Shown here piece after piece: positions 1-64,000 of a stretch of DNA of 64,000 nt (position 1 is the stretch's first letter; every line of letters begins with the position of its first letter). The DNA is taken from IMG/VR virus record IMGVR_UViG_3300025593_000028, positions 31,289 through 95,288 of that record; one strand, given 5' to 3'. Under the pieces are notes generated by a model. It ran no database searches. It was not told the DNA's origin and saw only the letters and a list, made by a program, of their open reading frames with translations. Source of the stretch: a virus. Position numbers and translations under genes: made by a program.

Positions 1-1
1 A

Positions 2-322
2 GCCGGTGAAGCGGCGGGCACGGCTAGCCTGTTCACGCGCGGGCACGACCCGGCCGAGATCCTCGGGATCAAGATCACCTACAGCGAACAGCCCGAAACC
101 ACGACGGTGAAAGTGTCGGATCGAGAGGGCCTGAACGGCGACGTGCTCTCGGTTGCCGGCAACGAAGACAAGACCTACAGGCCCCAGTCCCCCACGCACA
201 ACTCAGAAGGCGCAGTGATCGAAGGATGGTTCGCGCCGTTCTGCGTAGACGGGCTCGACGTGTCGGTGTCCGGGGCCGACGCCGGCGGGACCGTCACCGT
301 AGAGGTCTACTTCGAGCTCTAG
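2..322 (+). CDS. Hypothetical structural-region protein (5' truncated by window edge)
   Basis: An open frame enters from the left edge and ends at TAG 320-322; about 106 residues are visible, beginning AGEAAGTASLF. The C-terminal part is rich in Val, Gly and Thr with alternating hydrophobics (VTVEVYFEL end), which suggests a beta-rich fold. It lies directly before the head-tail connector genes, the usual place of the capsid and decoration genes, so a capsid-associated or decoration role is possible. That is position-based inference only; I do not recognise the family. The true start is outside the window. Confidence 0.75.
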   Translation, partial: AGEAAGTASLFTRGHDPAEILGIKITYSEQPETTTVKVSDREGLNGDVLSVAGNEDKTYRPQSPTHNSEGAVIEGWFAPFCVDGLDVSVSGADAGGTVTVEVYFEL

Positions 323-326
323 CGGG

Positions 327-332
327 TAGTAT
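327..332 (+). promoter_or_regulatory. Leaderless-type -10 box TAGTAT(CT)
   Basis: TAGTATCT is followed by exactly 7 bases and then the GTG start at 340. The same box-to-start spacing recurs at four other starts in the window and no Shine-Dalgarno is present, so transcription probably starts on the GTG itself. No convincing -35 box is visible. Confidence 0.55.
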
Positions 333-339
333 CTCTGCT

Positions 340-996
340 GTGGCAGTACCGCTACTAGCAGAAGCAGAAGATGTAGCACGCGTGCTGCAGGTCACCGAAG
401 CGTCTCTTCCGGAAGGTACGACGCACTACTTGGAAGTCGCGTCTGAATGGGCGCGACAGTTCCTCGGCCAGCCGAAGCTCGGGATCGCCGGGGAAGACAC
501 GCTGAAGTTCTTCGAGCGCCGCAGCGACGCGTTCCTTTCGCTGGAGGGTACCCCCACAGAAGTCAAGATCAAGAGGGCGCCAGGCGGCGAACTGGAAGCG
601 ATCACCGAGGGGACTGAATGGACCGCCCAAGACGGCGGGGTGCGGCTCAGGCCGCCGCTCTTCCTCAACGAACTCGAATACGACCCCCGCTACTACGCGA
701 CGCCGAACGTCGCATTCCAGCGCATCTATCCAGAAGTGCAGGTCACCCGAGAAACGTCAGAAACGGTGAACCAGCTAGTAGTAGAGGGCGTCGCCCAGGC
801 AGCAGCCGCGATCCTGACGCGAGCGCCCAGGGAGGCCAAGGGCCTCTACAGCGAGACGATCGGTGACTACTCCTACAGCAGCGGGTTCGGCCGACGAGGG
901 CTCGAAGGGGTGGTGGAAACCTCCCCGTACTTCTCTACCGCTAAGGCCTTCCTCAAGATGGTGCCGAGGAACCGGCTCAAGCCGTTCGTGGTGTGA
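340..996 (+). CDS. Head-tail adaptor (connector) protein, putative
   Basis: 218 residues. First gene of a block of four connector-sized genes (218, 149, 123, 156 aa) before the tail tube, which is the usual order adaptor, stopper, gp10-like, terminator in siphoviruses. The first half is helical (AEDVARVLQV, HYLEVASEWARQFLG), as in gp15/gp6-type adaptors that dock under the portal ring; the second half carries FLNELEYDPRYYATP. GTG 340 was chosen because it lies 18 bases after the previous stop and 7 bases after a TAGTAT box; an upstream in-frame start at 226 would overlap the previous gene by almost 100 bases. Role is inferred from order and size. Confidence 0.7.
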   Translation: MAVPLLAEAEDVARVLQVTEASLPEGTTHYLEVASEWARQFLGQPKLGIAGEDTLKFFERRSDAFLSLEGTPTEVKIKRAPGGELEAITEGTEWTAQDGGVRLRPPLFLNELEYDPRYYATPNVAFQRIYPEVQVTRETSETVNQLVVEGVAQAAAAILTRAPREAKGLYSETIGDYSYSSGFGRRGLEGVVETSPYFSTAKAFLKMVPRNRLKPFVV

Positions 997-997
997 C

Positions 998-1447
998 GTG
1001 GCCCAGTTCGGGAACCTCATGGGCCTGCTCACCGAGACGGCGATCGTCTATCGCCGCCAGCAGGTAGAAGGCTCCTACAAGGTAGACCGCTTCGGCCAGC
1101 CCACCCGAGACGAGGAACCTCACCACATCCTCGCCTGCAGGATCACCGCTGCTCGCGGCGGAGAACAGTTCACAGACCGCACCCACGACGTCGTAGAAGC
1201 CACCCATCGTCTGTTCCTAGACAAGGGTGCCGACCTGTCCGAGCAGGACGTGGTGACCGTCGTAGATGCGACCGTAGACGAAGTACAGGGCCCGTTCGAA
1301 GAAGACCCGTCTACCGCGGCAGAAGGGTTCAACGAGATCGTGAGCCGCGCCCGGGTGCTCCTGGCAAAGCGGGCCCATGACGGGTCTAGCGAGCACCACA
1401 GAGAGGCCAAGCTCGCCGTCCAGCGCGAGACCGCGGAGGCCAGCTGA
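998..1447 (+). CDS. Head closure (stopper) protein, putative
   Basis: 149 residues from GTG 998, two bases after the preceding TGA. The centre reads HRLFLDKGADLSEQDVVTVV, resembling the beta-rich gp16-type stoppers that close the connector after packaging; the last 40 residues are charged and helical. Ends in TGATGG, overlapping the next start by one base. The second slot of the connector cassette supports this role; sequence similarity alone is weak. Confidence 0.6.
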   Translation: MAQFGNLMGLLTETAIVYRRQQVEGSYKVDRFGQPTRDEEPHHILACRITAARGGEQFTDRTHDVVEATHRLFLDKGADLSEQDVVTVVDATVDEVQGPFEEDPSTAAEGFNEIVSRARVLLAKRAHDGSSEHHREAKLAVQRETAEAS

Positions 1448-1818
1448 TGGGGCTCAAGAAGGAGGAATGGCACGGCGACAGGATCATCAGGCTGTGGCGT
1501 GCGGCCAGCGGCGAGGCGACCGTGGAAATGGCAGACGAGGTAGCGAAGGAGATGCGCCGGGTGGCGCACGTCAAGACCGAGGCCCTCAAGACGAGCATCC
1601 ACGTGGCCCTGCCGGAAACCAACGGGTCGGTCGTGGGAGCCGAGACCCGCGTCGTGGGCAAAGGTAAGCACGCCCGCGAGGTCGGCAGTTGGCTCCCCTA
1701 CGCGTGCGTCGAGAACAACCGCGGCGGCTCCCACGCGTTCGCCGACATCGGCTGGCAGCTGGCGCGAGCCAAGTTCCGTGTGATCCTCGGACGCGCGTGG
1801 AGGAGGCCCGGACTGTGA
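1447..1818 (+). CDS. HK97 gp10-like neck/tail-completion protein
   Basis: 123 residues, ATG overlapping the previous TGA. Pattern fits the HK97-gp10 family: basic N-terminal helix, VKTEALKTSIHVALPE (the 'lk.si' signature after the first helix), then a beta segment with VGAETRV and a C-terminal YACVENNRGGSHAF segment (the family's 'ya...E.Gt' region). These proteins sit at the head-tail joint or assist tail completion. Overlaps the next gene by GTGA. Confidence 0.75.
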   Translation: MGLKKEEWHGDRIIRLWRAASGEATVEMADEVAKEMRRVAHVKTEALKTSIHVALPETNGSVVGAETRVVGKGKHAREVGSWLPYACVENNRGGSHAFADIGWQLARAKFRVILGRAWRRPGL

Positions 1819-2285
1819 GTCCGCTCGGTCCCGGCAACGTCGAGCTCCCCGGAGAAGACATCCCGTCCCCGGCAGAGCTGCTCATGCGCTTCATCAACGA
1901 CAACGCGAGCGAAAGCATCGTACCCTCCGGAGCTGTGGTAGGCGGCGCTGACGACACGCAGCAGCAGGCCGGGGTGATCGCGCTCATGGACGCGGGTGAC
2001 GCCAACACAGAGCTCTACGTGCCGCTACTGTCCAAGCGGGTGCAGGTACGCTGCGTCGGTCCCACGCTGGCCAAGGCAGACGAGATCGGCAACTACGCGT
2101 TCGAACTACTCAACAAACAGCGCTGGCTCATCCTAGAAGACTCAGAAGAACGGCTCTGGATGGTCCACAGCATCTACTGCACGGTCGGCCCGTCGCACCA
2201 CATCGACAGTCCAGAGACCCACGAGAGCCTGTTCTTCTGCGCTGTCACGCTCGGATCTGAACCGGTAGGCGTGCCAAAACCGTAA
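1815..2285 (+). CDS. Tail terminator / minor capsid-type tail completion protein, putative
   Basis: 156 residues from GTG 1815, which overlaps the preceding TGA (GTGA). N-terminal helix (SPAELLMRFINDN), then a beta-rich core (ELYVPLLSKRVQVRCVGPT) and a helix (KADEIGNYAFELLNKQ), an arrangement like tail-terminator proteins that cap the tail tube. It is the last connector gene before the tube gene, where the terminator normally sits. Its 3' end contains the TAAGAT box of the next gene. Confidence 0.6.
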   Translation: MSPLGPGNVELPGEDIPSPAELLMRFINDNASESIVPSGAVVGGADDTQQQAGVIALMDAGDANTELYVPLLSKRVQVRCVGPTLAKADEIGNYAFELLNKQRWLILEDSEERLWMVHSIYCTVGPSHHIDSPETHESLFFCAVTLGSEPVGVPKP

Positions 2286-2288
2286 GAT
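2283..2288 (+). promoter_or_regulatory. Leaderless-type -10 box TAAGAT(CT)
   Basis: TAAGATCTACTCG-ATG: box, 7 bases, start codon at 2296. No Shine-Dalgarno precedes the ATG. It overlaps the stop codon of the upstream gene (TAA 2283-2285). Confidence 0.6.
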
Positions 2289-2295
2289 CTACTCG

Positions 2296-2529
2296 ATGAG
2301 TACTCTGAGCATCCGGTACGTAGGCGGGGCGCACGTCGCGAAGATCGGAGACGACACGTTCGAGAGGAACGGAGACCCCGGTGACGTAGACGAGGAGCTC
2401 GCCAGCAGGCTGCTCGAGTCCCCAGATTGGGAGCCGGCAGGCAAGCAGGACGAGCCTGTCGCCGAGCCCGAGAGTGACGAGCAGAGCGACGAGTTCGACG
2501 AGTTCGACGAGGCGTTCGGCGCCGAGTGA
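2296..2529 (+). CDS. Small acidic-tailed protein between connector and tube genes
   Basis: 77 residues. The N-terminal third forms a possible small beta unit (LSIRYVGGAHVAKIGDDTFERNGD); the C-terminal 35 residues are almost entirely acidic or small (repeated DEFDEFDE). No family recognised. The start has no ribosome binding site and lies 7 bases after TAAGAT. Position suggests a structural or assembly accessory role. Confidence 0.75.
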   Translation: MSTLSIRYVGGAHVAKIGDDTFERNGDPGDVDEELASRLLESPDWEPAGKQDEPVAEPESDEQSDEFDEFDEAFGAE

Positions 2530-2554
2530 GCACCACCTCCACCGCCGCTCGCTA

Positions 2555-2560
2555 TAGGAT
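2555..2560 (+). promoter_or_regulatory. Leaderless-type -10 box (TA)TAGGAT(CT)
   Basis: TATAGGATCTTCACTGG-ATG before the tail tube gene. Spacing to the ATG is 9 rather than 7 bases; otherwise it matches the other plus-strand boxes. No Shine-Dalgarno present, so the abundant tube protein also appears to be made from a leaderless or near-leaderless message. Confidence 0.55.
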
Positions 2561-2569
2561 CTTCACTGG

Positions 2570-3169
2570 ATGAGTACTGACCTTTCCAACTGGGCTCCCT
2601 TCGAGATCCTCGCCGGCCCCGCCGACGTCTACGTGGGCGAATTCGAAGCGACGTTCCCGACCCTCGCCGAAACGCCCAAAGAAGAAGAATTCACCTACAT
2701 CGGTCAGACCGAGGGTGGCGTCACCGTCAAACACACCCAGACGATCACCCCGCTCACCTCCGACCAGCACACCGGCCACGTCAAGGCCCTCCGCACGGAA
2801 GAGGGCCTGGAAGTCTCGTTCTCGGTCGTCGAGCTGACGCTCGAGAACTACAGTGCGGTGCTCAACTCCACGACGATCACGGCGGAAGCCGCGCCGGGCG
2901 AAGGCAAATACCCCAACAAGTCTCTAGCTTTCCACCAGGGCATCCACGTCGACCTGCGCACCCTGCTCATCAGGGGCCGCTCGCCGTACGGGAACTGGCC
3001 CGCGCAGTACCAGGTGCCCATCGTCTACCAGAACGAGAGCCCAGAAGTCGCCTTCGTCAAGGACGACAAGAGCGTCCTCGCCTGCGTCTGGATGGCACTC
3101 GAGGACACCTCCGCCGAATCGGGCGAAGAGTTCGGCACCCTGGTCGCCGCGACCGCCGAAAAAGAATAA
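2570..3169 (+). CDS. Major tail tube protein
   Basis: 199 residues, typical size for siphovirus tube subunits. The pattern matches lambda gpV/phi-tail-tube-like proteins: N-terminal AGPADVYVGEF, then TYIGQTEGGVTVKHTQ, the conserved TEEGLEVSFSVVELTLENY block, and a late segment on length-defining contacts (VPIVYQNESPEVAFVKDD). Subunits stack as hexamer rings around the tape measure. Lies just upstream of the chaperone and tape measure genes, as expected. Preceded by a TAGGATCT box and no Shine-Dalgarno. Confidence 0.88.
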   Translation: MSTDLSNWAPFEILAGPADVYVGEFEATFPTLAETPKEEEFTYIGQTEGGVTVKHTQTITPLTSDQHTGHVKALRTEEGLEVSFSVVELTLENYSAVLNSTTITAEAAPGEGKYPNKSLAFHQGIHVDLRTLLIRGRSPYGNWPAQYQVPIVYQNESPEVAFVKDDKSVLACVWMALEDTSAESGEEFGTLVAATAEKE

Positions 3170-3193
3170 CCCCAAGCTCATAAGGAGAGCGGC

Positions 3194-3409
3194 ATGGCCC
3201 ACCGCGGCGCAGCCCAAACCGACACAGCAGGTGACTTGGCCCAGGAGGCCGCAGCCATCGCTGCTGACACGAAGGCCCTACGTAGCCAGACCCGCTCGCT
3301 AGCACAGCGAGCCGCAGCGCTTAGAGACAAGCTCGAGGAAGCCGGCATCGGCTTCTCGGCAGAACCAGACCAGACCATGGCCCAAGAGGGCGAAGGAGGA
3401 AGCAAGTGA
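3194..3409 (+). CDS. Small helical protein, hypothetical
   Basis: 71 residues, ATG preceded by AAGGAG. Largely Ala/Glu/Arg helix with a heptad-like coiled-coil stretch (AADTKALRSQTRSLAQRAAAL). Overlaps the next gene's GTG by 4 bases. No family recognised; position between tube and chaperone genes suggests a tail assembly role. Confidence 0.75.
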   Translation: MAHRGAAQTDTAGDLAQEAAAIAADTKALRSQTRSLAQRAAALRDKLEEAGIGFSAEPDQTMAQEGEGGSK

Positions 3410-3873
3410 GCGAGCTAGACGAGAAGCGGGACCTGCTGGAGGACGAGGACGAGGTCCTCGACCAGGACGAGGCAGAGGCCCCCGCAGAGGACCCGACGGA
3501 CGAGGTGCTGAGCATCTCTTCTGACGCGGTGCCTACTAAGAAGATCCGGATCGACGACGACGTCTACGATCTCTACAGCTACGAGCACCTGAGCCCGGAA
3601 CGCGAGGCGTCTGTGACGGCGTGCTTCGCGCAGTTCCAGCGCACCTACCTGGCGCTCGACGGGGCGAAGAACGAAGCCATCGCGAAGAAGGTCGCGAAGA
3701 AGGTGCGCGAGCACCGCATGCGCCTGATCGGCCTCATGACCTCGATCCCCAGGGAGGTCTACGAGCCGCTGAGCGCAGCGAAGCAGGGCAAGATCCTGAG
3801 GGCGATACAAGAGGAGATCGGCGCCGAGGTCGACGACACCAGCGGTGCCGCGGAAGACGACCTCATCGCCTGA
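3406..3873 (+). CDS. Tail assembly chaperone (G-type, short form)
   Basis: 155 residues. Very acidic N-terminus (residues 1-40) followed by a conserved beta segment (TKKIRIDDDVYDLYSYEHL) and helices, as in phage tail assembly chaperones encoded just upstream of the tape measure. The next frame (to 4207) is open and has no ribosome binding site, so a fraction of ribosomes probably shift to make the longer G-T form, as in lambda. The end is GCC TGA C (3868-3874). Confidence 0.8.
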   Translation: MSELDEKRDLLEDEDEVLDQDEAEAPAEDPTDEVLSISSDAVPTKKIRIDDDVYDLYSYEHLSPEREASVTACFAQFQRTYLALDGAKNEAIAKKVAKKVREHRMRLIGLMTSIPREVYEPLSAAKQGKILRAIQEEIGAEVDDTSGAAEDDLIA

Positions 3874-4207
3874 CGCTTCGGGAGACCTAGACCCGAAGGA
3901 CCGGTACCGGTACTGGCCGGACCTGTCTTTCTACTATGGGCTGGGCTGGGACGAACTCCGGCGCATGCCCAAGTGGCTCTGCTCGCTCTACATCGAGGAG
4001 CTCCCGCGGCTGCGCGCGCAAGCACAGCTCGCGGCGATCGACTCGTCGTCATTCAGCGACATGGAGGAGGGCGCGCGTAAGCGCCTGCTCCGCAGGCTGA
4101 ACCGCGAAGCCGGCGTGGGCCCGGCGCAGGCCAGCCCGCAGTCCATCGCTGCCTCTGGGATCGGCGTCAAGATGGTCCCGGCAGAGGACGGGGAGGGCGG
4201 TGACTGA
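3845..4207 (+). CDS. Tail assembly chaperone T-extension (read by frameshift)
   Basis: The frame from 3800 to 4207 is one base ahead of the upstream gene, so access needs a +1 (or -2) shift, not lambda's -1. The protein pattern after the shift (DRYRYWPDLSFYYGLGWDEL, then MPKWLCSLYIEELPRLRAQ) is the classic T-domain that binds the tape measure: a Trp/Tyr-rich helix followed by a W-x-L-Y helix. The nominal GTG 3845 has no Shine-Dalgarno and is included only because it is the first start codon in this frame. A +1 slip at 3871 would give a 266-residue fusion. Confidence 0.75.
   Translation: MPRKTTSSPDASGDLDPKDRYRYWPDLSFYYGLGWDELRRMPKWLCSLYIEELPRLRAQAQLAAIDSSSFSDMEEGARKRLLRRLNREAGVGPAQASPQSIAASGIGVKMVPAEDGEGGD
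3865..3874 (+). promoter_or_regulatory. Candidate +1 frameshift site (ATC GCC TGA C)
   Basis: The upstream frame ends in TGAC, a weak stop context also used in prfB-type +1 shifting, and the downstream frame continues directly as GAC GCT. Frame 2 has an earlier stop at 3797-3799, so the shift must happen between 3800 and 3873. A -2 shift elsewhere in that interval cannot be excluded. Confidence 0.45.
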
Positions 4208-7200
4208 TGCCCGAGCTCGGAAAAGCTACCTACGTAGTCGAAATCTCGACCCGCGAGGCAGAGCGCGAACTCGGCCGGTTCAAGAAAACCACGCACAGGG
4301 CTACGGCCGATGCCAGTCGAGACGTACACCGCCTCGAGCGAGGCTGGGAAGATGCCGGGCTCGGCGTGCGTAGGGCAGAGCGCGACGTACGCAGATTCAA
4401 CAAAGAGCAGGAACGCGGCGGACGCAAGACCTGGATCTGGGACAACAAACTCCGCCAGTTCAGCAACACGATCAACGCGCTCAAATGGCCGGCGATCTTC
4501 GCGCTGGGTGGGCCGGCGATCCAGGCGCTCGCCTCGCTCGCTGCCGGGGCCGTGTCCGTCAGCAGCGCCCTCGTGTCCGCCACGGGCGGCGTGGTGGCGA
4601 TGGGCGGCGCGCTCGTCCAGATGGCCCGCGGGGCCAGCATCGCGCTCAACGGCATGCTCGGCTTGGCGACTGCCGCTGGGACCCTGCTCCTAGGCTTCAA
4701 CGGCGTCGCCGGCGCGCTTAGCGCCATGATGAACCAGTACGGGAGGTCGGGCCAGGAAGCAGAATCGTCGGCCAAAGCCCAGCGCAGCGCGATGAACCAG
4801 GTGCACAGCGCGATCGAACGTATCCGTACCTCGGAAGAATCGCTCGCGAAGGCGCACGTCGGGGTGGCAGACGCGCAGGAAGAACTCCACAAGGCCCGCA
4901 GAGAAGCGATCAGGGACCTCGTAGACCTCAGGTACGCCGCAGAAGAAGGCCGTCTCAGCGAACGGCAGGCCATCCTCGCGCTCGACGAAGCCAGGGAAAG
5001 CGCAGCTGAACTAGCGAAACGCGGGAGCGGCGCGACTGCGGACGAACAGCGCGGCGCGATCCTGTCGATCGAACAGGCAGAACTCGGGCTGCGCAAGTCT
5101 CGCACCGAAAACAAGCGATCGCAGGAAGACCTACAGCGCGGCGAACGCCGCGGGGTGCGCAACTCAGAAGGGGTAGTCTCGGCGCGCAAGGCGCTCATCG
5201 AAGCGAACCGGAACGTATCCAAGACGGAGCGAGCGCTTGTGCAGAGCGAGCACAACCTCGTGGAACAGCAGAAAGACGCCGCGGAAGCGATGAACAAGAC
5301 CGGCAGGTATGCAAACACCCTGGCGGCAAAAATGAAACTGCTCCCGCCTGCGGCCAAAAAGTTCGTGCACTTCCTCTGGGGGATGAAACCAAAATTCGAA
5401 GAACTCCAGGAGGTCTCTGCTGCCGGGATGTTCCCTGGCATGGAACACGGCCTCACCGCGGCGATGGGGAGCTTCGAGCGGCTGAAGAAAGTGATCGGCC
5501 TCACCGCCGGTGCGATCGGCCACACGTCAGAAGAAATGGGGAGGCTCGTCGGCAGCAAGGGCTTCGGCAGCAGGCTGCAGGAGGTCGGCGAATCGAACGC
5601 GCGGATCATGCGGATGCTCGGCCGGGCCAGCGTCTCGCTCACCGACGCCTTCTCGGTCCTAGCGAAGGCCGGTGCTCCCCTCAACGAATGGCTCGGTGGG
5701 CTGGTCAAGAAGTGGGCCGAACAGTACGATGCCCAGAAGCACGCAGAAGCCTCTAGCGGTCGGCTCGCGAAGAGGTTCTCGATGATCAAATCGATCATCA
5801 AGGCCGTGGGCGGCACCATCTGGAACTTCGGGCACGTGTTTCTCACCGTCATGGAAGCCGGCCAGCACGCCGGGCTCGGCCTGTGGAGGTCCATCGACAA
5901 GTGGTCCAAGGGCCTCCGCGAAGGCGTGGAAAGCGTCAGCGGTCGCAAGAGCCTCAGCGCGTACTTCGAACGGTCGGCGAAAGCCCTGCGGCTCGTGGGG
6001 AAGCTCTTCATGAACCTCCTCGGCACCGTCGTCAACGTGGGATCTGCCAGCCGCAAGACCGGCATGGAGCTACTGCGGATGCTCAACCACGCAGCAGAAG
6101 GTTGGAAGAAGTGGACCGAATCCTTCCACGGCAAGAACGAGATGAAGGCCTACTTCGAGCACACGAAGCCAGACGTCGTCGAGTCGGGCAGGCTCGTAGC
6201 GGCACTCGGCAGCGCGATCGTAGAATTGAACCAGCGCGGGACGGTGGCCCCGCTGCTGCGCGAACTCAGGGTCAAACTACTGCCGGCGCTGACCGAGCTG
6301 ATCGGCAACTTCACGAGCGATCTCGCGCCCGCGGTGATCAACGTGCTGGTAGAACTGATGGGGATCGTGGGCCAGCTCTCCAAGGCATCGGGCGGGCTCA
6401 GCGCGGCGTTCCAGATCATCGCGGGCGGGCTGCGCATCATCAACGGGATCCTGCAGAACCCGATCCTGCGGCAGCTCGCATCGTGGACCCTCGCGTTCGC
6501 TGCTCTGGCGAAGGCAGGTCTGATGGTGAGGGAGGCGTTCCTGGGCAGCGCGCTGTCTCAGGTGATGTCTAGGATCAGGAGCATCGGGGCGGAGAGCTCC
6601 GCAGCGGCGGGCGAGATGTCGGCCGCAGAGACGGAGAAAACTGCGGCGGTCGAACGCACCAACGCGGCCCTCAGGGAGCAGGAAGTACTGATGTCCCGCG
6701 AGGAGGCCGTGGCCATGTACGGGCCGTACGCCGGCAACAAGTACGCGGACAAGCAGGGGCTCCCGGCCACGACCTGGCGCGGCAAATACGCGGGCGCCAA
6801 GAACATGGCCCGGGGCATCCCAGGGCGCGCTAGGAACGTCGGCAGGTCGGCGCTCGGCTTCGCGCGCAGGAACTCCGGGAGCATCATCGGCGGAGGGCTG
6901 CTCGTCGGCGGCTCGTATGCGGGCAGCGCGGTGGGCGGCACGGCGGGCAGCATCATTGGGGGCGCCGCGACCGGGGCCGGGCTCGGCGCGATGTTCGCGC
7001 CCGAGTCGCTCGGCCTCTCGATCCCCATCGGCGCGGCGGCCGGGGCGCTCGCGGCGGGGATCGGCGCGCTGACCAGCGGGGGGTCGTCGCTGGGCAAGGC
7101 CCAGAAGAAACTCATCGGGTACGCGCGGAGGGTGAACCAGACGTTCGGGGAAGCCACGAGCTCTGCTGCTCGCCTGACCGAAGCGCAGAAGCGCGTCTCG

Positions 7201-10200
7201 CAGGCCGGAGACGAAGAGCACCACGCGACGAAGCGCCTCACCAAGGCCGAGAGGAAGCTCAACGAGCTGCGGCACAGCAACCACAAGGACTCGCACGCGG
7301 TAGTCAAAGCAGAATTCAACGTAGCGCGCGCACGGTGGAGCCAGGTGCAGGCGCTGCGCAAGCTGCACGCGTCAGAAGAAGTGCAGCGAGCGGGAGAACA
7401 CGCGACTAGGGCGTCGATCGTCAAGGGCTACGCGGCGACCAAACTCGCCATCGCAGCAGAAGAAAAGCACAGGAAACACCTTGAAGAGCGCGCCCGCACC
7501 GAAGGCTGGACGAAGGAAGTCACCGAAAAGATGGGCAAGACCATCAAGCGGATCACCGGCTACCGAGAAAAAGAAGCGCAGCTCACGAAGGTAGCGGGGC
7601 AGATCAGCGACGGCTTCCGCAAGAAGGTCGAATCGATGACGTCGGCGCAGGCCAAGTACGGGCGGAGCGGCGTCGTACTCACCGACCAGCTCAAAGAACA
7701 GCGCGAAAAGCTGCGCGACATGAAAACGCACGGGCTAGACTACGTCGGCTCCGGGTACCAGCAGCTCAGGGACGAAGCACACAAGACCGAAACCAAGCTG
7801 CAGGAATTCCTGCGCAACACGTCGCCTAAGCTCGCGAAGTTCTCCGAAACAGGATCCACGCACATCAAGGGCCTGTCGGGCGCGTTCGAAGGCATGTCCG
7901 AAGCGACCCGAGAAGCACTCGAAGCACTCGGCGTCAACGTCAACAAGATCCTGCTCAAGCTCGGCGTAGACAAGCTCGCGCCGCCGCACCTCAAACACCT
8001 GAGGGGCCGCGCGGCCGCGGAAGCGCACCACCACATGCAGCCCGGCAACCCGTTCACGCTGGGTCGTCAGCGCGGCGGGCACATCGACATGGGCGCCCCC
8101 GCCGGAGACTCGGTACCGGCGATGCTCGAGAAGGACGAGTACGTCCTGAACCGCAAGGCGGTCAGAAAAGTCGGCGTGCACAACCTCGACCGGCTCAACT
8201 TCGGCGAGGCCCCGAGGTTCGGGTTCCAGCAGGGCGGGTTCGTGATCTCGGAACCGCAGCTCTCTGGGGGGACCAAGGGCCTGCGCGAAGCCGGCCAGAG
8301 CGGGGTGCACCGGGCCACGAAGGCCGCGCGCCACTACGTCAACAAGTTCTGGGGCGGCAAGAAGGGCATCGGCGGGCTGCAGGTCAAGACCGGGCCGATC
8401 CAGCAGATGGCGCGGACGCTCGTCTCGCGGACCTTCGGCCCGGGCCAGTGGAACTCGTTCAACGCGCTGGAGATGGGCGAGGCGGGCTGGGACCCACACG
8501 CGCAGAACCCTGAATCCACGGCGTACGGCCTCGCGCAGAACCTCTACCCGGCGACCTACCCGCCGGCCGGGCGGCCCGGATCGCGAGCGCCGCTGCTCGA
8601 GCAGGCCAAGGCGCAGCTGCAGTGGATGGTGCGCTACATCAAGGAACGCTACGGCGACCCGAAGACCGCCTATGCCACGTGGCTGGGCCGCAGCCCGCAC
8701 TGGTACCAACGCGGCGGTCGGGTGCGGGGCTACCAGCGCGGTGGCCGCGTGAGGCTGCAGTCCGGCGGCCAGCCGACGGCCAGCGCGTCGTCGTGGAGCG
8801 GCGTTGGCGCGGGCGGCCTACACACCGGGATCCACAACCTCGCGTCGTACGTGATGAGCAAGTTTGGTGGCCTGTCGGTCACGAGCACCACCGGCGGAGA
8901 ACATGAACCGAACTCTTACCACTACAAGGGCGAGGCGGTCGACCTAGCGAACTCGAGCACCTCGTACATGGACAAGGCAGCCGGCTGGATCTCGGGCAAC
9001 CTCACGAGCGCACTCACCGAGGGCATCCACAACCCGGACCTATCTGTGAAGTACGGGAAGGGCGTCCCGTCCTCGTACTGGGGTCCGGAAACCTGGGCCG
9101 GGCACAAGAACCACATCCACCTGGCGGTGGACCACCCGTGGTCGCGCCCAAGTTCGCCTGCTTCAGGGTCGGGTGCTAGCGCCGCCGAACGTGGGTTCAC
9201 GAAACCCAAGGAAAAGCTCCCCGACCACACTACGGCCAAGATCCCGACCGGCGGAGTGGGTCCGGGCAAGGGCGGGCACGCCGTAGCGGGCTACTCAGAA
9301 ACTAGCGTCTCGACGGACAAAGTCAAGCTGCCCCCGCTCCCGAAGAACGCGATGGGCTGCACGAAGCAGATCGCGTCGATGCGGTCGCTGCTCAACATGT
9401 ACAACACCGCCGCGAAGCAGACGAAGAACGAGCCCGCCAAGCGCGCCTACCTGGAAAACGCTCGAGTGGTGCGAGGCCGGATTTCCGCGCTGATCAAGCT
9501 CAGGGCGAAGTTCATCCGCTCGGAAAAAATCCGCAAGATCACGACTGCGATCAAACGCGCCGCGGCGTTCGAATACTGGAACGGCGGAGAACTCGTCAAA
9601 GAAGGCCTGCTCGAGCAGCTGGAAAAGAAGTGGACTGCGGCAGAAGAATACGCTGGTCGCGTCACCGACCTAGAGCCGACGGAAGAAGCCGACGCGCTGT
9701 CCTACATCAGGGCGCAGGAGGAACCCGCCTACAAGGCGGTGCTCGGCGTCGAGGGCGACTGGCGCAATGCGCTCGTGCAGGCCAAAGAATCCGGTACACA
9801 GAAGGCGGGCGTCGAGTGGCCCGGGAAGATCACTGACCTCCGCGGCAAGGTCTCGCACCAGAAGGACCGCATCAAGGAAATCACCGAAAAGATCAAGGAG
9901 ATCCTCGGGTACAAGAAAGACCACCCGGAAGCGTGGGAGAAACAGAAGGGCCGGATCCCCGGGCTGAAGAACGAACGCGACGATCTCCGAGGCAAGATAG
10001 AAGTAGAGCGCGCGACGATGGGCGCGCTGCGCGAAGCGATCACGCAGACCTACGGGGAAACGATCCCGGACTGGGAATCGATGATGGAAGGCGTGCAGGG
10101 CGCGTCGGGGCCGTGGGGGGTCATCGCCCCGCTGCCGGCCTCGCCGGACGCGAACGCCGGGTTCGGGGGCGACATCTGGGCCACCCAGATGGCGATCCGA

Positions 10201-10608
10201 GACCTCGGGCTCAGGATCAAGCAGGGCGAATCGCAGAGCGCGCAGAAACGCGCCGAAGAATACGAAGCCTTCAACGAGGCGATGCGCGGCCTCCTCGCCG
10301 GGCGGCCGTTCCTGTCGCTGAACTTTACGAACTTCATGGGCGCGCACGCGAAGGGCGGCGTCGCGCTCGTCGGCGAGAAAGGTCCGGAGCTCGCGCACAT
10401 GCCGCACGGCACCAGGATCACCGACGCGGAAGAGACCGCGCGACTGCTCAAGCCGCAGGTCACCGTCAGCGCCGAAGGCCTCTCGGAAGAATCCGGTGGA
10501 GATGAACGCGTGTACCATGTCGACGTGACGAACAACTTCCCGACGCCGCCCGCGGATCCGCACACCTGGGCGAAGCAGCAGGAGTACGAGCTCGGAGCGC
10601 TGGCGTGA
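4207..10608 (+). CDS. Tape measure protein with two embedded cell-wall hydrolase domains
   Basis: 2133 residues, longest gene of the window, ATG overlapping the TGA of the chaperone extension. Residues ~95-180 are a long hydrophobic stretch; ~190-410 and ~980-1170 are charged coiled coil; ~890-960 is a Gly/Ala-rich membrane-like segment. Residues ~1400-1500 look like a soluble lytic transglycosylase fold (LEMGEAGWDPHAQNPES with the Glu at ~1421, then YGLAQ). Residues ~1540-1640 carry an M15-type metallopeptidase signature (SYHYKGEAVD, and NHIHLAV for the last zinc ligand). The protein sets tail length and is ejected first; the two domains should open murein during DNA entry. RGGR-rich linkers separate the domains. 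Confidence 0.93.
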   Translation: MPELGKATYVVEISTREAERELGRFKKTTHRATADASRDVHRLERGWEDAGLGVRRAERDVRRFNKEQERGGRKTWIWDNKLRQFSNTINALKWPAIFALGGPAIQALASLAAGAVSVSSALVSATGGVVAMGGALVQMARGASIALNGMLGLATAAGTLLLGFNGVAGALSAMMNQYGRSGQEAESSAKAQRSAMNQVHSAIERIRTSEESLAKAHVGVADAQEELHKARREAIRDLVDLRYAAEEGRLSERQAILALDEARESAAELAKRGSGATADEQRGAILSIEQAELGLRKSRTENKRSQEDLQRGERRGVRNSEGVVSARKALIEANRNVSKTERALVQSEHNLVEQQKDAAEAMNKTGRYANTLAAKMKLLPPAAKKFVHFLWGMKPKFEELQEVSAAGMFPGMEHGLTAAMGSFERLKKVIGLTAGAIGHTSEEMGRLVGSKGFGSRLQEVGESNARIMRMLGRASVSLTDAFSVLAKAGAPLNEWLGGLVKKWAEQYDAQKHAEASSGRLAKRFSMIKSIIKAVGGTIWNFGHVFLTVMEAGQHAGLGLWRSIDKWSKGLREGVESVSGRKSLSAYFERSAKALRLVGKLFMNLLGTVVNVGSASRKTGMELLRMLNHAAEGWKKWTESFHGKNEMKAYFEHTKPDVVESGRLVAALGSAIVELNQRGTVAPLLRELRVKLLPALTELIGNFTSDLAPAVINVLVELMGIVGQLSKASGGLSAAFQIIAGGLRIINGILQNPILRQLASWTLAFAALAKAGLMVREAFLGSALSQVMSRIRSIGAESSAAAGEMSAAETEKTAAVERTNAALREQEVLMSREEAVAMYGPYAGNKYADKQGLPATTWRGKYAGAKNMARGIPGRARNVGRSALGFARRNSGSIIGGGLLVGGSYAGSAVGGTAGSIIGGAATGAGLGAMFAPESLGLSIPIGAAAGALAAGIGALTSGGSSLGKAQKKLIGYARRVNQTFGEATSSAARLTEAQKRVSQAGDEEHHATKRLTKAERKLNELRHSNHKDSHAVVKAEFNVARARWSQVQALRKLHASEEVQRAGEHATRASIVKGYAATKLAIAAEEKHRKHLEERARTEGWTKEVTEKMGKTIKRITGYREKEAQLTKVAGQISDGFRKKVESMTSAQAKYGRSGVVLTDQLKEQREKLRDMKTHGLDYVGSGYQQLRDEAHKTETKLQEFLRNTSPKLAKFSETGSTHIKGLSGAFEGMSEATREALEALGVNVNKILLKLGVDKLAPPHLKHLRGRAAAEAHHHMQPGNPFTLGRQRGGHIDMGAPAGDSVPAMLEKDEYVLNRKAVRKVGVHNLDRLNFGEAPRFGFQQGGFVISEPQLSGGTKGLREAGQSGVHRATKAARHYVNKFWGGKKGIGGLQVKTGPIQQMARTLVSRTFGPGQWNSFNALEMGEAGWDPHAQNPESTAYGLAQNLYPATYPPAGRPGSRAPLLEQAKAQLQWMVRYIKERYGDPKTAYATWLGRSPHWYQRGGRVRGYQRGGRVRLQSGGQPTASASSWSGVGAGGLHTGIHNLASYVMSKFGGLSVTSTTGGEHEPNSYHYKGEAVDLANSSTSYMDKAAGWISGNLTSALTEGIHNPDLSVKYGKGVPSSYWGPETWAGHKNHIHLAVDHPWSRPSSPASGSGASAAERGFTKPKEKLPDHTTAKIPTGGVGPGKGGHAVAGYSETSVSTDKVKLPPLPKNAMGCTKQIASMRSLLNMYNTAAKQTKNEPAKRAYLENARVVRGRISALIKLRAKFIRSEKIRKITTAIKRAAAFEYWNGGELVKEGLLEQLEKKWTAAEEYAGRVTDLEPTEEADALSYIRAQEEPAYKAVLGVEGDWRNALVQAKESGTQKAGVEWPGKITDLRGKVSHQKDRIKEITEKIKEILGYKKDHPEAWEKQKGRIPGLKNERDDLRGKIEVERATMGALREAITQTYGETIPDWESMMEGVQGASGPWGVIAPLPASPDANAGFGGDIWATQMAIRDLGLRIKQGESQSAQKRAEEYEAFNEAMRGLLAGRPFLSLNFTNFMGAHAKGGVALVGEKGPELAHMPHGTRITDAEETARLLKPQVTVSAEGLSEESGGDERVYHVDVTNNFPTPPADPHTWAKQQEYELGALA

Positions 10609-11423
10609 GTGACCTCGGCGTAGACTACGGCGTGCCCTTCGTGCTCGAAGGGCCAGACGGCACCCGAGCCGTCTTCAACGACGACTCAGACGAAGACTAC
10701 GTCGGGATCCTCGGGGAGGAATCCTCGGGGCTCGACTCGGCGGAAGTGCGTGAAAACGCTCAGGACGCGACCGAAGCGGACGGCGGCGTGCACGGCAACT
10801 TCTACTACGGCCGGCGCCCGGTGATCCTCGCGGGCACCGTCGTGGCCGACTCGCTGTCGGATCGCAGGTCGAAGATCACCAAGCTGAAACGCGCGTCGAA
10901 CGCGCTCAGGGAAGACTCCTCGCTGACGTGGGAACCGCCGAGCGGCCCAGAAGTCGCGCTGTCGCTGCGCCGGCAGCAGCCAATACGCGTGACGGGCGGC
11001 GTGGTGAAGAGCTTCCAGGTGCCGCTAGTCTCAGCTAGCGCGTTCATCGAGAGCGTGGCGACCCACACGAAAGAATTCGCCGAAAACAAAGTCGCGTTCT
11101 CGGTGGAAAACGCGGGCGACGCGGAAGCGGCCCCCACGGTCGTGCTCGACGGCCCCATGACGAACCCGAGCATCATCAACAAAACCACCGGCAAGACGCT
11201 GAAGATCTCAGAATCGTGGCTCAAAGAAGAAACAGTCACGATCGACTTCAAGAACCACTCCATCAGCTTCAACGGAGAAGAAGACTACAACCTCTTGAAC
11301 TTCTCGGAAAGCACCTGGTGGAAGCTCGCTCCCGGATCGAACTCGATAGAAGTCTCGGCGTCTGTGTTCCTGCCAGGAGAAGGGGCGAAGATCACCGTGG
11401 AATGGAAGGACGCCTGGGTCTGA
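10605..11423 (+). CDS. Distal tail protein (Dit-like)
   Basis: 272 residues, GTG overlapping the tape measure stop. N-terminal half has the Dit pattern (DSAEVRENAQDATEADGGVHG, then FYYGRRPVILAGTVVAD, as in 'gr.i.l.G.i'), linking the tube to the tip. The C-terminal half ends with a galectin-like stretch (STWWKLAPGSNSIEVSAS ... WKDAWV), the usual close of siphovirus Dit proteins. Ring-forming hub at the tail end; first of the tail tip genes. Confidence 0.85.
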   Translation: MSDLGVDYGVPFVLEGPDGTRAVFNDDSDEDYVGILGEESSGLDSAEVRENAQDATEADGGVHGNFYYGRRPVILAGTVVADSLSDRRSKITKLKRASNALREDSSLTWEPPSGPEVALSLRRQQPIRVTGGVVKSFQVPLVSASAFIESVATHTKEFAENKVAFSVENAGDAEAAPTVVLDGPMTNPSIINKTTGKTLKISESWLKEETVTIDFKNHSISFNGEEDYNLLNFSESTWWKLAPGSNSIEVSASVFLPGEGAKITVEWKDAWV

Positions 11424-12637
11424 TGTGGACGTTCATCTTGACCAAACTCGACTGCACGAAGATCGGGGAGGTGCTGAACGCCAGCGAGCGATCGCTAGAG
11501 CTCAGGCTCAACGGTGCATCCACGGCATCTTTCACAATCAGATCTGACAGCGACCTCATCCCGAATCTGTTCGGGGAAGACACGCTGCTGCAGGTGTGGC
11601 AAGACAAGACGATCAGGTTCCACGGCTTCGTAGTCTCCACGCAGATGTCCGGCACCGAAGAGCAGGGCCTGACTGTGTCTGTTAACGCGATTGATCCCGC
11701 TTGGAGGCTCAGCAAGCGAGTGATGGACCCAGACGGAGAAGGGTTGAACTATGAAGGACAGCCGTCCTTCATCGCAGCTGCCATCATCGATCGTCTAAAC
11801 CACGACAGCGAAGAGTACCCAGACCGTAGAGACACAAGAATCAGCGTGAGCGGCGGGGCGCTGTCAGAAACTCCGCCAAGCATTCCTTACCAGGTGCTAC
11901 CGTTCGACACAGCCCTCAAGGGAGTGACAGATATGGCGCACCAGATCGGAGGCTTCGATTGGAGGATCGCGCCACTAGAGGGTGAACTTGATACAAGCAG
12001 CAGAATCACTGGTACTTCAGCTCAGCTAGGTGTAGAACCACCGATCACTGACGGAGGAGAGGAAGGAGAACTTCTAAAGATCGGTTACTTTTCTGCATTG
12101 AGTCACAGCTATCCGACCTTCGAAAAGTCAGAAACTGTGTTCTTCGAGCATGGGTTTGGTAAGCATAACATCTCGTCGATCAACTATAAGCGCGATCTAG
12201 AAGACATGGTGAACAAGGCGTACCACCTTCCCGACGAGGGTCTTGTCGCAGAAGGTGGTCACGCAAAGAACGTGCTCTTCAAGCGCGACCTCACCGCGAT
12301 GTGGGAACACAGTGGTCTGTTCGAAGAAGTAGCGGATGCACCCGGGTTGAACAGCGATGACCTGCGCAACGCGTGGTTGGAAGAAGTGATCAGGGTGAAA
12401 AAGAACCCGCGCTACGTAGTAGATGCCACCCTCAGGACCGATGACGGCACCGGCCAGGTACCGTCGATCGGAGACGATTTCTTCCTCGGGGACCGAGTTA
12501 CGATCAGATCCAAGATCGCCGACAGAGCTCTGTTCTCGGGAGTCGTGCGTGTGTACAGCATCTCTGTATCGCTCGACGAAAGCGGCAATGCAGAAGTATC
12601 GCCGACATTCCTCGACGAAGAAGGCAGCAGCCTCTAA
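11423..12637 (+). CDS. Tail tip hub protein (Tal / gp27-like)
   Basis: 404 residues; ATG 11423 overlaps the Dit stop (TGATG). Domains look like the gp27/Tal fold: N-terminal barrel (LELRLNGASTASFTI, VWQDKTIRFHGFVVS), a middle segment (FIAAAIIDRLN; YQVLPFDTALKGVTDMA), and a C-terminal barrel (VPSIGDDFFLGDRVTIRS ... VVRVYSISVSLDESG). Such hubs form the trimeric closing piece of the tail. From about 11640 to 12400 the codons are visibly less GC-rich than in the flanking tape measure, hinting at exchange in the host-contact part. Confidence 0.83.
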   Translation: MWTFILTKLDCTKIGEVLNASERSLELRLNGASTASFTIRSDSDLIPNLFGEDTLLQVWQDKTIRFHGFVVSTQMSGTEEQGLTVSVNAIDPAWRLSKRVMDPDGEGLNYEGQPSFIAAAIIDRLNHDSEEYPDRRDTRISVSGGALSETPPSIPYQVLPFDTALKGVTDMAHQIGGFDWRIAPLEGELDTSSRITGTSAQLGVEPPITDGGEEGELLKIGYFSALSHSYPTFEKSETVFFEHGFGKHNISSINYKRDLEDMVNKAYHLPDEGLVAEGGHAKNVLFKRDLTAMWEHSGLFEEVADAPGLNSDDLRNAWLEEVIRVKKNPRYVVDATLRTDDGTGQVPSIGDDFFLGDRVTIRSKIADRALFSGVVRVYSISVSLDESGNAEVSPTFLDEEGSSL

Positions 12638-15042
12638 TGCCCAGGGATCCGAAGGACATCACAGCAAGTGGTCCGAGGAAGCGAGCACGCAAGATCGCTA
12701 TCCTCGGAGACAAAGTGTTCCCATCGAACGGCGGGCACTTCACCACGAACTACATTATCACCGGCAAAAACGTAGACGAAGAAACGCTATCCGGAAGCCA
12801 CATCGTCACGGAAACGTTGGACGCTAGGACGATCGCTGCGAACGCGATCACGGCGGGCAAGATCGAAGCCGGGGCTATCACCGCCGAAAAAATCGCCGCC
12901 AACGCGGTGCTAGCAGAAAACATCTTCGCTGGAGCGGTGACCACCGAAAAACTTGCGGCGGGGGCGGTCACCGCCGAAAAGATCGCCGCAGGCACCATCG
13001 TCGCGGCCAACATCGAAGCCGGGACGATCACAGCCGAACTGATCGCAGCAGAAGCGATCACCACCGAAAAGCTCTTCGCCGAAGCCGTGGTCGCGTCGAA
13101 GATCGCCGCGGGTGCGATCACCGCCGGGAAGATCTCTGCGGGATCGATCGAAACCTCGCACCTGAAAGCCGAAGCGGTCACCGCAGAAAAGATCAAAGCC
13201 GACTCGATCACGGCCGGGCAGATCGCAGCGGAAGCGATCACGACCTCCGAGTTGGCCGCCAACTCGGTCACCTCCGCGAAGATCGCGGCGGCGACCATCA
13301 CCGGCAGCGACATCGCAGCCTCGACGGTGACGGCGACCAACATCACGATCACCGAACTGTCCGCACTGAGCGCCGACCTCGGTACGATCACGGCCGGCAC
13401 CGTCACGGGCGCAACGCTGCGCACCGCAGAATCCGGCACCCGCTGGGAAGTCAATACAGAAGCGATGCGTGCGTACAGCGGCGCCACTCCCGTGCTGGAC
13501 TTCGACCTCGAAACCGGAAACCTAAAAATCAAGGGGACCATCGAAGAAGGGTCCACGATCCCGGCCGGCTCGATCACCGGGGTGCTCACGAGCGAACAGA
13601 TCGAATCGCTCGAAGCCGCGAAGATCACCGGCAAGCTCACGGGCGCACAAGTCAATGTGCCTAGCTTGATTTTCGACATCGTCGCCGCAGTGCCCGCCGA
13701 AGGCCAGGCCGCGATGAGTGAAGAAACAGCCGAACCGTATGAATGGCGGCTGAAACCCAGCGAAGCGAAATATCTCGCGATCCGCGACATCGACAAGTCT
13801 GGCAGGGAACTCGACGCGCTGTTCCAGCAGTTCGCATCCTCGGGTGAACCGTTCAAGGCACAGATATTGCTAACCAGTGCGTCTGATCCATCACGCTATG
13901 CACTATTCAACGTCAAAGGCAAAACCGAAAACATTGGTTCGCTGTATTACCGCTGGGAAATCGAATTATCCAAAGGCGTGGCAGAATTCGAATCTGGCGA
14001 GGAACTCTACTTCGAATTGAAGTCGGGGGCCGTTGTAGCTGAATCAATCACCGCCGGATACGTCGCAGCGGGGGCCATCACCACCGCGAAGCTGACGGCC
14101 TCCGCTGTCACCGCAGAAAAGATCGCCGCGAGCGCAGTCGAAGCGTCGAAGATCAAAGCCGAAGCGGTGGAAGCCTCCAAGATCAAATCGGAAGCCATCG
14201 AAACGTCGAAGTTGAAGGCCAACGCCGTGACGGCCGCCAAGATCGCGGCCTCCACCATCACCGCGACGCAGATCGCCGGGGAAACGATTACCGGCGCGAA
14301 GATCGCGGCTGGGACTATCACCGCCGCGAAGCTGTCCGTCGAAACCCTCTCCGCCATCAGCGCCAACCTGGGGACGGTTACTGCTGGGACGATCAAATCT
14401 GTGAACATAGAAGGCGGCAGTATCACCGGCGCGGCAATCCAGATCGACGCCGCGAGCAGTGAAGGCGTAGGAGAAGGCAGCAACAAACTTCGCTGGATGG
14501 ATGGCGCACTCGCGCGCGGTGAACTTTACACTTTCTCCAGCGGCTTTGGACTGAGCCACCTACAGATCAGGACTAACACTAGCGGTGGTACCTACGAGAC
14601 GCTGATGCGTAACATTGCTAATCCTACTGCGGCCGAAGCGTGGATCGACTTCAGCGCGAACAATAATCCGCGCACAATCGTCAATCAGAGCGGCGGGTCA
14701 ACCTTCGTCCAAGTCAGCACCAATCCGGGATACGTCGGTAACAATTACAGCAGCGCACCACAGGTCGGCATGATCTGGGGCAAAATCGGCCCGAGCGGCG
14801 AAAAGATTGATGGCTTGACCGAATTTTTCACAGTTAGTCACACCACGACCGGGCGCTACACGATCAGCTTCGTCGCCCCGTTTAAGACTTCCCCGGTTAT
14901 TATGCTCACGCGGTCTGGCGGGGAAGGGCAGTACGGCTTCAGCACCTACGGGGCGTTGACCAAAGAATCGTTCGCTGCGTATATTCGTAACTCAGGTGGC
15001 ACGCTCGCCAACGAATATTGGGCGTTCATTGCAATCGGATAA
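12637..15042 (+). CDS. Tail fibre / tip protein with decapeptide repeats
   Basis: 801 residues. Two blocks (about residues 60-235 and 465-590) are built from degenerate ten-residue repeats of the type A(I/V)TAEKIAAG, each block ending in the same cap (LSALSADLGTITAGT / LSAISANLGTVTAGT). Such repeats form trimeric beta-prism or helix shafts. Between them lies a non-repeat domain (about 325-465). The last ~150 residues form a different, lower-GC domain (TVSHTTTGRYTISFVAPFK ... YWAFIAIG) resembling H-type lectin or gp53-like receptor-binding tips. Likely receptor-binding fibre. Confidence 0.85.
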   Translation: MPRDPKDITASGPRKRARKIAILGDKVFPSNGGHFTTNYIITGKNVDEETLSGSHIVTETLDARTIAANAITAGKIEAGAITAEKIAANAVLAENIFAGAVTTEKLAAGAVTAEKIAAGTIVAANIEAGTITAELIAAEAITTEKLFAEAVVASKIAAGAITAGKISAGSIETSHLKAEAVTAEKIKADSITAGQIAAEAITTSELAANSVTSAKIAAATITGSDIAASTVTATNITITELSALSADLGTITAGTVTGATLRTAESGTRWEVNTEAMRAYSGATPVLDFDLETGNLKIKGTIEEGSTIPAGSITGVLTSEQIESLEAAKITGKLTGAQVNVPSLIFDIVAAVPAEGQAAMSEETAEPYEWRLKPSEAKYLAIRDIDKSGRELDALFQQFASSGEPFKAQILLTSASDPSRYALFNVKGKTENIGSLYYRWEIELSKGVAEFESGEELYFELKSGAVVAESITAGYVAAGAITTAKLTASAVTAEKIAASAVEASKIKAEAVEASKIKSEAIETSKLKANAVTAAKIAASTITATQIAGETITGAKIAAGTITAAKLSVETLSAISANLGTVTAGTIKSVNIEGGSITGAAIQIDAASSEGVGEGSNKLRWMDGALARGELYTFSSGFGLSHLQIRTNTSGGTYETLMRNIANPTAAEAWIDFSANNNPRTIVNQSGGSTFVQVSTNPGYVGNNYSSAPQVGMIWGKIGPSGEKIDGLTEFFTVSHTTTGRYTISFVAPFKTSPVIMLTRSGGEGQYGFSTYGALTKESFAAYIRNSGGTLANEYWAFIAIG

Positions 15043-15060
15043 TAAGAAACGCGACTAGAC

Positions 15061-15089
15061 TTGCCCCACAACCCCACATCGTGTAGAAT
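15061..15089 (+). promoter_or_regulatory. Promoter for lysis cassette (TTGCCC-17-TAGAAT)
   Basis: TTGCCC (15061-15066), 17-base spacer, TAGAATCT (15084-15091). Best -35/-10 pair on the plus strand. Start near 15097 would give a 22-base leader with AAGGAGG before ATG 15119. Confidence 0.65.
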
Positions 15090-15118
15090 CTACCAACCCA
15101 ACAGTCTAAGGAGGACAC

Positions 15119-15334
15119 ATGGCAGCACGGCCTAAGAAGAAACCCAAGCCCAAGAGCAGTGACAAGTCTACCGGAGCCCAAGAAGAGCAGACCCCCGACG
15201 GGGTGCTTGTGGTCGTAGACGACGGGGGCCAGCTGCAGGCGCAGCCGGTCGGCGACGTCAAGCCCGCAGAGGTGCCGACGATTCTCCGCGTAGCTGCCAA
15301 AGGCGTCGAGGACGCGATGATCGACGCGGGCTAG
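15119..15334 (+). CDS. Small Lys/Pro-rich protein, hypothetical
   Basis: 71 residues from ATG 15119 behind a perfect AAGGAGG. Residues 2-18 are a Lys/Pro-rich basic tail (RPKKKPKPKSSDK); the rest has VLVVVDDGGQLQ and a short C-terminal helix. Not recognised. Sits between the fibre and the holin with its own promoter; possibly a tail or lysis accessory. Confidence 0.8.
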   Translation: MAARPKKKPKPKSSDKSTGAQEEQTPDGVLVVVDDGGQLQAQPVGDVKPAEVPTILRVAAKGVEDAMIDAG

Positions 15335-15350
15335 GACTGGCTTCCAGTCC
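15334..15350 (+). terminator. Hairpin GGACTGG-CTT-CCAGTCC
   Basis: Perfect 7-bp stem with a 3-base loop beginning on the last base of the stop codon of the preceding gene; no T-run follows. Terminator-like, immediately before the holin promoter. Confidence 0.5.
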
Positions 15351-15359
15351 CATCTCGGG

Positions 15360-15365
15360 TAAGAT
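15360..15365 (+). promoter_or_regulatory. -10 box TAAGAT(CT) upstream of holin
   Basis: TAAGATCTACGA then GTG at 15372. The GTG opens an 8-codon frame (MSKNQGGS, 15372-15398) whose last codons carry the AGGAGG site of the holin and whose TGA overlaps the holin ATG. Confidence 0.55.
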
Positions 15366-15371
15366 CTACGA

Positions 15372-15398
15372 GTGAGCAAGAACCAAGGAGGATCATGA
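15372..15398 (+). CDS. Possible 8-codon leader peptide MSKNQGGS
   Basis: GTG at 15372 lies 6 bases after TAAGAT, the leaderless arrangement seen for other late genes. The frame ends in TCATGA, overlapping the holin ATG at 15395. The codons for Gln-Gly-Gly encode the holin Shine-Dalgarno. Translation of this frame would control access to the holin site. Could be chance; conservation in relatives would decide. Confidence 0.3.
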   Translation: MSKNQGGS

Positions 15399-15724
15399 GC
15401 CTAGCTCAGTATCGCAAGCTCGCGGTCTCGGTGGTGTCGTTCGGGGCGGCTGCGGTCGCGCTGTTCATCACCACTGACCCGGGGCTGAACGCAGCGCTCG
15501 TGTCCCTCGTCGGCGCCGGTTTCGGCGTCGTGGCGGTATTCGCCGCGAAGAACCACACGCCAGACGACCTCTCGAAGGCCGTCGCGCAGCTGCAGGGCGC
15601 CGCCCTGTCGGTGGCTGGCTTCTTCGTGACGGTCCCCACCACGCTGCCCGAGAAGCTGGCCGTGCTGTCTGCGGCCGCGGTCTCGGTCATCGGCGTCTAC
15701 TGGGCGAGGAACGAACCGTCGTGA
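15395..15724 (+). CDS. Holin, putative
   Basis: 109 residues behind AAGGAGG. Three hydrophobic segments: about residues 8-27, 31-52 and 66-108 (the last could be one or two spans), separated by a short polar loop (AKNHTPDDLSK). Small multi-span protein directly upstream of two endolysin genes, so it most likely forms the membrane hole that releases the lysins at the end of infection. Ends in GTGA overlap with the next frame. Confidence 0.75.
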   Translation: MSLAQYRKLAVSVVSFGAAAVALFITTDPGLNAALVSLVGAGFGVVAVFAAKNHTPDDLSKAVAQLQGAALSVAGFFVTVPTTLPEKLAVLSAAAVSVIGVYWARNEPS

Positions 15725-15903
15725 GTGGACGGGGGTGCCCGAGCGGATGCCTGGGCACCCCCGTCGCTCGCTTCGATGCCCCGCGCAGGAGGCTCCACTT
15801 CTCGGTGCTCTGCGACAAGTGCGGCCACAGACTGAGCACGCCGGCCCCGCCCCAGGACTACTCGCCGGACCCGAAGCTCGGCCCAGGGATCAGCAGACCA
15901 TAG
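15721..15903 (+). CDS. Small cysteine-pair protein, uncertain
   Basis: 60 residues from GTG 15721 overlapping the holin TGA. Two Cys pairs (CPSGC and CDKCG) suggest a zinc ribbon. Against it being a gene: its 5' end is also a perfect 10-bp hairpin (15731-15762). Its TAG is the first triplet of the -10 box of the next gene. No family recognised. Confidence 0.45.
   Translation: MSGRGCPSGCLGTPVARFDAPRRRLHFSVLCDKCGHRLSTPAPPQDYSPDPKLGPGISRP
15731..15762 (+). terminator. Strong GC hairpin, 10-bp perfect stem
   Basis: GGGGGTGCCC (15731-15740), 12-base loop, GGGCACCCCC (15753-15762), seven bases after the holin stop. No T-run follows. Either a tailless terminator or an RNA structure between holin and lysin. 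Confidence 0.5.
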
Positions 15904-15906
15904 GAT
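15901..15906 (+). promoter_or_regulatory. Leaderless-type -10 box TAGGAT(CT)
   Basis: TAGGATCTGCTCG-ATG: 7 bases between box and ATG 15914, no Shine-Dalgarno. Nearly identical to the box before 2296. Confidence 0.6.
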
Positions 15907-15913
15907 CTGCTCG

Positions 15914-16552
15914 ATGGCCACGAACGGTCGCCTGAGCAAGTCCGAACTCGCCCCGATCCCCGGGGGAGAACTGCGCAAGGACGCGGCAGCGGCTTGGAAC
16001 GCCCCAGGCGGGCCCGCAGACGCCGGCCTGCGCCCGACCGGGTCGATGTCGAGCTACAGGACCTACGACGAGCAGGTCTACCTCTACAAGCTCTACCTGG
16101 AAGGGAAGGGCGCGCTCGCAGCCGTGCCGGGCACGTCGAACCACGGCTGGGGAGTCGCCGTGGATCTCGCCGAGCCGTGGATGCGCGACTGGATCGACCA
16201 GCACGGCGCCAGGTACGGCTGGAAGAAGACCGAAGCTCTCAGCGAGTGGTGGCACGTGAACTACGTCGGAGGGGTGCACTTCCCGACGTTCAGGCCCCTG
16301 TCTTACCCGCGGTCGCGCGGGCGCAGGGTCGTGCGCTACACGAAACGACTGAAGTTCATCCGCAAGCGCAACGGACAGCGCTACATCAAGCGCTGGTACT
16401 GGCGCTTCAAGAAGCCCGTCCGCTGGGCCGTGAAGGACTTCCAGCGCGACCACGGGCTCAAGGATGACGGGGTGATCGGGGCCAAGACAGGATCTAAGAT
16501 CGACGCTGTGTTCCGCCGTCAGTGGCGACGCAGGAAGGTGGGGAAGCGGTGA
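15914..16552 (+). CDS. Endolysin 1: M15 (VanY-like) peptidase with peptidoglycan-binding domain
   Basis: 212 residues. Residues ~40-120 carry the M15 zinc peptidase pattern: SSYRTYDEQ, SNHGWGVAVDL (His and Asp ligands near 76-83) and EWWHVNY (last His near 112). These enzymes cut D-Ala-D-Ala or L-Ala-D-Glu bonds in murein. The C-terminal part has a PG_binding_1 repeat (AVKDFQRDHGLKDDGVIGAKT near 175-195) and a very basic tail. Leaderless-type start. Overlaps the second lysin by GTGA, so the two are co-translated. Confidence 0.88.
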   Translation: MATNGRLSKSELAPIPGGELRKDAAAAWNAPGGPADAGLRPTGSMSSYRTYDEQVYLYKLYLEGKGALAAVPGTSNHGWGVAVDLAEPWMRDWIDQHGARYGWKKTEALSEWWHVNYVGGVHFPTFRPLSYPRSRGRRVVRYTKRLKFIRKRNGQRYIKRWYWRFKKPVRWAVKDFQRDHGLKDDGVIGAKTGSKIDAVFRRQWRRRKVGKR

Positions 16553-17172
16553 ACAAGCAGGTCAGGGAGCTGGAGGCCGAGTGGGAGAAGCTCGCGAGCG
16601 CGCGCAAGCGCCAGCTAGAGCTCTACAAGAAGACCGGCCTCCGCGGGCACGCGAGGCTGGCCGCCGAGATCGGCAAGAAGATGAAGAGGGTCCGCACCAA
16701 GATCAAGAAGGCGGAAGAGATGCCCACCTGGAAGCTCGCGTGGGCCGCGCGGTTCGTCGCCAAGTGGGAGGGACTGCTGCTCACCTCGTACCTAGACACG
16801 ATCGCCTCGCCGCCGGTCTGGACCATCGGCTACGGGCACACCGGGCCAGACGTGGGCCCGGGGCAGAAGATCTCGAAGGCACGCGCGCTGGTCCTCCTGA
16901 CGCGGGACCTGCGCACCGCCGCACGGGCCGTCGCCCGCGACGTCAGCGTGCCGCTCACTACGCGCCAGCGGATCGCGCTCATCTCGATCTACTTCAACGT
17001 CGGAGCAGGGGCGATGGGCGCGTCGACGCTGGTGCGGAAGCTGAACGCGAAGGACTATCACGGGGCCGCGGACGAGTTCCTGCAGTGGGACCACGCAGGC
17101 GGGGTAGTCGTCCAAGGCCTCCTGAACAGGCGCCGGGCGGAGCGCTGGATGTTCCTGCATTCTGGCCGCTAA
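16549..17172 (+). CDS. Endolysin 2: GH24 (T4-type) lysozyme
   Basis: 207 residues from GTG 16549 (AGGAAGG upstream). The first ~55 residues are a basic coiled coil (LEAEWEKLASARKRQ ... IKKAEE), unusual for lysozymes and perhaps a wall-binding or multimerising arm. The catalytic domain follows: KWEG with the catalytic Glu near 73, SYLDTI, and IGYGHTG. It ends with the typical GVVVQGLLNRRRAERWMF block. Cleaves the MurNAc-GlcNAc bond. Works with the M15 lysin encoded just upstream. Confidence 0.9.
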   Translation: MNKQVRELEAEWEKLASARKRQLELYKKTGLRGHARLAAEIGKKMKRVRTKIKKAEEMPTWKLAWAARFVAKWEGLLLTSYLDTIASPPVWTIGYGHTGPDVGPGQKISKARALVLLTRDLRTAARAVARDVSVPLTTRQRIALISIYFNVGAGAMGASTLVRKLNAKDYHGAADEFLQWDHAGGVVVQGLLNRRRAERWMFLHSGR

Positions 17173-17196
17173 ACCGTGGTCTAGCCTGGGTGCTCA

Positions 17197-17243
17197 CGAG
17201 AGGGCATAGAACCGGCTGAGTCCCGGTCCTTGAGCCTCTCTCG
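17197..17243 (+). other. Imperfect two-tier hairpin between lysin and next gene
   Basis: The 135-base gap after the lysozyme holds GAGAGG (17198-17203) pairing with CCTCTC (17235-17240), enclosing ACCGG/CCGGT (17211-17215 with 17223-17227). No T-run. Could end the lysis transcript. Confidence 0.35.
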
Positions 17244-17267
17244 GGCCCAGTGGCTCCGCGGATGTGG

Positions 17268-17273
17268 TATAGT
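17268..17273 (+). promoter_or_regulatory. -10-like box TATAGT
   Basis: GTGGTATAGTGTAG upstream of the TTG start at 17308, whose ribosome site AGGAGGG lies ~12 bases before it. No good -35 box. Possible start for the 17308-18167 pair. Confidence 0.4.
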
Positions 17274-17307
17274 GTAGCCCACGGAGGCTAGACTAGGAGG
17301 GAGAGGC

Positions 17308-17517
17308 TTGAACTGCAAGGCCCACTGCCGATCGTGCGGGAGGCACTTCACGAGCACGTCGGCGTTCGATAGGCACAGGACGGGGCCCTGGGACGATCGG
17401 TCTTGCGCGGACCCGTCGTCCGTAGACCGGCTCTACGAGTACGAGGGGGAGTGCGACCTCAAGCGAGGAGATCCGGACCCGGAGGCGGCCGTCTGGTCGA
17501 CGAAGAAGCCCGGGTGA
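17308..17517 (+). CDS. FDXHR-type putative zinc-binding protein
   Basis: 69 residues from TTG 17308, chosen for the AGGAGGGAGAGG site ahead of it. C-KAHC-RSCGRHF, then AFDRHRTGP and a later Cys match the small phage 'FDXHR' zinc-binding family (Cys-x2-Cys, Phe-Asp-x-His-Arg, Cys). Function of the family is unknown. Overlaps the next gene by GTGA. Confidence 0.75.
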   Translation: MNCKAHCRSCGRHFTSTSAFDRHRTGPWDDRSCADPSSVDRLYEYEGECDLKRGDPDPEAAVWSTKKPG

Positions 17518-18167
17518 GCACCAAGACAGACCCGATGCTGCTGCCCCCCGAGGCACCGAGCATCTCTGATTTCCAGCGATCTAAGGTGCTCTCCGCTGAG
17601 GCCTCCATCTCGGGCGACTCACCGCCGGCTCCTACCGGCCTAGCGGAGGAGGCCTGCGCCCGCGCGTCCGAGCTGGGCGGCGGCCTGCTCTCGCTCGAGC
17701 AGGTCGACGGTGCTGACGTGGTCTACGTGCGCGAGTCGGACAACAGGAGCCGGCTCGAGGTGGGCCGCGAGGCAGCCGCGCACGCCCTGCTGAGGGGGTC
17801 CTCGCACCACCTGGTGCATCCCGTCTTCCCTCCCCACGGCGTCGAGTGGGTATCTAGGTTCCTGGGCTCGCTCAGGGCGCACGGGGACGACGACGCGGCG
17901 CTCGAGTACGAAGCTGCGTATCGAGAGCTCGAAGTGCACACGGACCCGGCGGTCCGCGTGCGCCGCGCACGCAAGTCAGCGCTCGGCGCCGTGAACAAGG
18001 AGCGCGGCGTGCTCGCGAGGATCATCGCAGACGACCGGCCAGAATCCGTCGTGTGCCAGATGCTGGAGGTGGCCGACGGAGCTCTGAGGATCTACGACTC
18101 TTCCGGCGAGCGATCCGTGGACCTGCCGAGGCTGCGCTACCTGGCGTACAGGCTGTCAGAGGGGTAG
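17514..18167 (+). CDS. Hypothetical protein upstream of the portal gene
   Basis: 217 residues from GTG 17514 (GTGA overlap). The middle is a charged helical region (SLRAHGDDDAALEYEAAYRELEVHTDPAVRVRRARKSAL) and the C-terminus a small beta/helix unit (GALRIYDSSGERSVDLPRLR). Not recognised. Its place before portal and MuF genes makes a head-assembly or packaging role possible; nothing in the sequence proves it. Confidence 0.75.
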   Translation: MSTKTDPMLLPPEAPSISDFQRSKVLSAEASISGDSPPAPTGLAEEACARASELGGGLLSLEQVDGADVVYVRESDNRSRLEVGREAAAHALLRGSSHHLVHPVFPPHGVEWVSRFLGSLRAHGDDDAALEYEAAYRELEVHTDPAVRVRRARKSALGAVNKERGVLARIIADDRPESVVCQMLEVADGALRIYDSSGERSVDLPRLRYLAYRLSEG

Positions 18168-18173
18168 CGGCAA

Positions 18174-18210
18174 GGGGGTCGGACCCCCCTGGAAGCCCCT
18201 CCCCGAGGGG
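18174..18210 (+). terminator. Two tandem GC hairpins before the portal promoter
   Basis: GGGGGT-CGG-ACCCCC (18174-18188) and CCCCTC-CCC-GAGGGG (18196-18210), 7 and 29 bases after the preceding stop. No T-runs. Probably separate upstream transcription from the portal unit. Confidence 0.5.
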
Positions 18211-18214
18211 GTTG

Positions 18215-18220
18215 TACCAT
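18215..18220 (+). promoter_or_regulatory. Leaderless-type -10 box TACCAT(CT)
   Basis: TACCATCTAGGGA-GTG: 7 bases between the box and the portal GTG at 18228. Same spacing and CT extension as the other late boxes. Confidence 0.5.
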
Positions 18221-18227
18221 CTAGGGA

Positions 18228-19721
18228 GTGGCAGAGGAGAGTAGATCCGGCAAGGTCCTCAAGGTCCTCACCGTCGATGGAGACGGTGAATCCGTCAGCA
18301 AGTGGTCGGCGCAGCTTCCGGTCGACCCCTTCAACGGCGGGTACCAGTACTCGGGGCTGAAAGAGCCGCCGTACTCGCTCGAGCAGCTCGTCTACCTAGC
18401 AGAACAGCACCCGACGCACGGCGCGGCGCTCGAGCAGAAGTCCTCTGACGTGATCGGCACCGGCTGGCAGTGGGAGTCGCTGGCAGAGGGGTCGGAAGAG
18501 TCGGACGAGGAGCAGCGCAAGTCGCTCGACTCGTGGATCACCGGTCTCGCAGAAGACGGGGAAACCGACGACACGTCGCACGAGATCCTCCTCGCAGCGT
18601 GGGAAGACAAAGAAACTGTCGGGCAGGGCTTCATCGAGCTCGCCCGAGACCCGAACGGGAAGCTGAGGCACTGGTTCAGCACCCCCGGCCACACGTTCAG
18701 GTTCCACCGAGACGGGGTCCGCATCGCCCAGAAGCGCGGCGGCAAGCGGCGGTGGTTCAAGCGCTGGATCCCGGGCGACAAGCGCGGCGTCAACCTCAAG
18801 ACGGGCAAGCTCGTTGACGACGCGAAGTCGATCCCGTTCAAGGAACGGGCTACCGAGCTGTTCGTGCTCCGTAGCCCGGGCAGGCGGTCGACGTGGTACG
18901 GGATCCCCAATTACATCTCGTCTGTCGGGTGGATCACCCTGTCGGTCGCGGCGCGCGACGACAACCTGCTGTTCTTCGAGAATCGGCGCGAGCCCCGCTG
19001 GGCGATCATCATGGAAAACGTGGAAGACGACCCGGAGGTCGAGGAGGCCATCCAGAGGGCCCTGTCCACGGATCTGAAGCAGCCCCACAGGAACCTCGTC
19101 ATCCCGCTGTCCGGCGGGGCGAAAATCAACTTCCAGCAGCTCGGCGACAACAAGGGCGACATGTCCTGGGAGAAGCTCCAGGAACGCGCAGACAAGACGA
19201 TCCTGACGGCGCACAGACTGCCCGGCGAGCGGATCGGCTTCGTGCGCACCGGGGCCCTGGGCGGGTCCACCGTCGAGGAGAGTGGGATCGCGTACAAAGA
19301 AGCCGTGATCGGCAACAGCCAGGCGATGCTCTCGTCGCGGATCAACAAGCTGATCGAGATCGAGTCGGGCATCGACCACCTCAAGTGGAGCTGGCACCCG
19401 ACCGAAATGGACCTGTCGACGCGCGACGAAGACCGCAGGTCCGCTACGCAGGGCTTCACCGGCGGCGTGCTGAAACTGAACGAGGCCCGAGAGGCCTTCG
19501 GCGAGGAGCCACTCGACGACGAAGACGAACGCGGCGAGCAGTTCGTCTGGGAGCTGGACCCGAAGGTGGCCGCAGCAGCGATGTCCGGGGGCGGCCGCGA
19601 AGAGCTCGGCCAGGGAGAAGGAGAAGGCCATCGAGCCGGTCCGGGGGAAGAGGCCATGGCAGCGGCGCACGGCGAACTCGCCGAAGAGGTACGCCGGCTA
19701 GTGGAGGAGCCCAAGCAGTGA
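18228..19721 (+). CDS. Portal protein (PBSX-type)
   Basis: 497 residues. N-terminal LVYLAEQHPTHGAALEQKS and DVIGTGW, the middle SPGRRSTWYGIPNYISSVG, and the segment TAHRLPGERIGFV then GNSQAMLSSRINKLIE match PBSX-family portals. Dodecameric ring at the capsid vertex for DNA entry and exit. The C-terminal ~60 residues are acidic. Followed by the MuF gene as usual, but placed after the lysis genes rather than between terminase and capsid. Start GTG lies 7 bases after TACCAT. Confidence 0.9.
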   Translation: MAEESRSGKVLKVLTVDGDGESVSKWSAQLPVDPFNGGYQYSGLKEPPYSLEQLVYLAEQHPTHGAALEQKSSDVIGTGWQWESLAEGSEESDEEQRKSLDSWITGLAEDGETDDTSHEILLAAWEDKETVGQGFIELARDPNGKLRHWFSTPGHTFRFHRDGVRIAQKRGGKRRWFKRWIPGDKRGVNLKTGKLVDDAKSIPFKERATELFVLRSPGRRSTWYGIPNYISSVGWITLSVAARDDNLLFFENRREPRWAIIMENVEDDPEVEEAIQRALSTDLKQPHRNLVIPLSGGAKINFQQLGDNKGDMSWEKLQERADKTILTAHRLPGERIGFVRTGALGGSTVEESGIAYKEAVIGNSQAMLSSRINKLIEIESGIDHLKWSWHPTEMDLSTRDEDRRSATQGFTGGVLKLNEAREAFGEEPLDDEDERGEQFVWELDPKVAAAAMSGGGREELGQGEGEGHRAGPGEEAMAAAHGELAEEVRRLVEEPKQ

Positions 19722-19728
19722 TCTGCGC

Positions 19729-20592
19729 GTGACGAGCCGCTACGTAGACGACGCGGCCGTGGGCCAGTTCATCGACTCGCAGCGCGCGATGGTGCTGCAG
19801 CGCTACGGGCACGCCGTGGATCGTTCACAGAGGGCGCTGGATCGCTGGGATGCTCGGTGGGCCGAGTCCCTCACGGGCGACGTGCCGACGGCCTCAGACG
19901 GGGACCTTGAACGTCTCTTGGCCCTAGCACGCGCCGACTCGCGCGCGCTCAGCAAGGCGTTCTTCGGGCCCAGGCTGCGCGCCGGCGTCGAGAAGCTGCT
20001 CTCTCCGATGAGGGGCAGGGTGCGGCGGACCCAAGACTGGTACTCTCGGCGCGTCTCAGAAGACGCCGGGCAGCATGCCCTCGACGTCCTAGGGATCAAC
20101 CGACCCTGGTCGTGGGGGGAAGAATCGGCGATAGAAAGGCTGGAGTCTGCGCGCGGGTCGAAGGCGATAGAAGACCTGTACGGAGACCACGTGGACAGGC
20201 TCACGAAGATCATCGAGCGCGAGTCTCGGGACCGCAGTGCGAAGTCAGACAGAGAACTCGCCGACCGCATCCAAGAAGAGTGGAGCGGGATCGTGCGCTG
20301 GAAGGCGGAGCAGATCGCGCGCACAGAGTCGGCCCACATGTGGGAGGCCACGAACTTCGTCGCCTACGTCGCTAACGGGGTGACCGAGTTCGACTGGCTC
20401 GTGGCGACCGGCCCAGGAGTCGAGCCGGGCAGCGTGTGCACTAGGTGCCTGTCGATCGCTACGTTGAACCCCTACACTGCAGAGAAGGCGCCGCTACCTC
20501 CACGGCACCCTCTGTGCAGATGCACCCTCGTGCCGGCGCTCGGGCAGCAGTGGCGCGCCCCGTCAGAACCGTGGACCGGGGGGTCTAAGTGA
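19729..20592 (+). CDS. MuF-like minor head protein (head morphogenesis)
   Basis: 287 residues. Helical N-terminal two-thirds, then the Phage_Mu_F C-terminal pattern: EQIARTESAHMWEATNF, FDWLVATG, SVCTRCLSIATL and PPRHPLCRCTLVP (Cys and His ligands of the small metal site). Normally internal to the procapsid, bound to the portal and sometimes ejected. GTG 19729 lacks a clear Shine-Dalgarno and lies 8 bases after the portal stop, suggesting translational coupling. Confidence 0.88.
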   Translation: MTSRYVDDAAVGQFIDSQRAMVLQRYGHAVDRSQRALDRWDARWAESLTGDVPTASDGDLERLLALARADSRALSKAFFGPRLRAGVEKLLSPMRGRVRRTQDWYSRRVSEDAGQHALDVLGINRPWSWGEESAIERLESARGSKAIEDLYGDHVDRLTKIIERESRDRSAKSDRELADRIQEEWSGIVRWKAEQIARTESAHMWEATNFVAYVANGVTEFDWLVATGPGVEPGSVCTRCLSIATLNPYTAEKAPLPPRHPLCRCTLVPALGQQWRAPSEPWTGGSK

Positions 20593-20822
20593 GGCCCTCC
20601 AGCGAGGTGGAGCTCGAGATCGACGCGGTGTCTGACGAGCGCAGAGACGCGCAACGCGCCGGCGAGATGGGCCGCATGGGAGAGCTCGACGGCTGGCTGT
20701 CGGACCTCTACGAGGAGCTACGAACGGCCAGGGCGCGCGAGCGGTACGGCACGCGAGAAGAGATCGCGCAGCGCGCTAGAGTGGAGCGGGAGCTCGAGAA
20801 GCTCAGCCGCCCAGAGGCCTAA
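20589..20822 (+). CDS. Small charged helical protein, hypothetical
   Basis: 77 residues, GTG overlapping the MuF stop. Almost entirely charged helix (DGWLSDLYEELRTARARERYG, EEIAQRARVERELEKL), likely coiled coil. Last gene of the plus-strand late region; its TAA overlaps the stop codon of the convergent gene. Perhaps a head accessory or scaffold-like piece, unproven. Confidence 0.75.
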   Translation: MRPSSEVELEIDAVSDERRDAQRAGEMGRMGELDGWLSDLYEELRTARARERYGTREEIAQRARVERELEKLSRPEA

Positions 20823-21037
20823 GCCAGGCTGCGCTCCTCGGCGAAGGCCGCCAACCTCATCCTGTAGGTGTCTACGTCTGCCCGCCTGAGCGGGATGTCC
20901 TCGTCCTCTCCCACGAGGTCGACGGTCACCAAGCTACAGACTCGGGTCTGCGGGGCCGGGACGCCGGGGAGTCGAGTGGACGGGCCGAGCTTCTTGTGGA
21001 CCTCCTTGGGCCAGCCGCACTGCGGACAGATCCTCAC
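20819..21037 (-). CDS. Small zinc-ribbon protein, hypothetical
   Basis: 72 residues from GTG 21037 (GGAAGG upstream). Begins RICPQCGWPKEVH, a Cys-x2-Cys pair with a following His and a later single Cys. Remainder is a short beta/helix segment. Last gene of the minus-strand recombination operon; its TAG shares bases with the TAA of the plus-strand gene. Confidence 0.7.
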   Translation of the reverse strand: MRICPQCGWPKEVHKKLGPSTRLPGVPAPQTRVCSLVTVDLVGEDEDIPLRRADVDTYRMRLAAFAEERSLA

Positions 21038-21053
21038 GGTCCTTCCCTTTCTC

Positions 21054-22337
21054 CTACCATCCCTCGTCCTCCCGCTTTGAGACGTACAGCGGGCACTGCA
21101 TGCTGATGCCGTGCTGCGGCGTGACGACGCAGAGCGCCTGCTGCGGCGGCTCGGGCTCGAACCCCTTGCCCCGCGCGTACTCGTCGTAGCCCTTGCCGGC
21201 GCCGTTGCAGATGAAGCCCTTCGCTACGAGCGACATGTACTGGTGCCAGTGGCCAACGAGCAGGACGTCGAACGGCCTGCCCTCCGAGCTGGCCTGGGTC
21301 CTGCGGCGGTGCGTCAGGAGCGCCAGCGGCAGCATCGCCCCCTGGATCCCGCTACCCCCGCGGGCCTCGTCGCCGTGCTCGGCGCGGAACCGCGTCTCGT
21401 AGATCGAGAAGTCAGACGAGATCCCGTCCGGGATGTCGAAGGTGACCCTGTCGTCTCCAGCGAAGTTCGCGGCCACCAGCTTCATGATCAGCGTGTCGGC
21501 GTTGTGCGCCGAGCGCTTCTTATACCGGGGCTGCTTGCTGTCGCGTGGGTGGTTGCCCGGCACGCACGGGACGTGCACGCGGCCGAACTCGTCGGCCAAC
21601 ATGCCGATCCCCTCCGTGATGAGGGGTACTGCGAACGGCACGGCCTCGTAGTTCGACAGCTCGTTGGTCTGCCTGAACTCGTCGTGGATCTCCCCCGAGA
21701 TCGTGTCGCCCAGAGACGCCATCACTACCCCGTCGTAGTCGACCCCCGCGAGGTACTGGCGGGCGACCAAGATCTGGCGCTCGAAGAACCGCTTGAGCCG
21801 CTGTTCTGCGATCGCCGGATCGTAAGCGTTGTAGCCAGCGAGCTCTCCCGGGCTCACGACCTCCCCTACGTGGAAGTCCGAGAACAGCGATAGGAGAGTG
21901 CCCCGGTGCGAGCCCTCGTCCTCCGGGCGAGGCGCGAGCCACTCGGGGCTCGGGATGCTCTCTACGTCTAGCGCCAGGGTCAGCTCACGCTGGGTCTTCT
22001 CGAGCTCCCCCTCGAGCTCGTCGGTACGCTGGCGCGCGACCCGCGCTTCGGTCGTCGCTGCTGACGCGCGTGACTGCAGGGACAGGACCTTGCTCGCGAG
22101 CTCCTTCTCGACCGGCGTGGGCTCGGCCCCGTCGTCGGCGACCTCGACCGAGGCCGCTCGGTCTACTGTGGTCTCGCGCTTGAAGTTCGGGCGGCCGCGC
22201 CGTTCCTTCCACCAGCGCTGCGACACGGCCGAATCGCTGCACCCCGCTTGGCGCGCCGCGTCGGCGAATGACTCCGCCTCACCGGACGCGATGATCTCGA
22301 CGGCGTCGTCGACCTTGCTGCTCGAGGGTGCGCTCAC
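21054..22337 (-). CDS. Calcineurin-like metallophosphoesterase with N-terminal DNA-binding helix-turn-helix
   Basis: 427 residues. N-terminal ~55 residues form a helix-turn-helix (SFADAARQAGCSDSAVSQRW) followed by a basic stretch; ~75-115 is coiled coil. The catalytic domain has the metallophosphoesterase motifs in order: SDFHVGE, SLGDTI, PGNHPRD, a lone His, and VGHWHQY. It probably cleaves phosphodiesters in nucleic acid (Mre11/SbcD-like chemistry), and the HTH may direct it to DNA. Start GTG 22337. Confidence 0.85.
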   Translation of the reverse strand: MSAPSSSKVDDAVEIIASGEAESFADAARQAGCSDSAVSQRWWKERRGRPNFKRETTVDRAASVEVADDGAEPTPVEKELASKVLSLQSRASAATTEARVARQRTDELEGELEKTQRELTLALDVESIPSPEWLAPRPEDEGSHRGTLLSLFSDFHVGEVVSPGELAGYNAYDPAIAEQRLKRFFERQILVARQYLAGVDYDGVVMASLGDTISGEIHDEFRQTNELSNYEAVPFAVPLITEGIGMLADEFGRVHVPCVPGNHPRDSKQPRYKKRSAHNADTLIMKLVAANFAGDDRVTFDIPDGISSDFSIYETRFRAEHGDEARGGSGIQGAMLPLALLTHRRRTQASSEGRPFDVLLVGHWHQYMSLVAKGFICNGAGKGYDEYARGKGFEPEPPQQALCVVTPQHGISMQCPLYVSKREDEGW

Positions 22338-22347
22338 TATCTAGACA

Positions 22348-22758
22348 CTACTCCTTTGTCGAATTGCAATGCGGAAGATGCTGTGCTACATTAGCAAATA
22401 GAAAACCACACGATGGGCAAAAATCAAGAGCAGATGGCCCCTGCCCCCAGCGGCCCATCGGCACTGGATCTTTGAAATACTGCTCTTTTCTACGGCTGGA
22501 CAGCCACGGGCTCAACAGCTCGAACACGGCACCTACCGCTACAGCTGACCTAGCTCGCCAGCGCCAAGACCAGTCATAGTTGTTGCGGTCAGACGGTGTC
22601 TTTGACCTGATGACATGTCCCACTCCCACTACATGATGAAATCTACGTACTGGCTCCTCATCGCACATGAGTAGAGCCGCAGATGAGCTGGTCCAATGCC
22701 CCTCTCCCTCAAAGAGCCCGGCTGCCCAGGCGGCCTCGGCGTCGCTTACTCCTGCCAC
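22348..22758 (-). CDS. LAGLIDADG-like homing endonuclease with C-terminal zinc knuckle, putative
   Basis: 136 residues, GTG 22758 overlapping the methyltransferase end by 13 bases. AAWAAGLFEGEGHW is a LAGLIDADG-type helix with the acidic residue; DEEPVRRFHHVVGVGHVI is the strand-helix usually found in these phage endonucleases. The C-terminus adds FCPSCGFLFANVAQHLPHC, a C2H2-like finger. Base composition here is visibly less GC-rich than the neighbours, consistent with a mobile insertion. Only one LAGLIDADG motif, so it would act as a dimer. Confidence 0.65.
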   Translation of the reverse strand: MAGVSDAEAAWAAGLFEGEGHWTSSSAALLMCDEEPVRRFHHVVGVGHVIRSKTPSDRNNYDWSWRWRARSAVAVGAVFELLSPWLSSRRKEQYFKDPVPMGRWGQGPSALDFCPSCGFLFANVAQHLPHCNSTKE

Positions 22759-24020
22759 GGCTCCGGCCTATGCACCCATCCTGAGATCTCTTGCGGCCAG
22801 CGCCGGTAGTCAAGTGAGCAGTTGAACTCGTACTCGCGATCTCCTATCTTCTTGCAGGGCGCACCTGGTTTCCCGTCAAGCGCACGTCCGACCCACCCTG
22901 AGATCCAGCGACCGTTCTCCACTGGAGCGCACTTGCCCACGTACTTCGACGCGTTCCCGACCGAGATGCCCTCCGGCCAGCGCCAAGCGTCCGGCAGGCC
23001 CATGAGCCTCGACAGCTCGCGGATCGTGAGGAATCGCGTCTCGCTCCAGTGCACGAACTTCGACGCGCCGGACCCTGCTACCACGTAGCCCGGCCGGTCG
23101 GGACGGATCCTAGTGGGCCACTGCCAGCCTCGCGGGTCGCGCCAGTTAGACTCGTCGTAGGCGAACCGCTGCAGCAGCGTCGGGGGCGGCGAGTCCTGCT
23201 TGAGGATCGCCTCCTTCATGTTCTCGCCCGGGAGCCAGTCCTGCTCGATCTCGCGCAGCAGCGCCCCGAGCCGCGCCGTGTCTTCGTCGATCGTCACGTG
23301 CGCGTCGACCCGGCCGTCCTCACGGCGCTTCCTCGCGGCCCACTCGCTCGGTTTCCGGCGGATCGCCTGCTCGCCCCACTTGATCGAGAGCTTCTGCAGG
23401 TCACCGATGGCTTCCTCGTACGTCACGACCTTGCGAGGCTCGGGCGCGTCGATCCCGAACGGCACCCGGTGAGCGACCCAGAAGTAACGGTGCCGGAGCT
23501 GCGCCGCCCCGACCGTCGCCCCCGACATCATCACGTGCGTCAAGTCGTAGCTCTGGCCCGACGATCGCTCTAGCTCAGAACGCAACCGAAGCATCAGGTC
23601 TCGCCCGGTCGTGTAGGCCTGCTGCACGGACTCGAAGGCCACGATCTCTGCTCCCGGGGCGCCGTCCTCGCCCGTGCAGCGACCGCCGAACTTGGCTAGG
23701 TCTCTCATGCACGAGTTGATGGGCGAGTCCGGGCCCCTGGAGTTCTCTCCCTTGGAGACGTTCATCAGCGAGAAGCCGCTGCACGGCGGGGTGCCGTGCA
23801 CGTAGCCTACGCCATCGTAGGGCTCCCACTCGCGCTCTGGGGCCTCCTGCACCTCTACTCCCTCGGTGCCCAGCAGCTCAGCGTTCTCGTAGAACGCGTC
23901 ATCACCGAAGCCGCCCGGTAGGGTCGCGCGGCCGACCACGTCAAACTTCTCCGTCTCCACGGTCCCCAGCGTCCAGTGGCCCGCGAGGCCCTGGCAGTCT
24001 ACGGCGCGGTGCTTGCTCAC
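22746..24020 (-). CDS. DNA (cytosine-5) methyltransferase-like protein
   Basis: 424 residues. The Dcm-type motifs are present but diverged: motif I-like VDCQGLAGHWTLG, motif IV GTPPCSGFS with the catalytic Cys, motif VI-like AFESVQQ (ENV in classical enzymes), motif VIII-like RHRYFWV, motif IX RELSRLMGLPDAW, and motif X GNASKYVGK. Transfers methyl from AdoMet to cytosine C5. May protect phage DNA from restriction. The long region between VIII and IX (~200-300) would read the target. GTG 24020 overlaps the preceding stop. Confidence 0.85.
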   Translation of the reverse strand: MSKHRAVDCQGLAGHWTLGTVETEKFDVVGRATLPGGFGDDAFYENAELLGTEGVEVQEAPEREWEPYDGVGYVHGTPPCSGFSLMNVSKGENSRGPDSPINSCMRDLAKFGGRCTGEDGAPGAEIVAFESVQQAYTTGRDLMLRLRSELERSSGQSYDLTHVMMSGATVGAAQLRHRYFWVAHRVPFGIDAPEPRKVVTYEEAIGDLQKLSIKWGEQAIRRKPSEWAARKRREDGRVDAHVTIDEDTARLGALLREIEQDWLPGENMKEAILKQDSPPPTLLQRFAYDESNWRDPRGWQWPTRIRPDRPGYVVAGSGASKFVHWSETRFLTIRELSRLMGLPDAWRWPEGISVGNASKYVGKCAPVENGRWISGWVGRALDGKPGAPCKKIGDREYEFNCSLDYRRWPQEISGWVHRPEPWQE

Positions 24021-24172
24021 TCTACGTACGCTCCTCTGTCGGCTGCTGCAAACATCAGTTCCTCTGCCATCGCTTCTGCTAGGTCTTCACCTTCGGCCAG
24101 CGACATGCCCTCGCCGTCACAGTACATCACGAATGCGACCACCAGATCGTTCAGCGTAGGTCCGACGTTCAT
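24017..24172 (-). CDS. Small acidic protein, hypothetical
   Basis: 51 residues from ATG 24172, preceded by GGAGGAG. Acidic helical sequence (LNDLVVAFVMYCDGEG, GEDLAEAMAEELMF). Overlaps both neighbours by four bases. No family recognised. Confidence 0.65.
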   Translation of the reverse strand: MNVGPTLNDLVVAFVMYCDGEGMSLAEGEDLAEAMAEELMFAAADRGAYVE

Positions 24173-24528
24173 CCCTCGTAGAAGCTCCTCCGCCTCGCGG
24201 CGGTCTTGTCTTGCGCTGCTCTGCACAGCTTTGCGAAGTCCTCGTCTCCGTAGCCGCAGTTGAGTACCAGATTCCACAAGAAGAGCTGGACGTCAGCGAG
24301 CTCCTCCGCGACCATCTGACCCTCCGTGGTGCCTATCAGCGGCCCGCCGGTCTCCGCGTCGGCCCAGGGCTTCCAGCCGGGGACCTCACGAAGGGCCTCG
24401 TGCAGCTCGTCGGTAGCAGCCAGGACGTTGTCCCTGAACGAGCGGGCCAGGTCCTCCCCGGCCCGCTCGTACGGATCCTCCCCGAAGCTCTCGCGCTGGA
24501 GAGCTCGCTGTCTACCGATCAAGCCCAC
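24169..24528 (-). CDS. MazG-like / dimeric dUTPase-type NTP pyrophosphohydrolase
   Basis: 119 residues. All-alpha pattern with the metal-binding residues of the MazG/dUTPase superfamily: TDELHEALREVPGWKPW (first E-x2-E) and AEELADVQLFLWNLVL (E-x3-D). Hydrolyses dNTPs, often dUTP or a non-canonical nucleotide, to the monophosphate. Its presence fits a phage that adjusts its nucleotide pool (compare the ThyA-family gene and dNMP kinase at 34912-36500). GTG 24528. Confidence 0.72.
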   Translation of the reverse strand: MGLIGRQRALQRESFGEDPYERAGEDLARSFRDNVLAATDELHEALREVPGWKPWADAETGGPLIGTTEGQMVAEELADVQLFLWNLVLNCGYGDEDFAKLCRAAQDKTAARRRSFYEG

Positions 24529-24537
24529 GGTACCGAC

Positions 24538-25308
<771 letters not shown>

Positions 25309-25314
25309 CTGTTG

Positions 25315-26094
25315 CTACCCTCCTTGTGTCGCGGCCTCCGCCGCAGTGTGTGACGTATCTGATGCTACGGGTTGCGCCTCTCCCACCTCGGAATGCCTGA
25401 GCTGCCCGAAGAGCTGCCCGATGTTCGGCGCCTGCACGACTGGGCCGGGGATTTCGTTGGTCCCGTCCTTGGCTACGGCCATGGGCAGCGACGCGACCAG
25501 CATGTTGCGCTGGACGCCCTGCTCGGGCGTGTAGCTGGTGTACAGATACCCGACCGTGTCCACCGCGTACGGCAACGAGCGTGCCATCGCGCCCTGGAGC
25601 ATCGGCCTCCACTTCCCAGATTTGTCTTCTCGCGACCCGGTCGTGAACACGACGCAGCGCGTCGGATTCTCGGGCTTGATCACGAGGTCTCGGTAGTCGC
25701 GCACCAGCTTCTCGAGGTTGCGGAGCACCACGCCCCAGTCCTGCTGGTCCAGTGGATTGAGCCCGACCAGCTCGTCTATGAAGCGTTTCTGCACCTCCAT
25801 CAGCGAGTCTACCACGACCGAGAGGAACTGGTGTTGGCCGCTCTGCAGCCACCGGAACACGAGCTCCATCGTCTTGTAGTCGGGCACGATCGCGACGCAG
25901 GTCTCCCACGTGCCGTCGTACTGCGGCGGCGCGCCCTTCCTCGGGTCCCACAGGACCTTCGGCTGGCTCGGTAGGTACTTGGCGCGACCCTCAGCGTCTA
26001 GGATGAGCCTAGGCGCGGGAGACGAGTCACCGAGCCAGCTCTTTCCGGCTCCGGCTTCGCCGTGTACCAGCAGCGTCAAAGTCTGATCGTTCAA
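25315..26094 (-). CDS. Sak4-like RecA-fold ATPase (phage recombination)
   Basis: 259 residues from TTG 26094 (GGAGGAGGG upstream). Walker A GEAGAGKS near residue 13-20, Walker B-like LSVVVDSLMEV near 90-100, and the AAA_24 pattern around SREDKSGKWRPMLQG. Sak4-type ATPases help anneal or pair single strands together with a phage SSB, which is the next gene. First gene of an operon running to 20819; TGgTACAGT at 26125-26133 is a suitable promoter. Confidence 0.75.
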   Translation of the reverse strand: MNDQTLTLLVHGEAGAGKSWLGDSSPAPRLILDAEGRAKYLPSQPKVLWDPRKGAPPQYDGTWETCVAIVPDYKTMELVFRWLQSGQHQFLSVVVDSLMEVQKRFIDELVGLNPLDQQDWGVVLRNLEKLVRDYRDLVIKPENPTRCVVFTTGSREDKSGKWRPMLQGAMARSLPYAVDTVGYLYTSYTPEQGVQRNMLVASLPMAVAKDGTNEIPGPVVQAPNIGQLFGQLRHSEVGEAQPVASDTSHTAAEAATQGG

Positions 26095-26124
26095 CGGCCC
26101 TCCTCCGTTCGGTCCATCAGAGGA

Positions 26125-26133
26125 ACTGTACCA
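26125..26133 (-). promoter_or_regulatory. Extended -10 promoter TGgTACAGT
   Basis: Reads CCTGGTACAGT on the minus strand, matching the CCTGATAyGAT family. Start near 26117 gives a ~23-base leader with a GGAGG site to the Sak4-like gene. Confidence 0.55.
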
Positions 26134-26159
26134 GGCATGCTCGGAGGGGGCCGGAGGAG

Positions 26160-26750
26160 TCAGAAGCCGCGCTGCCTCCTGCGGATCTTCTCTGCCAGCT
26201 TCGGTTCAGACACGTGAGTGTAGATCATAGTGGTGTCTACGCTCTTGTGGCCGAGCAGGTTCTGGATCTCGCGGATGTTGAGGTCTCCCTCGCTCATCAG
26301 CTCGGTCGCGTACGTGTGCCTGAGCATGTGCGGGTGGCACGGGCCTTCGATGCCGGCCCGCCGCCCGTAGCGCTGCATCATCTGCCAGCAGTAGTGCGGG
26401 GACACGGGGCTCCCCTTCAGCGTCACGAAGAGAATCTTGCTTCCGTCCGCGTATTTCTCTCGCTCTCGCTTCCAGCGTTCTACGAGCTCGAGCGTGCCGT
26501 CCTCGATCTGGACGTAGCGCTCCACCTTGTTCTTGGCGATGGCCGCGCGGATGTGGATGCGCCGCTCGCGCACCTGGACGTCGCGGACGTTCAGGCGGCA
26601 GAGCTCGCCCACTCGCAGCCCTGCGCGGTACATCAGCTCGAGCATCGCGCGGTTCCTGATGCCGGTCGGCCGCCGCATGTTCGGCACCGCCAGCAGAGCA
26701 CGCACGTCCTCGTCCGAGAAGATCTTCGGAAGCTCTCGTCCCTTCTTCAT
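26160..26750 (-). CDS. Short tyrosine recombinase (catalytic domain only)
   Basis: 196 residues. All catalytic residues are visible: Arg46 (AGLRVGELC), His141-x2-Arg144 (HMLRHTYATEL), His168 (LLGHKSVDTT) and Tyr177 (MIYTHV). XerC/D-type domain. The core-binding N-terminal domain (~100 residues in XerC) is missing. ATG 26750 was chosen because AGAGGAGAAA precedes it; 23 further in-frame residues exist upstream (to 26819) but start inside a -10-like box. It lies beside two tRNA genes and an AT-richer gap. It may integrate, or resolve replicated genomes. Confidence 0.82.
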   Translation of the reverse strand: MKKGRELPKIFSDEDVRALLAVPNMRRPTGIRNRAMLELMYRAGLRVGELCRLNVRDVQVRERRIHIRAAIAKNKVERYVQIEDGTLELVERWKREREKYADGSKILFVTLKGSPVSPHYCWQMMQRYGRRAGIEGPCHPHMLRHTYATELMSEGDLNIREIQNLLGHKSVDTTMIYTHVSEPKLAEKIRRRQRGF

Positions 26751-26814
26751 ATAAGCAATTTCTCCTCTAAGCCAGTCGCAGACTGAGATTCGTACGTGGG
26801 GTACCCGCATATAG

Positions 26815-26820
26815 ATCATA
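26815..26820 (-). promoter_or_regulatory. -10 box TATGAT(CT) for recombinase
   Basis: TATGATCTATATG on the minus strand; resembles the late TAnnATCT boxes. Predicted start near 26807 leaves a ~57-base leader with AGAGGAG before ATG 26750. Confidence 0.5.
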
Positions 26821-26823
26821 CCC

Positions 26824-26872
26824 GCAGACGAATGTTGCTGCTATAGAGGCCGCTCTCACCTGAGCAGACGAA
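26824..26872. repeat. Direct repeat GCAGACGAA, 40 bp apart
   Basis: Nine-base copies at 26824-26832 and 26864-26872, spaced four helical turns, inside the 206-base AT-richer gap (26751-26956) between the recombinase and tRNA-Leu. Candidate recombinase arm sites; no core attachment site identified. Confidence 0.4.
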
Positions 26873-26928
26873 GATTCCTCATATGCAGGCCGCAGTAGAT
26901 CCTTCGCGGCACATGATAGTGCTTATAT

Positions 26929-26948
26929 GACGCCTAGAATCCGGCGTC
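26929..26948 (-). terminator. Hairpin after tRNA-Leu (GACGCC/GGCGTC)
   Basis: 6-bp stem, 8-base loop, 8 bases past the tRNA-Leu 3' end on the minus strand and followed by ATATAAG. Likely stops the tRNA transcript or marks its processing. Confidence 0.5.
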
Positions 26949-26956
26949 TAGCGGAG

Positions 26957-27031
26957 TGCCCGCCCCGGGACTCGAACCCGGAACCTCTCCCTTCTGAGGG
27001 GAGCGCCTCTGCCGGATTGGGCTAGACGGGC
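26957..27031 (-). tRNA. tRNA-Leu (anticodon CAG), class I shape
   Basis: Acceptor GCCCGTC/GGCGGGC, discriminator A, anticodon stem CTCCC/GGGAG with loop CTCAGAA (anticodon CAG), T-stem CCGGG/CCCGG with TTCGAGT loop. The variable region is only 5 bases (AGGTT), whereas bacterial leucine tRNAs normally have a long arm. CCA is not encoded. Would read CUG codons if charged with leucine. Confidence 0.85.
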
Positions 27032-27058
27032 AAGGAGATCCTACGGATCGCGCCCCAG

Positions 27059-27139
27059 TGCGCGGGGACGGAATCGAACCGCCACAGCCAGAGACGCCTG
27101 GTTTACAGCCAGGGGGGCTCGCCCATGCCCAGCCCGCGC
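27059..27139 (-). tRNA. tRNA-Tyr (anticodon GTA)
   Basis: Acceptor GCGCGGG/CCCGCGC, discriminator A, D-stem GGGC/GCCC, anticodon stem CCTGG/CCAGG with loop CTGTAAA, a 13-base variable arm (class II, as expected for bacterial Tyr), T-stem GGCGG/CCGTC. The acceptor stem continues without break into the flanks to make an 18-bp perfect helix (27049-27066 with 27133-27150). Confidence 0.9.
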
Positions 27140-27156
27140 ACTGGGGCGCGGAAAGA

Positions 27157-27396
27157 CTATATCGGCAGCTCGGGCGTGTCGCTGGTGTCCACGCCAGAGC
27201 CGCCGCATTTCTTGCAGCAGCGGTACATGGAGTAGAGCCAGTTGCCAGTGCCGCGGCATTCCTTGCAGAGCTTTCTGCCGGCAGCCCAGTTGCCCCATGC
27301 GACTTTCATGTCCGTCCACTCGCCCACAAGCGGTGGCGCACCGATCTCGCGTCGCTCGTCTTCGTCCACAGGCTTCGAGACGTCGATCATCCCCAT
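27157..27396 (-). CDS. Small protein with DnaJ-type CxxCxGxG zinc finger
   Basis: 79 residues from ATG 27396 (AGAGGCGG upstream); ATG 27390 would give an ATGA overlap with the preceding gene and is nearly as likely. LCKECRGTG and CCKKCGGSG are the paired motifs of the DnaJ central zinc finger, but no J-domain is present. Such solitary fingers are common in phages; role unknown. Last gene of the long replication operon. Confidence 0.7.
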   Translation of the reverse strand: MGMIDVSKPVDEDERREIGAPPLVGEWTDMKVAWGNWAAGRKLCKECRGTGNWLYSMYRCCKKCGGSGVDTSDTPELPI

Positions 27397-27734
27397 CGGC
27401 CTGCCGCCTCTGGGAATAGGAACCGAACCTTCTTCCCGTTCTTTTCCGCGTACTTGATCTCGCGCTCCGTAGAACTCCCCACATATCCCCCAACGTTGAC
27501 GACTAGAATCTCGTCGGCTAGGTCGATCTTGCGGAAATGGACTTCGTCGAGTCCCTGCTTCCCATCGGTCGACTCGTCTCCGTCTGAGCACAGGAACTTC
27601 GATCCGGGGGGATCATCTTGGTGCCCGTACACGCTGAGCGGGATACAAACGTTGCCCATGAAGGCCTCATGCATCTCGGCCATTCGATGCGCCTCTGGAA
27701 AGCGAGTGCTGCCGCAAAGCGTAACTACGGTCAT
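27387..27734 (-). CDS. Nucleoside 2-deoxyribosyltransferase-like protein
   Basis: 115 residues. Starts TVVTLCGSTRFPEAH, the strand-loop typical of the nucleoside deoxyribosyltransferase/DUF4406 superfamily, with EILVVNVGGYVGSSTEREIKYAEKNGKKV as the second conserved half (the S-x-x-x-E-x-x-Y segment). Family members move deoxyribose between bases or hydrolyse nucleotides. May serve the phage nucleotide pool. ATG overlaps the preceding stop (ATGA). Confidence 0.7.
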   Translation of the reverse strand: MTVVTLCGSTRFPEAHRMAEMHEAFMGNVCIPLSVYGHQDDPPGSKFLCSDGDESTDGKQGLDEVHFRKIDLADEILVVNVGGYVGSSTEREIKYAEKNGKKVRFLFPEAAGRWG

Positions 27735-27904
27735 TCTGACTCCTTCTCCCTCAGTCTTTCTAGGTTCTCGAGCACGGCTTCTCGCGCGGCCTTTGCGGCC
27801 ATGTCTTCTACGATCTGCCTCAGCAGTGCATCGTCCACGTCGTAGAGCAGCTGCTTACTGATCGGTATCGTGATTTCCGGTATGCGTATTGATACGTGCT
27901 CCAC
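27731..27904 (-). CDS. Small hypothetical protein (57 aa)
   Basis: GTG 27904 two bases after the previous stop, ending in TGA that overlaps the next ATG. Sequence begins VEHVSIRIPEITIPIS, then a helix (LLRQIVEDMAAKAAREAV) with a charged tail. The tight fit between neighbours and coding-like codons support it. Not recognised. Confidence 0.7.
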   Translation of the reverse strand: MEHVSIRIPEITIPISKQLLYDVDDALLRQIVEDMAAKAAREAVLENLERLREKESE

Positions 27905-27906
27905 CG

Positions 27907-28875
27907 CTACTTCGCTACCTCCACAGGTAGCCCTGCAGCGCGTCGGTAGCGCGCAAGCGGGTCGCCGACTTCGAAGAAGTCCTGGATCATCGGCTCGGGG
28001 TCCTGCCCGTCATCGAGCCGGCCCGGCAGGCAGACGTCGCGGAACTCGCATTCCCACCGGCAGTCTCGGGTGGGGTTCGGCGGGCACAGCTCGTGATGGC
28101 TCGCGCCGCCGTCGAGCTCGGCGCGGGTCGCGATGATCTCGGTCGCGATCCTGTGAACGTGCTTCCAGTGGTTGCGCAGCTCCTCCACGGTGTGCGTGAC
28201 CTCGTGCCGTTCGTAGAACGGCGGCTTGGCTCGAGCAGTGCGTTTGACCTTCCGCAGCATGTTGTAGAGGATGAACTCGGCCCTGGTGCCCTCGCCCTCG
28301 TGCTCGAGCAGGTGCAGGTACTCGACCAGGTGCTCGGTCAGTAGCTGCGTGTCGACCTGCAGCGTCGGGAGCGCTTCTTTGAAGGATCCACCCACGGTCT
28401 TGTGCTCGAGCGCGCCGCGCTTTCCGTCTGAGACGCGCTCGACGCGCGCGTCGATCTTCGAGAGCAGCGTGGCTTCGACCGTCCCCGACCCGTCGTCCGC
28501 GACGACCAGCGGAGCCTCCATCTCGGACTCGGGCTCGACGACGCGTATGTCTGAGTCCTCGCCCTCCTCCTCCAGCCACTGGAGGTAGCCCTCCAGCATA
28601 GCACGGCAGAGGTCTGCTTCCTTGCGGATGTCGTCCTCCATCGCTGGGTGCTCCGAGACGTCCTCCTCGACTCCGGCCTCGAAGTGCGCCATCGGGTCGG
28701 GCCGCTCGAGCCCGGGTACGTAGTAGTGCTGCAGCGTGTCGTGCATCCGCGTACCGATCGACAGTGGATTGTCGAATTCGATCCCGCGCTTCTGCAGCCC
28801 GCGGTACGTGCCGAGGTACCACTTGCGCCGGCACCTGCGCCACTGCTTCGCCTCGCTGTTGGTGAGGCGGATCAC
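27907..28875 (-). CDS. PD-(D/E)XK nuclease, Cas4/RecB-like
   Basis: 322 residues from GTG 28875 (GTGA overlap). N-terminal WRRCRRKWYLGTYRGL carries the first Cys and the family's opening helix; LLSKIDARVERV ... GALEHKTVGGS gives the Asp and E-x-K of the nuclease core; near the C-terminus CRWECEFRDVC supplies three more Cys, a likely Fe-S cluster as in Cas4 and AddB. Probably a 5'-3' exonuclease preparing ends for Sak4-type recombination or degrading DNA. Confidence 0.8.
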   Translation of the reverse strand: MIRLTNSEAKQWRRCRRKWYLGTYRGLQKRGIEFDNPLSIGTRMHDTLQHYYVPGLERPDPMAHFEAGVEEDVSEHPAMEDDIRKEADLCRAMLEGYLQWLEEEGEDSDIRVVEPESEMEAPLVVADDGSGTVEATLLSKIDARVERVSDGKRGALEHKTVGGSFKEALPTLQVDTQLLTEHLVEYLHLLEHEGEGTRAEFILYNMLRKVKRTARAKPPFYERHEVTHTVEELRNHWKHVHRIATEIIATRAELDGGASHHELCPPNPTRDCRWECEFRDVCLPGRLDDGQDPEPMIQDFFEVGDPLARYRRAAGLPVEVAK

Positions 28876-29120
28876 GTCGTGCTCGCGTCCTGCTTGATCC
28901 TCTGTGCCACCAGCAGCATCCACAACGACGCGAGCACCGCGGTGCTCGCGGCCGAGAACCACAGGCTCAGCGACACGTACGGCACCACGAACGCCGCGAG
29001 GATCGACCCGGTCATGGCGCTAGTGCGCACGTCTGGCTTCTCCGCCCCGAGCACGGACGGCAGCAGCGCCACCGAGAACCCGATCGACCCGAGGGTGAAT
29101 ATGACGTCCTGCCAGCTCAC
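28872..29120 (-). CDS. Small membrane protein, hypothetical
   Basis: 82 residues with three hydrophobic segments (about 6-24, 36-54, 58-72). Starts and ends in GTGA overlaps. No signature recognised. Confidence 0.7.
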   Translation of the reverse strand: MSWQDVIFTLGSIGFSVALLPSVLGAEKPDVRTSAMTGSILAAFVVPYVSLSLWFSAASTAVLASLWMLLVAQRIKQDASTT

Positions 29121-29392
29121 TTCTGCTCGGAGAGCTTCGCGAGCTCCTCGGCCTCAGCTGGCGAGGCCACGTGCACGCTCTCGCTTAGCAGCGCTTGACC
29201 GATGTCCTTCGCGTGCTCTGCGTCCATCGGGATCACGTGCTCAGTCGCCGTGCCCGGATCGAGCATGTGGATCCGCTTGGATCCCTTCTCTCCAGCGAGC
29301 ACGCCGATGATGACGCCTCGGTACTCTACACGCTTCGTGACCGGAGCGCCGGGGATCCCCCCGACCTCCTGTTGGCCTTGCTCCTCGCTCAC
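29117..29392 (-). CDS. Hypothetical protein
   Basis: 91 residues, GTG overlapping the preceding stop. Central beta unit (KRVEYRGVIIGVLAGEKG, RIHMLDPGTATEHVIPM) followed by an Ala/Glu helix. Not recognised. Confidence 0.7.
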   Translation of the reverse strand: MSEEQGQQEVGGIPGAPVTKRVEYRGVIIGVLAGEKGSKRIHMLDPGTATEHVIPMDAEHAKDIGQALLSESVHVASPAEAEELAKLSEQK

Positions 29393-29724
29393 AGTTCCAC
29401 CCCCAGATGGTCTACGGCACGGGCGAGCGCGATGCGAAGCCCGAGCTTCTTGTTGAAGTTGTCTTTCTCCGAGCAGTCCGCCACGCCGGTGGACCCGTAG
29501 TTCCCTCCCGGTCCCTCCAAGCGCACGACCGTCTTGCCACCTGTTGGAAGCAGGCTAACCCGCTTAGCGTACAGTCCCGCTTCTCCTCCGTAAGGAAACA
29601 TCTTCTTGAGCTCGTCAAGCTCCCACTTGGCGTACAGGCCGCCGTCACTTGCGCGACGTAGGTGCTGCACGCGCACCGTGTACCCGCGCCTTCGCAGCTC
29701 TACTATCTTCTCGCTAGGACTCAC
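29389..29724 (-). CDS. Hypothetical protein
   Basis: 111 residues, GTG overlapping the preceding stop. N-terminal helix then beta (SEKIVELRRRGYTVRVQHLR), a Gly-rich middle (EGPGGNYGSTG), helical end. No family recognised; co-translated with the DUF6378-like gene upstream. Confidence 0.7.
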   Translation of the reverse strand: MSPSEKIVELRRRGYTVRVQHLRRASDGGLYAKWELDELKKMFPYGGEAGLYAKRVSLLPTGGKTVVRLEGPGGNYGSTGVADCSEKDNFNKKLGLRIALARAVDHLGVEL

Positions 29725-30005
29725 AGCTCGTCATCTCCCTCCAGCACCGCGTCGAGCAGCGCGTATCCTACTACGTCCACCGCGGTGTCTCGCTTGTAAC
29801 CCTCTGCTCCTCTGATCGCCTTCAATAGTACCATGAGCATGGTCACGTCGTGCGGGGTGATCGGGTCGTCGTCGATCGACCGGCCCGCCAGGTACGCGTT
29901 CCACGCGTCTGCCAGCCTCTGAAAGTTCACCCTCGGGTGGCCGTAATCCTCCTGGCGCTGTCCGCGGATCAGCTTTTCTGCCTCTTGTCCTACCGTATCC
30001 CCCAT
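29721..30005 (-). CDS. DUF6378-like phage protein
   Basis: 94 residues from ATG 30005. EDYGHPRVNFQRLADAWNAYL, then TPHDVTMLMVLLKAIR and TAVDVVGYALL form the typical pattern of the phage DUF6378 family (function unknown, often near nucleotide-metabolism genes). All-helical, MazG-like in general look. Confidence 0.75.
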   Translation of the reverse strand: MGDTVGQEAEKLIRGQRQEDYGHPRVNFQRLADAWNAYLAGRSIDDDPITPHDVTMLMVLLKAIRGAEGYKRDTAVDVVGYALLDAVLEGDDEL

Positions 30006-30010
30006 CAGTG

Positions 30011-30589
30011 CTACCCTACGCCGTCCACCCCGAGGAAGCCGGCACGCCCGAGGAACAGGTCTTTCGGCGTGCCCTGGAAGCGGAGGGAGGTGCGCACGGC
30101 GACCCCGTCCGGGAGCTTGCCGAGCTCGTCGAGATCTCGAGTCAGCCCCTCCGACGGCATCAGGAGGCGGGCCTCGGCTACGAGCGCTCGGTTGTCTGCT
30201 TCCTTCACGGTCTCGTGCGATAGAGCCCCGAGGTCGATGTTTAGGCTTTCGAAGATCACTTCGTCTGCGGCCTCGGCGAGTCGCTCGTACTCCGGTCCGA
30301 TCTGGCTCTTGAGCGGCTTTGGCAGGTCTCCCAGGTACGCCTCGTGGGCGTCGTGGAACAGCCCCGCGACGACTACGTCTAGGTCTTGGTCCCACGCTTC
30401 GAGGATCTCGCTCACGAGCACGCAGTGCTGCGCGACCGAGTAGAACTTCGAGGTGTGGCCGCCGAACCGGCACGTGTTGCCCAGCCCGTGCGCGACGTCT
30501 GCTAGGCAGACCTGGCTCGGCTTCGGGTCCGCGTAGTCGTAGATCAACCCCGACGCAGTCTCGATCCTAGTCTCCCCGAACCAAGTCAT
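30011..30589 (-). CDS. HD-domain phosphohydrolase (YfbR-like 5'-nucleotidase)
   Basis: 192 residues from ATG 30589, overlapping the helicase stop (ATGA). Contains RFGGHTSKFYSVAQHCVLV (first His), LFHDAHEAYLGDLPKPLK (HD pair and E) and a later Asp, the arrangement of YfbR-type dNMP phosphohydrolases. Removes the phosphate from deoxynucleoside monophosphates. In a phage with a dNMP kinase and a ThyA-family enzyme it may remove unwanted dNMPs. Confidence 0.78.
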   Translation of the reverse strand: MTWFGETRIETASGLIYDYADPKPSQVCLADVAHGLGNTCRFGGHTSKFYSVAQHCVLVSEILEAWDQDLDVVVAGLFHDAHEAYLGDLPKPLKSQIGPEYERLAEAADEVIFESLNIDLGALSHETVKEADNRALVAEARLLMPSEGLTRDLDELGKLPDGVAVRTSLRFQGTPKDLFLGRAGFLGVDGVG

Positions 30590-32295
30590 CCTCCGAGCCA
30601 CCTCCGCATCGTGTCCTCGTCCCGGACGATCTCCTCCAGGAGCTCTAGCTTCGTGCCGTACGTATCGAGCACGTCTTTGTCCACCGTATCGGCGGCTACG
30701 ATGTCTATCGTCAGGAGCCGCCCCTCTCGCCCGGGCCGCTGGGCGCGCTCTTCGGACTGCGCGTTCTTGACCGCAGACCACGAGCGCTCGAGGTACACCT
30801 GCGCGTCGGCGCGCGAGAGGTTGATGCCCTCCGCTCCGGCTCCGAAGGTGACGAGCAGCACCTGCAGGTCTCCGTCCTGGAAAGCGGCGCGATTGCGCTC
30901 CCGCTGCGCGGGATCGACGGTGCCGGTGAACTGCCCGCAGGACACGCCGATCTTCTCGAGCCGGGCGGCAGCGAGCTCGATCAGCTGGCGGCTCTCGGCG
31001 AAGACCACGATCTTGTCGTCCCCCAGCTCTTCGACCACGTCCACGAGGTCGTCGACCTTGCTCGACGGCTCTTTGAGTTCTACGTTACCGTCGTCGTCGA
31101 TCTTCCCAGTCGCGCCTGCGAGCTGGCGCAGACGGCCCATGCGCTGCATGGGGTTCGACGCCATCAGCACCCCGCCTTCCAGCTCTACCAGCATCTCTTT
31201 CCTGAGCGAGTCGTACGCTTTGCGCTGCTTCGGCGCTAGGTCGACGACCCTCGTGGTGGGAGGCAGCTTGTCGGGCAGCTGCGGCAGGATGAGCTTCTTA
31301 GGCCGCCTGATCAACCTCGGGTCGAGGAAGCGAAAGAGCTCGTCCCTGGTGTCCCCGCGCAGCCCTACGACCTCCATGCGGCCGAACGGATTCCAGCGCA
31401 TGAGGCCGTAGCGCTCGACCCACTTCGTCTTAGACGGGTACTCGTCCGGGGCCACGAAGCGCATGACCGCCCACAGGTCCTCCGGCGTGTTGGCCACCGG
31501 GCTGCCGGTCAGCGCAAACCTGTACGTGGCCTTGTCGCCCACCGCCCAGAGCGCTCTTGTCTGCTGCGCCTTCGGCGACTTGGCTCGGTGCGCCTCGTCG
31601 GCGATCACCGTCTTGAGCCCCATCTCGTTGAGCTCCTTTAGCTCCTTCTCCTTGTCCTTGAGCCGGATCGAGCCGTAGCCAGCGAGGCGGCTGTGTAGTT
31701 TGAGCGCCTCCCAGTTGATGACGTACACCTGGGCCTCCGCGGCGAGCGCCTCGCGGCGCTTCTTCGCGCTACCGGCGACGACTGAGACGTCGACCCCTGG
31801 CCACCAGGTAGCGAACTCGTTGCGCCAGTGCGGCTTGACGCTGTTCGGCGCGACCACCAGCGCGGGGAACGGGTCGTCTAGGCGCTTGAGCGCGCATATC
31901 GTCATCGGCGTCTTGCCCGCGCCCATCGGGTCGCAGTTGAGTGCTTGGCGCGCGGTGCTCATGAAGCCCACGCCCGACCTCTGCAGCGGCGAGAGCCTCG
32001 GCTCGTCTACGTCTGGGCAGTCTCCGGCGTCCCTCAGCGCCATGCACGGCGTCACGCGGAGCTCGAGCACCTGCCGCGCGAGCCCCTCTAGCTCTGGCTC
32101 GATCACGAGCCTGTCGCCGAACACGCCTCGCAGCTGCTGCATCGCGGCCCACGACAGCGGGGCGACCCAGGTGCGCTCCGCTTGGTTCCACGTCGCGCCG
32201 GGTACGCCGTCGCGTACGTTCTCCTTGTCCTGGTAGCCGGCGCCGACCTCGATCTTCTGGTCGTCGCGCAGTCCAACGTGTACCGGCTCGTTCAC
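30586..32295 (-). CDS. SNF2-family DNA helicase/translocase
   Basis: 569 residues. Motif I DPMGAGKTPMT, motif Ia VVAPNSVKPHW, motif II IADEAHRAKSPKAQQT, motif III LTGSPVANTPEDLW, then the second RecA lobe with KIVVFAESRQLIE, LLVTFGAGAEGINLSRA (motif V) and RAQRPGREG (motif VI, R-x-x-R). Residues ~1-90 hold a small N-terminal domain (TWNQAERTWVAP). Translocates on duplex DNA; phages use it in replication restart or recombination. GTG 32295 overlaps the RuvC-like gene. Confidence 0.88.
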   Translation of the reverse strand: MNEPVHVGLRDDQKIEVGAGYQDKENVRDGVPGATWNQAERTWVAPLSWAAMQQLRGVFGDRLVIEPELEGLARQVLELRVTPCMALRDAGDCPDVDEPRLSPLQRSGVGFMSTARQALNCDPMGAGKTPMTICALKRLDDPFPALVVAPNSVKPHWRNEFATWWPGVDVSVVAGSAKKRREALAAEAQVYVINWEALKLHSRLAGYGSIRLKDKEKELKELNEMGLKTVIADEAHRAKSPKAQQTRALWAVGDKATYRFALTGSPVANTPEDLWAVMRFVAPDEYPSKTKWVERYGLMRWNPFGRMEVVGLRGDTRDELFRFLDPRLIRRPKKLILPQLPDKLPPTTRVVDLAPKQRKAYDSLRKEMLVELEGGVLMASNPMQRMGRLRQLAGATGKIDDDGNVELKEPSSKVDDLVDVVEELGDDKIVVFAESRQLIELAAARLEKIGVSCGQFTGTVDPAQRERNRAAFQDGDLQVLLVTFGAGAEGINLSRADAQVYLERSWSAVKNAQSEERAQRPGREGRLLTIDIVAADTVDKDVLDTYGTKLELLEEIVRDEDTMRRWLGG

Positions 32296-32753
32296 TCGCC
32301 GTCCCCTTCCATCGCAGACATCCTACGGGCTACCAAGCTGCGAAAGTCGGAATCGTGCTGGCACAGGTACAGCAGCAGGTGGCGGCTCGCATCGCGGGCG
32401 TGGTCGGTGCCCACGGTCCACCACCCCATCGCACGAAGCTTGTCGTCGTTCGAGAAGCCCTTGGCCTCGGCGGGGGTCTGCTTGTTCGAGAACTCGAGGC
32501 CGTGCTCGCGGCACAGGTGCCGCAGGTAGCCGACCTGCTCGACGGAGGAGAGCACCTGCTCCCCCTTCCTGATCGTGTGCTGCGTGATCGTGATGCGCTC
32601 GACGACCACCGCTCCGCCGAAGCCCGACCGAAGCGCCTCTCGCGCCCAGTCCATGGCCTCATCTTCGGGCGCGTCCCACGCGCTGTGCTCGCCATCCCTC
32701 CAGAGCGCGAGCCCGGTCTGGAACCCGGTGTCGAGAGCGAGCACGTCAGGCAT
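32292..32753 (-). CDS. RuvC-like Holliday junction resolvase
   Basis: 153 residues, RNase H fold: ALDTGFQTG (first Asp), AVVVERITI (Glu), and TDHARDASRHLLLYL (final D-x-x-x-H/D). Resolves branched DNA during recombination and packaging. ATG 32753 lies inside the end of the polymerase gene (8-base overlap), so it is co-translated with it. Confidence 0.82.
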   Translation of the reverse strand: MPDVLALDTGFQTGLALWRDGEHSAWDAPEDEAMDWAREALRSGFGGAVVVERITITQHTIRKGEQVLSSVEQVGYLRHLCREHGLEFSNKQTPAEAKGFSNDDKLRAMGWWTVGTDHARDASRHLLLYLCQHDSDFRSLVARRMSAMEGDGE

Positions 32754-34497
32754 ACAGCGCCCCCCAGCGCTTAGTCGTGTCTACGTCCACGGTGAGCGGG
32801 ACCTTGAAGTGCTCGGTCTCCGGCATCACCTCTTCGATCGTGGCCACGGCTTCGTCTAGGCTGTCGTCCGGCACGCTGAACACGACCTCGTCGTGGATCG
32901 GCAGCAGGATCTGCGGGCCCAGCCCCGCCTGCGCGAGCTCGATGATCTTCAGCTTGAGCACCTCTCCGGCCGTGCCCTGGTCGCGGTAGTTGACCCCCTT
33001 GTAGGCTTCGTCCTTGGGGACGAAGAGCCTGCGGCCGAACTCCGTGTGAACCTCGCCCCACCCCTTGTCGCCGCCCCGCGACTCGTGTACTTCCTGCGAC
33101 ACCTGTTCTTGGAACGCGGCGACGCGAGGGAACAGCGCGTCGTACCGCTCGAGCACCGAGGCGGCCTCGCTTTCGCTCAGCCCAGCCGAGTACGCGAACT
33201 TGGTCACGCCGGCGCCGTAGATCTTGGCGTACCCTGACGTCTTCGCGACGTTCCGCTGCTCGTACACAACTTCCTCGAGGCTCTGCAGGCCGAAGATTTC
33301 CTGCGCAGTCCACTTGTGCAGGTCTTCGCCGGAGCAGAACCGAGAGATCATGTTCTCCTCGTCCGCCATGTGAGCGAGGAGCCTGAGCTCGATCCCAGAG
33401 AAGTCGGCCGAGATCAGGGTCTCACCCTCGTCCGCGATGAAAGCGTCCCTGCCGACCGAGGACTTGGGCAGGGTCTGCAGCGCGGGTTCGGTGATCGACA
33501 TCCTCCCGGTCTTCTGCGCGCCGAGCACACGAACCGACGGGTGCACGCGGTCGTCTGCCTCGATCTTCAGCAGCTTGTCGAAGTAGCTGCCTTTCAGCTT
33601 GCTGCACTCCCGGTAGCGACGCATGTCGTGGCACTCCGGGATCTTTCCCTCCCAGTACTCGAGCACCTCGTCGTCCGCTGCGAGGTGGCCCTTCTCGGTG
33701 CGTTTGGTCAGCGTCGCGCCACGCGACTGCAGGAACTCGACGACCTGCTTCGGCGCGTTCGGGTTGCACGGCAGCTTCGGCGACAGTGCTGCGATCTCGG
33801 CCTCCAGCTCGAGCGACGTCTTACGGCAGAAATCTACGTCCACCCGCATCCCGCGCAGCTCTGCGTCGCGCAGGGCGTGGATCGAGCCGAGCTCGATGTC
33901 GTAGGAGCGCCGGTACCTGTCGCGCACTTTGGGCCAGAGCTTCTCCGCGATCCTGCACGTGAGCACCGGGTCCAGCGCACCGTACTGCCAGTACGGCGGG
34001 AAGTCCAGCGGCACCGTGTCCCAGTCCCAGCCCTGCTTCTTCATGGCCTCGTGCAGCACGACCTGTCCGGCCAGCGCCTTCTTGTCTACGAGTCGAGATG
34101 CCACGGGCTTCAGGCCCACCGGCAGGTGGGAGGTCACGAGCTGCGCCATGACCATCGTGTCCTCGGCGAGGTGCTGCGGCACGGTCACGCCGTCGCGCTT
34201 CAGGAACGCCGAATCGAAGATCAGGTTGTGCGCGACCAGCGGCGACGAGTCGTACGCCTCGATCAGCTCTTTGAACGCGCCGTAGAAGCTGTTAGGTCCC
34301 TCGCACGGGATCGCCCAGCCGTGGTCTCTGTCGCCGAGCTGCGCGAGCCGCACCCTGTCTCGGCCGAGGTTCACCCCAGTGGTCTCGAGGTCGAACCCGA
34401 GCCAGTCCCTCGACCGGCCCAGCCACTCGCGTAGATCCAGCAGCTCGTCGGTGGACTCGACGAGCGTCAGGCCCACGCGCTCAAGTCCCTCAGACAC
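32746..34497 (-). CDS. DNA polymerase I (family A) with 3'-5' exonuclease domain
   Basis: 583 residues. Exonuclease motifs: GFDLETTG, VAHNLIFDSAFL, YGALDPVL (the third is diverged). Polymerase motif A SADFSGIELRLLAHM, motif B RNVAKTSGYAKIYG, motif C LLPIHDEVVF. In motif B the residue matching E. coli Phe762 is Tyr, as in T7 polymerase. Lacks the 5' nuclease domain. Main replicative polymerase; sits between the glycosylase and RuvC genes with 8-base overlaps on both sides. Confidence 0.93.
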   Translation of the reverse strand: MSEGLERVGLTLVESTDELLDLREWLGRSRDWLGFDLETTGVNLGRDRVRLAQLGDRDHGWAIPCEGPNSFYGAFKELIEAYDSSPLVAHNLIFDSAFLKRDGVTVPQHLAEDTMVMAQLVTSHLPVGLKPVASRLVDKKALAGQVVLHEAMKKQGWDWDTVPLDFPPYWQYGALDPVLTCRIAEKLWPKVRDRYRRSYDIELGSIHALRDAELRGMRVDVDFCRKTSLELEAEIAALSPKLPCNPNAPKQVVEFLQSRGATLTKRTEKGHLAADDEVLEYWEGKIPECHDMRRYRECSKLKGSYFDKLLKIEADDRVHPSVRVLGAQKTGRMSITEPALQTLPKSSVGRDAFIADEGETLISADFSGIELRLLAHMADEENMISRFCSGEDLHKWTAQEIFGLQSLEEVVYEQRNVAKTSGYAKIYGAGVTKFAYSAGLSESEAASVLERYDALFPRVAAFQEQVSQEVHESRGGDKGWGEVHTEFGRRLFVPKDEAYKGVNYRDQGTAGEVLKLKIIELAQAGLGPQILLPIHDEVVFSVPDDSLDEAVATIEEVMPETEHFKVPLTVDVDTTKRWGALYA

Positions 34498-34939
34498 CCC
34501 CGTCGCGCTCCCAGGCCTTCAGCAGCTCCTTGTCCTTCGGCTTGAAGGAGCGGTCTCCCCACGCCACGAAACGGTATGCTTCCACGGTGTACTCGCCGCA
34601 GCCCGGTAGCTCGCCGACCCACTCGTGGGGCGGTCGGATCCCGAACGAGACGACGCATTCCCATTCGTGGAACTTGTTGCTGACGATGTTGAGCGTGTCT
34701 GCCCGGCGAGACTGGAGCCCGCACGGCGAGATCACAGATTCAACCTCGGCGCGGTCTGCTAGGGCGAGCTCCGCCGGTTCTGGCCAGCGCGAGAACAGCT
34801 CGTCCAAGACTGGGCGCACCTGCGAGCCGGAGGTCTGCTGGCACATGACGGTCGAGACGACCACGCGCCACGGCATAAAGGTCCGGTCCTCTCCCGCGTA
34901 CTCCTCCTGGATCAGCAGCCCGTCGCGCACGGCGTGCAC
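34490..34939 (-). CDS. HhH-GPD DNA glycosylase, MBD4-like
   Basis: 149 residues from GTG 34939 (GAAGG upstream; GTG 34942 also possible). VVVSTVMCQQTSGSQVRPVL and the hairpin ELPGCGEYTVEAY mark the HhH-GPD fold. The Lys of EndoIII is Tyr here, ruling out a lyase of that type, and the block FVAWGDRSFKPKDKELLKAW closely follows the end of MBD4 (catalytic Asp in P-x-D). No Fe-S cluster tail. Expected to remove T or U (or a modified pyrimidine) from mismatches. It is sandwiched between the ThyA-family gene and the polymerase. Confidence 0.78.
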   Translation of the reverse strand: MHAVRDGLLIQEEYAGEDRTFMPWRVVVSTVMCQQTSGSQVRPVLDELFSRWPEPAELALADRAEVESVISPCGLQSRRADTLNIVSNKFHEWECVVSFGIRPPHEWVGELPGCGEYTVEAYRFVAWGDRSFKPKDKELLKAWERDGGV

Positions 34940-35892
34940 CACCCCACCTTCCCGCTTTCTGCGTAGATGTCGGGCCAGTGGTCCTGATCGTCTGGGAGCA
35001 CGTAGCGGCAACTCGGGCAGATCCTGCCCCCCGACTGCGTACCGTCTAGCACGTCCTCGTACCAACGATGCGCGCTCGGCACTACGTCTGGCTCAGAGGA
35101 GATGCCGGTGATCGCCGCGAAGCTCTGCTGCACCCACCTCCAGCGGTCCAGCGCGACCTCTTCACGCAGCCGCTCGCCCACAGGGAGCGGATACGCGGGC
35201 GGCTGCTCGAACTCCTCGTCGCCGCCGGCCGACCACGTGGAGATGTCGTCCCTGTCCACGTAGGCGTGCATGCTGTAGCAGTGGTGCGAGTAGCGGCCCG
35301 GCTCGACGCCGAGCGCGAACGCCAGCGCGCGCTGCGCGGCCGTGAACTGCATCCAGTCGTACGGCGTCCCCCACACCAGGTCCTGCGACCTCATCGTCGT
35401 GAAGGCCTCTAGCTTGTCGTCGCGGATCTGGTAGAAGAGGTTGAGCGTGCACGGCACGTCCTTAGACGGCCTCTCGAGCTCGCGGCCGAGCCAGATCGTG
35501 ACGCCGGCCTGCCTAGAGTCCCGGTCGGAGCAGAGCTGCGACACCACGCGGGGCCACTGCAGCGCTACCCTGGGCCCGTACGCACCGAGCAGCCTGTGGC
35601 CCGCTGGGCCCTCCACGAACATCGCGAAGTTCTTTGCGCAGTTGACGAGTTGGTCCGCGTCCGAGTACCCGCCCACGAGGTTGGTCGCCTCGGCCGCTCC
35701 GATCTTCGCTACCAGCTTCCTGCCGACCCCGGTGGGCGCCGGGCGAGTCGGATCCTCTAGTACGGTCGTCACTGCGGGGAGCTCGAGCGTCCTGTGCCCC
35801 CTCGGCCGCACCTCGCGGCCCCGCTCGAGCAGAGCGTCTCGCACGCGTAGGTAGAGCTCGGACGCGCTGCCTCCCTGGAACACCTCAGCCAT
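34912..35892 (-). CDS. ThyA-family enzyme, predicted dCMP (hydroxy)methyltransferase, with zinc-ribbon tail
   Basis: 326 residues. Thymidylate synthase signatures: LLGAYGPRVALQW, DSRQAGVTIW, the catalytic Cys148 in DVPCTLNLFYQ, RSQD at 168-171, and YSMHAYVDRDD. The residue that matches Asn177 of E. coli ThyA (uracil-reading) is Asp179 (GTPYDWM), as in T4 dCMP hydroxymethylase, so the substrate is probably dCMP. Residues ~285-326 add CPSC ... CTPC, a zinc ribbon not found in ThyA. ATG 35892 overlaps the kinase stop. Plain thymidylate synthase remains the alternative. Confidence 0.78.
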   Translation of the reverse strand: MAEVFQGGSASELYLRVRDALLERGREVRPRGHRTLELPAVTTVLEDPTRPAPTGVGRKLVAKIGAAEATNLVGGYSDADQLVNCAKNFAMFVEGPAGHRLLGAYGPRVALQWPRVVSQLCSDRDSRQAGVTIWLGRELERPSKDVPCTLNLFYQIRDDKLEAFTTMRSQDLVWGTPYDWMQFTAAQRALAFALGVEPGRYSHHCYSMHAYVDRDDISTWSAGGDEEFEQPPAYPLPVGERLREEVALDRWRWVQQSFAAITGISSEPDVVPSAHRWYEDVLDGTQSGGRICPSCRYVLPDDQDHWPDIYAESGKVGWCTPCATGC

Positions 35893-36500
35893 CAGCGCAG
35901 CAGCCCCGCGAACGCGGGGTCCTCTAGATCGTCTGCGACGACGCAGTACTCTGGGGTAGCCGAGCAGTTCTTCTCCTCGTTGATCGCCGCCGTGGCCACG
36001 TCGTCTGCGTGCACCGTCCCCATGTCGAACTCCATTGTCCTCGCGGCCTGCTGCTCGAGGAACCTGAACTGCTGCCGGAACATCGCGTCGGCCGCCGGCA
36101 CGAGCGCGGTCGGGAGAGGCTCCGGCGGTCGAGCCTCTACGAACTCGGCGTGGATCTCGTCTAGCGGCCGTTCGCACATGACGAACAGCGCTCCCTTCGA
36201 CGCGTACGCTGCGACTAGCAGCGCGTACTCGCCGGGGGTCAGAGCCGGGGTGCGCGAGAAGAGCGTGGGCCAGACCGACTCGCCCACGAACGACCTGTCG
36301 AGCACGACGTTCCTGCTCGCATTCGGGACATACTTGAGGATCGGCTCGAGGTACTCGTCCACGGCGCGCGGGCTCTCCGGGCGTTCAGCGTGGATCACCC
36401 GCGTGCCACGGCCGTTGAGCCGGCTCAGGGTCTGGGGCATCTTGTCGGCCAGCGTCGACTTGCCGGTCCGGTCTACTCCCTCGATGACGATGAGTGCCAC
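35892..36500 (-). CDS. Deoxynucleoside monophosphate kinase (thymidylate kinase-like)
   Basis: 202 residues from GTG 36500, after GGGAGGG. P-loop IEGVDRTGKST at ~6-16, VVLDRSFVGESVW (DR-x motif of dTMP kinases) near 80, CERPLDEIH near 120 in the place of the lid. Phosphorylates dNMPs; directly followed by the ThyA-family gene, so it may activate the modified dCMP or dTMP. First gene of the replication operon ending at 27157. Confidence 0.82.
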   Translation of the reverse strand: MALIVIEGVDRTGKSTLADKMPQTLSRLNGRGTRVIHAERPESPRAVDEYLEPILKYVPNASRNVVLDRSFVGESVWPTLFSRTPALTPGEYALLVAAYASKGALFVMCERPLDEIHAEFVEARPPEPLPTALVPAADAMFRQQFRFLEQQAARTMEFDMGTVHADDVATAAINEEKNCSATPEYCVVADDLEDPAFAGLLR

Positions 36501-36532
36501 AGATCCCTCCCCGTTGCTTCCTTCCGGGAGAC

Positions 36533-36541
36533 ATCGTATCA
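36533..36541 (-). promoter_or_regulatory. Extended -10 promoter TGATACGAT
   Basis: GTAGACCTGATACGATG on the minus strand. Start near 36525 gives a 25-base leader with GGGAGGG before GTG 36500. No -35 box visible. Confidence 0.6.
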
Positions 36542-36593
36542 GGTCTACCGAGAAGATGAGAGCGGCGCTGGGGCGTCGATGGAGGGGGGTCAA

Positions 36594-36621
36594 CCTGACG
36601 CGGAAAGGAGGTGACGTCAGG
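36594..36621 (-). other. Hairpin displaying a 16S 3'-tail (anti-Shine-Dalgarno) copy in its loop
   Basis: CCTGACG (7 bp) pairs perfectly with CGTCAGG; the 14-base loop on the minus strand is TCACCTCCTTTCCG, which contains the exact 3' end of bacterial 16S rRNA. It lies in the 153-base gap between the sigma stop and the kinase promoter. No coding frame or T-run explains it. Confidence 0.5.
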
Positions 36622-36653
36622 CGACGCGAGCGCCCCGCGCCTGCTCACTTAGA

Positions 36654-37556
36654 TCATACGCCCCGTCGGTACGGATCGTCGTCCGGGTCTTCGGCGTCCT
36701 CGAACGCCTGGAACACCGCCTGCGCCTTGGCCTCCTCCTCGTCCATGCCCGCATCCTCGTTCTCCCACTTGAGCCGGTAGCGGTTGATCGTGACGAGTGC
36801 TGCCTTCTGCTCTTCCTGCACGACGCGGCTGCTCACGCCGAGCGCCTCGGCCACGTCGTTCCTGAGCATGGACGGCCCTTCGAAGCCGAAGCGCATCTCC
36901 ACGACGCGTCGCTGCCGCTCAGACAGTTGGTCCATCGCGGCACGCAACCACGGGTACGTGTCGATCGCGAGCTGCGCTGGGTCGACCGCGTTCGGGTCCG
37001 CGATCGTCGTGTGCCTCCCGTCGCGTCCGTCCTCGTCGTCGCCGACCGACGCGTCGAGCGACACGCTGGCGCGCGGGCCATCGACCGCCTCGACCGCTTC
37101 GTCGACGTCTATCTCCAGGGCCTCTGCCGCCTCCTCCAGAGTCTCGTCGTGCTCGTCCATGCGCTTCTTGAGCTTCCTGCGCGCTCGCTGGAGCTGCCCG
37201 GGCACCTTGATGAGGTTGCCGTCCGGGCCGGCGACGTAGCGCTGCAGGTGCTGTTTGATCCACCACGTCGCGTAGGTGGAGAATTTGAAGCCCTTCTCCG
37301 GATCGAACTTTTCGAGTGCTTTCATCAGCCCGAGCGTGCCCTCCTGCACCAGGTCCTCCATGCTGTGGCCCATGCGCGCGTACCGCTTCGCGATCGAGAT
37401 CACGAGCTTGACGTTGTGCTCGATCATGAGTCGGTGCGCCTCTCTGTCGCCGGCCTGCGCGGCCCGCGCTAGCTCTTTCTCGCGGTCCCCGCCGAGCACC
37501 TCCCGCGTGCCGATCTCCCTGATGAAGGACCTGAACTCATCCCCGTGCTCGCTCAC
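36654..37556 (-). CDS. Phage-encoded sigma-70 family RNA polymerase sigma factor
   Basis: 300 residues from GTG 37556 (GTGA overlap). Region 2: LMIEHNVKLVISIAKRYARMG, SMEDLVQEGTLGLMKALEKFD and GFKFSTYATWWIKQHLQRY (~44-108). Region 3 ~110-160. Region 4: LSERQRRVVEMRFGFEG then NDVAEALGVSSRVVQEEQKAAL (~210-260). In region 2.4 the SigA residues that read the -10 box (IRQAITRA) are changed to IKQHLQRY, so it may prefer a different box. Directs host core polymerase to phage promoters, probably the late ones. Last gene of the helicase-primase operon. Confidence 0.92.
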   Translation of the reverse strand: MSEHGDEFRSFIREIGTREVLGGDREKELARAAQAGDREAHRLMIEHNVKLVISIAKRYARMGHSMEDLVQEGTLGLMKALEKFDPEKGFKFSTYATWWIKQHLQRYVAGPDGNLIKVPGQLQRARRKLKKRMDEHDETLEEAAEALEIDVDEAVEAVDGPRASVSLDASVGDDEDGRDGRHTTIADPNAVDPAQLAIDTYPWLRAAMDQLSERQRRVVEMRFGFEGPSMLRNDVAEALGVSSRVVQEEQKAALVTINRYRLKWENEDAGMDEEEAKAQAVFQAFEDAEDPDDDPYRRGV

Positions 37557-38530
37557 CAATCTCCCTTCGCGTTTGTCAGCAGTACGTCCAAGTCTAGCCC
37601 GCAAGACCGGAGGTCGTCCCCGTCGGGCAGCGCCACCCGCCTCGCGTCTACGCCCGCCTCGCGGAGCCGCGCCGCCCACTTCTTCGACGACTCGCGGCCC
37701 GCGTCGTCCTCGTCCATGCCTAGATATACTACCTCGTACCTAGCGAGCTCTTCGACCCAATCGTCGGCCGGCGCAGCGCCTGCTCCAGATGGCAGTGCCA
37801 GCACGTCGGTCGGCAGGTACAGCGGCCGCGCGTCGGCCCACACGGCGTCGGACTCGCCCTCGCACAGCAGCACAGCGCGAGCACCGCCGACCCTCCAGCA
37901 CCCGTACAGGTGCTTCAGCGGGCCGAACGTCTTCCAAGACCTGTCCCTGTAGCGCACCTTGACAGCAGACAGCGACCCGTCCGGGGCACGGTGCGGGATC
38001 ACCACGTTCGCGGCCTCGTCGAGGCCCCAGCCCCAGTCCAGCAGGTGCTCGTCCCACGCCGTGCGCACGGCTTGATCGTCGTGGTCGCCCACGAACCCAT
38101 ACGCGTAGGACAGCAAGCCGACGTCCGAGTGCCCGCGGGCCCTCTCCCGGCACTCGGCGATCCTCGCGTCCCACGCAGCGTCTGGTACTAGCGCCGCTCT
38201 CCGCTTCGGGGGGTCCAGCTTGAGGTCGTCCGGCAGCTCCTCGGCCAGCGCGCTGAGCTCGAGCAGCGCCTCGTAGAAGGCCACCCCCCGCACCCGTCGC
38301 ACTAGCTCTATGACGTCTACCGCTGCCCCACAGGCTCTACAAAAGGCCCAGGGGAAGCCGTCTTCACCTGGGCCCATCAACTCGAAGTTTGGATTGTTCT
38401 TGTCGTCGTGGAACGGGCAGAGCGCCCGGCCGTCCTGGCCGAACTTGACGCCCACCTCCGCTGCCGCGACCTCCATCGGTACTCGCGACTTGATTTCGTC
38501 CGGCTCGTAGACGTACCGGAGCTCGGTCAC
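37553..38530 (-). CDS. DnaG-type DNA primase
   Basis: 325 residues from GTG 38530 (GTGA overlap). CHC2-type zinc finger near the N-terminus (LCPFHDDKNNPNFE ... AFCRACGAAVDVIELV) and a TOPRIM domain (LLCEGESDAVWA, YLGMDEDDAGRESSKKW). Makes RNA primers; the two-gene arrangement with the upstream helicase replaces the fused primase-helicase of many phages. Confidence 0.9.
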   Translation of the reverse strand: MTELRYVYEPDEIKSRVPMEVAAAEVGVKFGQDGRALCPFHDDKNNPNFELMGPGEDGFPWAFCRACGAAVDVIELVRRVRGVAFYEALLELSALAEELPDDLKLDPPKRRAALVPDAAWDARIAECRERARGHSDVGLLSYAYGFVGDHDDQAVRTAWDEHLLDWGWGLDEAANVVIPHRAPDGSLSAVKVRYRDRSWKTFGPLKHLYGCWRVGGARAVLLCEGESDAVWADARPLYLPTDVLALPSGAGAAPADDWVEELARYEVVYLGMDEDDAGRESSKKWAARLREAGVDARRVALPDGDDLRSCGLDLDVLLTNAKGDW

Positions 38531-40101
38531 TCGGCCCCCCGCTTGCTCCTCACTCGCCAGCGACGCCGGCGCCCGCCGTCCGAGGCCAGCAGCTGGAAGT
38601 CGCCCACCCACCGCCTGTTGTGTTCACGCAGCCACACGCTCAACGCTCGGCCGAAGCGCGCGCCGGACGACACGGAGACGAGGTCCTGCGGGAGGTGGTC
38701 GTGAAGCTCCATGCCGAACTGGCACTTGCTCGATAGCTCTCGCATCTCGAGCGGGTCCAGCCCGAGCTCGAACCAGCCTTCGAGGAACTCCTCTGCTTCC
38801 TTGGTCTCGGGGTCGGCCTCTACCTTCAGCCTGTCCCTGTTCTCGAGGAAGCCCGGCACCCTCGCCGACTCTAGGATCCCGCCCATCACCGCGGCCCACC
38901 GCTCGTACGAGCCCATGGTCTGGCCGCCCTGCTGCGGTCCCTCCCCGGTGCGCGTGATCGCGTACCCGCCCTCGATGCTGATCGGTCCGTCCAACCAGTG
39001 CTGGATCAGGGTGAGCGCCGCCGACACGAGTTCGGACCGGTGCTCGGTCGCCCAGCCCAGGAGGTCCGGGTGGCGGAACTCCTTGCGGTCCCTGTCGGCG
39101 GCCTTCTTCTCGCCCGGTTCTAGGAAGATGGGCACTGCGCGCCGCACCTGCTCGGGCGCGAGGCCGAGGTTGTTGCCGGTCGCCACCCAGACGTTGCGGA
39201 TCGGCAGCCGCACTTCCCGGCTCTCGCCGAGGACGCGGTCCGACCAGACGTCGATCGTCAGCGCCGAGGCGAGCGCTCCAGAGTCGAGCGTGCCCGAGAG
39301 GTTGTCGAGGAGCACGGCCCCAGACCCGGCCAGCAGCGACGAGGTGATGCGCTTGCGCCACTCCTCCTCGTTCGAGGTGCCGGGGGTGGCCGGCACGACG
39401 CCGCACCCCGGCAGCAGCGCCGCCTGGGCGAGCCAGGTCTTGCCCGACCCCACGTCCGGTGCGAGCACCACGTGCAGCGGGGTCGACCCCTTGATGTACT
39501 CGCGCACGAACGGCAGCAGTAGCATCGCCAGAGCGTGCGCCTGGCTCGACACGTCGGCGAAGTCGAAGTCGCCGAGCAGCTCCTCGAGAAGGAAGCTCAG
39601 CGCCCAGTCGAGGTCGTCGGTATCCTTGACCGGCCTCGGCCTAGTCTTGCCGAGGTCGAGCGACGGCCTGTAGTAGAGGCGCGCGTCTGGGTAGCAGCCG
39701 GGAGCCGTGATCAGCGACCCGTCGGAGGCGAGCACCGGCACGTCGACCACCCGGTCGACCCTGGGCGCGCCCTCGTACCGAGCGCTGTCGCGCGCCAGCA
39801 GCACGTTCGCGATGTCGGCCGGCGGGTCTACGGCCCTGGGCTCCCCGTCCACGACGCGCTCGAACTGGGCCACCTCGCTGAGCTCGTCTCTGAGGTTGTC
39901 TTTGATGAACGGCTCGAGCTCCCCGCGCTCGGTCATGCGCACGAGCTCGTTGCCTCGCACCAAGACCCGCGGCTCGACCTCGTCGTTCGCAGACATGAGC
40001 GCACCCCAGGCACCGTCCACCTTTTGGTGGAGCGGATCGCCCAGGTCTACGCGGACCCTGCGGCCTGCGGGCTTCCCAGCGCTCTCCCCCTCTTCCGTCA
40101 C
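38527..40101 (-). CDS. AAA+ replicative helicase-like protein
   Basis: 524 residues. Walker A APDVGSGKTWLAQ (~215-230), Walker B GAVLLDNLSG, sensor-1 VWVATGNNLG, followed by an arginine-bearing EQVRRAVPIFLEP. Layout resembles the helicase parts of phage D5/DUF927-type proteins. The N-terminal ~200 residues are of unknown fold. Co-translated with the primase. GTG 40101 has no Shine-Dalgarno and lies 7 bases after TACCCT, so its message looks leaderless. Confidence 0.82.
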   Translation of the reverse strand: MTEEGESAGKPAGRRVRVDLGDPLHQKVDGAWGALMSANDEVEPRVLVRGNELVRMTERGELEPFIKDNLRDELSEVAQFERVVDGEPRAVDPPADIANVLLARDSARYEGAPRVDRVVDVPVLASDGSLITAPGCYPDARLYYRPSLDLGKTRPRPVKDTDDLDWALSFLLEELLGDFDFADVSSQAHALAMLLLPFVREYIKGSTPLHVVLAPDVGSGKTWLAQAALLPGCGVVPATPGTSNEEEWRKRITSSLLAGSGAVLLDNLSGTLDSGALASALTIDVWSDRVLGESREVRLPIRNVWVATGNNLGLAPEQVRRAVPIFLEPGEKKAADRDRKEFRHPDLLGWATEHRSELVSAALTLIQHWLDGPISIEGGYAITRTGEGPQQGGQTMGSYERWAAVMGGILESARVPGFLENRDRLKVEADPETKEAEEFLEGWFELGLDPLEMRELSSKCQFGMELHDHLPQDLVSVSSGARFGRALSVWLREHNRRWVGDFQLLASDGGRRRRWRVRSKRGAE

Positions 40102-40108
40102 CGGGTAC

Positions 40109-40117
40109 AGGGTATCA
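40109..40117 (-). promoter_or_regulatory. Extended -10 promoter TGATACCCT, leaderless
   Basis: GTAGACCTGATACCCT, 7 bases, then GTG 40101. It combines the TG-extended -10 box of the minus-strand promoters with the 7-base leaderless spacing of the late ones. It begins 4 bases before the end of the preceding gene's stop region. Confidence 0.6.
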
Positions 40118-40120
40118 GGT

Positions 40121-40405
40121 CTACCTGTGCTGCCTGGGCGTCTTGCTCTGCTTCAGTGGATCCCCGCAGGTGACCATGAGGCCTCCGGTGCTCAGTTCTT
40201 CGATCTTGTTGATCGCACGGCCGACCTTCGGGCATGACTTGCTGATGCCGTGCCCGGGGTTCGGGCCGCTGCACCCTCCGTTGCCGCCGGTGTCGCAGAC
40301 CAGGAACTGATCGCTGTTGACCCTGGTCACGGTGGTCGGGGTCGCGCAGGCCGCGATCCCCACCGCAAGCACCAGGGCCGTCAATGCTACTGCTACCTTC
40401 TTCAT
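40121..40405 (-). CDS. Putative phage lipoprotein
   Basis: 94 residues from ATG 40405. Signal peptide MKKVAVALTALVLAVGIAAC with lipobox GIAAC, so the mature protein is anchored by Cys20. The mature part has several further Cys (FLVCDTGGNGGCSG, KSCPKVG, VTCGDP). Phage lipoproteins made early often block superinfection; that is inference. Followed by the helicase promoter. Confidence 0.75.
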   Translation of the reverse strand: MKKVAVALTALVLAVGIAACATPTTVTRVNSDQFLVCDTGGNGGCSGPNPGHGISKSCPKVGRAINKIEELSTGGLMVTCGDPLKQSKTPRQHR

Positions 40406-40436
40406 CTCGCGTACTTCTCCTCTCGCGTCGCGGGGC

Positions 40437-40664
40437 TCAGTGCCCCAGGTCCTCGCCGTCCAAGACGGCCTTCTCGATCCGATCATTCAGCTTGTCGCGC
40501 AGCTCTAGCCCTCCAGGCAGCTTCGTCAGTGCGTCCTCTTCTGCCTTGATATCCTTGCGGAGCTTCCGCATCTTCCACCACTGCCACGGGTGTTCCCACC
40601 ACTTTGTCCAGGGACCGGGGGTGGCCCCCCTCACCCTGTATGTCTTGTACTCTGGTGCTTTCAT
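40437..40664 (-). CDS. Small Trp-rich basic protein, hypothetical
   Basis: 75 residues from ATG 40664 (ATGA overlap). Contains PGPWTKWWEHPWQWWKMRKLRK, then a charged helix. The Trp/Lys cluster suggests a membrane-surface protein, fitting the membrane protein it overlaps. Not recognised. Confidence 0.7.
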   Translation of the reverse strand: MKAPEYKTYRVRGATPGPWTKWWEHPWQWWKMRKLRKDIKAEEDALTKLPGGLELRDKLNDRIEKAVLDGEDLGH

Positions 40665-40864
40665 GCTGCTACGAAACACACCACCGACAGACCCGCGGCC
40701 AAGATGGACAAGAACCACTCCAAGAACGCAAAACCGCTTACCTCGCCTGGGTCGGTGATCCCGTTCCCTTGGAAGTCTTCTGACGCGATGTAGCAGCCCG
40801 CCAAGAATGCTACTACGCTGAGCAGAGCGAACACCACTCCGCCTACTATATAGACTGCTTCCAT
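40661..40864 (-). CDS. Small membrane protein (two spans)
   Basis: 67 residues, ATG 40864 behind AGAAGGAGG. Hydrophobic segments at about 4-25 and 45-66 flank a polar loop (SEDFQGNGITDPGE). Forms a small membrane cluster with the next two genes. Confidence 0.75.
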   Translation of the reverse strand: MEAVYIVGGVVFALLSVVAFLAGCYIASEDFQGNGITDPGEVSGFAFLEWFLSILAAGLSVVCFVAA

Positions 40865-40880
40865 CTCTTACGTCCTCCTT

Positions 40881-42218
40881 CTAGTCGTCTGCTGGTACGC
40901 CGACGGGGGCCATCGCTACGCCGACCGGGCGCAGCTTCTCGAGCACCTCGATCGTGTCGCCCTGCGACTCGAGCACGTCCGCGAGCCGCTTGTACGCGCC
41001 TGGCGCCTCCTCCGCTCCTGAGCCGCGGAGCTCTACCCCTGCCACCTGCGTGACCTGCGCGTGCTCCGCGTTCCAGTCGATCTCGCCCTCCGCCATCTGT
41101 ACCCAGCGCTTGCTGAGCGTGGGGTGGCCACAGCTCGGGCACTTGCCGTCCTCGGGCTTGTGCGTGTGCGGTGGCTGGAACCAGTCGCAGTCTCGGTTGT
41201 TGCACGACCACCGCTTCTTCTGCTTGCCAGCGGCCCGCGACCTGCTCATCGCGCGGCCCGCGCCGTGCACCGTGGAGAACAGAGCGCGCTGCTGCAGCTC
41301 CGTCTCCTCCACAGCAGTACCGACGTCGAACGAACCGCGGCGCGCGCCGCAGAGGATCACGCTCTCCTCTCCCATCGTCGATCCGACGAACCCCTCCTGG
41401 CCCGGGAAGGCGGGGGTGCAGCCCTTGCGCACTACCCAGAAGGTCTCGCCCCGGTGCTCCTCCTCCCACGCGAAGTTGTGGTGGTTGTGGACCTCGTGCT
41501 CCGCCTCGGTCCCGAGGATCTCCAGCACCTCGGATACGACGACGTCGCGGCCCGCGTACGCGTACTCGCCGGCGAGCGACATCGCCGAGAGGTACGACTG
41601 GCCCTCCTCGGAGTCGGTCCTGAACGTGACCGGAGACCCCATGAGGTCCTCCTTGCACTCGCCCTTCGTGCCGAAGGGCTTGCCGCGCGAGACCCACAGG
41701 AACCCGTTCGCGGTCGTGTGCCCGAAGCCACGCGAACCGAAGTGGACGCCGATCCAGAGCTTGCCGTCGTCACCCTCGAAGAGGTCCACGTAGTGGTTGC
41801 CGCCACCTACGCTGCCGAGCTGGTGCGCTGCCTTGTCGAGCAGCGACCGCTGCGGGCTGAAGTCCGCCTCCCTGATCTTGTCGAGCACCGGGTGGTCCGC
41901 GTCGAGGCCGCCTTCACCCGGGCCGAACGGGATCCGATCGTAGATCTCGTCCATGACCCCGGGCACGTCGACGTCCTCGACGAGGAGCGGGGTGCGCACG
42001 GCCTTGTTCCCGCACCCGATGTCGTAGCCGACGCCGGACACGGAGATCCGCTCGCGGTACGCGATGGCCATGCCGACGGGCTGGGCGTACCCGAGGTGGT
42101 TGTCGGCGCACAGCACGCCGATCGACCCCTGCTGGGCGTCGAGACAGTTACGCGCCTGCTCGAGCGTCTTCTCGTCTGCCTCGCCGAAGACGGTCAGGTC
42201 GTAGTAGCGTCCACTCAC
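40881..42218 (-). CDS. rtcB: RtcB-type RNA ligase with inserted zinc ribbon
   Basis: 445 residues. Active-site features: GYDIGCGNK (metal-binding Cys), GGGNHYVDL, VHFGSRGFG, EVHNHHNFA and HGAGRAMSRSRA (guanylated His loop). Between ~330 and 365 an added ribbon is inserted (CNNRDCDWF ... CPSCGHP). RtcB joins RNA ends with 2',3'-cyclic phosphate and 5'-OH, such as tRNAs cut by host anticodon nucleases. With the RNA ligase at 43192-43887 and the tRNA genes it suggests an RNA-repair module. GTG 42218. Confidence 0.92.
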   Translation of the reverse strand: MSGRYYDLTVFGEADEKTLEQARNCLDAQQGSIGVLCADNHLGYAQPVGMAIAYRERISVSGVGYDIGCGNKAVRTPLLVEDVDVPGVMDEIYDRIPFGPGEGGLDADHPVLDKIREADFSPQRSLLDKAAHQLGSVGGGNHYVDLFEGDDGKLWIGVHFGSRGFGHTTANGFLWVSRGKPFGTKGECKEDLMGSPVTFRTDSEEGQSYLSAMSLAGEYAYAGRDVVVSEVLEILGTEAEHEVHNHHNFAWEEEHRGETFWVVRKGCTPAFPGQEGFVGSTMGEESVILCGARRGSFDVGTAVEETELQQRALFSTVHGAGRAMSRSRAAGKQKKRWSCNNRDCDWFQPPHTHKPEDGKCPSCGHPTLSKRWVQMAEGEIDWNAEHAQVTQVAGVELRGSGAEEAPGAYKRLADVLESQGDTIEVLEKLRPVGVAMAPVGVPADD

Positions 42219-42730
42219 GCTGCGTCCCCCATGCGCTCATGGTACTCGTCGGCGGGCACGAGATCGTGGATCCCCACGGTGCCGGCCGCGTCGACGTACT
42301 TGAGCAGCTCGGACTTGAAGAGCCAGGCGGCCCTCTCGACGTTCACCGTACCGAGCAAGAACTCGGCGCCCTTCTCGGTGAGCTTCCACCAGCCGGCCTT
42401 CGCTCCCGACTGCTTGACGAGCCCGAAGTGCCGAAGCTGAGACAGGCAGTTCTGCGAGTACGACTCGGCTGTCCCGCCGAGCACCGTCGGAACGTGGATG
42501 CCCTGGTCCACGACCTCGCCGCCGTACCGATCGGCCTGCTCGCGCGCTGCCTGCGCGAAGCGCAGGAGCTCGGACGCGTGCACGTGCTCAAGCCTGAGCT
42601 CGTAGCCGACGGCGCGGCCGCAGCACGGGCACTCTGCTGCTTCGCCGGCGCTCGCCTGATCGCGCAGCCAGTCGCGCGCGCGCTGCAGTGGCGCGGTCAG
42701 GTCCTTGAACTTCACCCTCGTCATCTCCAT
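42215..42730 (-). CDS. Zinc-finger / winged-helix protein, hypothetical
   Basis: 171 residues. ECPCCGRAV near residue 33 is a zinc pair; HFGLVKQSGAKAGWWKLTEKG near 110-130 looks like the wing and recognition part of a winged helix. Probably binds DNA. Overlaps the RtcB start, so the two are co-translated; it might regulate or partner RtcB, which is inference. Confidence 0.65.
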   Translation of the reverse strand: MEMTRVKFKDLTAPLQRARDWLRDQASAGEAAECPCCGRAVGYELRLEHVHASELLRFAQAAREQADRYGGEVVDQGIHVPTVLGGTAESYSQNCLSQLRHFGLVKQSGAKAGWWKLTEKGAEFLLGTVNVERAAWLFKSELLKYVDAAGTVGIHDLVPADEYHERMGDAA

Positions 42731-42749
42731 GTCCTGCGTCCTCCTGTGT

Positions 42750-43211
42750 CTAGTCGAGGACTACGTCGTAGTCCACGCCGTGTTGATCGAAACTCCTCTG
42801 CAGCCTCCCGTAGTCCTCCGCGCCCATGCACGCGTAGACCAGCTCTAGGTAGATCCTCGCCATCCACGGGTCGTGGCTCTGCGAGCCGAACCGCGCGTCT
42901 GCCAGCACGTGCGCTACCTCGTGACACAGGATCAGCGGCCTCATGTGGTCGCTCATCATGTCGCAGACCCCGGCGCCCTTCACGGCGTCGAAGCCGCCCA
43001 CGCTACCCCCCTGGCCGTCTGGATGCTCGAAGACCTCCACGCGCAGCACGTGCCTGAAATCTCCCTCCCACCTCCGATAGCGGTCGCGCATGCGGTCCAC
43101 GAAGTCCTGCGCCTCGGCTAGGAGCATCTTGTGCCCCCAAGCCGGAGCGCCATCGCCGGGGAACTCGATCCGGCGCTCGGCCTCGTAGAGGCTATCCTGC
43201 TGGCACGGCAT
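42750..43211 (-). CDS. HExxH zincin-like metalloprotein, putative
   Basis: 153 residues. LILCHEVAHVLADAR is an HExxH zinc-protease motif; the downstream SHDPWMARIYLELVY may supply the third ligand. Size is small for a secreted protease, so an intracellular peptidase (SprT- or ImmA-like) is more likely. The start overlaps the RNA ligase gene by 20 bases, with AAGGACC ahead. Confidence 0.65.
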   Translation of the reverse strand: MPCQQDSLYEAERRIEFPGDGAPAWGHKMLLAEAQDFVDRMRDRYRRWEGDFRHVLRVEVFEHPDGQGGSVGGFDAVKGAGVCDMMSDHMRPLILCHEVAHVLADARFGSQSHDPWMARIYLELVYACMGAEDYGRLQRSFDQHGVDYDVVLD

Positions 43212-43887
43212 TTTCTAGGTCCTTCCCCTTGAGCTTGCACACGAGCCGGCCCCCGTTCCTGCTCAGCAGGCCGAGCGGGGCCTGCGCTACTAGGCCCTCT
43301 GGCTCGACGTCGCCGCCCCAGCGAGACTCGAAGCCGAGTTCCACGAGCTTGTGCATCCCGTCTAGCGTGCCGTAGTCGACGGTCGGCACGGACTCGATGC
43401 CGAGCGACTCGGCGATGCCGTGGACGTCGGCGGGCTTGAGCCACCAGCGGCCGATGCGGACGTCGAACAGCACGAAGTCCGCGCCGTCTGCTTTGTAGTT
43501 TCCCCCGCCCTTCTGGATCTTCGCTCCGTAGCCCTCGCCGTAGAGGGTGACCAGCGCTCGGCCGTCCTCGTCGTCGCCGGCATCGGGGAACACCTGCTCG
43601 AAGAGCTGCTCGCCGGGGTCGCCGCCGAAGAGCTCCTGCAGCCGCTCGACGAGGTGCATGGGCATCTGGGCGCGGTCGGTCTTGCCGCCGAAGCGCACCT
43701 TCTGCCCGTCCCACCCCACGCGCACGTTCGTGCCGTCGACCTTCTCGGTGAACCGCCAGGGCAGGTCGGCCAGCATCTCGAGCTCCGGGCTCGAGAAGGA
43801 CCCGACCAGCAGCCTGTGCGGCTTGTCCGACTCGCGCTTCCACAGCGTCGGGATCTTGTGGTACTTGCCGTGCATGCCCTCGCTCAC
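43192..43887 (-). CDS. ATP-dependent RNA ligase (Rnl2-like)
   Basis: 231 residues from GTG 43887 (GAGGAGGGG upstream). Nucleotidyltransferase motifs: I EKVDGTN (adenylated Lys), Ia VRVGWDG, III-like ADFVLFDVRIG, IV EGLVAQ, V RLVCKLKGKD. N-terminal YHKIPTLWKRE is the usual opening of phage Rnl2-type ligases. Seals 3'-OH/5'-P RNA nicks, complementing RtcB, which uses the opposite end chemistry. Confidence 0.85.
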   Translation of the reverse strand: MSEGMHGKYHKIPTLWKRESDKPHRLLVGSFSSPELEMLADLPWRFTEKVDGTNVRVGWDGQKVRFGGKTDRAQMPMHLVERLQELFGGDPGEQLFEQVFPDAGDDEDGRALVTLYGEGYGAKIQKGGGNYKADGADFVLFDVRIGRWWLKPADVHGIAESLGIESVPTVDYGTLDGMHKLVELGFESRWGGDVEPEGLVAQAPLGLLSRNGGRLVCKLKGKDLENAVPAG

Positions 43888-44048
43888 GTCAGCCCCTCCT
43901 CGTTGGCGTCGTAGCACCTGATCATCTCGCCGTCGTGCCGTACCAAGATCGACTTCCCGCCCTCGCCTTCGTACGCGGTCACGATCGCCTGGCCGAGCCC
44001 GGACACGATCAGTTCTCGCAGCTCTGTCTGCAGTTCTTCTACGGTCAC
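43884..44048 (-). CDS. Small hypothetical protein (54 aa)
   Basis: GTG 44048 to TGA 43884, overlapping both neighbours by GTGA. Sequence TVEELQTELRELIVSGLG then ILVRHDGEMIRCYDANEEG. Coding is supported by the exact junctions. Not recognised. Confidence 0.65.
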   Translation of the reverse strand: MTVEELQTELRELIVSGLGQAIVTAYEGEGGKSILVRHDGEMIRCYDANEEGLT

Positions 44049-44212
44049 TCGAACGCCTTCGCTCCCTTGCCGCGGCAGCTGCGCCGCGGGTTGTTCGGGT
44101 CCGCGTTCCTCTTGCGGCCCCTCGTGTGCGTCACCTGCCTGCCGTCCCTAGCGCAGTACGAGCACGGGCCGCGGCTCCCCCGCCGCTTTTTCGACGCCCT
44201 CGGGCCGGGCAT
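44045..44212 (-). CDS. Small basic zinc-binding protein, hypothetical
   Basis: 55 residues, ATG 44212 overlapping the previous TGA by one base. Very basic, with PCSYCARDG and a later Cys in RRSCRGKG. Possible nucleic-acid binder. Confidence 0.65.
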   Translation of the reverse strand: MPGPRASKKRRGSRGPCSYCARDGRQVTHTRGRKRNADPNNPRRSCRGKGAKAFE

Positions 44213-45009
44213 CAGCCCGCCCCCAGCGCGGGCGCACTCCCGCCCGACACTCGGTCGCCGCCAAGCGAGATGTCCGCGGACGCGCCCGCGGCCTCTCCCG
44301 CTCCGCGCCCGTCTGTGTAGCTGCTCTTGTAGTTGGTCCTCACGGTCCTCAGCTCTCCTCCCCACTTCTCGTCGTACCAGTCCTGCACGTTGTCGGCCCT
44401 GCTCCTGACGATCATCGCGACCGACTCGGACGCCTCGCTGACCGTGGCGCCCGACCTCTCGGCCTCGACCTCAGCAGCGTCGCGCTGGCCGGCCTCGGCT
44501 GCCTGAGACAGCCTCGTGCGCAGCCCATCCACGAAGCCGAAGCCGAAGTCGCGCCGAGCGAGCCGCTTCTGGGTGCGGGACATCGTCGACAGCGTCGGGT
44601 GCTCGGCCACCCACTTCGTCCTCGCGACCTCGAGCTGCAGCTGCACGCTGGTGTGCAGCAGCCTGATCCTGGCAACGTCCGACTCGTAGCCGATCGTGAC
44701 CACGTCGATCCTGCGCGGGCTCGAGTCGGTGAAGTTCCTGTAGAACCACTGGCAAGCATTCGCGTCTACGATCGCCCCGGCCAGGGATTTGAGCACGTGT
44801 CGGTGCACGCCCGCGCACTCGATCGTCTCTTCCACGATCTCCTCTGCCGGCTTGTCCTCACGCTCACGAAGCATCGCCTCGGTGATCGCGTACTGCGTCA
44901 TGAGCTCCTGCGCCTTCTCGGTGAAGGCCTCGGCCTCGTGCGGGTTATCGGTGTCCTCTGCCTTTCGGAGGAGCTTCGCGATCTTGTCTGCCCAGTCGAC
45001 CTCGCTCAC
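44212..45009 (-). CDS. DUF2786-type protein
   Basis: 265 residues from GTG 45009. IAKLLRKAEDTDNPHEAEAF then AQELMTQYAI is the DUF2786 N-terminal signature. The following ~120 residues (CQWFYRNF, RIDVVTIGYESDVARIRLLH) fit the extended phage form of the family. C-terminal 60 residues are Gly/Ala-rich and probably disordered. Function unknown. Confidence 0.75.
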   Translation of the reverse strand: MSEVDWADKIAKLLRKAEDTDNPHEAEAFTEKAQELMTQYAITEAMLREREDKPAEEIVEETIECAGVHRHVLKSLAGAIVDANACQWFYRNFTDSSPRRIDVVTIGYESDVARIRLLHTSVQLQLEVARTKWVAEHPTLSTMSRTQKRLARRDFGFGFVDGLRTRLSQAAEAGQRDAAEVEAERSGATVSEASESVAMIVRSRADNVQDWYDEKWGGELRTVRTNYKSSYTDGRGAGEAAGASADISLGGDRVSGGSAPALGAG

Positions 45010-45200
45010 GGCTTCACCAACACCTCTGCTCCGGCCGGCCACCAGCTGACCCCGTCACGATCGTCTCGGCTGAACGGCACGAGGCCGTCCCGCTTGCCTG
45101 GCTCGACCACCCCGACGATGACTCCGAAGAAGTCAGAAGACACGAAAGGGCTTCCCGGGCGCAGGTCCCCGAGCTTCCTGCGCGCGTGTCTTGCGGCCAC
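45006..45200 (-). CDS. Small hypothetical protein, SH3/KOW-like
   Basis: 64 residues. Core LGDLRPGSPFVSSDFFGVIVGVVEPGK ends in WWPAGAEVLVKP, a small barrel-like pattern. GTG 45200 is 2 bases after the preceding stop; ends in GTGA overlap. Confidence 0.65.
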   Translation of the reverse strand: MAARHARRKLGDLRPGSPFVSSDFFGVIVGVVEPGKRDGLVPFSRDDRDGVSWWPAGAEVLVKP

Positions 45201-45201
45201 C

Positions 45202-45501
45202 TCACGAGACCGTCTCTATCGCCCTGTCGAACATCTCCAGCACCCTGGGGTGGGCCACCTCTGGCGGGCCTGAGTCGTTCAGCTTGACCGGCCCCGAGAA
45301 GCCCATCTTGTCGGCTGCGTCCAGCATGGCCGCCCACGCGTCGGGGTGAGTGCCGACGCATACGGCCGCGGTCACGTACGCCTGCGAAGCGCACATCGAA
45401 TCGCCCGGGCCTACAGCTCGGTTCTGGCACCACTTGTGCGGGTCCTTGATCATCTCCCTCGCGTGCTCGAGGGCCTTCTTCGCTGCCTCGTTCGCGGCCA
45501 T
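45202..45501 (-). CDS. DUF6197-like protein
   Basis: 99 residues, ATG 45501. DPHKWCQNRAV, SMCASQAYVTAAVCVG, VKLNDSG and VLEMFDRAIETV follow the DUF6197 order (W-x-Q, Cys-rich helix, N-D, terminal A-I helix). A second member lies at 49447-49773. Function unknown. Confidence 0.7.
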   Translation of the reverse strand: MAANEAAKKALEHAREMIKDPHKWCQNRAVGPGDSMCASQAYVTAAVCVGTHPDAWAAMLDAADKMGFSGPVKLNDSGPPEVAHPRVLEMFDRAIETVS

Positions 45502-45503
45502 GG

Positions 45504-45725
45504 TCAGAGCACCTCGATGCCGCGCGTTTTCGCCTCTGCCCGCACCTCGTCGAGGACTCGCTGCATCTCTCCGAGCACGGCGTCGACGTAGAAGCTGCCC
45601 TGCGCGGTGCTCGGCTTACCGTTCGGTACGCGCACCGAGCTCTTCGTCACCGTCACCTGGAAGACGTCGGCTCCGTACTCCACAGTCCACGTCTTCGTCC
45701 CCCCGTCGTCCTCCCGCTTGATCAC
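45504..45725 (-). CDS. Small hypothetical protein
   Basis: 73 residues, GTG 45725 behind a GAGGAGGAG stretch. Beta-rich N-terminus (TKTWTVEYGADVFQVTVTKSS) then helix (GEMQRVLDEVRAEAKTRG). Preceded by the structured 45777-45854 element, probably its leader. Confidence 0.7.
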   Translation of the reverse strand: MIKREDDGGTKTWTVEYGADVFQVTVTKSSVRVPNGKPSTAQGSFYVDAVLGEMQRVLDEVRAEAKTRGIEVL

Positions 45726-45776
45726 AGCTCTCCTCCTCTGTCGTCTCGTACCTGCATGCGCTGCGGCCGGCCGCCC

Positions 45777-45854
45777 TGCAGGGGGGCGCGCTGCTCCGAG
45801 CGACGAATGGGGCCAGCATGGAAAGGCCCCCTCGGGCGCTGCTGCCCCCCTGCA
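45777..45854 (-). ncRNA. 78-nt multi-tier hairpin in intergenic leader
   Basis: Outer stem of 11 perfect pairs (TGCAGGGGGGC, 45777-45787, with GCCCCCCTGCA, 45844-45854), a middle pairing (CTCCGAG with CTCGGGC region) and inner stem GGGGCC (45809-45814) with GGCCCC (45825-45830). It fills most of the 148-base gap between two genes. Could be a terminator, a riboregulator or a stable RNA; strand is assigned from the flanking genes only. Confidence 0.45.
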
Positions 45855-45873
45855 CGGCGGTCGACCGCGCGCA

Positions 45874-46125
45874 TCACAGGTCCTCGTGTGGTATCTGGTA
45901 CGGCAGATCTTCTTCTCGCTCGCGCACCTCGTTCTCGAGGTCGTAGCTCACGTCCACCCAGAACCTGCCGTGCTCTGGGCACTCGGCTACCAGCGCTCCC
46001 CCGTACACGTCTAGCTCGCAGATCGGGAAGGGGTCGCGGTGACAGTCGTACGGGCACTCCAGCCCGCCGTCCACCTCGACGACCCGCTCCTCGATGGCCT
46101 CGAGCGCTTCCCTCCTCAGTCCCAC
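45874..46125 (-). CDS. Small cysteine-rich protein, hypothetical
   Basis: 83 residues from GTG 46125 (10-base overlap with the upstream gene). ECPYDCHRD, ICELDVYGG and ECPEHG give five Cys and two His, likely one zinc site. Acidic C-terminal helix. Not recognised. Confidence 0.65.
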   Translation of the reverse strand: MGLRREALEAIEERVVEVDGGLECPYDCHRDPFPICELDVYGGALVAECPEHGRFWVDVSYDLENEVREREEDLPYQIPHEDL

Positions 46126-46661
46126 GGCGACTCGTCCTCCTCCTCGTCGAGGAACGCGACCCGTACCTCTGCGACCCCGCCGTCCGTGTCGTACGTCACG
46201 AAGCACGGATACTCCCCGTCGCCGTATCCGGTGCTCGAGACGGCCCGCCCGTCCACGGCCAACGGCTGCGCCACGCGCGACCCGTCGTAGTGTCCGAGCT
46301 TCTCGAGCTCGTCGCAGAAGGCCGTCCAGTCCCGCACGCGGCCCGACTCGACCGGGATGAAGGCCATCAATCCGGCGTCCACGGCGAGCCGCCGGACTTG
46401 CTGCTCGCCTCCGGCTCCGCGCACCGCGCCCATCCTCGTCGCCGTGAGCTCCGAGGTGCGCAGGCCCCAGCTGCCCTCATCGAGGTAGCTAGTGCTGACC
46501 CTCCAGTCGCCGGTACCGTCGAACCTGTAGCCGAGATCTCCCGGGTCCCGCGTGCCGTCCTCGGTGTAGTAGCACGGGTCGCAGATGAGCACCTCGCCCT
46601 CTACTCCCCTGAGCACGACCTCGATCTCGGCCGGCTTGGTCACCTTCTCTAGCGTCTCCAT
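46116..46661 (-). CDS. DUF4241-like phage protein, hypothetical
   Basis: 181 residues from ATG 46661 (GAAGGAGGAAGC upstream). LICDPCYYTEDG is the conserved DPCY-type motif found in phage proteins of this sort; AGLMAFIP and GYGDGEYPCFVTYDTDGGVAEVRVAF form the second conserved half. Function unknown. Confidence 0.65.
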   Translation of the reverse strand: METLEKVTKPAEIEVVLRGVEGEVLICDPCYYTEDGTRDPGDLGYRFDGTGDWRVSTSYLDEGSWGLRTSELTATRMGAVRGAGGEQQVRRLAVDAGLMAFIPVESGRVRDWTAFCDELEKLGHYDGSRVAQPLAVDGRAVSSTGYGDGEYPCFVTYDTDGGVAEVRVAFLDEEEDESPWD

Positions 46662-46680
46662 GCTTCCTCCTTCGTCGTTG

Positions 46681-47058
46681 TCACTGCTTGCCTCGCCTCC
46701 TGCGCCTGCGCTTGGTGCCGGCGCCCGAGGCCTTCTCGCCGCGGATCTTAGCACATTCCTCGAGCAGCTCCGCGCGCCACTCGTCGTCCGTCGCACCCTG
46801 GCCGATCATCGCTTTGACGATCTTCTTGAGTTCCTTCTCGCGCACCGTGTAGGACTTGACCTTGCCGTCTTTGTCCTTGCCGAGGCGACGGAACTGCCAG
46901 TTGCCCTGGGCGTAGAACACGCCTTCCACCTCGCCCGAGTCGACGCGTTCGACAAGCGCGGTGAGCCAGCCCGGGTACTCGACTCCGACCGGCTCCCATT
47001 TTGGCTTGCGGCCCTGCGCCGCCTTGCCGCGCTCGACGGCGGCGTCGATCGCGCTCAC
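46681..47058 (-). CDS. Hypothetical basic-tailed protein
   Basis: 125 residues from GTG 47058 (GTGA overlap). VEGVFYAQGNWQFRRLGKD in the middle, then a helical section and an RRRRRRG tail that would bind nucleic acid. Not recognised. Confidence 0.68.
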   Translation of the reverse strand: MSAIDAAVERGKAAQGRKPKWEPVGVEYPGWLTALVERVDSGEVEGVFYAQGNWQFRRLGKDKDGKVKSYTVREKELKKIVKAMIGQGATDDEWRAELLEECAKIRGEKASGAGTKRRRRRRGKQ

Positions 47059-47411
47059 GCGGCGGCCGCCTCCGGCTCCTCGTCCCACGAGGACGGGGAC
47101 AGGTCGAACACCAGTAAGTCGGCCGGGAACGCCACGGCCTCGAACATCTCGCCCTCCGGGTCTTCTATGTCGAGCCGGCCATCCTCGTCGGACCTGACGA
47201 CTTCGCAGACCTGATCGGGCACCGGGTCCTTGGTGTCCTTGTGGATCACCAAGTCGCCGATTTCAAGCATCGGGTCGGGGTCGCTGTTGACCCGCAGCGC
47301 TAGCTGCCGCTCGACGTTGTGGGCGATGAGCCCCCGCGGGACGAGCCGCATGATGTCGTTCGCCACCGACTTCGGGAGGCCGGCCATCTGACTATGGATG
47401 GTCACCTCCAC
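47055..47411 (-). CDS. Hypothetical protein, possible KOW/SH3 barrel
   Basis: 118 residues from GTG 47411 (GGAGGAG upstream). LEIGDLVIHKDTKDPVPDQVCEVVRS has the 'GDxV ... V' look of a small beta barrel that recurs in several genes of this region. Acidic Ala-rich end. Confidence 0.68.
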   Translation of the reverse strand: MEVTIHSQMAGLPKSVANDIMRLVPRGLIAHNVERQLALRVNSDPDPMLEIGDLVIHKDTKDPVPDQVCEVVRSDEDGRLDIEDPEGEMFEAVAFPADLLVFDLSPSSWDEEPEAAAA

Positions 47412-47573
47412 CTAGCTCCTCCTCCCGCGCTTACGGGCCTCCGCTTGTTTCCTCGTGCCCTCCTGTAGCCGCTCCCGGTACTCGTCCGGGAGCGCTGCGA
47501 GGGTCGCCCACGGGGTCTGCTTCGCACCCGCGCGCTTCGAGATGTGCGGCGACGTGCCGCCTACCTCCTCCAT
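47412..47573 (-). CDS. Small basic protein (53 aa)
   Basis: ATG 47573 behind GAGAGGAGGC; TAG directly abuts the next GTG. Basic, with TPWATLAALPDEYRERLQEG and an Arg/Lys-rich end. First gene of the operon driven by the 47613 promoter; a good candidate for an early-expressed small protein. Not recognised. Confidence 0.72.
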   Translation of the reverse strand: MEEVGGTSPHISKRAGAKQTPWATLAALPDEYRERLQEGTRKQAEARKRGRRS

Positions 47574-47612
47574 GCGTGCCTCCTCTCCATCTAGGATCCC
47601 ATGCTCAAGCGC

Positions 47613-47656
47613 ATCATATCAGGTCGCGCTCGAGCCCGTATTAAGGTCGGGTTAAG
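47613..47656 (-). promoter_or_regulatory. Promoter with 11-bp activator direct repeat (copy 1)
   Basis: Extended -10 TGATATGAT (47613-47621). CTTAAT (47640-47645) and CTTAAC (47651-47656) lie 11 bases apart, and TTAATA ends 17 bases before TGATAT. Same layout at 54902 and 60132. Start near 47605, leader of ~32 bases. Confidence 0.65.
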
Positions 47657-47673
47657 GTCTTAAAAACCCGACC
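47645..47673 (-). terminator. Rho-independent-like hairpin ending the 52099-47676 operon
   Basis: GGTCGGGTT pairs with AACCCGACC (9 bp, 11-base loop with a T-run) three bases after the upstream stop, followed by TTAATA. It overlaps the activator repeat of the next promoter. Confidence 0.6.
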
Positions 47674-47675
47674 GT

Positions 47676-48257
47676 TTATCGAGCGGGCCTGAACGCGCGC
47701 AGCCAGCTGAGGAAGCCCTCGGTAGCGCCGCTCACCGCGGCGTCTCCGTCCTCGCGCTCGGTCAGGTGGTTGCTGATCTCGTCGAAGAACGAGTGCCCGT
47801 CCTCGAACAGGTACTGCAGGTCGTAGTCGTCTACCTCTACCCCGATGGACTGGAGCCACCCGAGCACCGCCCCGTCGGTGACGTCGGCGCCCTCGACCAG
47901 GGCTTCCGCGAAGTCCTTCACGAAGTTGATCGCGGCACCGTGCGTGAACTGCGCCTCGAAGAGGCCCTCGGCAGCGACAGCGAGCACGGGCGTGATCCCG
48001 AATTCCTCTCCGAGGAGCTCGCGCTGCTGTCGGTCCGAGATGTCGAGGTACGTCGTACCCGGCTTGAGCCACTTCTCGAGGAAGTCAGCGAGCTCTCGAG
48101 CCCTGTGCGGGGTCGACAAGCAGCCGACCGCGCAGCCCTTGTACTCGACGCTGCGGCCGTCGGATCTGCAGCTTCCGTAGGTGCCCTGCACCACGTGGTC
48201 CTGCTCGGCGTGCGACCTGGCGCGCAGCACCAGCTCGCGGATGTTCCTGAGTATCAC
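47676..48257 (-). CDS. Hypoth. protein (193 aa)
   Basis: GTG 48257 overlaps the exonuclease stop. Contains SVEYKGCAVGCLSTPHRARELADFL, GITPVLAVAAEGLFEAQ and an acidic C-terminal half (GVEVDDYDLQYLFEDG). The Cys-x3-Cys followed by mixed helix and beta gives no clear family. Ends at a terminator. Confidence 0.7.
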   Translation of the reverse strand: MILRNIRELVLRARSHAEQDHVVQGTYGSCRSDGRSVEYKGCAVGCLSTPHRARELADFLEKWLKPGTTYLDISDRQQRELLGEEFGITPVLAVAAEGLFEAQFTHGAAINFVKDFAEALVEGADVTDGAVLGWLQSIGVEVDDYDLQYLFEDGHSFFDEISNHLTEREDGDAAVSGATEGFLSWLRAFRPAR

Positions 48258-48868
48258 TTCGTCTCCTCCTCGGAGTCGGGTCCGGCCCACTGCCAGACGT
48301 TGCAGAACAGTTCTGCCTGGCCTACCGCGTCGTCGAGCGCGTCGTGAGTGTGCTTACGCGACACGGCGGTCAGGTGGTTTGGCATCTTCCCCTTAGTGGC
48401 CTTGGACAGCGGCACGCCGGCCTTGGCCGCGTACATCGACTTGATGTCGAGTGCCGAGCTGAACCCGAACGGGTCGAGCTTGGGGCCCAGGAAGTGTTCG
48501 AAATAGAAGTGGACGAACGTCCAGTCGTAGCTCAGTGGGTACGCGACGAAGACGGGCCGTGCGTCGCCGGACACGCGCAGCACCCACTCGCGGAAGTGTT
48601 CCATCGCGAGCCGCGGCGGGATCGCGTCCGGGCCGTTGACCGGCACCCCGTGCCCGCCCAACCACCGGACCGTCTCGGGGTCCGAGTCGAACCCCTCTGC
48701 CTGCTGGATCTCGCGCTTGAAGCCCGTCGGTGCGCCCTGGTTCGCCGGCGTGAACACGCGGCCCCGCAGCGTCGCTGCTACGCACGCCCCGACCTGGACC
48801 ATCGAGCCGTCTACCGGCACGCGACCGTCGGCCTCGACGTCGACGGAGATGTAGAGGTCGTGGGCCAT
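48254..48868 (-). CDS. DnaQ-like 3'-5' exonuclease (DEDDh)
   Basis: 204 residues, ATG 48868 overlapping the previous TGA. Motifs: SVDVEADG (D, E), FVAYPLSYDWTFVHFYF (D) and RKHTHDALDDAVGQAELF (H and D). Phage forms of this family process DNA or RNA ends or small oligonucleotides. Not linked to the polymerase, which has its own exonuclease. Confidence 0.8.
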   Translation of the reverse strand: MAHDLYISVDVEADGRVPVDGSMVQVGACVAATLRGRVFTPANQGAPTGFKREIQQAEGFDSDPETVRWLGGHGVPVNGPDAIPPRLAMEHFREWVLRVSGDARPVFVAYPLSYDWTFVHFYFEHFLGPKLDPFGFSSALDIKSMYAAKAGVPLSKATKGKMPNHLTAVSRKHTHDALDDAVGQAELFCNVWQWAGPDSEEETK

Positions 48869-49110
48869 CACGCAGTCGCCTCCTCTCGAGCGCCGACCAG
48901 CGCCAGCGCTGCTTCTACCTCGTTCGCGAGCTCTGCCTCTCGGACGTTGAGCGTCGCCGAGAGCTCGCCGCCCTCGTCCTGCCAAGTCGCTCCGAGCACG
49001 ACGTAGTCGCCGGGGCCCAGCTCGAGCATCTCGCCGGACCTCGGCACCGCCTCGCTGCTGAGCTCGGCGTGCTGGGTCCCGGACGCGACGTCTACGACCC
49101 TGACCCTCAC
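48868..49110 (-). CDS. Hypothetical protein
   Basis: 80 residues. VRVVDVASGTQHAEL then LGPGDYVVLGATW gives a small beta-barrel look; helical end. Starts and ends with GTGA/TGATG overlaps. Confidence 0.65.
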   Translation of the reverse strand: MRVRVVDVASGTQHAELSSEAVPRSGEMLELGPGDYVVLGATWQDEGGELSATLNVREAELANEVEAALALVGAREEATA

Positions 49111-49445
49111 GATCGGTCCTCCATCCTGTACACTCGGGCGTGCGAGGCCTCGGGCGAGTGCTCGAGCAGCCCCTCGAGCACGCCGCGCATGACGTCGCGC
49201 GCCTGCTCTTCGGTGGCCGGGTCTACCTGCACCTTGTCGTCTTCTGCCGAGTACTCGTCGTCCCCGGTACGGAGCACCGAGAACGACGCGTTGCGGATCT
49301 TCGCGTCGTCCGCCACGAACTCGACGCGCTCGCCGACGTCGAGCGACGCCAGCGTGGTTTCACACCGCTCGACCGCCTTCTCGAGCTCGAGCTCCTGGTG
49401 CTCGCCCCTCAGCACGACTGTATGCTCCGTGTGCATCATGTACAC
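49107..49445 (-). CDS. Hypothetical protein
   Basis: 112 residues from GTG 49445; ATG 49439, five bases after GAGG, is equally plausible. Beta-rich (EHTVVLRGEHQELELEKAVE, GERVEFVADDAKIRNASFSV), acidic. Not recognised. Confidence 0.65.
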   Translation of the reverse strand: MYMMHTEHTVVLRGEHQELELEKAVERCETTLASLDVGERVEFVADDAKIRNASFSVLRTGDDEYSAEDDKVQVDPATEEQARDVMRGVLEGLLEHSPEASHARVYRMEDRS

Positions 49446-49446
49446 C

Positions 49447-49773
49447 TCACTCGGCCCCCTCTAGCGTCTTCTCTGCCTCGAGCAGCACGGCTTCTACCTC
49501 TGGCCACTCGCGGCCCTCTTCGTCGTTCCACCGTATCACGAAGCTAGCCCCGTCTGGGTAGAGCTTCTTGATCGCGTAGTACACCGCGTTCGCGACGTCG
49601 AAGCCGATCGGTTCCACCGCGAGGATCGCGCCGGATAGGCACCACGCGCAGGCCTGCTCGCTGTTCGGCTTAACGGGAAATCCGCGCTCGTTCTTGGCGA
49701 ACTCTCCCTGGGTCCACGCCTCGCCGCCGTCGAGCAACTCGCGCACTCGGCGTGCTCTGTCGGCCGCGGTCAC
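49447..49773 (-). CDS. DUF6197-like protein (second copy)
   Basis: 108 residues from GTG 49773 (GTGA overlap; GTG 49776 also possible). GGEAWTQGEFAKNERG, ACAWCLSGAI and RWNDEEGREWPEVEAVL follow the same order as 45202-45501. Possible duplicated family within the operon. Confidence 0.72.
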   Translation of the reverse strand: MTAADRARRVRELLDGGEAWTQGEFAKNERGFPVKPNSEQACAWCLSGAILAVEPIGFDVANAVYYAIKKLYPDGASFVIRWNDEEGREWPEVEAVLLEAEKTLEGAE

Positions 49774-50162
49774 CACAGGTACTCCGAGATGTCGGCCGTC
49801 ACGAGCACCAGCTCGCCCCCGTCATAGATCCACGAGACCAGAGCGGGCCCGCAGTCCCCTTCCTGGGCCACCCAGACCGGCGTGTCCATCCCCATCAGGA
49901 AGTCTCCTCCCTTCCACCCTTCGAACTCAGTGCCGACCGCGTCGAGCGCGGCCTGGCGCAGCTCTGCGGCCGATCGCAGCACCTTCGGGTGCGGTACTGC
50001 CTCGCCCGCGTCTTGGGGGATCAGGCAGAGGTGCGAGTAGTTGCCCCGGTATGAACAGAAGCCCACCGGGTAGTAGCGATCACCTACCGCTCCGGCCAGC
50101 ACCACCCGGTCGGTCGGGCACACCTCCTCGTCGCAGATGCGGATGATGTCTCCAAGTACCAC
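49770..50162 (-). CDS. Hypothetical protein downstream of tRNA-His
   Basis: 130 residues from GTG 50162, behind AGAGGAGG and 19 bases after the tRNA-His 3' end. Contains IIRICDEEVCPTDRVVL and a C-terminal beta part (GPALVSWIYDGGELVLVTADI). Not recognised. Confidence 0.68.
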   Translation of the reverse strand: MVLGDIIRICDEEVCPTDRVVLAGAVGDRYYPVGFCSYRGNYSHLCLIPQDAGEAVPHPKVLRSAAELRQAALDAVGTEFEGWKGGDFLMGMDTPVWVAQEGDCGPALVSWIYDGGELVLVTADISEYLW

Positions 50163-50180
50163 GCGTCCTCCTCTTGAGTT

Positions 50181-50254
50181 TGGGGTGACCGCCGGGACTC
50201 GAACCCGGATCGCGGGGGCCACGTCCCCGAGCTTTACCGTTAAGCTACGGCCAC
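50181..50254 (-). tRNA. tRNA-His (anticodon GTG)
   Basis: Acceptor GTGGCCG/CGGTCAC, discriminator C and encoded CCA, D-stem GCTT/AAGC, anticodon stem CGGGG/CCCCG with loop ACGTGGC, T-stem CCGGG/CCCGG. C73 is a histidine identity mark. Two oddities: position 33 is C instead of T, and position -1 is C, so the usual G-1 is not encoded. Confidence 0.8.
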
Positions 50255-50268
50255 GACTGTGCTGCTGA

Positions 50269-50342
50269 TGGCGCCGGTGGGGATCGAACCCACGACCTTC
50301 GGATTAAGAGTCCGCTGCTCTAGCCAGCTGAGCTACGGCGCC
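50269..50342 (-). tRNA. tRNA-Lys (anticodon CTT)
   Basis: Acceptor GGCGCCG/CGGCGCC, D-stem GCTC/GAGC, anticodon loop CTCTTAA, T-stem GTGGG/CCCAC, discriminator A, no encoded CCA. Reads AAG, the common Lys codon of this phage. Confidence 0.92.
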
Positions 50343-50351
50343 GGTTGGATG

Positions 50352-50546
50352 CTACTCGTACGTCCGCTTGACTCCCCCGCGGGCGCCGATGACGACCGAG
50401 ACGCGCTCGGTCGAGCCCTCGCCCGAGACGGTGTAGCAGACGAGGACGGCCTTGCCGTCCTCCTCTACGCTGAGGTCGGACGCGTCCGAGATGTTCGCCG
50501 CGGCGAGCTCAGCTGCGAGCGCTTCCAGCTGCTTGCCGGCCTTCAC
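50352..50546 (-). CDS. Small hypothetical protein
   Basis: 64 residues from GTG 50546 (GTGA). Helix (KQLEALAAELAAANISDA) then a three-strand unit (AVLVCYTVSGEGSTERVSVVIGARG). Not recognised. Confidence 0.65.
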   Translation of the reverse strand: MKAGKQLEALAAELAAANISDASDLSVEEDGKAVLVCYTVSGEGSTERVSVVIGARGGVKRTYE

Positions 50547-50914
50547 GCGTAGTACTCCGCCGGGAGCAGTCCCGCGTCGAAGTCCTGCGCGATCGCGCCG
50601 ACGTGGCTCGGGAGCGAGACGCTGAACCCGCCGCCCAACTGGGGCGACGCCGTGGTCCCGACCTGGTCCGCGAGGTACTCGGCCTGGGCCTGGTACTCGC
50701 GCGGGAACCAGACGCGCCAGCCGGAGCCGGGCCCGTTCTGGTCGACCGAGCACTCGAAGCCGAACGCCTGAGCGAGCACGCAGTGCTTCGCGTCCTTGGG
50801 CGTCGAGGCCGGCAGGTCGCCGAGCACCGAGCCCCCGAACTGGGACCTCAGCGAGTTGGCGATTTTGACCGCCTCGAGGATGGATTCAGCTCTCAGCTCT
50901 GCTCTCTGCCCCAT
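50543..50914 (-). CDS. Hypothetical protein
   Basis: 123 residues, ATG 50914 overlapping the prior TGA. LRAESILEAVKIANSLRSQFG helix, then ECSVDQNGPGSGWRVWFPREYQ. No family recognised. Confidence 0.65.
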   Translation of the reverse strand: MGQRAELRAESILEAVKIANSLRSQFGGSVLGDLPASTPKDAKHCVLAQAFGFECSVDQNGPGSGWRVWFPREYQAQAEYLADQVGTTASPQLGGGFSVSLPSHVGAIAQDFDAGLLPAEYYA

Positions 50915-51147
50915 CAGGCGACCTCCTCCCGAACCGTCTCGAGCGCCGTGATCAGCGAGTCGAGCTCGTTCCGGCTGACCGGGACGAGGTCGCTCTCGGT
51001 GACGCCGCCCGGGTACCGCAGGCCGACGCGCGCGGCCGACCCGTGGTCGCCGCCGACTTGCGCGAGGAACCAGTCGAGCACGCGCACCTCGCGCACCCCT
51101 CCGGTGCCACCGCCGACCGGGGTGATCTTGTTGCTGCCCTCGAACAT
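50914..51147 (-). CDS. Small hypothetical protein
   Basis: 77 residues, ATG 51147 behind AGGAGG. Possible barrel (VREVRVLDWFLAQVGG, ARVGLRYPGGV) with a C-terminal helix. Not recognised. Confidence 0.65.
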   Translation of the reverse strand: MFEGSNKITPVGGGTGGVREVRVLDWFLAQVGGDHGSAARVGLRYPGGVTESDLVPVSRNELDSLITALETVREEVA

Positions 51148-51149
51148 CT

Positions 51150-51452
51150 CTAGACCTCCTCTCCGATCAGCGCGTTGATCGCGTCGCGCAGGTTGTACAG
51201 GTCGTTCTTGCCGTATCCGTAGATGCCGGCGTTCCCGAACTGCCCGATGGGGTAGCGCACGCCGTAGGTGATGGCGGTCAGCCCCCCGTCCTTCGTGATC
51301 TCGAGGCCGTTGCCGGCGCCCGAGGTGCCCTCCGCGTTCGTGAACGACGCCGACGCGGGGGCGACGACGACCGACTCGGGTGACGAGTCCTCGACGAACA
51401 CCGCTACGCTGCCGGTGCTACGCGAGTCGTCTCGCTTGAGCTTTGAGCTCAT
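51150..51452 (-). CDS. Hypothetical protein
   Basis: 100 residues from ATG 51452 behind GAGAGGAGAG. GSVAVFVEDSSPESVVVAPA, then a Gly-rich segment (GQFGNAGIYGYGKNDLYN) and a short helix. Not recognised; first gene after tRNA-Trp. Confidence 0.68.
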   Translation of the reverse strand: MSSKLKRDDSRSTGSVAVFVEDSSPESVVVAPASASFTNAEGTSGAGNGLEITKDGGLTAITYGVRYPIGQFGNAGIYGYGKNDLYNLRDAINALIGEEV

Positions 51453-51491
51453 GTGCTTCTCTCCTCTCTTCTCTCGTTTGCTGTACAGCAG

Positions 51492-51562
51492 CGGGAGAGC
51501 CGGGACTCGAACCCGGGTACTCGGTTTTGGAGACCGAGCGGATGCCGCTACCTCACTCTCCC
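51492..51562 (-). tRNA. tRNA-Trp (anticodon CCA)
   Basis: Acceptor GGGAGAG/CTCTCCC with discriminator G (as in bacterial tRNA-Trp), anticodon stem TCGGT/ACCGA with loop CTCCAAA, T-stem CCGGG/CCCGG. The D-arm is weak (only about 2-3 pairs). CCA not encoded. Confidence 0.88.
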
Positions 51563-51571
51563 TGATGTCGC

Positions 51572-52099
51572 TTAGTCGCGCTCCTCGAACTCGACCTCTG
51601 GCTGCGGTGGCGCGGGCTCCGGGGTCGAGACGGTGAACGTCTCGGTCTGGACGTCCCCGTCCCAGAACAGCGCGGTGGCGCTGAACTTTTCGCCCGACAG
51701 CAGCTGTCCGTCCCGAGCGAGCTTGCTGATGTACTCGCGGAGGGTCCTGCGGTAGGGACTCGACAGCGACACCGTCTCGCGGCGCTCGAACGCGCCGTCG
51801 TAGTCGCCGTAGCCCTTCTTCCCCCGGAAGATCGTCAGCTCGGCCTGCCCGCTTCCGATCCCGAGGCCCAAGTACGACGTGATCGCGCTCTTGCTCGAGC
51901 CCTCCCGATCGCTCTCGCTGCACGCGTTCCAGAAGTTCGGCGTGATCTGTCGAACGTCGTTCGGGTTCTCACCGTCCTCGCGCCAGATGTAGACGAGCGG
52001 CGGCGAGAACACCCCGCGGTCCTCCAGGTGGTGGACGGTCGCGTAGTCGCCCGCGTTCGAACGGATCCGCTGCCCGACCTTGCACTCTGTCGCTTCCAT
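51572..52099 (-). CDS. Hypothetical protein with N-terminal SH3-like unit
   Basis: 175 residues, ATG 52099 behind GAGAGGGAGAG. N-terminal KVGQRIRSNAGDYATVHHL resembles the KGQRI/KGQRV starts of 61780-62175 and 62540-62638. Pro-rich acidic tail. First gene of the operon that carries tRNA-Trp, -Lys and -His. Confidence 0.68.
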   Translation of the reverse strand: MEATECKVGQRIRSNAGDYATVHHLEDRGVFSPPLVYIWREDGENPNDVRQITPNFWNACSESDREGSSKSAITSYLGLGIGSGQAELTIFRGKKGYGDYDGAFERRETVSLSSPYRRTLREYISKLARDGQLLSGEKFSATALFWDGDVQTETFTVSTPEPAPPQPEVEFEERD

Positions 52100-52143
52100 G
52101 TACTCTCCCTCTCCCTCTTGTTGGTTTGCTCGTGAAATCTTGG

Positions 52144-52171
52144 ACCGACGGCCCCGCGGCCTACCGTCGGT
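52144..52171 (-). other. Leader hairpin ACCGACGG/CCGTCGGT
   Basis: 8-bp perfect stem with a 12-base GC-rich loop, in the ~140-base leader between the 52247 promoter and ATG 52099. Could be an attenuator or an mRNA stabiliser. The rest of the leader shows no convincing gene. Confidence 0.45.
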
Positions 52172-52246
52172 GGTGCGCGGGTCGGTGTGCGGATCGGGTC
52201 TGCCCCAAGCACTCCGCGGCGCGCGCTGCCCTCCTTCGGCAGCAGG

Positions 52247-52255
52247 ATCGTATCA
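52247..52255 (-). promoter_or_regulatory. Extended -10 promoter TGATACGAT
   Basis: GCCTGATACGAT; the TGA of the box is also the stop codon (52253-52255) of the upstream gene. No -35 repeat here. Starts a long leader toward 52099. Confidence 0.55.
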
Positions 52256-52801
52256 GGCGGGTTCCTCTTCCTCGGGAACGAGCTCGCCGGTGCCTGGGAC
52301 GATGCCCATGTCGCACTCGATCACCTCGCGATCGTCGGCCGGCAAGTACTTCGCCGGCCAGCTGCTGGCCGATTCCACGTCGCACGTCGCATCGTCGAAG
52401 GTTTCGGCCACGAGCGTTATCTCGTCGGGCAGGACCACCGAGAATCGCTCGTCCTCTTCCAGCGGCTCCCACGCACCGTCACCGCCCTCTTCGCGGTCGA
52501 TCTTGACGAGGCCGAGCGCCGCGGCGATCTTGTCGCGCACCTCCCTGCTCGGACAGATCATCTCCCACGGCTCGCCCACGAGCTTCGCGTCGCGCATGAG
52601 CTGCTCCCTGGACGTGCTGTCCGGCATGTCTTCGACGGGCCGCACGCAGCAGTCGAAGTTGAGCCCGTTCGCGATGAGGCACGTCATCTGGTCGCCCGGG
52701 TCGGACTCGAAGAGCGCGCCGAGCGCGTCGCCGCCGCCGGCGGCCCGCACCTTGTTGCAGAACTCGAGGGTCTCGGCCTCGGTCGCCATCTTCCTAGACA
52801 C
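52253..52801 (-). CDS. Hypothetical acidic protein
   Basis: 182 residues from GTG 52801 (ATG 52789 also possible). Mixed helix and beta with several Cys (FCNKVRAAGG, GLNFDCCVRP, EMICPS, IECDMG) and a strongly acidic end. Not recognised. Confidence 0.68.
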   Translation of the reverse strand: MSRKMATEAETLEFCNKVRAAGGGDALGALFESDPGDQMTCLIANGLNFDCCVRPVEDMPDSTSREQLMRDAKLVGEPWEMICPSREVRDKIAAALGLVKIDREEGGDGAWEPLEEDERFSVVLPDEITLVAETFDDATCDVESASSWPAKYLPADDREVIECDMGIVPGTGELVPEEEEPA

Positions 52802-52967
52802 TGCTGGCTTCCTTGTCGATGTAGTTTCGCTGGCGCACCAGCGCGTCGATGAAAGGTTTGTCGTGGGTCCCGGAGGCGTAGCGCTTCTCTCCCCTGTCCC
52901 ACACCCTCCAGCCGTCCGAGTCCTCGCGAGACTCGTACCGCGGTGGGATGACCATCTCCTCGCTCAC
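52794..52967 (-). CDS. Small hypothetical protein (57 aa)
   Basis: GTG 52967 with GTGA overlap; ends 8 bases into the next gene. IPPRYESREDSDGWRVWDRG then a basic helix. Not recognised. Confidence 0.62.
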   Translation of the reverse strand: MSEEMVIPPRYESREDSDGWRVWDRGEKRYASGTHDKPFIDALVRQRNYIDKEASSV

Positions 52968-53269
52968 GGGAACTTGACCTCGGTGACCGTCTGCTGCTCT
53001 ACCACAGTGTGGATGAGGTGCCCGGAGCCGTCTGCGAAGTCCACGGAGGCGACGTACTCGCCCTCCTCTAGCGAGTGCTCGATCACCAGTCCCTTGACGA
53101 TCTGCTTCTCGCTGCGGCTGTCTCCCCTCCACATCCCAGAGTGGTAGACCAGCGGGGTGCGCATGTATCGCTCGTCCCCGTTGGGGGCCGGGAAGATCCT
53201 GATCCTCCATTCTCCCCGGTACTTCGGGCTGCCCCCGTGCACGCAGCTCATCTCTAGCTCTCTCAGCAT
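52964..53269 (-). CDS. Hypothetical protein of the YVA-DGSG paralog family
   Basis: 101 residues from ATG 53269 behind GGAGAGGAG. Second half LEEGEYVASVDFADGSGHL matches GEGHYVAQILYDDGSGRL (59155-59478) and DEGQYVAYVLYSDGSGSA (61362-61670). N-terminal part begins LRELEMSCVHGGSPKYRGEW. Three copies within 9 kb; function unknown. Confidence 0.68.
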   Translation of the reverse strand: MLRELEMSCVHGGSPKYRGEWRIRIFPAPNGDERYMRTPLVYHSGMWRGDSRSEKQIVKGLVIEHSLEEGEYVASVDFADGSGHLIHTVVEQQTVTEVKFP

Positions 53270-53280
53270 GGGCTCCTCTC

Positions 53281-53382
53281 CTACTTGGCTTTCCAGGGCA
53301 GGAGGCAGATGCTCTTCCCCCACACCACCATGAACAGTCCGGGCTCGTTGAACAGCTCGGGGCTCCTCCACGAGATCTTCAC
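53281..53382 (-). CDS. Very small protein (33 aa)
   Basis: GTG 53382 overlaps the previous TGA; stop TAG 53281. Sequence MKISWRSPELFNEPGLFMVV continues into a Trp/Cys segment. Supported by the exact junction and by the otherwise empty space; still tentative. Confidence 0.5.
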   Translation of the reverse strand: MKISWRSPELFNEPGLFMVVWGKSICLLPWKAK

Positions 53383-53627
53383 GCGGCGCTCACCTCCCTG
53401 GTGGCCTCCGCGAGGATCGCCGAGATGTCGCGGCGCGCGATCCTCCTGCAGTCCCTGCGCACGTCGGACAGCGACCAGTCGCCCCTGCCGCCGCCTTCCT
53501 TGCGGCGTCGGGCGATCCGCTTCGCCAGCGCGTCCTCGACCCTCGACATCTCGATGTGCTCGCGCAGGAGCCGCTCGGTCAGCGGCCCCACGACCACGGT
53601 CGTCGCGCTGTCCATCTCCGACGCCAT
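53379..53627 (-). CDS. Small basic helical protein, hypothetical
   Basis: 82 residues, ATG 53627 overlapping the previous TGA. Helical and Arg-rich (RVEDALAKRIARRRKEG, DVRRDCRRIARRDISAI). Possibly binds nucleic acid. Confidence 0.65.
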   Translation of the reverse strand: MASEMDSATTVVVGPLTERLLREHIEMSRVEDALAKRIARRRKEGGGRGDWSLSDVRRDCRRIARRDISAILAEATREVSAA

Positions 53628-53788
53628 CAGCAGGTGATCAGCGGGACGCAGAAGACGAAGGAACTGCCGCAGCCCGGGCACGTGTGCCGGTAGACCCCGG
53701 GCGACAGCACGACGTTCGCCGGCGGATCGTGTTCCGGGTTCAAACAGACGTCGGCGGTGATGTCGGCGATCTTCTCGAGGCCCATCAT
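53627..53788 (-). CDS. Small zinc-ribbon phage protein
   Basis: 53 residues from ATG 53788 (ATGA overlap). CLNPEHDPPANVVLSPGVYRH followed by TCPGCGSS is a common phage zinc-ribbon pattern (Cys, His, Cys-x2-Cys). Function unknown. Confidence 0.72.
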   Translation of the reverse strand: MMGLEKIADITADVCLNPEHDPPANVVLSPGVYRHTCPGCGSSFVFCVPLITC

Positions 53789-54354
53789 CGTCCCCCGAGC
53801 GAGTAGCCGCGCAGCACGGTGCCCTTCGGCACGTAGATGTTCCATTCCGTCTGCAGTTCGTCTCGTTCGCACAGCCTGTGGATCGGCGCGAGCCACCACG
53901 GGGTGAGGCACTGGTTCTGCGCTTCCTTGCTCGTGACGCGCGGGCGTCCCGAGTCGGTCTCGTGCACGAAGACGTCGTTGTACCCATCTTCCTGGACCAT
54001 CATGCCACGCAGCCTGCCATCCGGTTCGCGCTGGTACCAGGTGTAGGCGAGGTACGAGCTGCCTTCGCCGACGACGGAGCCAATGCCGAGGAAGAACGAT
54101 CCACCGAGGCGGCTGCTGCTGCCCTCGCCGTCATGCAGGGTCACGATCGGAGCGTCGGTCCTCCCGGTCACTTCGTAGGTCTTGCTCTGGGTCCATTCGG
54201 TGAGGCCGAACGCGACGAGCACGAGCACCCCGAACACCATCGCCCCGGCCAGCGCCGAGAAGAACACGGCTTCGTTCTTGGACGTGTACCAGTCCCGGGT
54301 CAGGTTCCTGAACGACCACGCCACCACGGCAAGAGTGCCAAGCACCAGCAACAT
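53785..54354 (-). CDS. Membrane protein with C-terminal soluble domain (paralog A)
   Basis: 189 residues. Two hydrophobic spans (about 2-16 and 30-52) followed by a ~135-residue beta-rich domain with GGSFFLGIGSV, YLAYTWYQREPDGRL and EWNIYVPKGTVL. The same layout and several matching segments occur in 55663-56238, so the two are paralogs. Possible envelope or superinfection-exclusion protein. Confidence 0.75.
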   Translation of the reverse strand: MLLVLGTLAVVAWSFRNLTRDWYTSKNEAVFFSALAGAMVFGVLVLVAFGLTEWTQSKTYEVTGRTDAPIVTLHDGEGSSSRLGGSFFLGIGSVVGEGSSYLAYTWYQREPDGRLRGMMVQEDGYNDVFVHETDSGRPRVTSKEAQNQCLTPWWLAPIHRLCERDELQTEWNIYVPKGTVLRGYSLGGR

Positions 54355-54370
54355 CAGTTCCCTCCTCGTG

Positions 54371-54589
54371 TCATGCTACTTCTAGGCCCCGCTCGACGCC
54401 GCACGTCGCGTGCGCCAAGACGAGGTCCCCGTCGTCATCGAACTCTCCCATGCCCTCCCCGCCCATCGTGCAGCAGAGGGGCTCGCCGCAGACGTCGCAC
54501 TCGCGGCCGCCGTGCGTGTTGAAGATCGTGTCGTCGAAGTCGAACCCGGCCGTCTCCGCCCAGGTTTTCAGCTCCTGCTGGGGCGTCAC
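54371..54589 (-). CDS. Small zinc-binding protein, hypothetical
   Basis: 72 residues from GTG 54589 (GTGA). ECDVCGEPLCC and AHATCG give a compact Cys/His cluster; the remainder is acidic. Confidence 0.66.
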   Translation of the reverse strand: MTPQQELKTWAETAGFDFDDTIFNTHGGRECDVCGEPLCCTMGGEGMGEFDDDGDLVLAHATCGVERGLEVA

Positions 54590-54870
54590 GCCCGCGCCCC
54601 CTCGAAGTCGTGCACGTGCAGCGGGTCGTAGCCCTCCGCGCCGACGAGGTCCCAGAGCTCTTCTGGCTCGCCTCCGCCGGTCGAGTAGTAGCAGAGCCCC
54701 CACTCGTCCAAGACGGTCAGGCCGTCGCCGTCGGCGAACAGGCCGAGCATGATGCCGCCCCCCGAGTGGTAGTAGATCCCACCGTACAGCGCGCACGCGA
54801 GCTGGATGCCGCCGTCGAGCGCGGCGGCGGTCGACTCGCGTAGGCTGTCGAAGATCTCGTGCTTGTCCAT
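54586..54870 (-). CDS. Hypothetical protein
   Basis: 94 residues from ATG 54870 behind GGAGGC, 24 bases after the predicted start of the 54902 promoter. Gly/Tyr-rich core (CALYGGIYYHSGGGIMLGLF) with LTVLDEWGLCYYS. First gene of its operon. Not recognised. Confidence 0.7.
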   Translation of the reverse strand: MDKHEIFDSLRESTAAALDGGIQLACALYGGIYYHSGGGIMLGLFADGDGLTVLDEWGLCYYSTGGGEPEELWDLVGAEGYDPLHVHDFEGARA

Positions 54871-54901
54871 GCTTGCCTCCATTCCCGACCCTCTAGTCCG
54901 C

Positions 54902-54945
54902 ATCGTATCAGGCATCGGGTCGCGTCGTATTAAGGTAAGGTTAAG
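54902..54945 (-). promoter_or_regulatory. Promoter with 11-bp activator direct repeat (copy 2)
   Basis: TGATACGAT (54902-54910); CTTAAT (54929-54934) and CTTAAC (54940-54945), 11 bases apart; 17 bases between TTAATA and TGATAC. A GC hairpin (GCGGGC/GCCCGC) lies just upstream, after the previous operon's stop at 54962. Confidence 0.65.
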
Positions 54946-54961
54946 GCGGGCGGGCCGCCCG

Positions 54962-55243
54962 CTAGAAGATGAACGCCGAGAGCAGCCCGGCGTCTTCCAG
55001 CTCGTCTAGCAGCTCGTCGGGTCTGTAGTATGGGCACGCCGGGCAGGACAGGCATAGGAACCTCAGCACCTCCTCCACGTCGTCCTCGCGCGGCGACCGA
55101 GCGAGCGCCGCGACGAAGAAGTCGCACGCTGCTCGAGTGCCGCGGAAGACGAGCGGCGTACCGTACTCGCCGCGGAGCCCGTCCGCGCGCGAGTAAACGC
55201 CCCAGTCGTCGCCGGGGCCGAGCCTGATCAGGTCACGATCCAC
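54962..55243 (-). CDS. Hypothetical protein with Cys cluster
   Basis: 93 residues from GTG 55243 (11-base overlap). FLCLSCPACPYYRPDELLDEL holds three Cys; N-terminal part beta-rich. Last gene before the 54902 promoter. Confidence 0.65.
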   Translation of the reverse strand: MDRDLIRLGPGDDWGVYSRADGLRGEYGTPLVFRGTRAACDFFVAALARSPREDDVEEVLRFLCLSCPACPYYRPDELLDELEDAGLLSAFIF

Positions 55244-55460
55244 GCGCCTCCTCCGGCAGCTCGTCCGGTAGGGCGCCCTTCTCTAGGACCTCCTCGTCGA
55301 GGTCCCCGCCGTAGCAGTCGACCACCCTGAGCTCGATGGGCTCGCCGTCCGCGCGAGACGCGACCGAGCTGACGCCCACCGAGTGGTCCTCGTACAGGAG
55401 CTCGTCGCCCTCGTACAGGCCCTCCCATTCGCTGACCCGGACGACGGTGAACTTCCTCAT
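55233..55460 (-). CDS. Small hypothetical protein
   Basis: 75 residues from ATG 55460 (GGGGAGGAG upstream, ATGA overlap). KFTVVRVSEWEGLYEGDELLY looks like a small barrel of the type common here; acidic end. Confidence 0.66.
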   Translation of the reverse strand: MRKFTVVRVSEWEGLYEGDELLYEDHSVGVSSVASRADGEPIELRVVDCYGGDLDEEVLEKGALPDELPEEARGS

Positions 55461-55666
55461 CTCGCTGCTCCTCCCCGCGGCCGCCAGAACAGCCTGCGCC
55501 ACCTGTTCCGGCGGATCCGCTTCCTCCGCTGCTTCATGCGCAGGACCGGCCCGAGCCTGCGGCCCGGGATCCGGCGCGTCCAATTGAGCTGGACTTCCGC
55601 TAGGGAGCCTTCCAGCTCGACGCCGACCGGGCGGCCGAGCATCGATCTGACCAGGCGCCCCCTCAT
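55457..55666 (-). CDS. Small very basic protein
   Basis: 69 residues from ATG 55666 (ATGA). The C-terminal 35 residues are mostly Arg/Lys with Trp (QRRKRIRRNRWRRLFWR). Co-translated with the membrane protein upstream; may bind nucleic acid or membrane. Confidence 0.66.
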   Translation of the reverse strand: MRGRLVRSMLGRPVGVELEGSLAEVQLNWTRRIPGRRLGPVLRMKQRRKRIRRNRWRRLFWRPRGGAAR

Positions 55667-56238
55667 TCTTCGTTGACGAGGAACTTGGTCTTCATCGACC
55701 CCTTCGGGATGCTGATCACCCAGGTTTCGGGGGTGCAGCACGGGTCCTGCGCCATGTCGAAGGGAGCCAGCCAAGACTTCGTGGTCACGTGTTCTGCTGG
55801 GTACTTGCGCTGCGCCGTGGGCTGCGCGCCGTCCGGGATGAACTTCAGGTGGACGTGCGTGTTGTCGTCTACCTGGATCCGATGGAGGAAGAATTCCCCT
55901 TCTCCGGTTTCCTGGTAGAAGCGATATTCGGTCACGTCGTTTTCGTGCGACCCGTAGCCGCCCACGCCGAGCACGAAGAACGCGCTCGCGTCCGTCTTGG
56001 TCCCGATGTGGTCTTGGAACGAGATGATCTTCGCCGGCGCTTCTGGATGGTCGAACGTAGGTTCGTTCTTCGCCGCGCCGACAAAGCACGCGCACACCAT
56101 GAAAGCGAGCGCAACACCGAGCAGGGCCCCTAAGAAGGCACCGAACACGGCCTCTTCGCCTGGATTGAACGTAGCGCTCGAGGCGGCCAGGATCACTCCC
56201 AGCACCACGCACGCCGCGATGATTCCTATGAACAGCAT
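55663..56238 (-). CDS. Membrane protein with C-terminal soluble domain (paralog B)
   Basis: 191 residues, ATG 56238 behind AAAGGAGAGG. Two hydrophobic spans (about 2-20 and 30-54), then a beta-rich domain: APAKIISFQDHIG, FFVLGVGGYG, YRFYQETGEGEFF, WVISIPKGSM. Shares the order and spacing with 53785-54354. First protein gene after tRNA-Thr; the 175-base leader between them shows no convincing gene. Confidence 0.75.
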   Translation of the reverse strand: MLFIGIIAACVVLGVILAASSATFNPGEEAVFGAFLGALLGVALAFMVCACFVGAAKNEPTFDHPEAPAKIISFQDHIGTKTDASAFFVLGVGGYGSHENDVTEYRFYQETGEGEFFLHRIQVDDNTHVHLKFIPDGAQPTAQRKYPAEHVTTKSWLAPFDMAQDPCCTPETWVISIPKGSMKTKFLVNEE

Positions 56239-56413
56239 GTTTCCTCTCCTTTCGTCGATTTGGTCGGTCGAGTAGCGCGCCGTCCCGCGTCCTCGACCGC
56301 TTGCGCACGCCTGGCGGTCGGCCCCTCTCCAAGCCGTCCACCACGCCTCTCGCGTGACGGTGCGCCCGCCGCATCCCCGACGGGTGGGTGGTGGCCCGTA
56401 TGATCGCGAGCCA

Positions 56414-56487
56414 AGCCCAAGCCGGGAGTCGAACCCGGAACCTTCTCCTTACAAGGGAGCTGCTCTAGCCAGTTGAGCTACTCGGGC
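56414..56487 (-). tRNA. tRNA-Thr (anticodon TGT)
   Basis: Acceptor GCCCGAG/CTTGGGC, D-stem GCTC/GAGC, anticodon loop CTTGTAA, T-stem CCGGG/CCCGG, discriminator T, no CCA encoded. Reads ACA, a rare codon in GC-rich hosts. Confidence 0.9.
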
Positions 56488-56499
56488 AGCGAGATCCTA

Positions 56500-56769
56500 C
56501 TAGATCGAAGCGGCGACTTCCTTCGGCGTCAGCGCGCCGAACTCGCGCGCGACCTTGAAGATCCTCGCGATCCAGCCGGACTCGACCGGAGCGGTGACGA
56601 CCACGTCGCCCTCCTCCGCGGCACCGACCTCGATCATCCGCTTGACGATCATCTCCCCGCTGTCGCAGTAGGCGGAGAAGGTGTGCTCGTCGAGGGGGAC
56701 CCACTGCAGCCCGTGCGCCAGCCCCCGCGAGTGCTTGTAGACGACGTACTTCGGTGAGTTGCCGATCAT
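56500..56769 (-). CDS. Hypothetical protein
   Basis: 89 residues from ATG 56769 (ATGA). SPKYVVYKHSRGLAHGLQWV then HTFSAYCDSG; helical end. Not recognised. Confidence 0.66.
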   Translation of the reverse strand: MIGNSPKYVVYKHSRGLAHGLQWVPLDEHTFSAYCDSGEMIVKRMIEVGAAEEGDVVVTAPVESGWIARIFKVAREFGALTPKEVAASI

Positions 56770-57032
56770 CGCGGCTCCACCCCCGCGGTGCCCGGCTGGA
56801 CCTCGCCGTCGACGACGGTGAATAGCTCGACAGCGTCTCCGCTGAACCCGCCCGGACCGACCACGGCCAGCACGCAGGACAGCCACTCCGGCGCATGGTC
56901 CCAGTTCGCGACGAAGTGCTCAGCGGCCTCGCGCGCCGAGTCGGCCGCGACCGGGTTGCGCGAGAACGGGAACCTCCCTCGTTTCTCGATGATGTCTGTG
57001 GTCCCCTGGTCGAAGACCCTGTACTCCTTCAT
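56766..57032 (-). CDS. Hypothetical protein
   Basis: 88 residues from ATG 57032 behind AAAGGAG. KEYRVFDQGTTDIIEKRG, a central helix with WDHAPEWLSCVLAVVG, beta end. Not recognised. Confidence 0.67.
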   Translation of the reverse strand: MKEYRVFDQGTTDIIEKRGRFPFSRNPVAADSAREAAEHFVANWDHAPEWLSCVLAVVGPGGFSGDAVELFTVVDGEVQPGTAGVEPR

Positions 57033-57157
57033 GCTGCTCCTTTCTGCTTACGTATCCGTATCAGCTTGCCGTGCTTGAACTTCAGCGGGTTCGAGATCGC
57101 CGAGGACCTCTCGACGAAGACGAACCCGCGCTTCACGCTTATCTCGATCCCGAACAT
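57029..57157 (-). CDS. Small basic protein (42 aa)
   Basis: ATG 57157; ribosome site weak, overlaps the upstream gene by 19 bases and the next by ATGA-like junction. GIEISVKRGFVFVERSSAI then a basic end (FKHGKLIRIRKQKG). Tentative. Confidence 0.5.
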   Translation of the reverse strand: MFGIEISVKRGFVFVERSSAISNPLKFKHGKLIRIRKQKGAA

Positions 57158-57354
57158 CGGGCTATCAGGCTCTCTTGGGCGCTGATGGTGAGCCGGTCGG
57201 CAGGCACGCGCGGGTCCGCGGTGTCGTCGTCGAACAGCACTCTGCAGTACCTGCGGCCGTCCCACGACTGGACCCTCTCGACCCGCTCCACCACGCCGTG
57301 CTTGAGCGGCCCGCGCGGGTATTCGTACCAGACTTCGTCGCCTGCGCGCACCAC
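57139..57354 (-). CDS. Small SH3/KOW-like protein
   Basis: 71 residues from GTG 57354, which shares a base with the previous TAG (GTG 57351 is an alternative). RAGDEVWYEYPRGPLKHGVVE is a 'GDxV' barrel segment, as in several neighbours. Confidence 0.64.
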   Translation of the reverse strand: MVRAGDEVWYEYPRGPLKHGVVERVERVQSWDGRRYCRVLFDDDTADPRVPADRLTISAQESLIARCSGSR

Positions 57355-57920
57355 TACGACGCTCTCCTGGGCCACTTGCGGATCCTGGTCAGCACGGCGC
57401 GCGGGTGCCAGCGCATGATGCGACCGTACTTCTCGCCGAGGCGGCGCTTGGCGGCGACGACGCTGCCGTGCGCGTTGCGCCAGTCGTCGCGCTCCCTCTG
57501 CGTCGCGTGCAGCTCGTCGGCGAGGTCCGAGATCGCGTCGAGCGCTGCGTCCACCGGGCTGGACTCTTCCCCGGGCAGCCCGCCGCGCCGTTGCTGGCCC
57601 GGCTCCCAGCCGACCTGGTCCGCGAGGTAGGCGACCTCCTCTGAGTCCTTCGTCGGCTCGCGCTCGAGCAGCGCGACCCGGCGCTCGAGGTTGTCGCGCT
57701 GCTCGCGCAGCGAGTCGCGCTCGTGCTTCACGAAGCCGTAGGCCACCTCTGCTACCGCGGCCATGTCGGAGACTGGCTCGCCGTGGACGTGTTCGAAGCG
57801 CGACAGCTCGCGCCGCGCCGCGTCGAGCTCTGCCCGGTCCTCCTCGCGGCTCGAGACCACCGCGTCGAAGGCGCCGGCCGAGACCCATTCCTGGCCCTCC
57901 CCGTCGATGAAGACCGCCAT
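57354..57920 (-). CDS. Coiled-coil protein, hypothetical
   Basis: 188 residues from ATG 57920 behind AGGAGG. Long charged helices (EEDRAELDAARRELSRFEHV; KHERDSLREQRDNLERRVALL) with a basic C-terminus (RRLGEKYGRIMRWHPRA). Not recognised. Confidence 0.7.
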   Translation of the reverse strand: MAVFIDGEGQEWVSAGAFDAVVSSREEDRAELDAARRELSRFEHVHGEPVSDMAAVAEVAYGFVKHERDSLREQRDNLERRVALLEREPTKDSEEVAYLADQVGWEPGQQRRGGLPGEESSPVDAALDAISDLADELHATQRERDDWRNAHGSVVAAKRRLGEKYGRIMRWHPRAVLTRIRKWPRRAS

Positions 57921-57943
57921 CTAGATCAACCTCCTGTCTAGTG

Positions 57944-58201
57944 TCATGACGGACCGTACTTCTTCGAGACGGTCACCGGCGCGCGGCGCGCGGCGCTGTA
58001 CCCGAAGATCTGGATCGGGAAGCCGCTCTTGCCGCGCATGAACGACTGCACGAGGTAGTCGCCCTCGTGCTCGATGAAGCCCGCCGCCTCCTCGAAGCCT
58101 TCGTGCCGCCTCATCTCGTCCTCGTAGACCCAGCGGTAGAACTCGTACCCGCCGTTTTCCACGTACTTGAAGATCCCGTACGCGATCTTTCGGTCGCCCA
58201 T
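57944..58201 (-). CDS. Hypothetical protein
   Basis: 85 residues from ATG 58201 behind TAGGAGGG. YGIFKYVENGGYEFYRWVY, an acidic helix, then beta end (FPIQIFGYSAARRAPVTV). Not recognised. Confidence 0.67.
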   Translation of the reverse strand: MGDRKIAYGIFKYVENGGYEFYRWVYEDEMRRHEGFEEAAGFIEHEGDYLVQSFMRGKSGFPIQIFGYSAARRAPVTVSKKYGPS

Positions 58202-58211
58202 CTCGTCCCTC

Positions 58212-58592
58212 CTATAGGTAGAGCTCTTCGAGCTCGTCCGCGATCCTGTCGAAGCTCCACTCGTGGTCGTCGTTCGCGGCCGTCGCGGGTACTTCTACCT
58301 TGCCCATCTTCGCGACCGTCGGGTTCATGTGGTCGAAGCCGAACCAGTCCGCGACGTCCGTGGGCAGGAGATCCACGGCGTCTGAGTTCCTGGTCACGAA
58401 CACCTGGTCTTCGGTGGTCCAGTCCCCGTCGGAGGTCTCCTCTCGGTACACCTCGCAGGCGACGCCGAGGCAGCACCGCCCGTCTGGGTCGATGCCCGAC
58501 CTCAAGGCGTAGGGGGCCTGGGTGAAGCGGCCCGACCTGAGCGCGTCCACCCACTTGCGTACGCGCTCGCGCTGCTGCTCGTCCGAGATCAT
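58212..58592 (-). CDS. CCLGV-type phage protein, hypothetical
   Basis: 126 residues from ATG 58592 (ATGA). RVRKWVDALRSGRF and DGRCCLGVACEVYREE match a widespread phage family with a C-C-L-G-V motif, also reminiscent of DUF6197 proteins. Function unknown. Confidence 0.7.
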   Translation of the reverse strand: MISDEQQRERVRKWVDALRSGRFTQAPYALRSGIDPDGRCCLGVACEVYREETSDGDWTTEDQVFVTRNSDAVDLLPTDVADWFGFDHMNPTVAKMGKVEVPATAANDDHEWSFDRIADELEELYL

Positions 58593-59155
58593 CGCGCCAC
58601 CAACCCCTCCAGGTAGCCGAGCGCGCTGCTCGCGTCCTCCTTGAGGAGCGCGTGCTCGTCCCCGGGCCACGCGAGGACCTCGTGCGCGAGCTCCTCGGCG
58701 TCGCGCAGGGCCTGCTGGGTCGTCTTCCCCTCGACCAGCGCCTCGAGCCTGGCCTCCGCCCGGCCGATCGCGCACTTCGCGGCGAGGGCCCTGGCGGCGA
58801 AGAGCCGGACCTCAGGCGCAGCGGGCGGCTCCTGCCGGACGAGCCTGGAGCACGGCACCTCGTGCTCGCCGCCGTGCTCGTCGACGATCACCGCGGTCCG
58901 CACGTCGTACACCTCTCGCACGGTCGCGCGGAACCCCATCTGGCTGCCCATCCGGACCTCGTCGCCCTCGCGGACGGCCGGCACCACGAGCTCGTACCCG
59001 TCTGGATCGCCGTGCAGCTCCTTGCCGGCGTGCCGACCCGAGTGCCACCTGATCCAGACGTTGCGCGCCGCGTACTCCGGCGTGTCCCGGTCGATCACGG
59101 TGCCCACGCAGCTGGGCTCTACCTTTTTGCGCACTTCGTCGCCCTCGTGGAGCAT
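58589..59155 (-). CDS. Two-barrel protein, hypothetical
   Basis: 188 residues, ATG 59155 overlapping the previous TGA. Two 'EGDEVR' segments (near residues 4 and 63) each begin a barrel-like unit, followed by a helical C-terminal half. The repeat suggests tandem SH3/KOW domains. Confidence 0.67.
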   Translation of the reverse strand: MLHEGDEVRKKVEPSCVGTVIDRDTPEYAARNVWIRWHSGRHAGKELHGDPDGYELVVPAVREGDEVRMGSQMGFRATVREVYDVRTAVIVDEHGGEHEVPCSRLVRQEPPAAPEVRLFAARALAAKCAIGRAEARLEALVEGKTTQQALRDAEELAHEVLAWPGDEHALLKEDASSALGYLEGLVAR

Positions 59156-59478
59156 CAGACCAGCGCCCCGATCTCGACGTGCGTGTCCTGCACCGGCGTG
59201 ACCTCGACGGCCACGAGCCGGCCGCTGCCGTCGTCGTAGAGGATCTGCGCGACGTAGTGGCCCTCGCCGAGGTCGTGGCACATGTCCTCGATCAGCGCGG
59301 CGAGGTTCGCCTGGTAGTTCGACGGGTGGATCAGCGAGGGGGCGTCGCCGATGAACGCGCGCAGCGGCCTCGCGACCCCGCCGGCCTCCTCCCTCGGGTT
59401 CTTGTAGATCAGGATCCGCATCTGCTCTTCGCCGAGCAGCGGCACGCAGACCCCCACGTAGTACGGGTGCATCGTCAT
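59155..59478 (-). CDS. Hypothetical protein of the YVA-DGSG paralog family
   Basis: 107 residues from ATG 59478 (ATGA). GEGHYVAQILYDDGSGRLVA matches the family at 52964 and 61362. N-terminal YYVGVCVPLLGEEQMRILIY. Confidence 0.68.
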   Translation of the reverse strand: MTMHPYYVGVCVPLLGEEQMRILIYKNPREEAGGVARPLRAFIGDAPSLIHPSNYQANLAALIEDMCHDLGEGHYVAQILYDDGSGRLVAVEVTPVQDTHVEIGALV

Positions 59479-59723
59479 CCCCCTTCCGCGGCGCGGACCC
59501 GAGCCTGCAGTTCCGCGCCGTCGATCTCTTCGGACTCTTCCTCCTTGACGACCAGGGCTTCGATCTGCCCCAGCGCCTCGGTCTCGGCGTCGATCTTTTC
59601 GGCGTGCGGCGACCGAGTCCCTTCCGGGAGCATAACCCCGTCGTCGCGTGTCGCGCTCCACAGCCAGCCCTGGTCCCCGGAGTCGAGCTTCACCTTCCAC
59701 TTCTTGAGTTCTTCTTCGGTCAC
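59475..59723 (-). CDS. Small acidic protein, hypothetical
   Basis: 82 residues from GTG 59723 (GTGA). KKWKVKLDSGDQGWLWSA then a Glu-rich helix. Not recognised. Confidence 0.65.
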   Translation of the reverse strand: MTEEELKKWKVKLDSGDQGWLWSATRDDGVMLPEGTRSPHAEKIDAETEALGQIEALVVKEEESEEIDGAELQARVRAAEGG

Positions 59724-60088
59724 GCGGGCACCCCCTCGCTCGCGAGGGCGAGCACGCGGACCGCGGCCTCGGGCACGCCCGCGACCTCCTCGGTCTCACC
59801 GCCCTGTTCGAAGTGCTCGACGGAGTCGTACCGGCCGATCCAGATGCCCGGCTCGTCGAGCTCGGAGAGGCCGGAGTCCTCCATCGCGTCCGAGACGAGC
59901 ACGTGCGGCCCGTCGAGCCGGTCCGCGCTGAGCCAGACGTACAGGTAGTCGTGCGGGCTGCCGGAGACGTTCGAGGGCGCCGCCTCGACGCTCAGTCCCG
60001 CGTCCTCGAGCATCGAGTAGAGCTCCTCGATGCGGTCGTTCACGGAGCACTCCTCGCGCTCTTGCTCGGTCTTGCACTGGTAGCACAT
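59720..60088 (-). CDS. Hypothetical protein
   Basis: 122 residues from ATG 60088 behind AAGGGAG, ~36 bases after the start predicted from the 60132 promoter. N-terminal CYQCKTEQEREEC holds three Cys; then DRIEELYSMLEDAGLSVEAA and a beta part. First gene of its operon. Confidence 0.7.
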   Translation of the reverse strand: MCYQCKTEQEREECSVNDRIEELYSMLEDAGLSVEAAPSNVSGSPHDYLYVWLSADRLDGPHVLVSDAMEDSGLSELDEPGIWIGRYDSVEHFEQGGETEEVAGVPEAAVRVLALASEGVPA

Positions 60089-60131
60089 AGGTACTGTCTC
60101 TCCCTTCGTCGTAGGGTCGGAGCCTGGGCAT

Positions 60132-60175
60132 ACCATATCAGGTCGCGCCCAGGGCCGTATTAAGGTTACGTTAAG
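60132..60175 (-). promoter_or_regulatory. Promoter with 11-bp activator direct repeat (copy 3)
   Basis: TGATATGGT (60132-60140); CTTAAT (60159-60164) and CTTAAC (60170-60175) 11 bases apart; 17 bases from TTAATA to TGATAT. The repeat overlaps the stop codon of the upstream gene (TAA 60171-60173). Confidence 0.65.
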
Positions 60176-60350
60176 GCCGTTCGGGTACGGTGTAGTTTTT
60201 ATCACAGGCGGGGCAGCCCGGGCAGCGCCCCACCGTCTCGGTGCCGTCGGGGTGGAAGGTGATGTACAGCCACCCGCTCCCGCCGCAGGTGGCGACACGA
60301 TCGCGCAGGTCGATCGAGTGCACCCGTAGATGGCGCAGCAGTTTAGGCAT
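60171..60350 (-). CDS. Small zinc-binding protein (59 aa)
   Basis: ATG 60350 overlapping the previous gene by 8 bases, stop TAA inside the promoter repeat. VATCGGSGWLYITFHPDG and RCPGCPACDKN give a four-Cys cluster similar to half of a DnaJ finger. Confidence 0.66.
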   Translation of the reverse strand: MPKLLRHLRVHSIDLRDRVATCGGSGWLYITFHPDGTETVGRCPGCPACDKNYTVPERP

Positions 60351-60522
60351 AGCCGATCACTTCTCCCATGTTGAACGACTCCCTCGGACCACACGGCTCT
60401 CCGCTCGGAAACAGCCGCTCGCACCCGGTCCACTGCTCACCATCGTCTCCGCCCTGCCACATCCACCCAGCAGGCTCCAGCGCGTACAGCAACCTACCGT
60501 CCTCTAGTCTTACTCTCATCAT
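60343..60522 (-). CDS. Small hypothetical protein (59 aa)
   Basis: ATG 60522 behind GGAAGGAG (ATG 60519 also possible). RVRLEDGRLLYALEPAGWMW, then CERLFPSGEPCG. Not recognised. Confidence 0.64.
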   Translation of the reverse strand: MMRVRLEDGRLLYALEPAGWMWQGGDDGEQWTGCERLFPSGEPCGPRESFNMGEVIGYA

Positions 60523-60668
60523 TTTGGCTCCTTCCCGCTCCCGCCGCAGCGGGGGCACGTTTCAGACGTGGACACGATGAACCCGTTCGGGTTCTGGCTC
60601 GCGATCAGCTGGTCCGCGTCCACGCACCCGACGCCCCCGCATTCCGTGCACGGCTCAGATCCGGGCAT
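60519..60668 (-). CDS. Small CxxCxG zinc-finger protein (49 aa)
   Basis: ATG 60668 to TGA 60519 (ATGA overlap). PCTECGGVGC and TCPRCGGSG form a complete DnaJ-type finger without a J-domain, as at 27157-27396. Confidence 0.66.
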   Translation of the reverse strand: MPGSEPCTECGGVGCVDADQLIASQNPNGFIVSTSETCPRCGGSGKEPK

Positions 60669-60879
60669 CGTACTCGAGCAACCTCTCAGCGGACGTGGTG
60701 CTCACGGCGATCTCGGCTCCCATCGGGCGGAACCCGCGGCACGAGCACTCCTTGTACGCGCACTCCCCGTAGTGCTCGTCTTCTTCGTAGTGATCGTGCA
60801 TCTTCTGCTGGTGGCCGCACCAGCACATGCGCTTGCCGCACAGCCGCGGGTCGTCCCAGTCGACTCGGTCAGGCGGCAT
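60655..60879 (-). CDS. Small cysteine-rich protein
   Basis: 74 residues from ATG 60879. LCGKRMCWCGHQQKMHDHY and GECAYKECSC give six or more Cys and several His, probably two zinc sites. Not recognised. Confidence 0.65.
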   Translation of the reverse strand: MPPDRVDWDDPRLCGKRMCWCGHQQKMHDHYEEDEHYGECAYKECSCRGFRPMGAEIAVSTTSAERLLEYDARI

Positions 60880-61027
60880 AGTCGCCCTCGCAGAAGTAGA
60901 CCGGGTTGCGCCAGCACACCTCGTTCTCCTTGATGGCGACCAGCGGCCTCTTAGCGACGCGGCCCTGCGACAGGCAGACGCACCACGCGCCCGGGATGCT
61001 GGATCGGGTGACCAGCAGGCCGATCAC
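60869..61027 (-). CDS. Small hypothetical protein (52 aa)
   Basis: GTG 61027 (GTGA overlap), 11-base overlap with the next gene. IGLLVTRSSIPGAWCVCLS, VCWRNPVYFCEGDY. Supported by junctions. Confidence 0.6.
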   Translation of the reverse strand: MIGLLVTRSSIPGAWCVCLSQGRVAKRPLVAIKENEVCWRNPVYFCEGDYAA

Positions 61028-61365
61028 GCCAGCTCCCACCTGCCGACGTACTTCTCTTTCCTGTAATGCCCGGCGGTGAACTCGCCCGCGTTGAGCACCA
61101 CCTGCAGGGCGGTCTCCATCTCCGCGTGGAGCTCACGGAGCCGCTTCGCGTCCTCTGCGCGGACGACCTCGCCGTCCTCGGTCTCGACGGTCTCCACCCC
61201 GAGCACCTCTGCCATGTCGAGGACGACGTCCGAGTTCCCGTACGGACGCTTGGGGTCGATCTCGGGCGCGCCGAACTCGCACGGATCCCACGATACCCAG
61301 GCGGCCTTGAATAGCTCGAGGTGCTCCTCGGTGAGGTCGAACTCTTCGTACCCGAAGTCGCTCAC
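61024..61365 (-). CDS. Hypothetical acidic protein
   Basis: 113 residues from GTG 61365 (GTGA). DLTEEHLELFKAAWVSWDPCE then RPYGNSDVVLDMAEVLG and a helix; the 'PYGNSD' segment recurs in phage proteins of unknown function. Confidence 0.68.
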   Translation of the reverse strand: MSDFGYEEFDLTEEHLELFKAAWVSWDPCEFGAPEIDPKRPYGNSDVVLDMAEVLGVETVETEDGEVVRAEDAKRLRELHAEMETALQVVLNAGEFTAGHYRKEKYVGRWELA

Positions 61366-61670
61366 AGGAAGCGCACCTCATTCCTGGGCTCGGCCGGGGG
61401 CACCGTCGTGACGTCGAACATGTACGCGCTGCCCGAGCCGTCGCTGTAGAGCACGTAGGCGACGTACTGGCCTTCGTCGAGGTACTTCGCGATGTCGCCC
61501 AGCCTCGCGGTGCCCGTCATGCTCCCTTCCACCGCTCCAGGCCCGGCGTACGTCGCCACGTGGAACCTCGGCTTCTCGCGCAGGAAGACGTTGACCAGCA
61601 CTTCTCGCTTGCCGATCACCTCCAGCGGCACGTTCCTCGGGACGTACTCGATGTTGCTGCACTTGCCCAT
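61362..61670 (-). CDS. Hypothetical protein of the YVA-DGSG paralog family
   Basis: 102 residues from ATG 61670 behind GAGAGGA. DEGQYVAYVLYSDGSGSAYM is the family signature shared with 52964 and 59155; VEVLVNVFLREKPRF-like N-terminal beta. First gene after tRNA-Arg. Confidence 0.68.
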   Translation of the reverse strand: MGKCSNIEYVPRNVPLEVIGKREVLVNVFLREKPRFHVATYAGPGAVEGSMTGTARLGDIAKYLDEGQYVAYVLYSDGSGSAYMFDVTTVPPAEPRNEVRFL

Positions 61671-61700
61671 CTATCCGATCCTCTCGTAGTTTGCTCCGAG

Positions 61701-61773
61701 CGCCCCGGCCGGGATTCGAACCCGGGACCTACCGCTTAGGAGGCGGTCGCTCTGTCCGCTGAGCTACCGGGGC
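61701..61773 (-). tRNA. tRNA-Arg (anticodon CCT)
   Basis: Acceptor GCCCCGG/CCGGGGC, D-stem GCTC/GAGC, anticodon stem ACCGC/GCGGT with loop CTCCTAA, T-stem CCCGG region with TTCGAAT loop, discriminator G. Reads AGG, an Arg codon this phage uses often. Confidence 0.92.
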
Positions 61774-61779
61774 GGCGTT

Positions 61780-62175
61780 CTAGCGCTGCTGGGTGCGTGC
61801 CTCTTCCAACACCGAGATGAGCGCCTCGACCTGTTCCTCGTTGAGGTCGTCGTCCCAGACGGTGAGCTCGACGCCCCCTCCGTCGGGCACAACCTCGACC
61901 GCGGTGCCGCCGAAGCCGTCCCCGATCTCGTACGTCGTCGGGGGCGGGGGATCGGGTTCCTCCCTGCGCACCTTCACGCAGTCGTGCTCCTCCGCGGGCA
62001 GCAGAACGAGCCCGCTCGCGTTCGTTTCGAGCTCCCGCTGCGGCTCGTCGAAGAAGACCCAGCACCGGCCCCCCGAGGTTCCCTCGTCCTTGTAGCGGAC
62101 GAACGTGCCCTTCTTGTAGTGGCCCGGCTCATCTTCGATCCGCTGGCCCTTCCTGAACTTCAGTGTTGCTGGCAC
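61780..62175 (-). CDS. Hypothetical protein with KGQR-type N-terminal unit
   Basis: 131 residues from GTG 62175 behind AGGAAGGAG. KFRKGQRIEDEPGHYKKGTF and VRYKDEGTSGGRCWVFFDEP form a small barrel; C-terminal helix. Intact homolog of the frameshifted 62202-62638 gene. Confidence 0.7.
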   Translation of the reverse strand: MPATLKFRKGQRIEDEPGHYKKGTFVRYKDEGTSGGRCWVFFDEPQRELETNASGLVLLPAEEHDCVKVRREEPDPPPPTTYEIGDGFGGTAVEVVPDGGGVELTVWDDDLNEEQVEALISVLEEARTQQR

Positions 62176-62201
62176 TGCGTGCTCCTTCCTGTGTCGTGTT
62201 G

Positions 62202-62543
62202 TCAGAGGCTCCGCGCCCGCTGGATCTCCTCGAGGATCTCCTCCAGGGCGTCGACGTCCGAGTGGGTCAGGTGCATTCGGCCGCTGTTGCCCGGCGATCC
62301 CTCGGGCTTGAACGGGATCTCGCTCGAGTCGAGGAGCGCGACGGCGATGCCGTCGTCCTCTACCTCGATCTCGCACAGCGGGGCCGACCTCCCGGTGGTG
62401 CTCCTGAGCCTGTAGCCCTTCACCGGCATCGGCTCACGCGGGCGCTCAAACGTGGTCTCTACAAGGTCGCTGCCCGCCGGGCCCTCCGGCTTGAGCTTCC
62501 ATTCCGGGCAGTGCAGCGTGTGCCCGCTCGAGTCGTACTTCAC
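62202..62543 (-). CDS. 3' part of frameshifted KGQR-type gene (or separate ORF)
   Basis: 113 residues from GTG 62543. The frame upstream of the GTG encodes DKCW, and CWVKYDSSG aligns with CWVFFDEP of the intact paralog. So this is probably the continuation of 62540-62638 after a one-base loss in a G-run. A GTGA junction would still allow separate translation. Remaining part: LKPEGPAGSDLVETTFERP, LCEIEVEDDGIAVALLDS, C-terminal helix. Confidence 0.6.
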   Translation of the reverse strand: MKYDSSGHTLHCPEWKLKPEGPAGSDLVETTFERPREPMPVKGYRLRSTTGRSAPLCEIEVEDDGIAVALLDSSEIPFKPEGSPGNSGRMHLTHSDVDALEEILEEIQRARSL

Positions 62544-62638
62544 CCAGCACTTGTCCCCTCGTACCGGACGAACGTGCCGTATTCTGCGTACGGCCCGTCC
62601 TCGGTGTTGCGGACGCGCTGTCCTTTCCTGAACTGCAT
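62540..62638 (-). pseudogene. 5' part of frameshifted KGQR-type gene
   Basis: ATG 62638 behind GAGGAGAGG. Only 32 residues (QFRKGQRVRNTEDGPYAEYG then TFVRYEGTSAG) before TGA 62540. Strong match to residues 5-35 of the 61780-62175 product. One extra G in GAGGGGACAAG would restore a 146-residue fused protein. Pseudogene, split gene, slippage or sequencing error are all possible. Confidence 0.55.
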
Positions 62639-62658
62639 GTGCCTCTCCTCTCCTCGTT

Positions 62659-63231
62659 TTACTGGTCGAAGTATCCGTCCGGCGCGGGCTCGCCGTAGAC
62701 CCGTTCGTACTTCTCCGGCGAGTCGATCGTGCGCTCCTCGATACCGAGCCCGTCGAGCACCCGGTCCTGCAGGGCGTGGAACCACACGCGCTCCGGCGCC
62801 GTGTCGAGCAGGCCGCGCACCCTCTCGAGCTCGTCGAGGACGTGCTCCTGCACGTCTCCGCCGTCCGGGACGAGCGGCTCCTCGCCGGCCACCGGCTCGA
62901 CGTTGAAGACGGCGTCGTGCAGCCTGCGCTCGATCGTCGCCCTGCGGGTCGGGGACAGCGGGGGGTCCGCCGCGTGGCGGACGGCGCGGCGGCACTCGGA
63001 CTCCGGCAGCTCGCAGTCCACGATCCCCGGTGGCACGACGCGATACCCGGAGGCGGAGAGCCTCGCGTGTACCTTTTTGCGGAGCACCGAGTCGCCGTCG
63101 GTGCTGTAGACCAGCCGCTGCGGCTCGCCGCGGGTGCGTTCGACCGAGGCCCGCTTCTCCTCCGGGGGCTTCTCGGTCGTGCCCACGCGGGTCACGCCGC
63201 TGCCGGCTATGAAGAAGATCTGGGTGCTCAC
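62659..63231 (-). CDS. GIY-YIG-like (MUG113/T5orf172-type) protein, putative
   Basis: 190 residues from GTG 63231 (GTGA). QIFFIAGSGVTRVGTTEKPP, EEKRASVERTRGEPQRLVYS and SVLRKKVHARLSASGYR follow the GIY-YIG order of the MUG113/T5orf172 group, but the catalytic Glu before the 'lH..f' helix seems to be Arg. The rest is helical with DAVFNVEPVAGEEP. Nuclease activity is doubtful. Confidence 0.5.
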   Translation of the reverse strand: MSTQIFFIAGSGVTRVGTTEKPPEEKRASVERTRGEPQRLVYSTDGDSVLRKKVHARLSASGYRVVPPGIVDCELPESECRRAVRHAADPPLSPTRRATIERRLHDAVFNVEPVAGEEPLVPDGGDVQEHVLDELERVRGLLDTAPERVWFHALQDRVLDGLGIEERTIDSPEKYERVYGEPAPDGYFDQ

Positions 63232-63563
63232 ACCTCGCACCCGCAGCCCTTCGCGCGCAGGGCGGCGAGTTGGTCGTCCCAGGGCTCGGGCCAGTGCACG
63301 ATCGAGCTCGCCGAGTCCAGAGAGATCGGGCTGTGATGGTTGTACCCGCGGTGTTTCATCTCGTAGGCGAGAGTGTAGTGTCGGTTGAACAGCGCGTTGA
63401 TCCCGTCGTCGGTCATCCAGCGCTTCACCTCTGGATGGTGCTCGTACGGAGACCCGCTGCGCTCTCCGGTGATGATCCGCCAGATGGCGTGTAGCTCGCG
63501 GTGCTCTCCCAGGAGGTGCTGGCGGCAGAGCTTGGACGGCGGTACGGCGTCCCAGATCCTCAC
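63228..63563 (-). CDS. Pyrimidine dimer DNA glycosylase-like (T4 endonuclease V family)
   Basis: 111 residues from GTG 63563 (GTGA). VRIWDAVPPSKLCRQHLLGE followed by HRELHAIWRII is the family's diagnostic start, EHHPEVKRWMTDDGINAL and EMKHRGYNHHSP the second half. T4 DenV cuts at UV dimers; many phage relatives are annotated this way without direct proof. Confidence 0.78.
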   Translation of the reverse strand: MRIWDAVPPSKLCRQHLLGEHRELHAIWRIITGERSGSPYEHHPEVKRWMTDDGINALFNRHYTLAYEMKHRGYNHHSPISLDSASSIVHWPEPWDDQLAALRAKGCGCEV

Positions 63564-63811
63564 CTGGGCTTCACCCCGCTCCCACCGCACGTCGGGCACG
63601 GCTCCTCCGCATCGCGCCAGCGGCCGAACAGCTCGCCCTCGCCGAGGTCGTGCTCGGCGTCTGCTTCTACCGTCCGCCCGAAAGCGTTGCCCTCCTCTGA
63701 GACGTAGAGCACGATCGCCACCTCTCGCTTCTGCATCGTGGCGAAGTCGCGCGGGCGTTCGATCCGCGCGCCGACCGGGAACTCGCCGGCACTCTTCAGC
63801 TCGCTAGGCAC
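63560..63811 (-). CDS. Hypothetical protein with half zinc finger
   Basis: 83 residues from GTG 63811 (16-base overlap). Beta-rich (FPVGARIERPRDF, REVAIVLYVSEEGN) with an EEPCPTCGGSG end, half of a CxxCxG finger. Not recognised. Confidence 0.66.
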   Translation of the reverse strand: MPSELKSAGEFPVGARIERPRDFATMQKREVAIVLYVSEEGNAFGRTVEADAEHDLGEGELFGRWRDAEEPCPTCGGSGVKPR

Positions 63812-63999
63812 TGAGGCTCGACCTCCTCGTAGGGGTGCCGCGCCTTGAACAGGCGGAAGCCGTCCGCCGCGCACTCGAACGAGACCGCGAAGGTCTCACT
63901 CTCTGGGATGTCCTCGGTGCGGATGAAGTGCCTCACCGCCTCGTAGATCGAGCCGTCCGAGGTCCTGAACCTCGCACCGGGGACGATGAAGAAGTCCAG
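63796..63999 (-). CDS. Hypothetical protein (5' truncated by window edge)
   Basis: 68 visible residues entering from the right edge and ending at TGA 63796. GARFRTSDGSIYEAVRHFIR and SFECAADGFRLFKARHPYEE suggest a mixed alpha/beta fold. Not recognised; start outside the window. Confidence 0.68.
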   Translation of the reverse strand: MDFFIVPGARFRTSDGSIYEAVRHFIRTEDIPESETFAVSFECAADGFRLFKARHPYEEVEPQCLAS

Positions 64000-64000
64000 C

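Follow-up and report, generated by a model that had tools for sequence, protein, structure and literature searches.

The window is a stretch of 64,000 bases taken from a possibly incomplete virus record of 95,288 bases, in which it spans positions 31289-95288. The virus is actinophage-like. Four genes on the minus strand overlap head to tail between 36500 and 32746 and encode a kinase, a ThyA-like enzyme, a DNA glycosylase and a DNA polymerase, in that order (Table 1). The TGA of the kinase gene and the ATG of thyA have one base in common (TGATG), the start codon of the glycosylase falls within the 3' end of thyA, and the polymerase gene starts within the end of the glycosylase gene, with an overlap of 8 bases. 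Because of these overlaps, the four genes very probably form one coupled translation unit. A preliminary description of this DNA had read cytosine modification from the enzyme and the kinase, and had noted that their genes overlap. Both genes and their overlap stand, but the overlapping gene for a glycosylase of the MBD4 type had been missed. A primary-type sigma-70 factor (regions 1.2 to 4) is encoded directly upstream of the kinase gene.

Table 1. Genes discussed in the text, numbered by window position except where another sequence is named.
Feature	Position	Strand	Length and start	Remarks
Primary-type sigma-70 factor	36654-37556	-		
P-loop dNMP kinase, probable modified-dCMP kinase	35892-36500	-	202 aa, GTG start	
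ThyA-family enzyme, probable dCMP 5-hydroxymethylase	34912-35892	-	326 aa, ATG start	
MBD4-type HhH-GPD DNA glycosylase	34490-34942	-	150 aa	Pfam HhH-GPD
Family A DNA polymerase with 3'-5' exonuclease domain	32746-34497	-	583 aa	
Protein downstream of polA, in the slot of the RuvC-like resolvase of related phages	32292-32753	-	153 aa	identity from gene order only
SNF2-type helicase	30586-32295	-		next in the conserved replication run
HD-domain, YfbR-like deoxynucleoside 5'-monophosphate phosphatase	30011-30589	-		possible pool adjuster
DUF6378 protein	29721-30005	-		PF19905; possible pool adjuster
C5-cytosine methylase-like protein	22746-24020	-		PF00145; PPC motif kept
Pyrimidine dimer DNA glycosylase (T4 DenV type)	63228-63599	-		PF03013
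Tyrosine integrase	26160-26750	-		PF00589, 1.2e-45
RNA-repair set	40881-42218, 43192-43887 (-); L002:11239-12051, 13312-13815, 15460-16005 (-)			
5-hmdU DNA kinase homologue	G:27398-28012			left arm of the record, outside the window; PF18748
ADDT (amino acid:DNA transferase)-like protein	G:25499-26527			left arm of the record, outside the window; PF18724

The ThyA-like protein matches PF00303 with 44.5 bits (cut-off 24.3). Every nucleotide-binding or catalytic residue examined is conserved: R31, E68, R127, C148, R168, S169, D171, G175, H209 and Y211, which correspond to E. coli positions 21, 58, 126, 146, 166, 167, 169, 173, 207 and 209. The preliminary description had placed an Asp at the base-selecting site, and the alignment bears this out, since Asp179 pairs with E. 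coli Asn177 and with Asp179 of T4 gp42. At the equivalent of E. coli position 147 the enzyme has Thr149, and T4 gp42 likewise has Thr there instead of His. In the MetaGPA study, positions 177 and 147 best separate the thymidylate synthases of modified-cytosine contigs, which mostly have Asp at 177 (PMC8670742).

The best match among solved structures, in both sequence and fold, is MilA, the CMP 5-hydroxymethylase of mildiomycin biosynthesis. The residues behind its preference for ribo-CMP are Ala176 and Lys133 (PMC5175136). Unlike MilA, the window enzyme has Ser169 and Arg127 at these places, as in deoxynucleotide enzymes, and ribo-CMP was rejected as its likely substrate on account of these two residues.

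The distribution of the Asp was surveyed in 241 ThyA loci from viral contigs, gathered with four queries and then sorted into classes. Asp stands at the equivalent of position 177 in 160 of the 161 loci from Asp-type queries (the remaining one is unreadable) and in none of the 80 from the dUMP-type query, so Asp179 is not a matter of chance. Taken together, Asp179, Thr149, Ser169 and Arg127 indicate that the substrate is most probably dCMP. The enzyme sits on a long branch with an uncertain place in the tree; the branch of T4 gp42 is also long. Used as single-protein queries against the viral contigs, neither the enzyme nor the polymerase found a relative. The protein ends in a zinc-ribbon-like Cys4 tail (C292, C295, C319 and C322; 34912-35040) that is absent from aligned relatives and modelled with a pLDDT under 50.

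The kinase upstream is recognised by a profile built from related loci. In the two Asp classes that have such kinases, a member of this family is encoded immediately upstream of thyA at 54/80 and 34/35 loci (88/115), as against 0/46 XP12-like and 0/80 dUMP-type loci (0/126). It also precedes the Asp-type thyA of DSL-LC01, Phendrix and Kurnik. Such class-specific adjacency would be expected if the kinase were dedicated to modified dCMP, which is the probable role of this one.

The glycosylase finds its best solved relatives in MBD4 structures (1.3e-8), followed by the T:G glycosylase Mig. A profile of 17 phage members gives the same order, with MBD4 at 2e-31, Mig at 3e-14, EndoIII at 3e-13 and MutY at 4e-12. 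The predicted structure has a pLDDT of 89.6, and its top fold match is mouse MBD4 bound to G:5hmU. MutY, EndoIII and Mig contain an iron-sulphur Cys4 motif. In the window protein the only cysteines are at 34, 74, 96 and 115, outside the spacing of that motif, which is absent, as it is from animal MBD4, a T:G and hmU:G glycosylase. The window protein also shares with animal MBD4 a single HhH-GPD domain. MBD4 has residues Q449, Y540 and catalytic D560 (PMC12073362); their counterparts, Q12, Y118 and D137, do not vary among the 17 phage proteins.

Two features separate the window protein from MBD4. Its 150 residues make up the glycosylase domain alone, without the methyl-CpG-binding domain, and the arginine finger R468 is replaced by Gln36. 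Because of this replacement, the need for an opposite G is uncertain in the window glycosylase. At this position XP12-like proteins have Leu, and the relatives on contigs L021, L073 and L025 have Arg. The genome encodes a second DNA glycosylase, a pyrimidine dimer glycosylase of the T4 DenV type.

Relatives of the MBD4-type glycosylase occur in only nine records of the phage collection. In the annotated records examined, those of Donnerlittchen, DoCa6 and AXL1, the gene lies one gene from an Asp-type thyA. Two of these phages, DoCa6 and AXL1, are closely related to XP12, in which all cytosine is replaced by 5-methylcytosine (PMC9206674). The AXL1 paper finds this ENDO3c gene otherwise in XP12 only and assigns it no role (PMC9206674); the gene of XP12 itself (record MT664984) is known here from that paper and from relatives.

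Among the viral-contig loci, an MBD4-type glycosylase is encoded within about 10 kb of 16/160 Asp-type and 0/80 Asn-type thyA genes (p=0.001), the loci being picked by query and related by descent, with 15 of the 16 in the XP12-like class. When loci are clustered at 60% identity, the counts are 9/52 and 0/32 (p=0.01). There are about three independent contexts: the XP12-like class, L073, which belongs to the ThyA class of the window, and the window genome. Most Asp-type phages do not have the gene, and T4, which was searched, is also without it, so the glycosylase is not obligatory.

Wherever its context can be read, the partner of the glycosylase is a cytosine-type ThyA. Contig L024 is a mere fragment of the virus to which L025 also belongs, which explains why it shows no ThyA, and contig L021 ends just past the glycosylase gene, with no context readable. 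As far as sequences can tell, the pairing of an MBD4-type glycosylase with an Asp-type ThyA recurs in other phages predicted to modify cytosine. Two further candidates for MBD4-like relatives, L019 and L281, were rejected, both being MutY-like; L281 was the sole match of a pattern scan across about 85,000 bacterial and archaeal genomes.

From the gene order, the overlaps, the active-site residues, the family memberships and the class-specific associations, the catalytic steps, the product and a repair role of the operon can be inferred. With methylene-tetrahydrofolate as donor, the ThyA-like enzyme would attach a one-carbon unit to C5 of dCMP, and the reaction would be ended by water, not by hydride, to give 5-hydroxymethyl-dCMP. 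The upstream kinase and the NDP kinase of the host would convert this product into the triphosphate. The polymerase of the phage would have to accept the modified substrate and would incorporate it into DNA. Deamination of the modified cytosine would then leave 5-hydroxymethyluracil, or thymine in the case of 5-methylcytosine, opposite G. Clearance of either base from this position by a uracil glycosylase is not expected. The MBD4-type enzyme could excise it, after which repair would restore the pair; MBD4 itself is known to remove hmU and T opposite G (works cited in PMC12073362).

It is fairly probable that the operon works in this way, supplying hydroxymethylated cytosine for DNA and repairing its deaminated product. 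The preliminary description had already proposed that dCMP is modified in the nucleotide pool and then phosphorylated. This fits the Asp and Thr at the equivalents of positions 177 and 147, the deoxyribose-selecting residues and the class-specific upstream kinase, and it fits the 95-kb record, in which no dCMP deaminase, the enzyme that would make dUMP, was found. The simplest role for the glycosylase would be to guard the modified genome from C-to-T change.

The product might be a different base. In an XP12-like system the enzyme would be a dCMP 5-methylase, the DNA would contain 5-methylcytosine, and the glycosylase would clear T from T:G. This is where the MBD4-type partner is commonest (15/46 XP12-like loci), and one phage with such a partner, AXL1, is closely related to XP12. 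The details of the enzyme, the kinase and the folate genes make such a reading rather improbable. All 46 XP12-like loci have Trp at E. coli position 80, and the XP12-like enzymes examined keep a C-terminus like that of thymidylate synthase. The window enzyme has Phe at position 80 and an unrelated Cys-rich C-terminus. The residue is Ile, Leu, Val or Met in its 80 nearest relatives and Met, Ile or Phe in all 80 dUMP-type loci. W80 is also found in T4 gp42, which is a genuine hydroxymethylase, so another residue here is an indication of hydroxymethylation and not proof. Folate is turned into dihydrofolate by the methyl reaction only, not by hydroxymethylation. No DHFR gene (PF00186) was found in the 95-kb record, and its absence fits hydroxymethylation. 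DHFR was found in 0/24 related Asp-type records as against 10/26 XP12-like records (Fisher p=0.0007), the latter count being such that the gene is not a strict XP12-type feature. Finally, the upstream kinase occurs at none of the XP12-like loci. Overall, 5-hydroxymethylation is the likelier of the two reactions. There is a very slim chance that the enzyme works like AfhB of phage HY126, a flavin-dependent dCMP 5-hydroxylase, and yields 5-hydroxycytosine. AfhB (PDB 9iqu, 9iqc) is one of the runners-up in sequence (E 4e-10) and fold, but MilA outscores it in both searches, and AfhB differs at the equivalents of D169, G173 and Y209, all three of which are kept in the window enzyme.

Two other readings concern the target of the glycosylase and the base that is modified. 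Instead of repairing the phage's own DNA, the glycosylase could be directed at the DNA of the host or of rival phages, whether unmodified or with other modifications. The arginine finger, which reads the opposite G, is a Gln here, and specificity may differ from that of MBD4. This use of the enzyme is nevertheless unlikely, given that the catalytic and pyrimidine-contact residues of MBD4 are unchanged in 17/17 phage proteins and that every readable context pairs the gene with a cytosine-type ThyA. It is about equally doubtful that the ThyA uses dUMP despite Asp179, and that 5-hydroxymethyl-dUMP is then hypermodified as in phages M6 and ViI. What speaks for it are matches to PF18748 and PF18724, the families of the 5-hmdU DNA kinase and of ADDT in thymidine hypermodification; in all other records tested, these two families accompany Asn-type enzymes only. 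M6 and ViI, however, have an Asn-type ThyA for dUMP, and the one ThyA that this record was found to encode is of the Asp type. Asn stands at the base-selecting site in 80/80 dUMP-type loci, no dCMP deaminase was found to supply dUMP, and the kinase and gene layout are those of the Asp class.

The two hypermodification matches lie in the left arm of the record. The 5-hmdU DNA kinase homologue is solidly identified by sequence: it scores 32.9 bits against PF18748 (cut-off 27) and is recovered by hhalign (98.9%, 3.8e-17), and it has a P-loop and the motif LDTPLExCLxRxxxRNGG. The ADDT-like protein is a tentative match, with 28.7 bits against PF18724 (cut-off 26.2) and no support from hhalign with four phage ADDTs. 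Its gene lies three genes from that of the kinase homologue. The cluster at G000:25499-28012 (L003:5999-8512) also encodes a dual-specificity phosphatase and lies upstream of capsid genes. In 50 records, PF18748 and PF18724 were found in 4 and 5 of the 20 with a dUMP-type ThyA and in 0/30 of the Asp-type; seven further Asp-type records have neither. A tblastn search of the phage collection with the two proteins gave no relative. A scan for Tet/JBP proteins had no match, and its positive control was likewise without match.

A 5-hmdU DNA kinase homologue and an ADDT match in one genome with an Asp-type ThyA make hypermodified cytosine possible. Either hydroxymethylcytosine is hypermodified, or an Asn-type enzyme is encoded in a missing part of the genome, or the ThyA uses dUMP after all. 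In the first case, hydroxymethylcytosine from the pool would be phosphorylated at the base within DNA and receive an amino acid or amine, guarded by the MBD4-type glycosylase. This extended pathway is unlikely, although less so than the use of dUMP. If true, hypermodified cytosine would be made by a route so far known for thymidine, and the kinase homologue, occurring together with a cytosine-type enzyme, would mark a possible new class of DNA base.

The preferred pathway, with pool-made 5-hydroxymethyl-dCMP and an MBD4-type repair enzyme, has parts in common with several known systems. T4 gp42 shares with the window enzyme its ThyA fold, the Asp and Thr at 177 and 147, and the deoxy-selecting Ser and Arg; T4 likewise has a separate dNMP kinase, which raises the product. 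The two enzymes are about 20% identical and form no clear common clade. Unlike in T4, the kinase gene in the window is adjacent, no glucosyltransferase was found, and a gene for an MBD4-type glycosylase overlaps thyA.

The cassette of XP12-like phages (Bosavirus) consists of an MBD4-like glycosylase, a pyrophosphohydrolase, an Asp-type ThyA, a dCMP deaminase and DHFR. As in the window, an Asp-type thyA lies close to a glycosylase gene, here at a distance of one gene, and near the gene of a family A polymerase. The differences are W80, the TS C-terminus, the frequent DHFR and the lack of a kinase of the window family on the XP12-like side, and the finding of neither DHFR nor dCMP deaminase in the window genome.

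A layout like that of the window can be seen in the operon of the actinophage DSL-LC01, which encodes a kinase, an Asp-type ThyA, a dCMP deaminase, DNA polymerase I, RuvC and a helicase. Gene order, ThyA class and kinase class agree with the window, and similar layouts are found in GMA2, Sixama and Kurnik. The window differs in that the MBD4-type glycosylase holds the place of the dCMP deaminase.

A genome with modified cytosine should suffer C-to-T change by way of hmU or T, which are poorly removed by uracil-DNA glycosylase. MBD4-type glycosylases that occur only with cytosine-type ThyA suggest how such phages might keep this change in check, an idea that can be tested, and the gene may serve as a genomic marker for modified-cytosine phages. 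Among the papers searched, none links MBD4-type glycosylases to cytosine-modifying phages, and the pairing seems not to have been pointed out before.

Other genes may act on the nucleotide pool or on the DNA itself. Of the pool genes named in the preliminary description, the HD nucleotidase is present as a YfbR-like protein. The gene of the 'MazG-like' hydrolase is also there, as a DUF6378 protein, but its kinship to MazG was not confirmed, and a deoxyribosyltransferase-like protein was not found in the window. The earlier report of no sugar transferase agrees with a scan of roughly 70 proteins of the 95-kb record, in which none was found. The C5-methylase-like protein has relatives in 15 phage records, and the three checked all carry an Asp-type ThyA with a kinase. 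It is common to Gordonia phages, DSL-LC01 and Kurnik. Were every cytosine replaced, the DNA of the phage would offer this protein hardly anything to act on; perhaps only part of the cytosine is replaced, or the protein finds its target elsewhere. In some phage genomes its relatives are found near glycosyltransferase or MazG genes.

The phage genome has at least seven tRNA genes, and the tyrosine integrase gene adjoins those for tRNA-Leu and tRNA-Tyr. An RNA-repair set is also encoded, comprising RtcB, RNA ligase, RlaP, HAD 'Swiss army knife' and polynucleotide 3'-phosphatase-like proteins.
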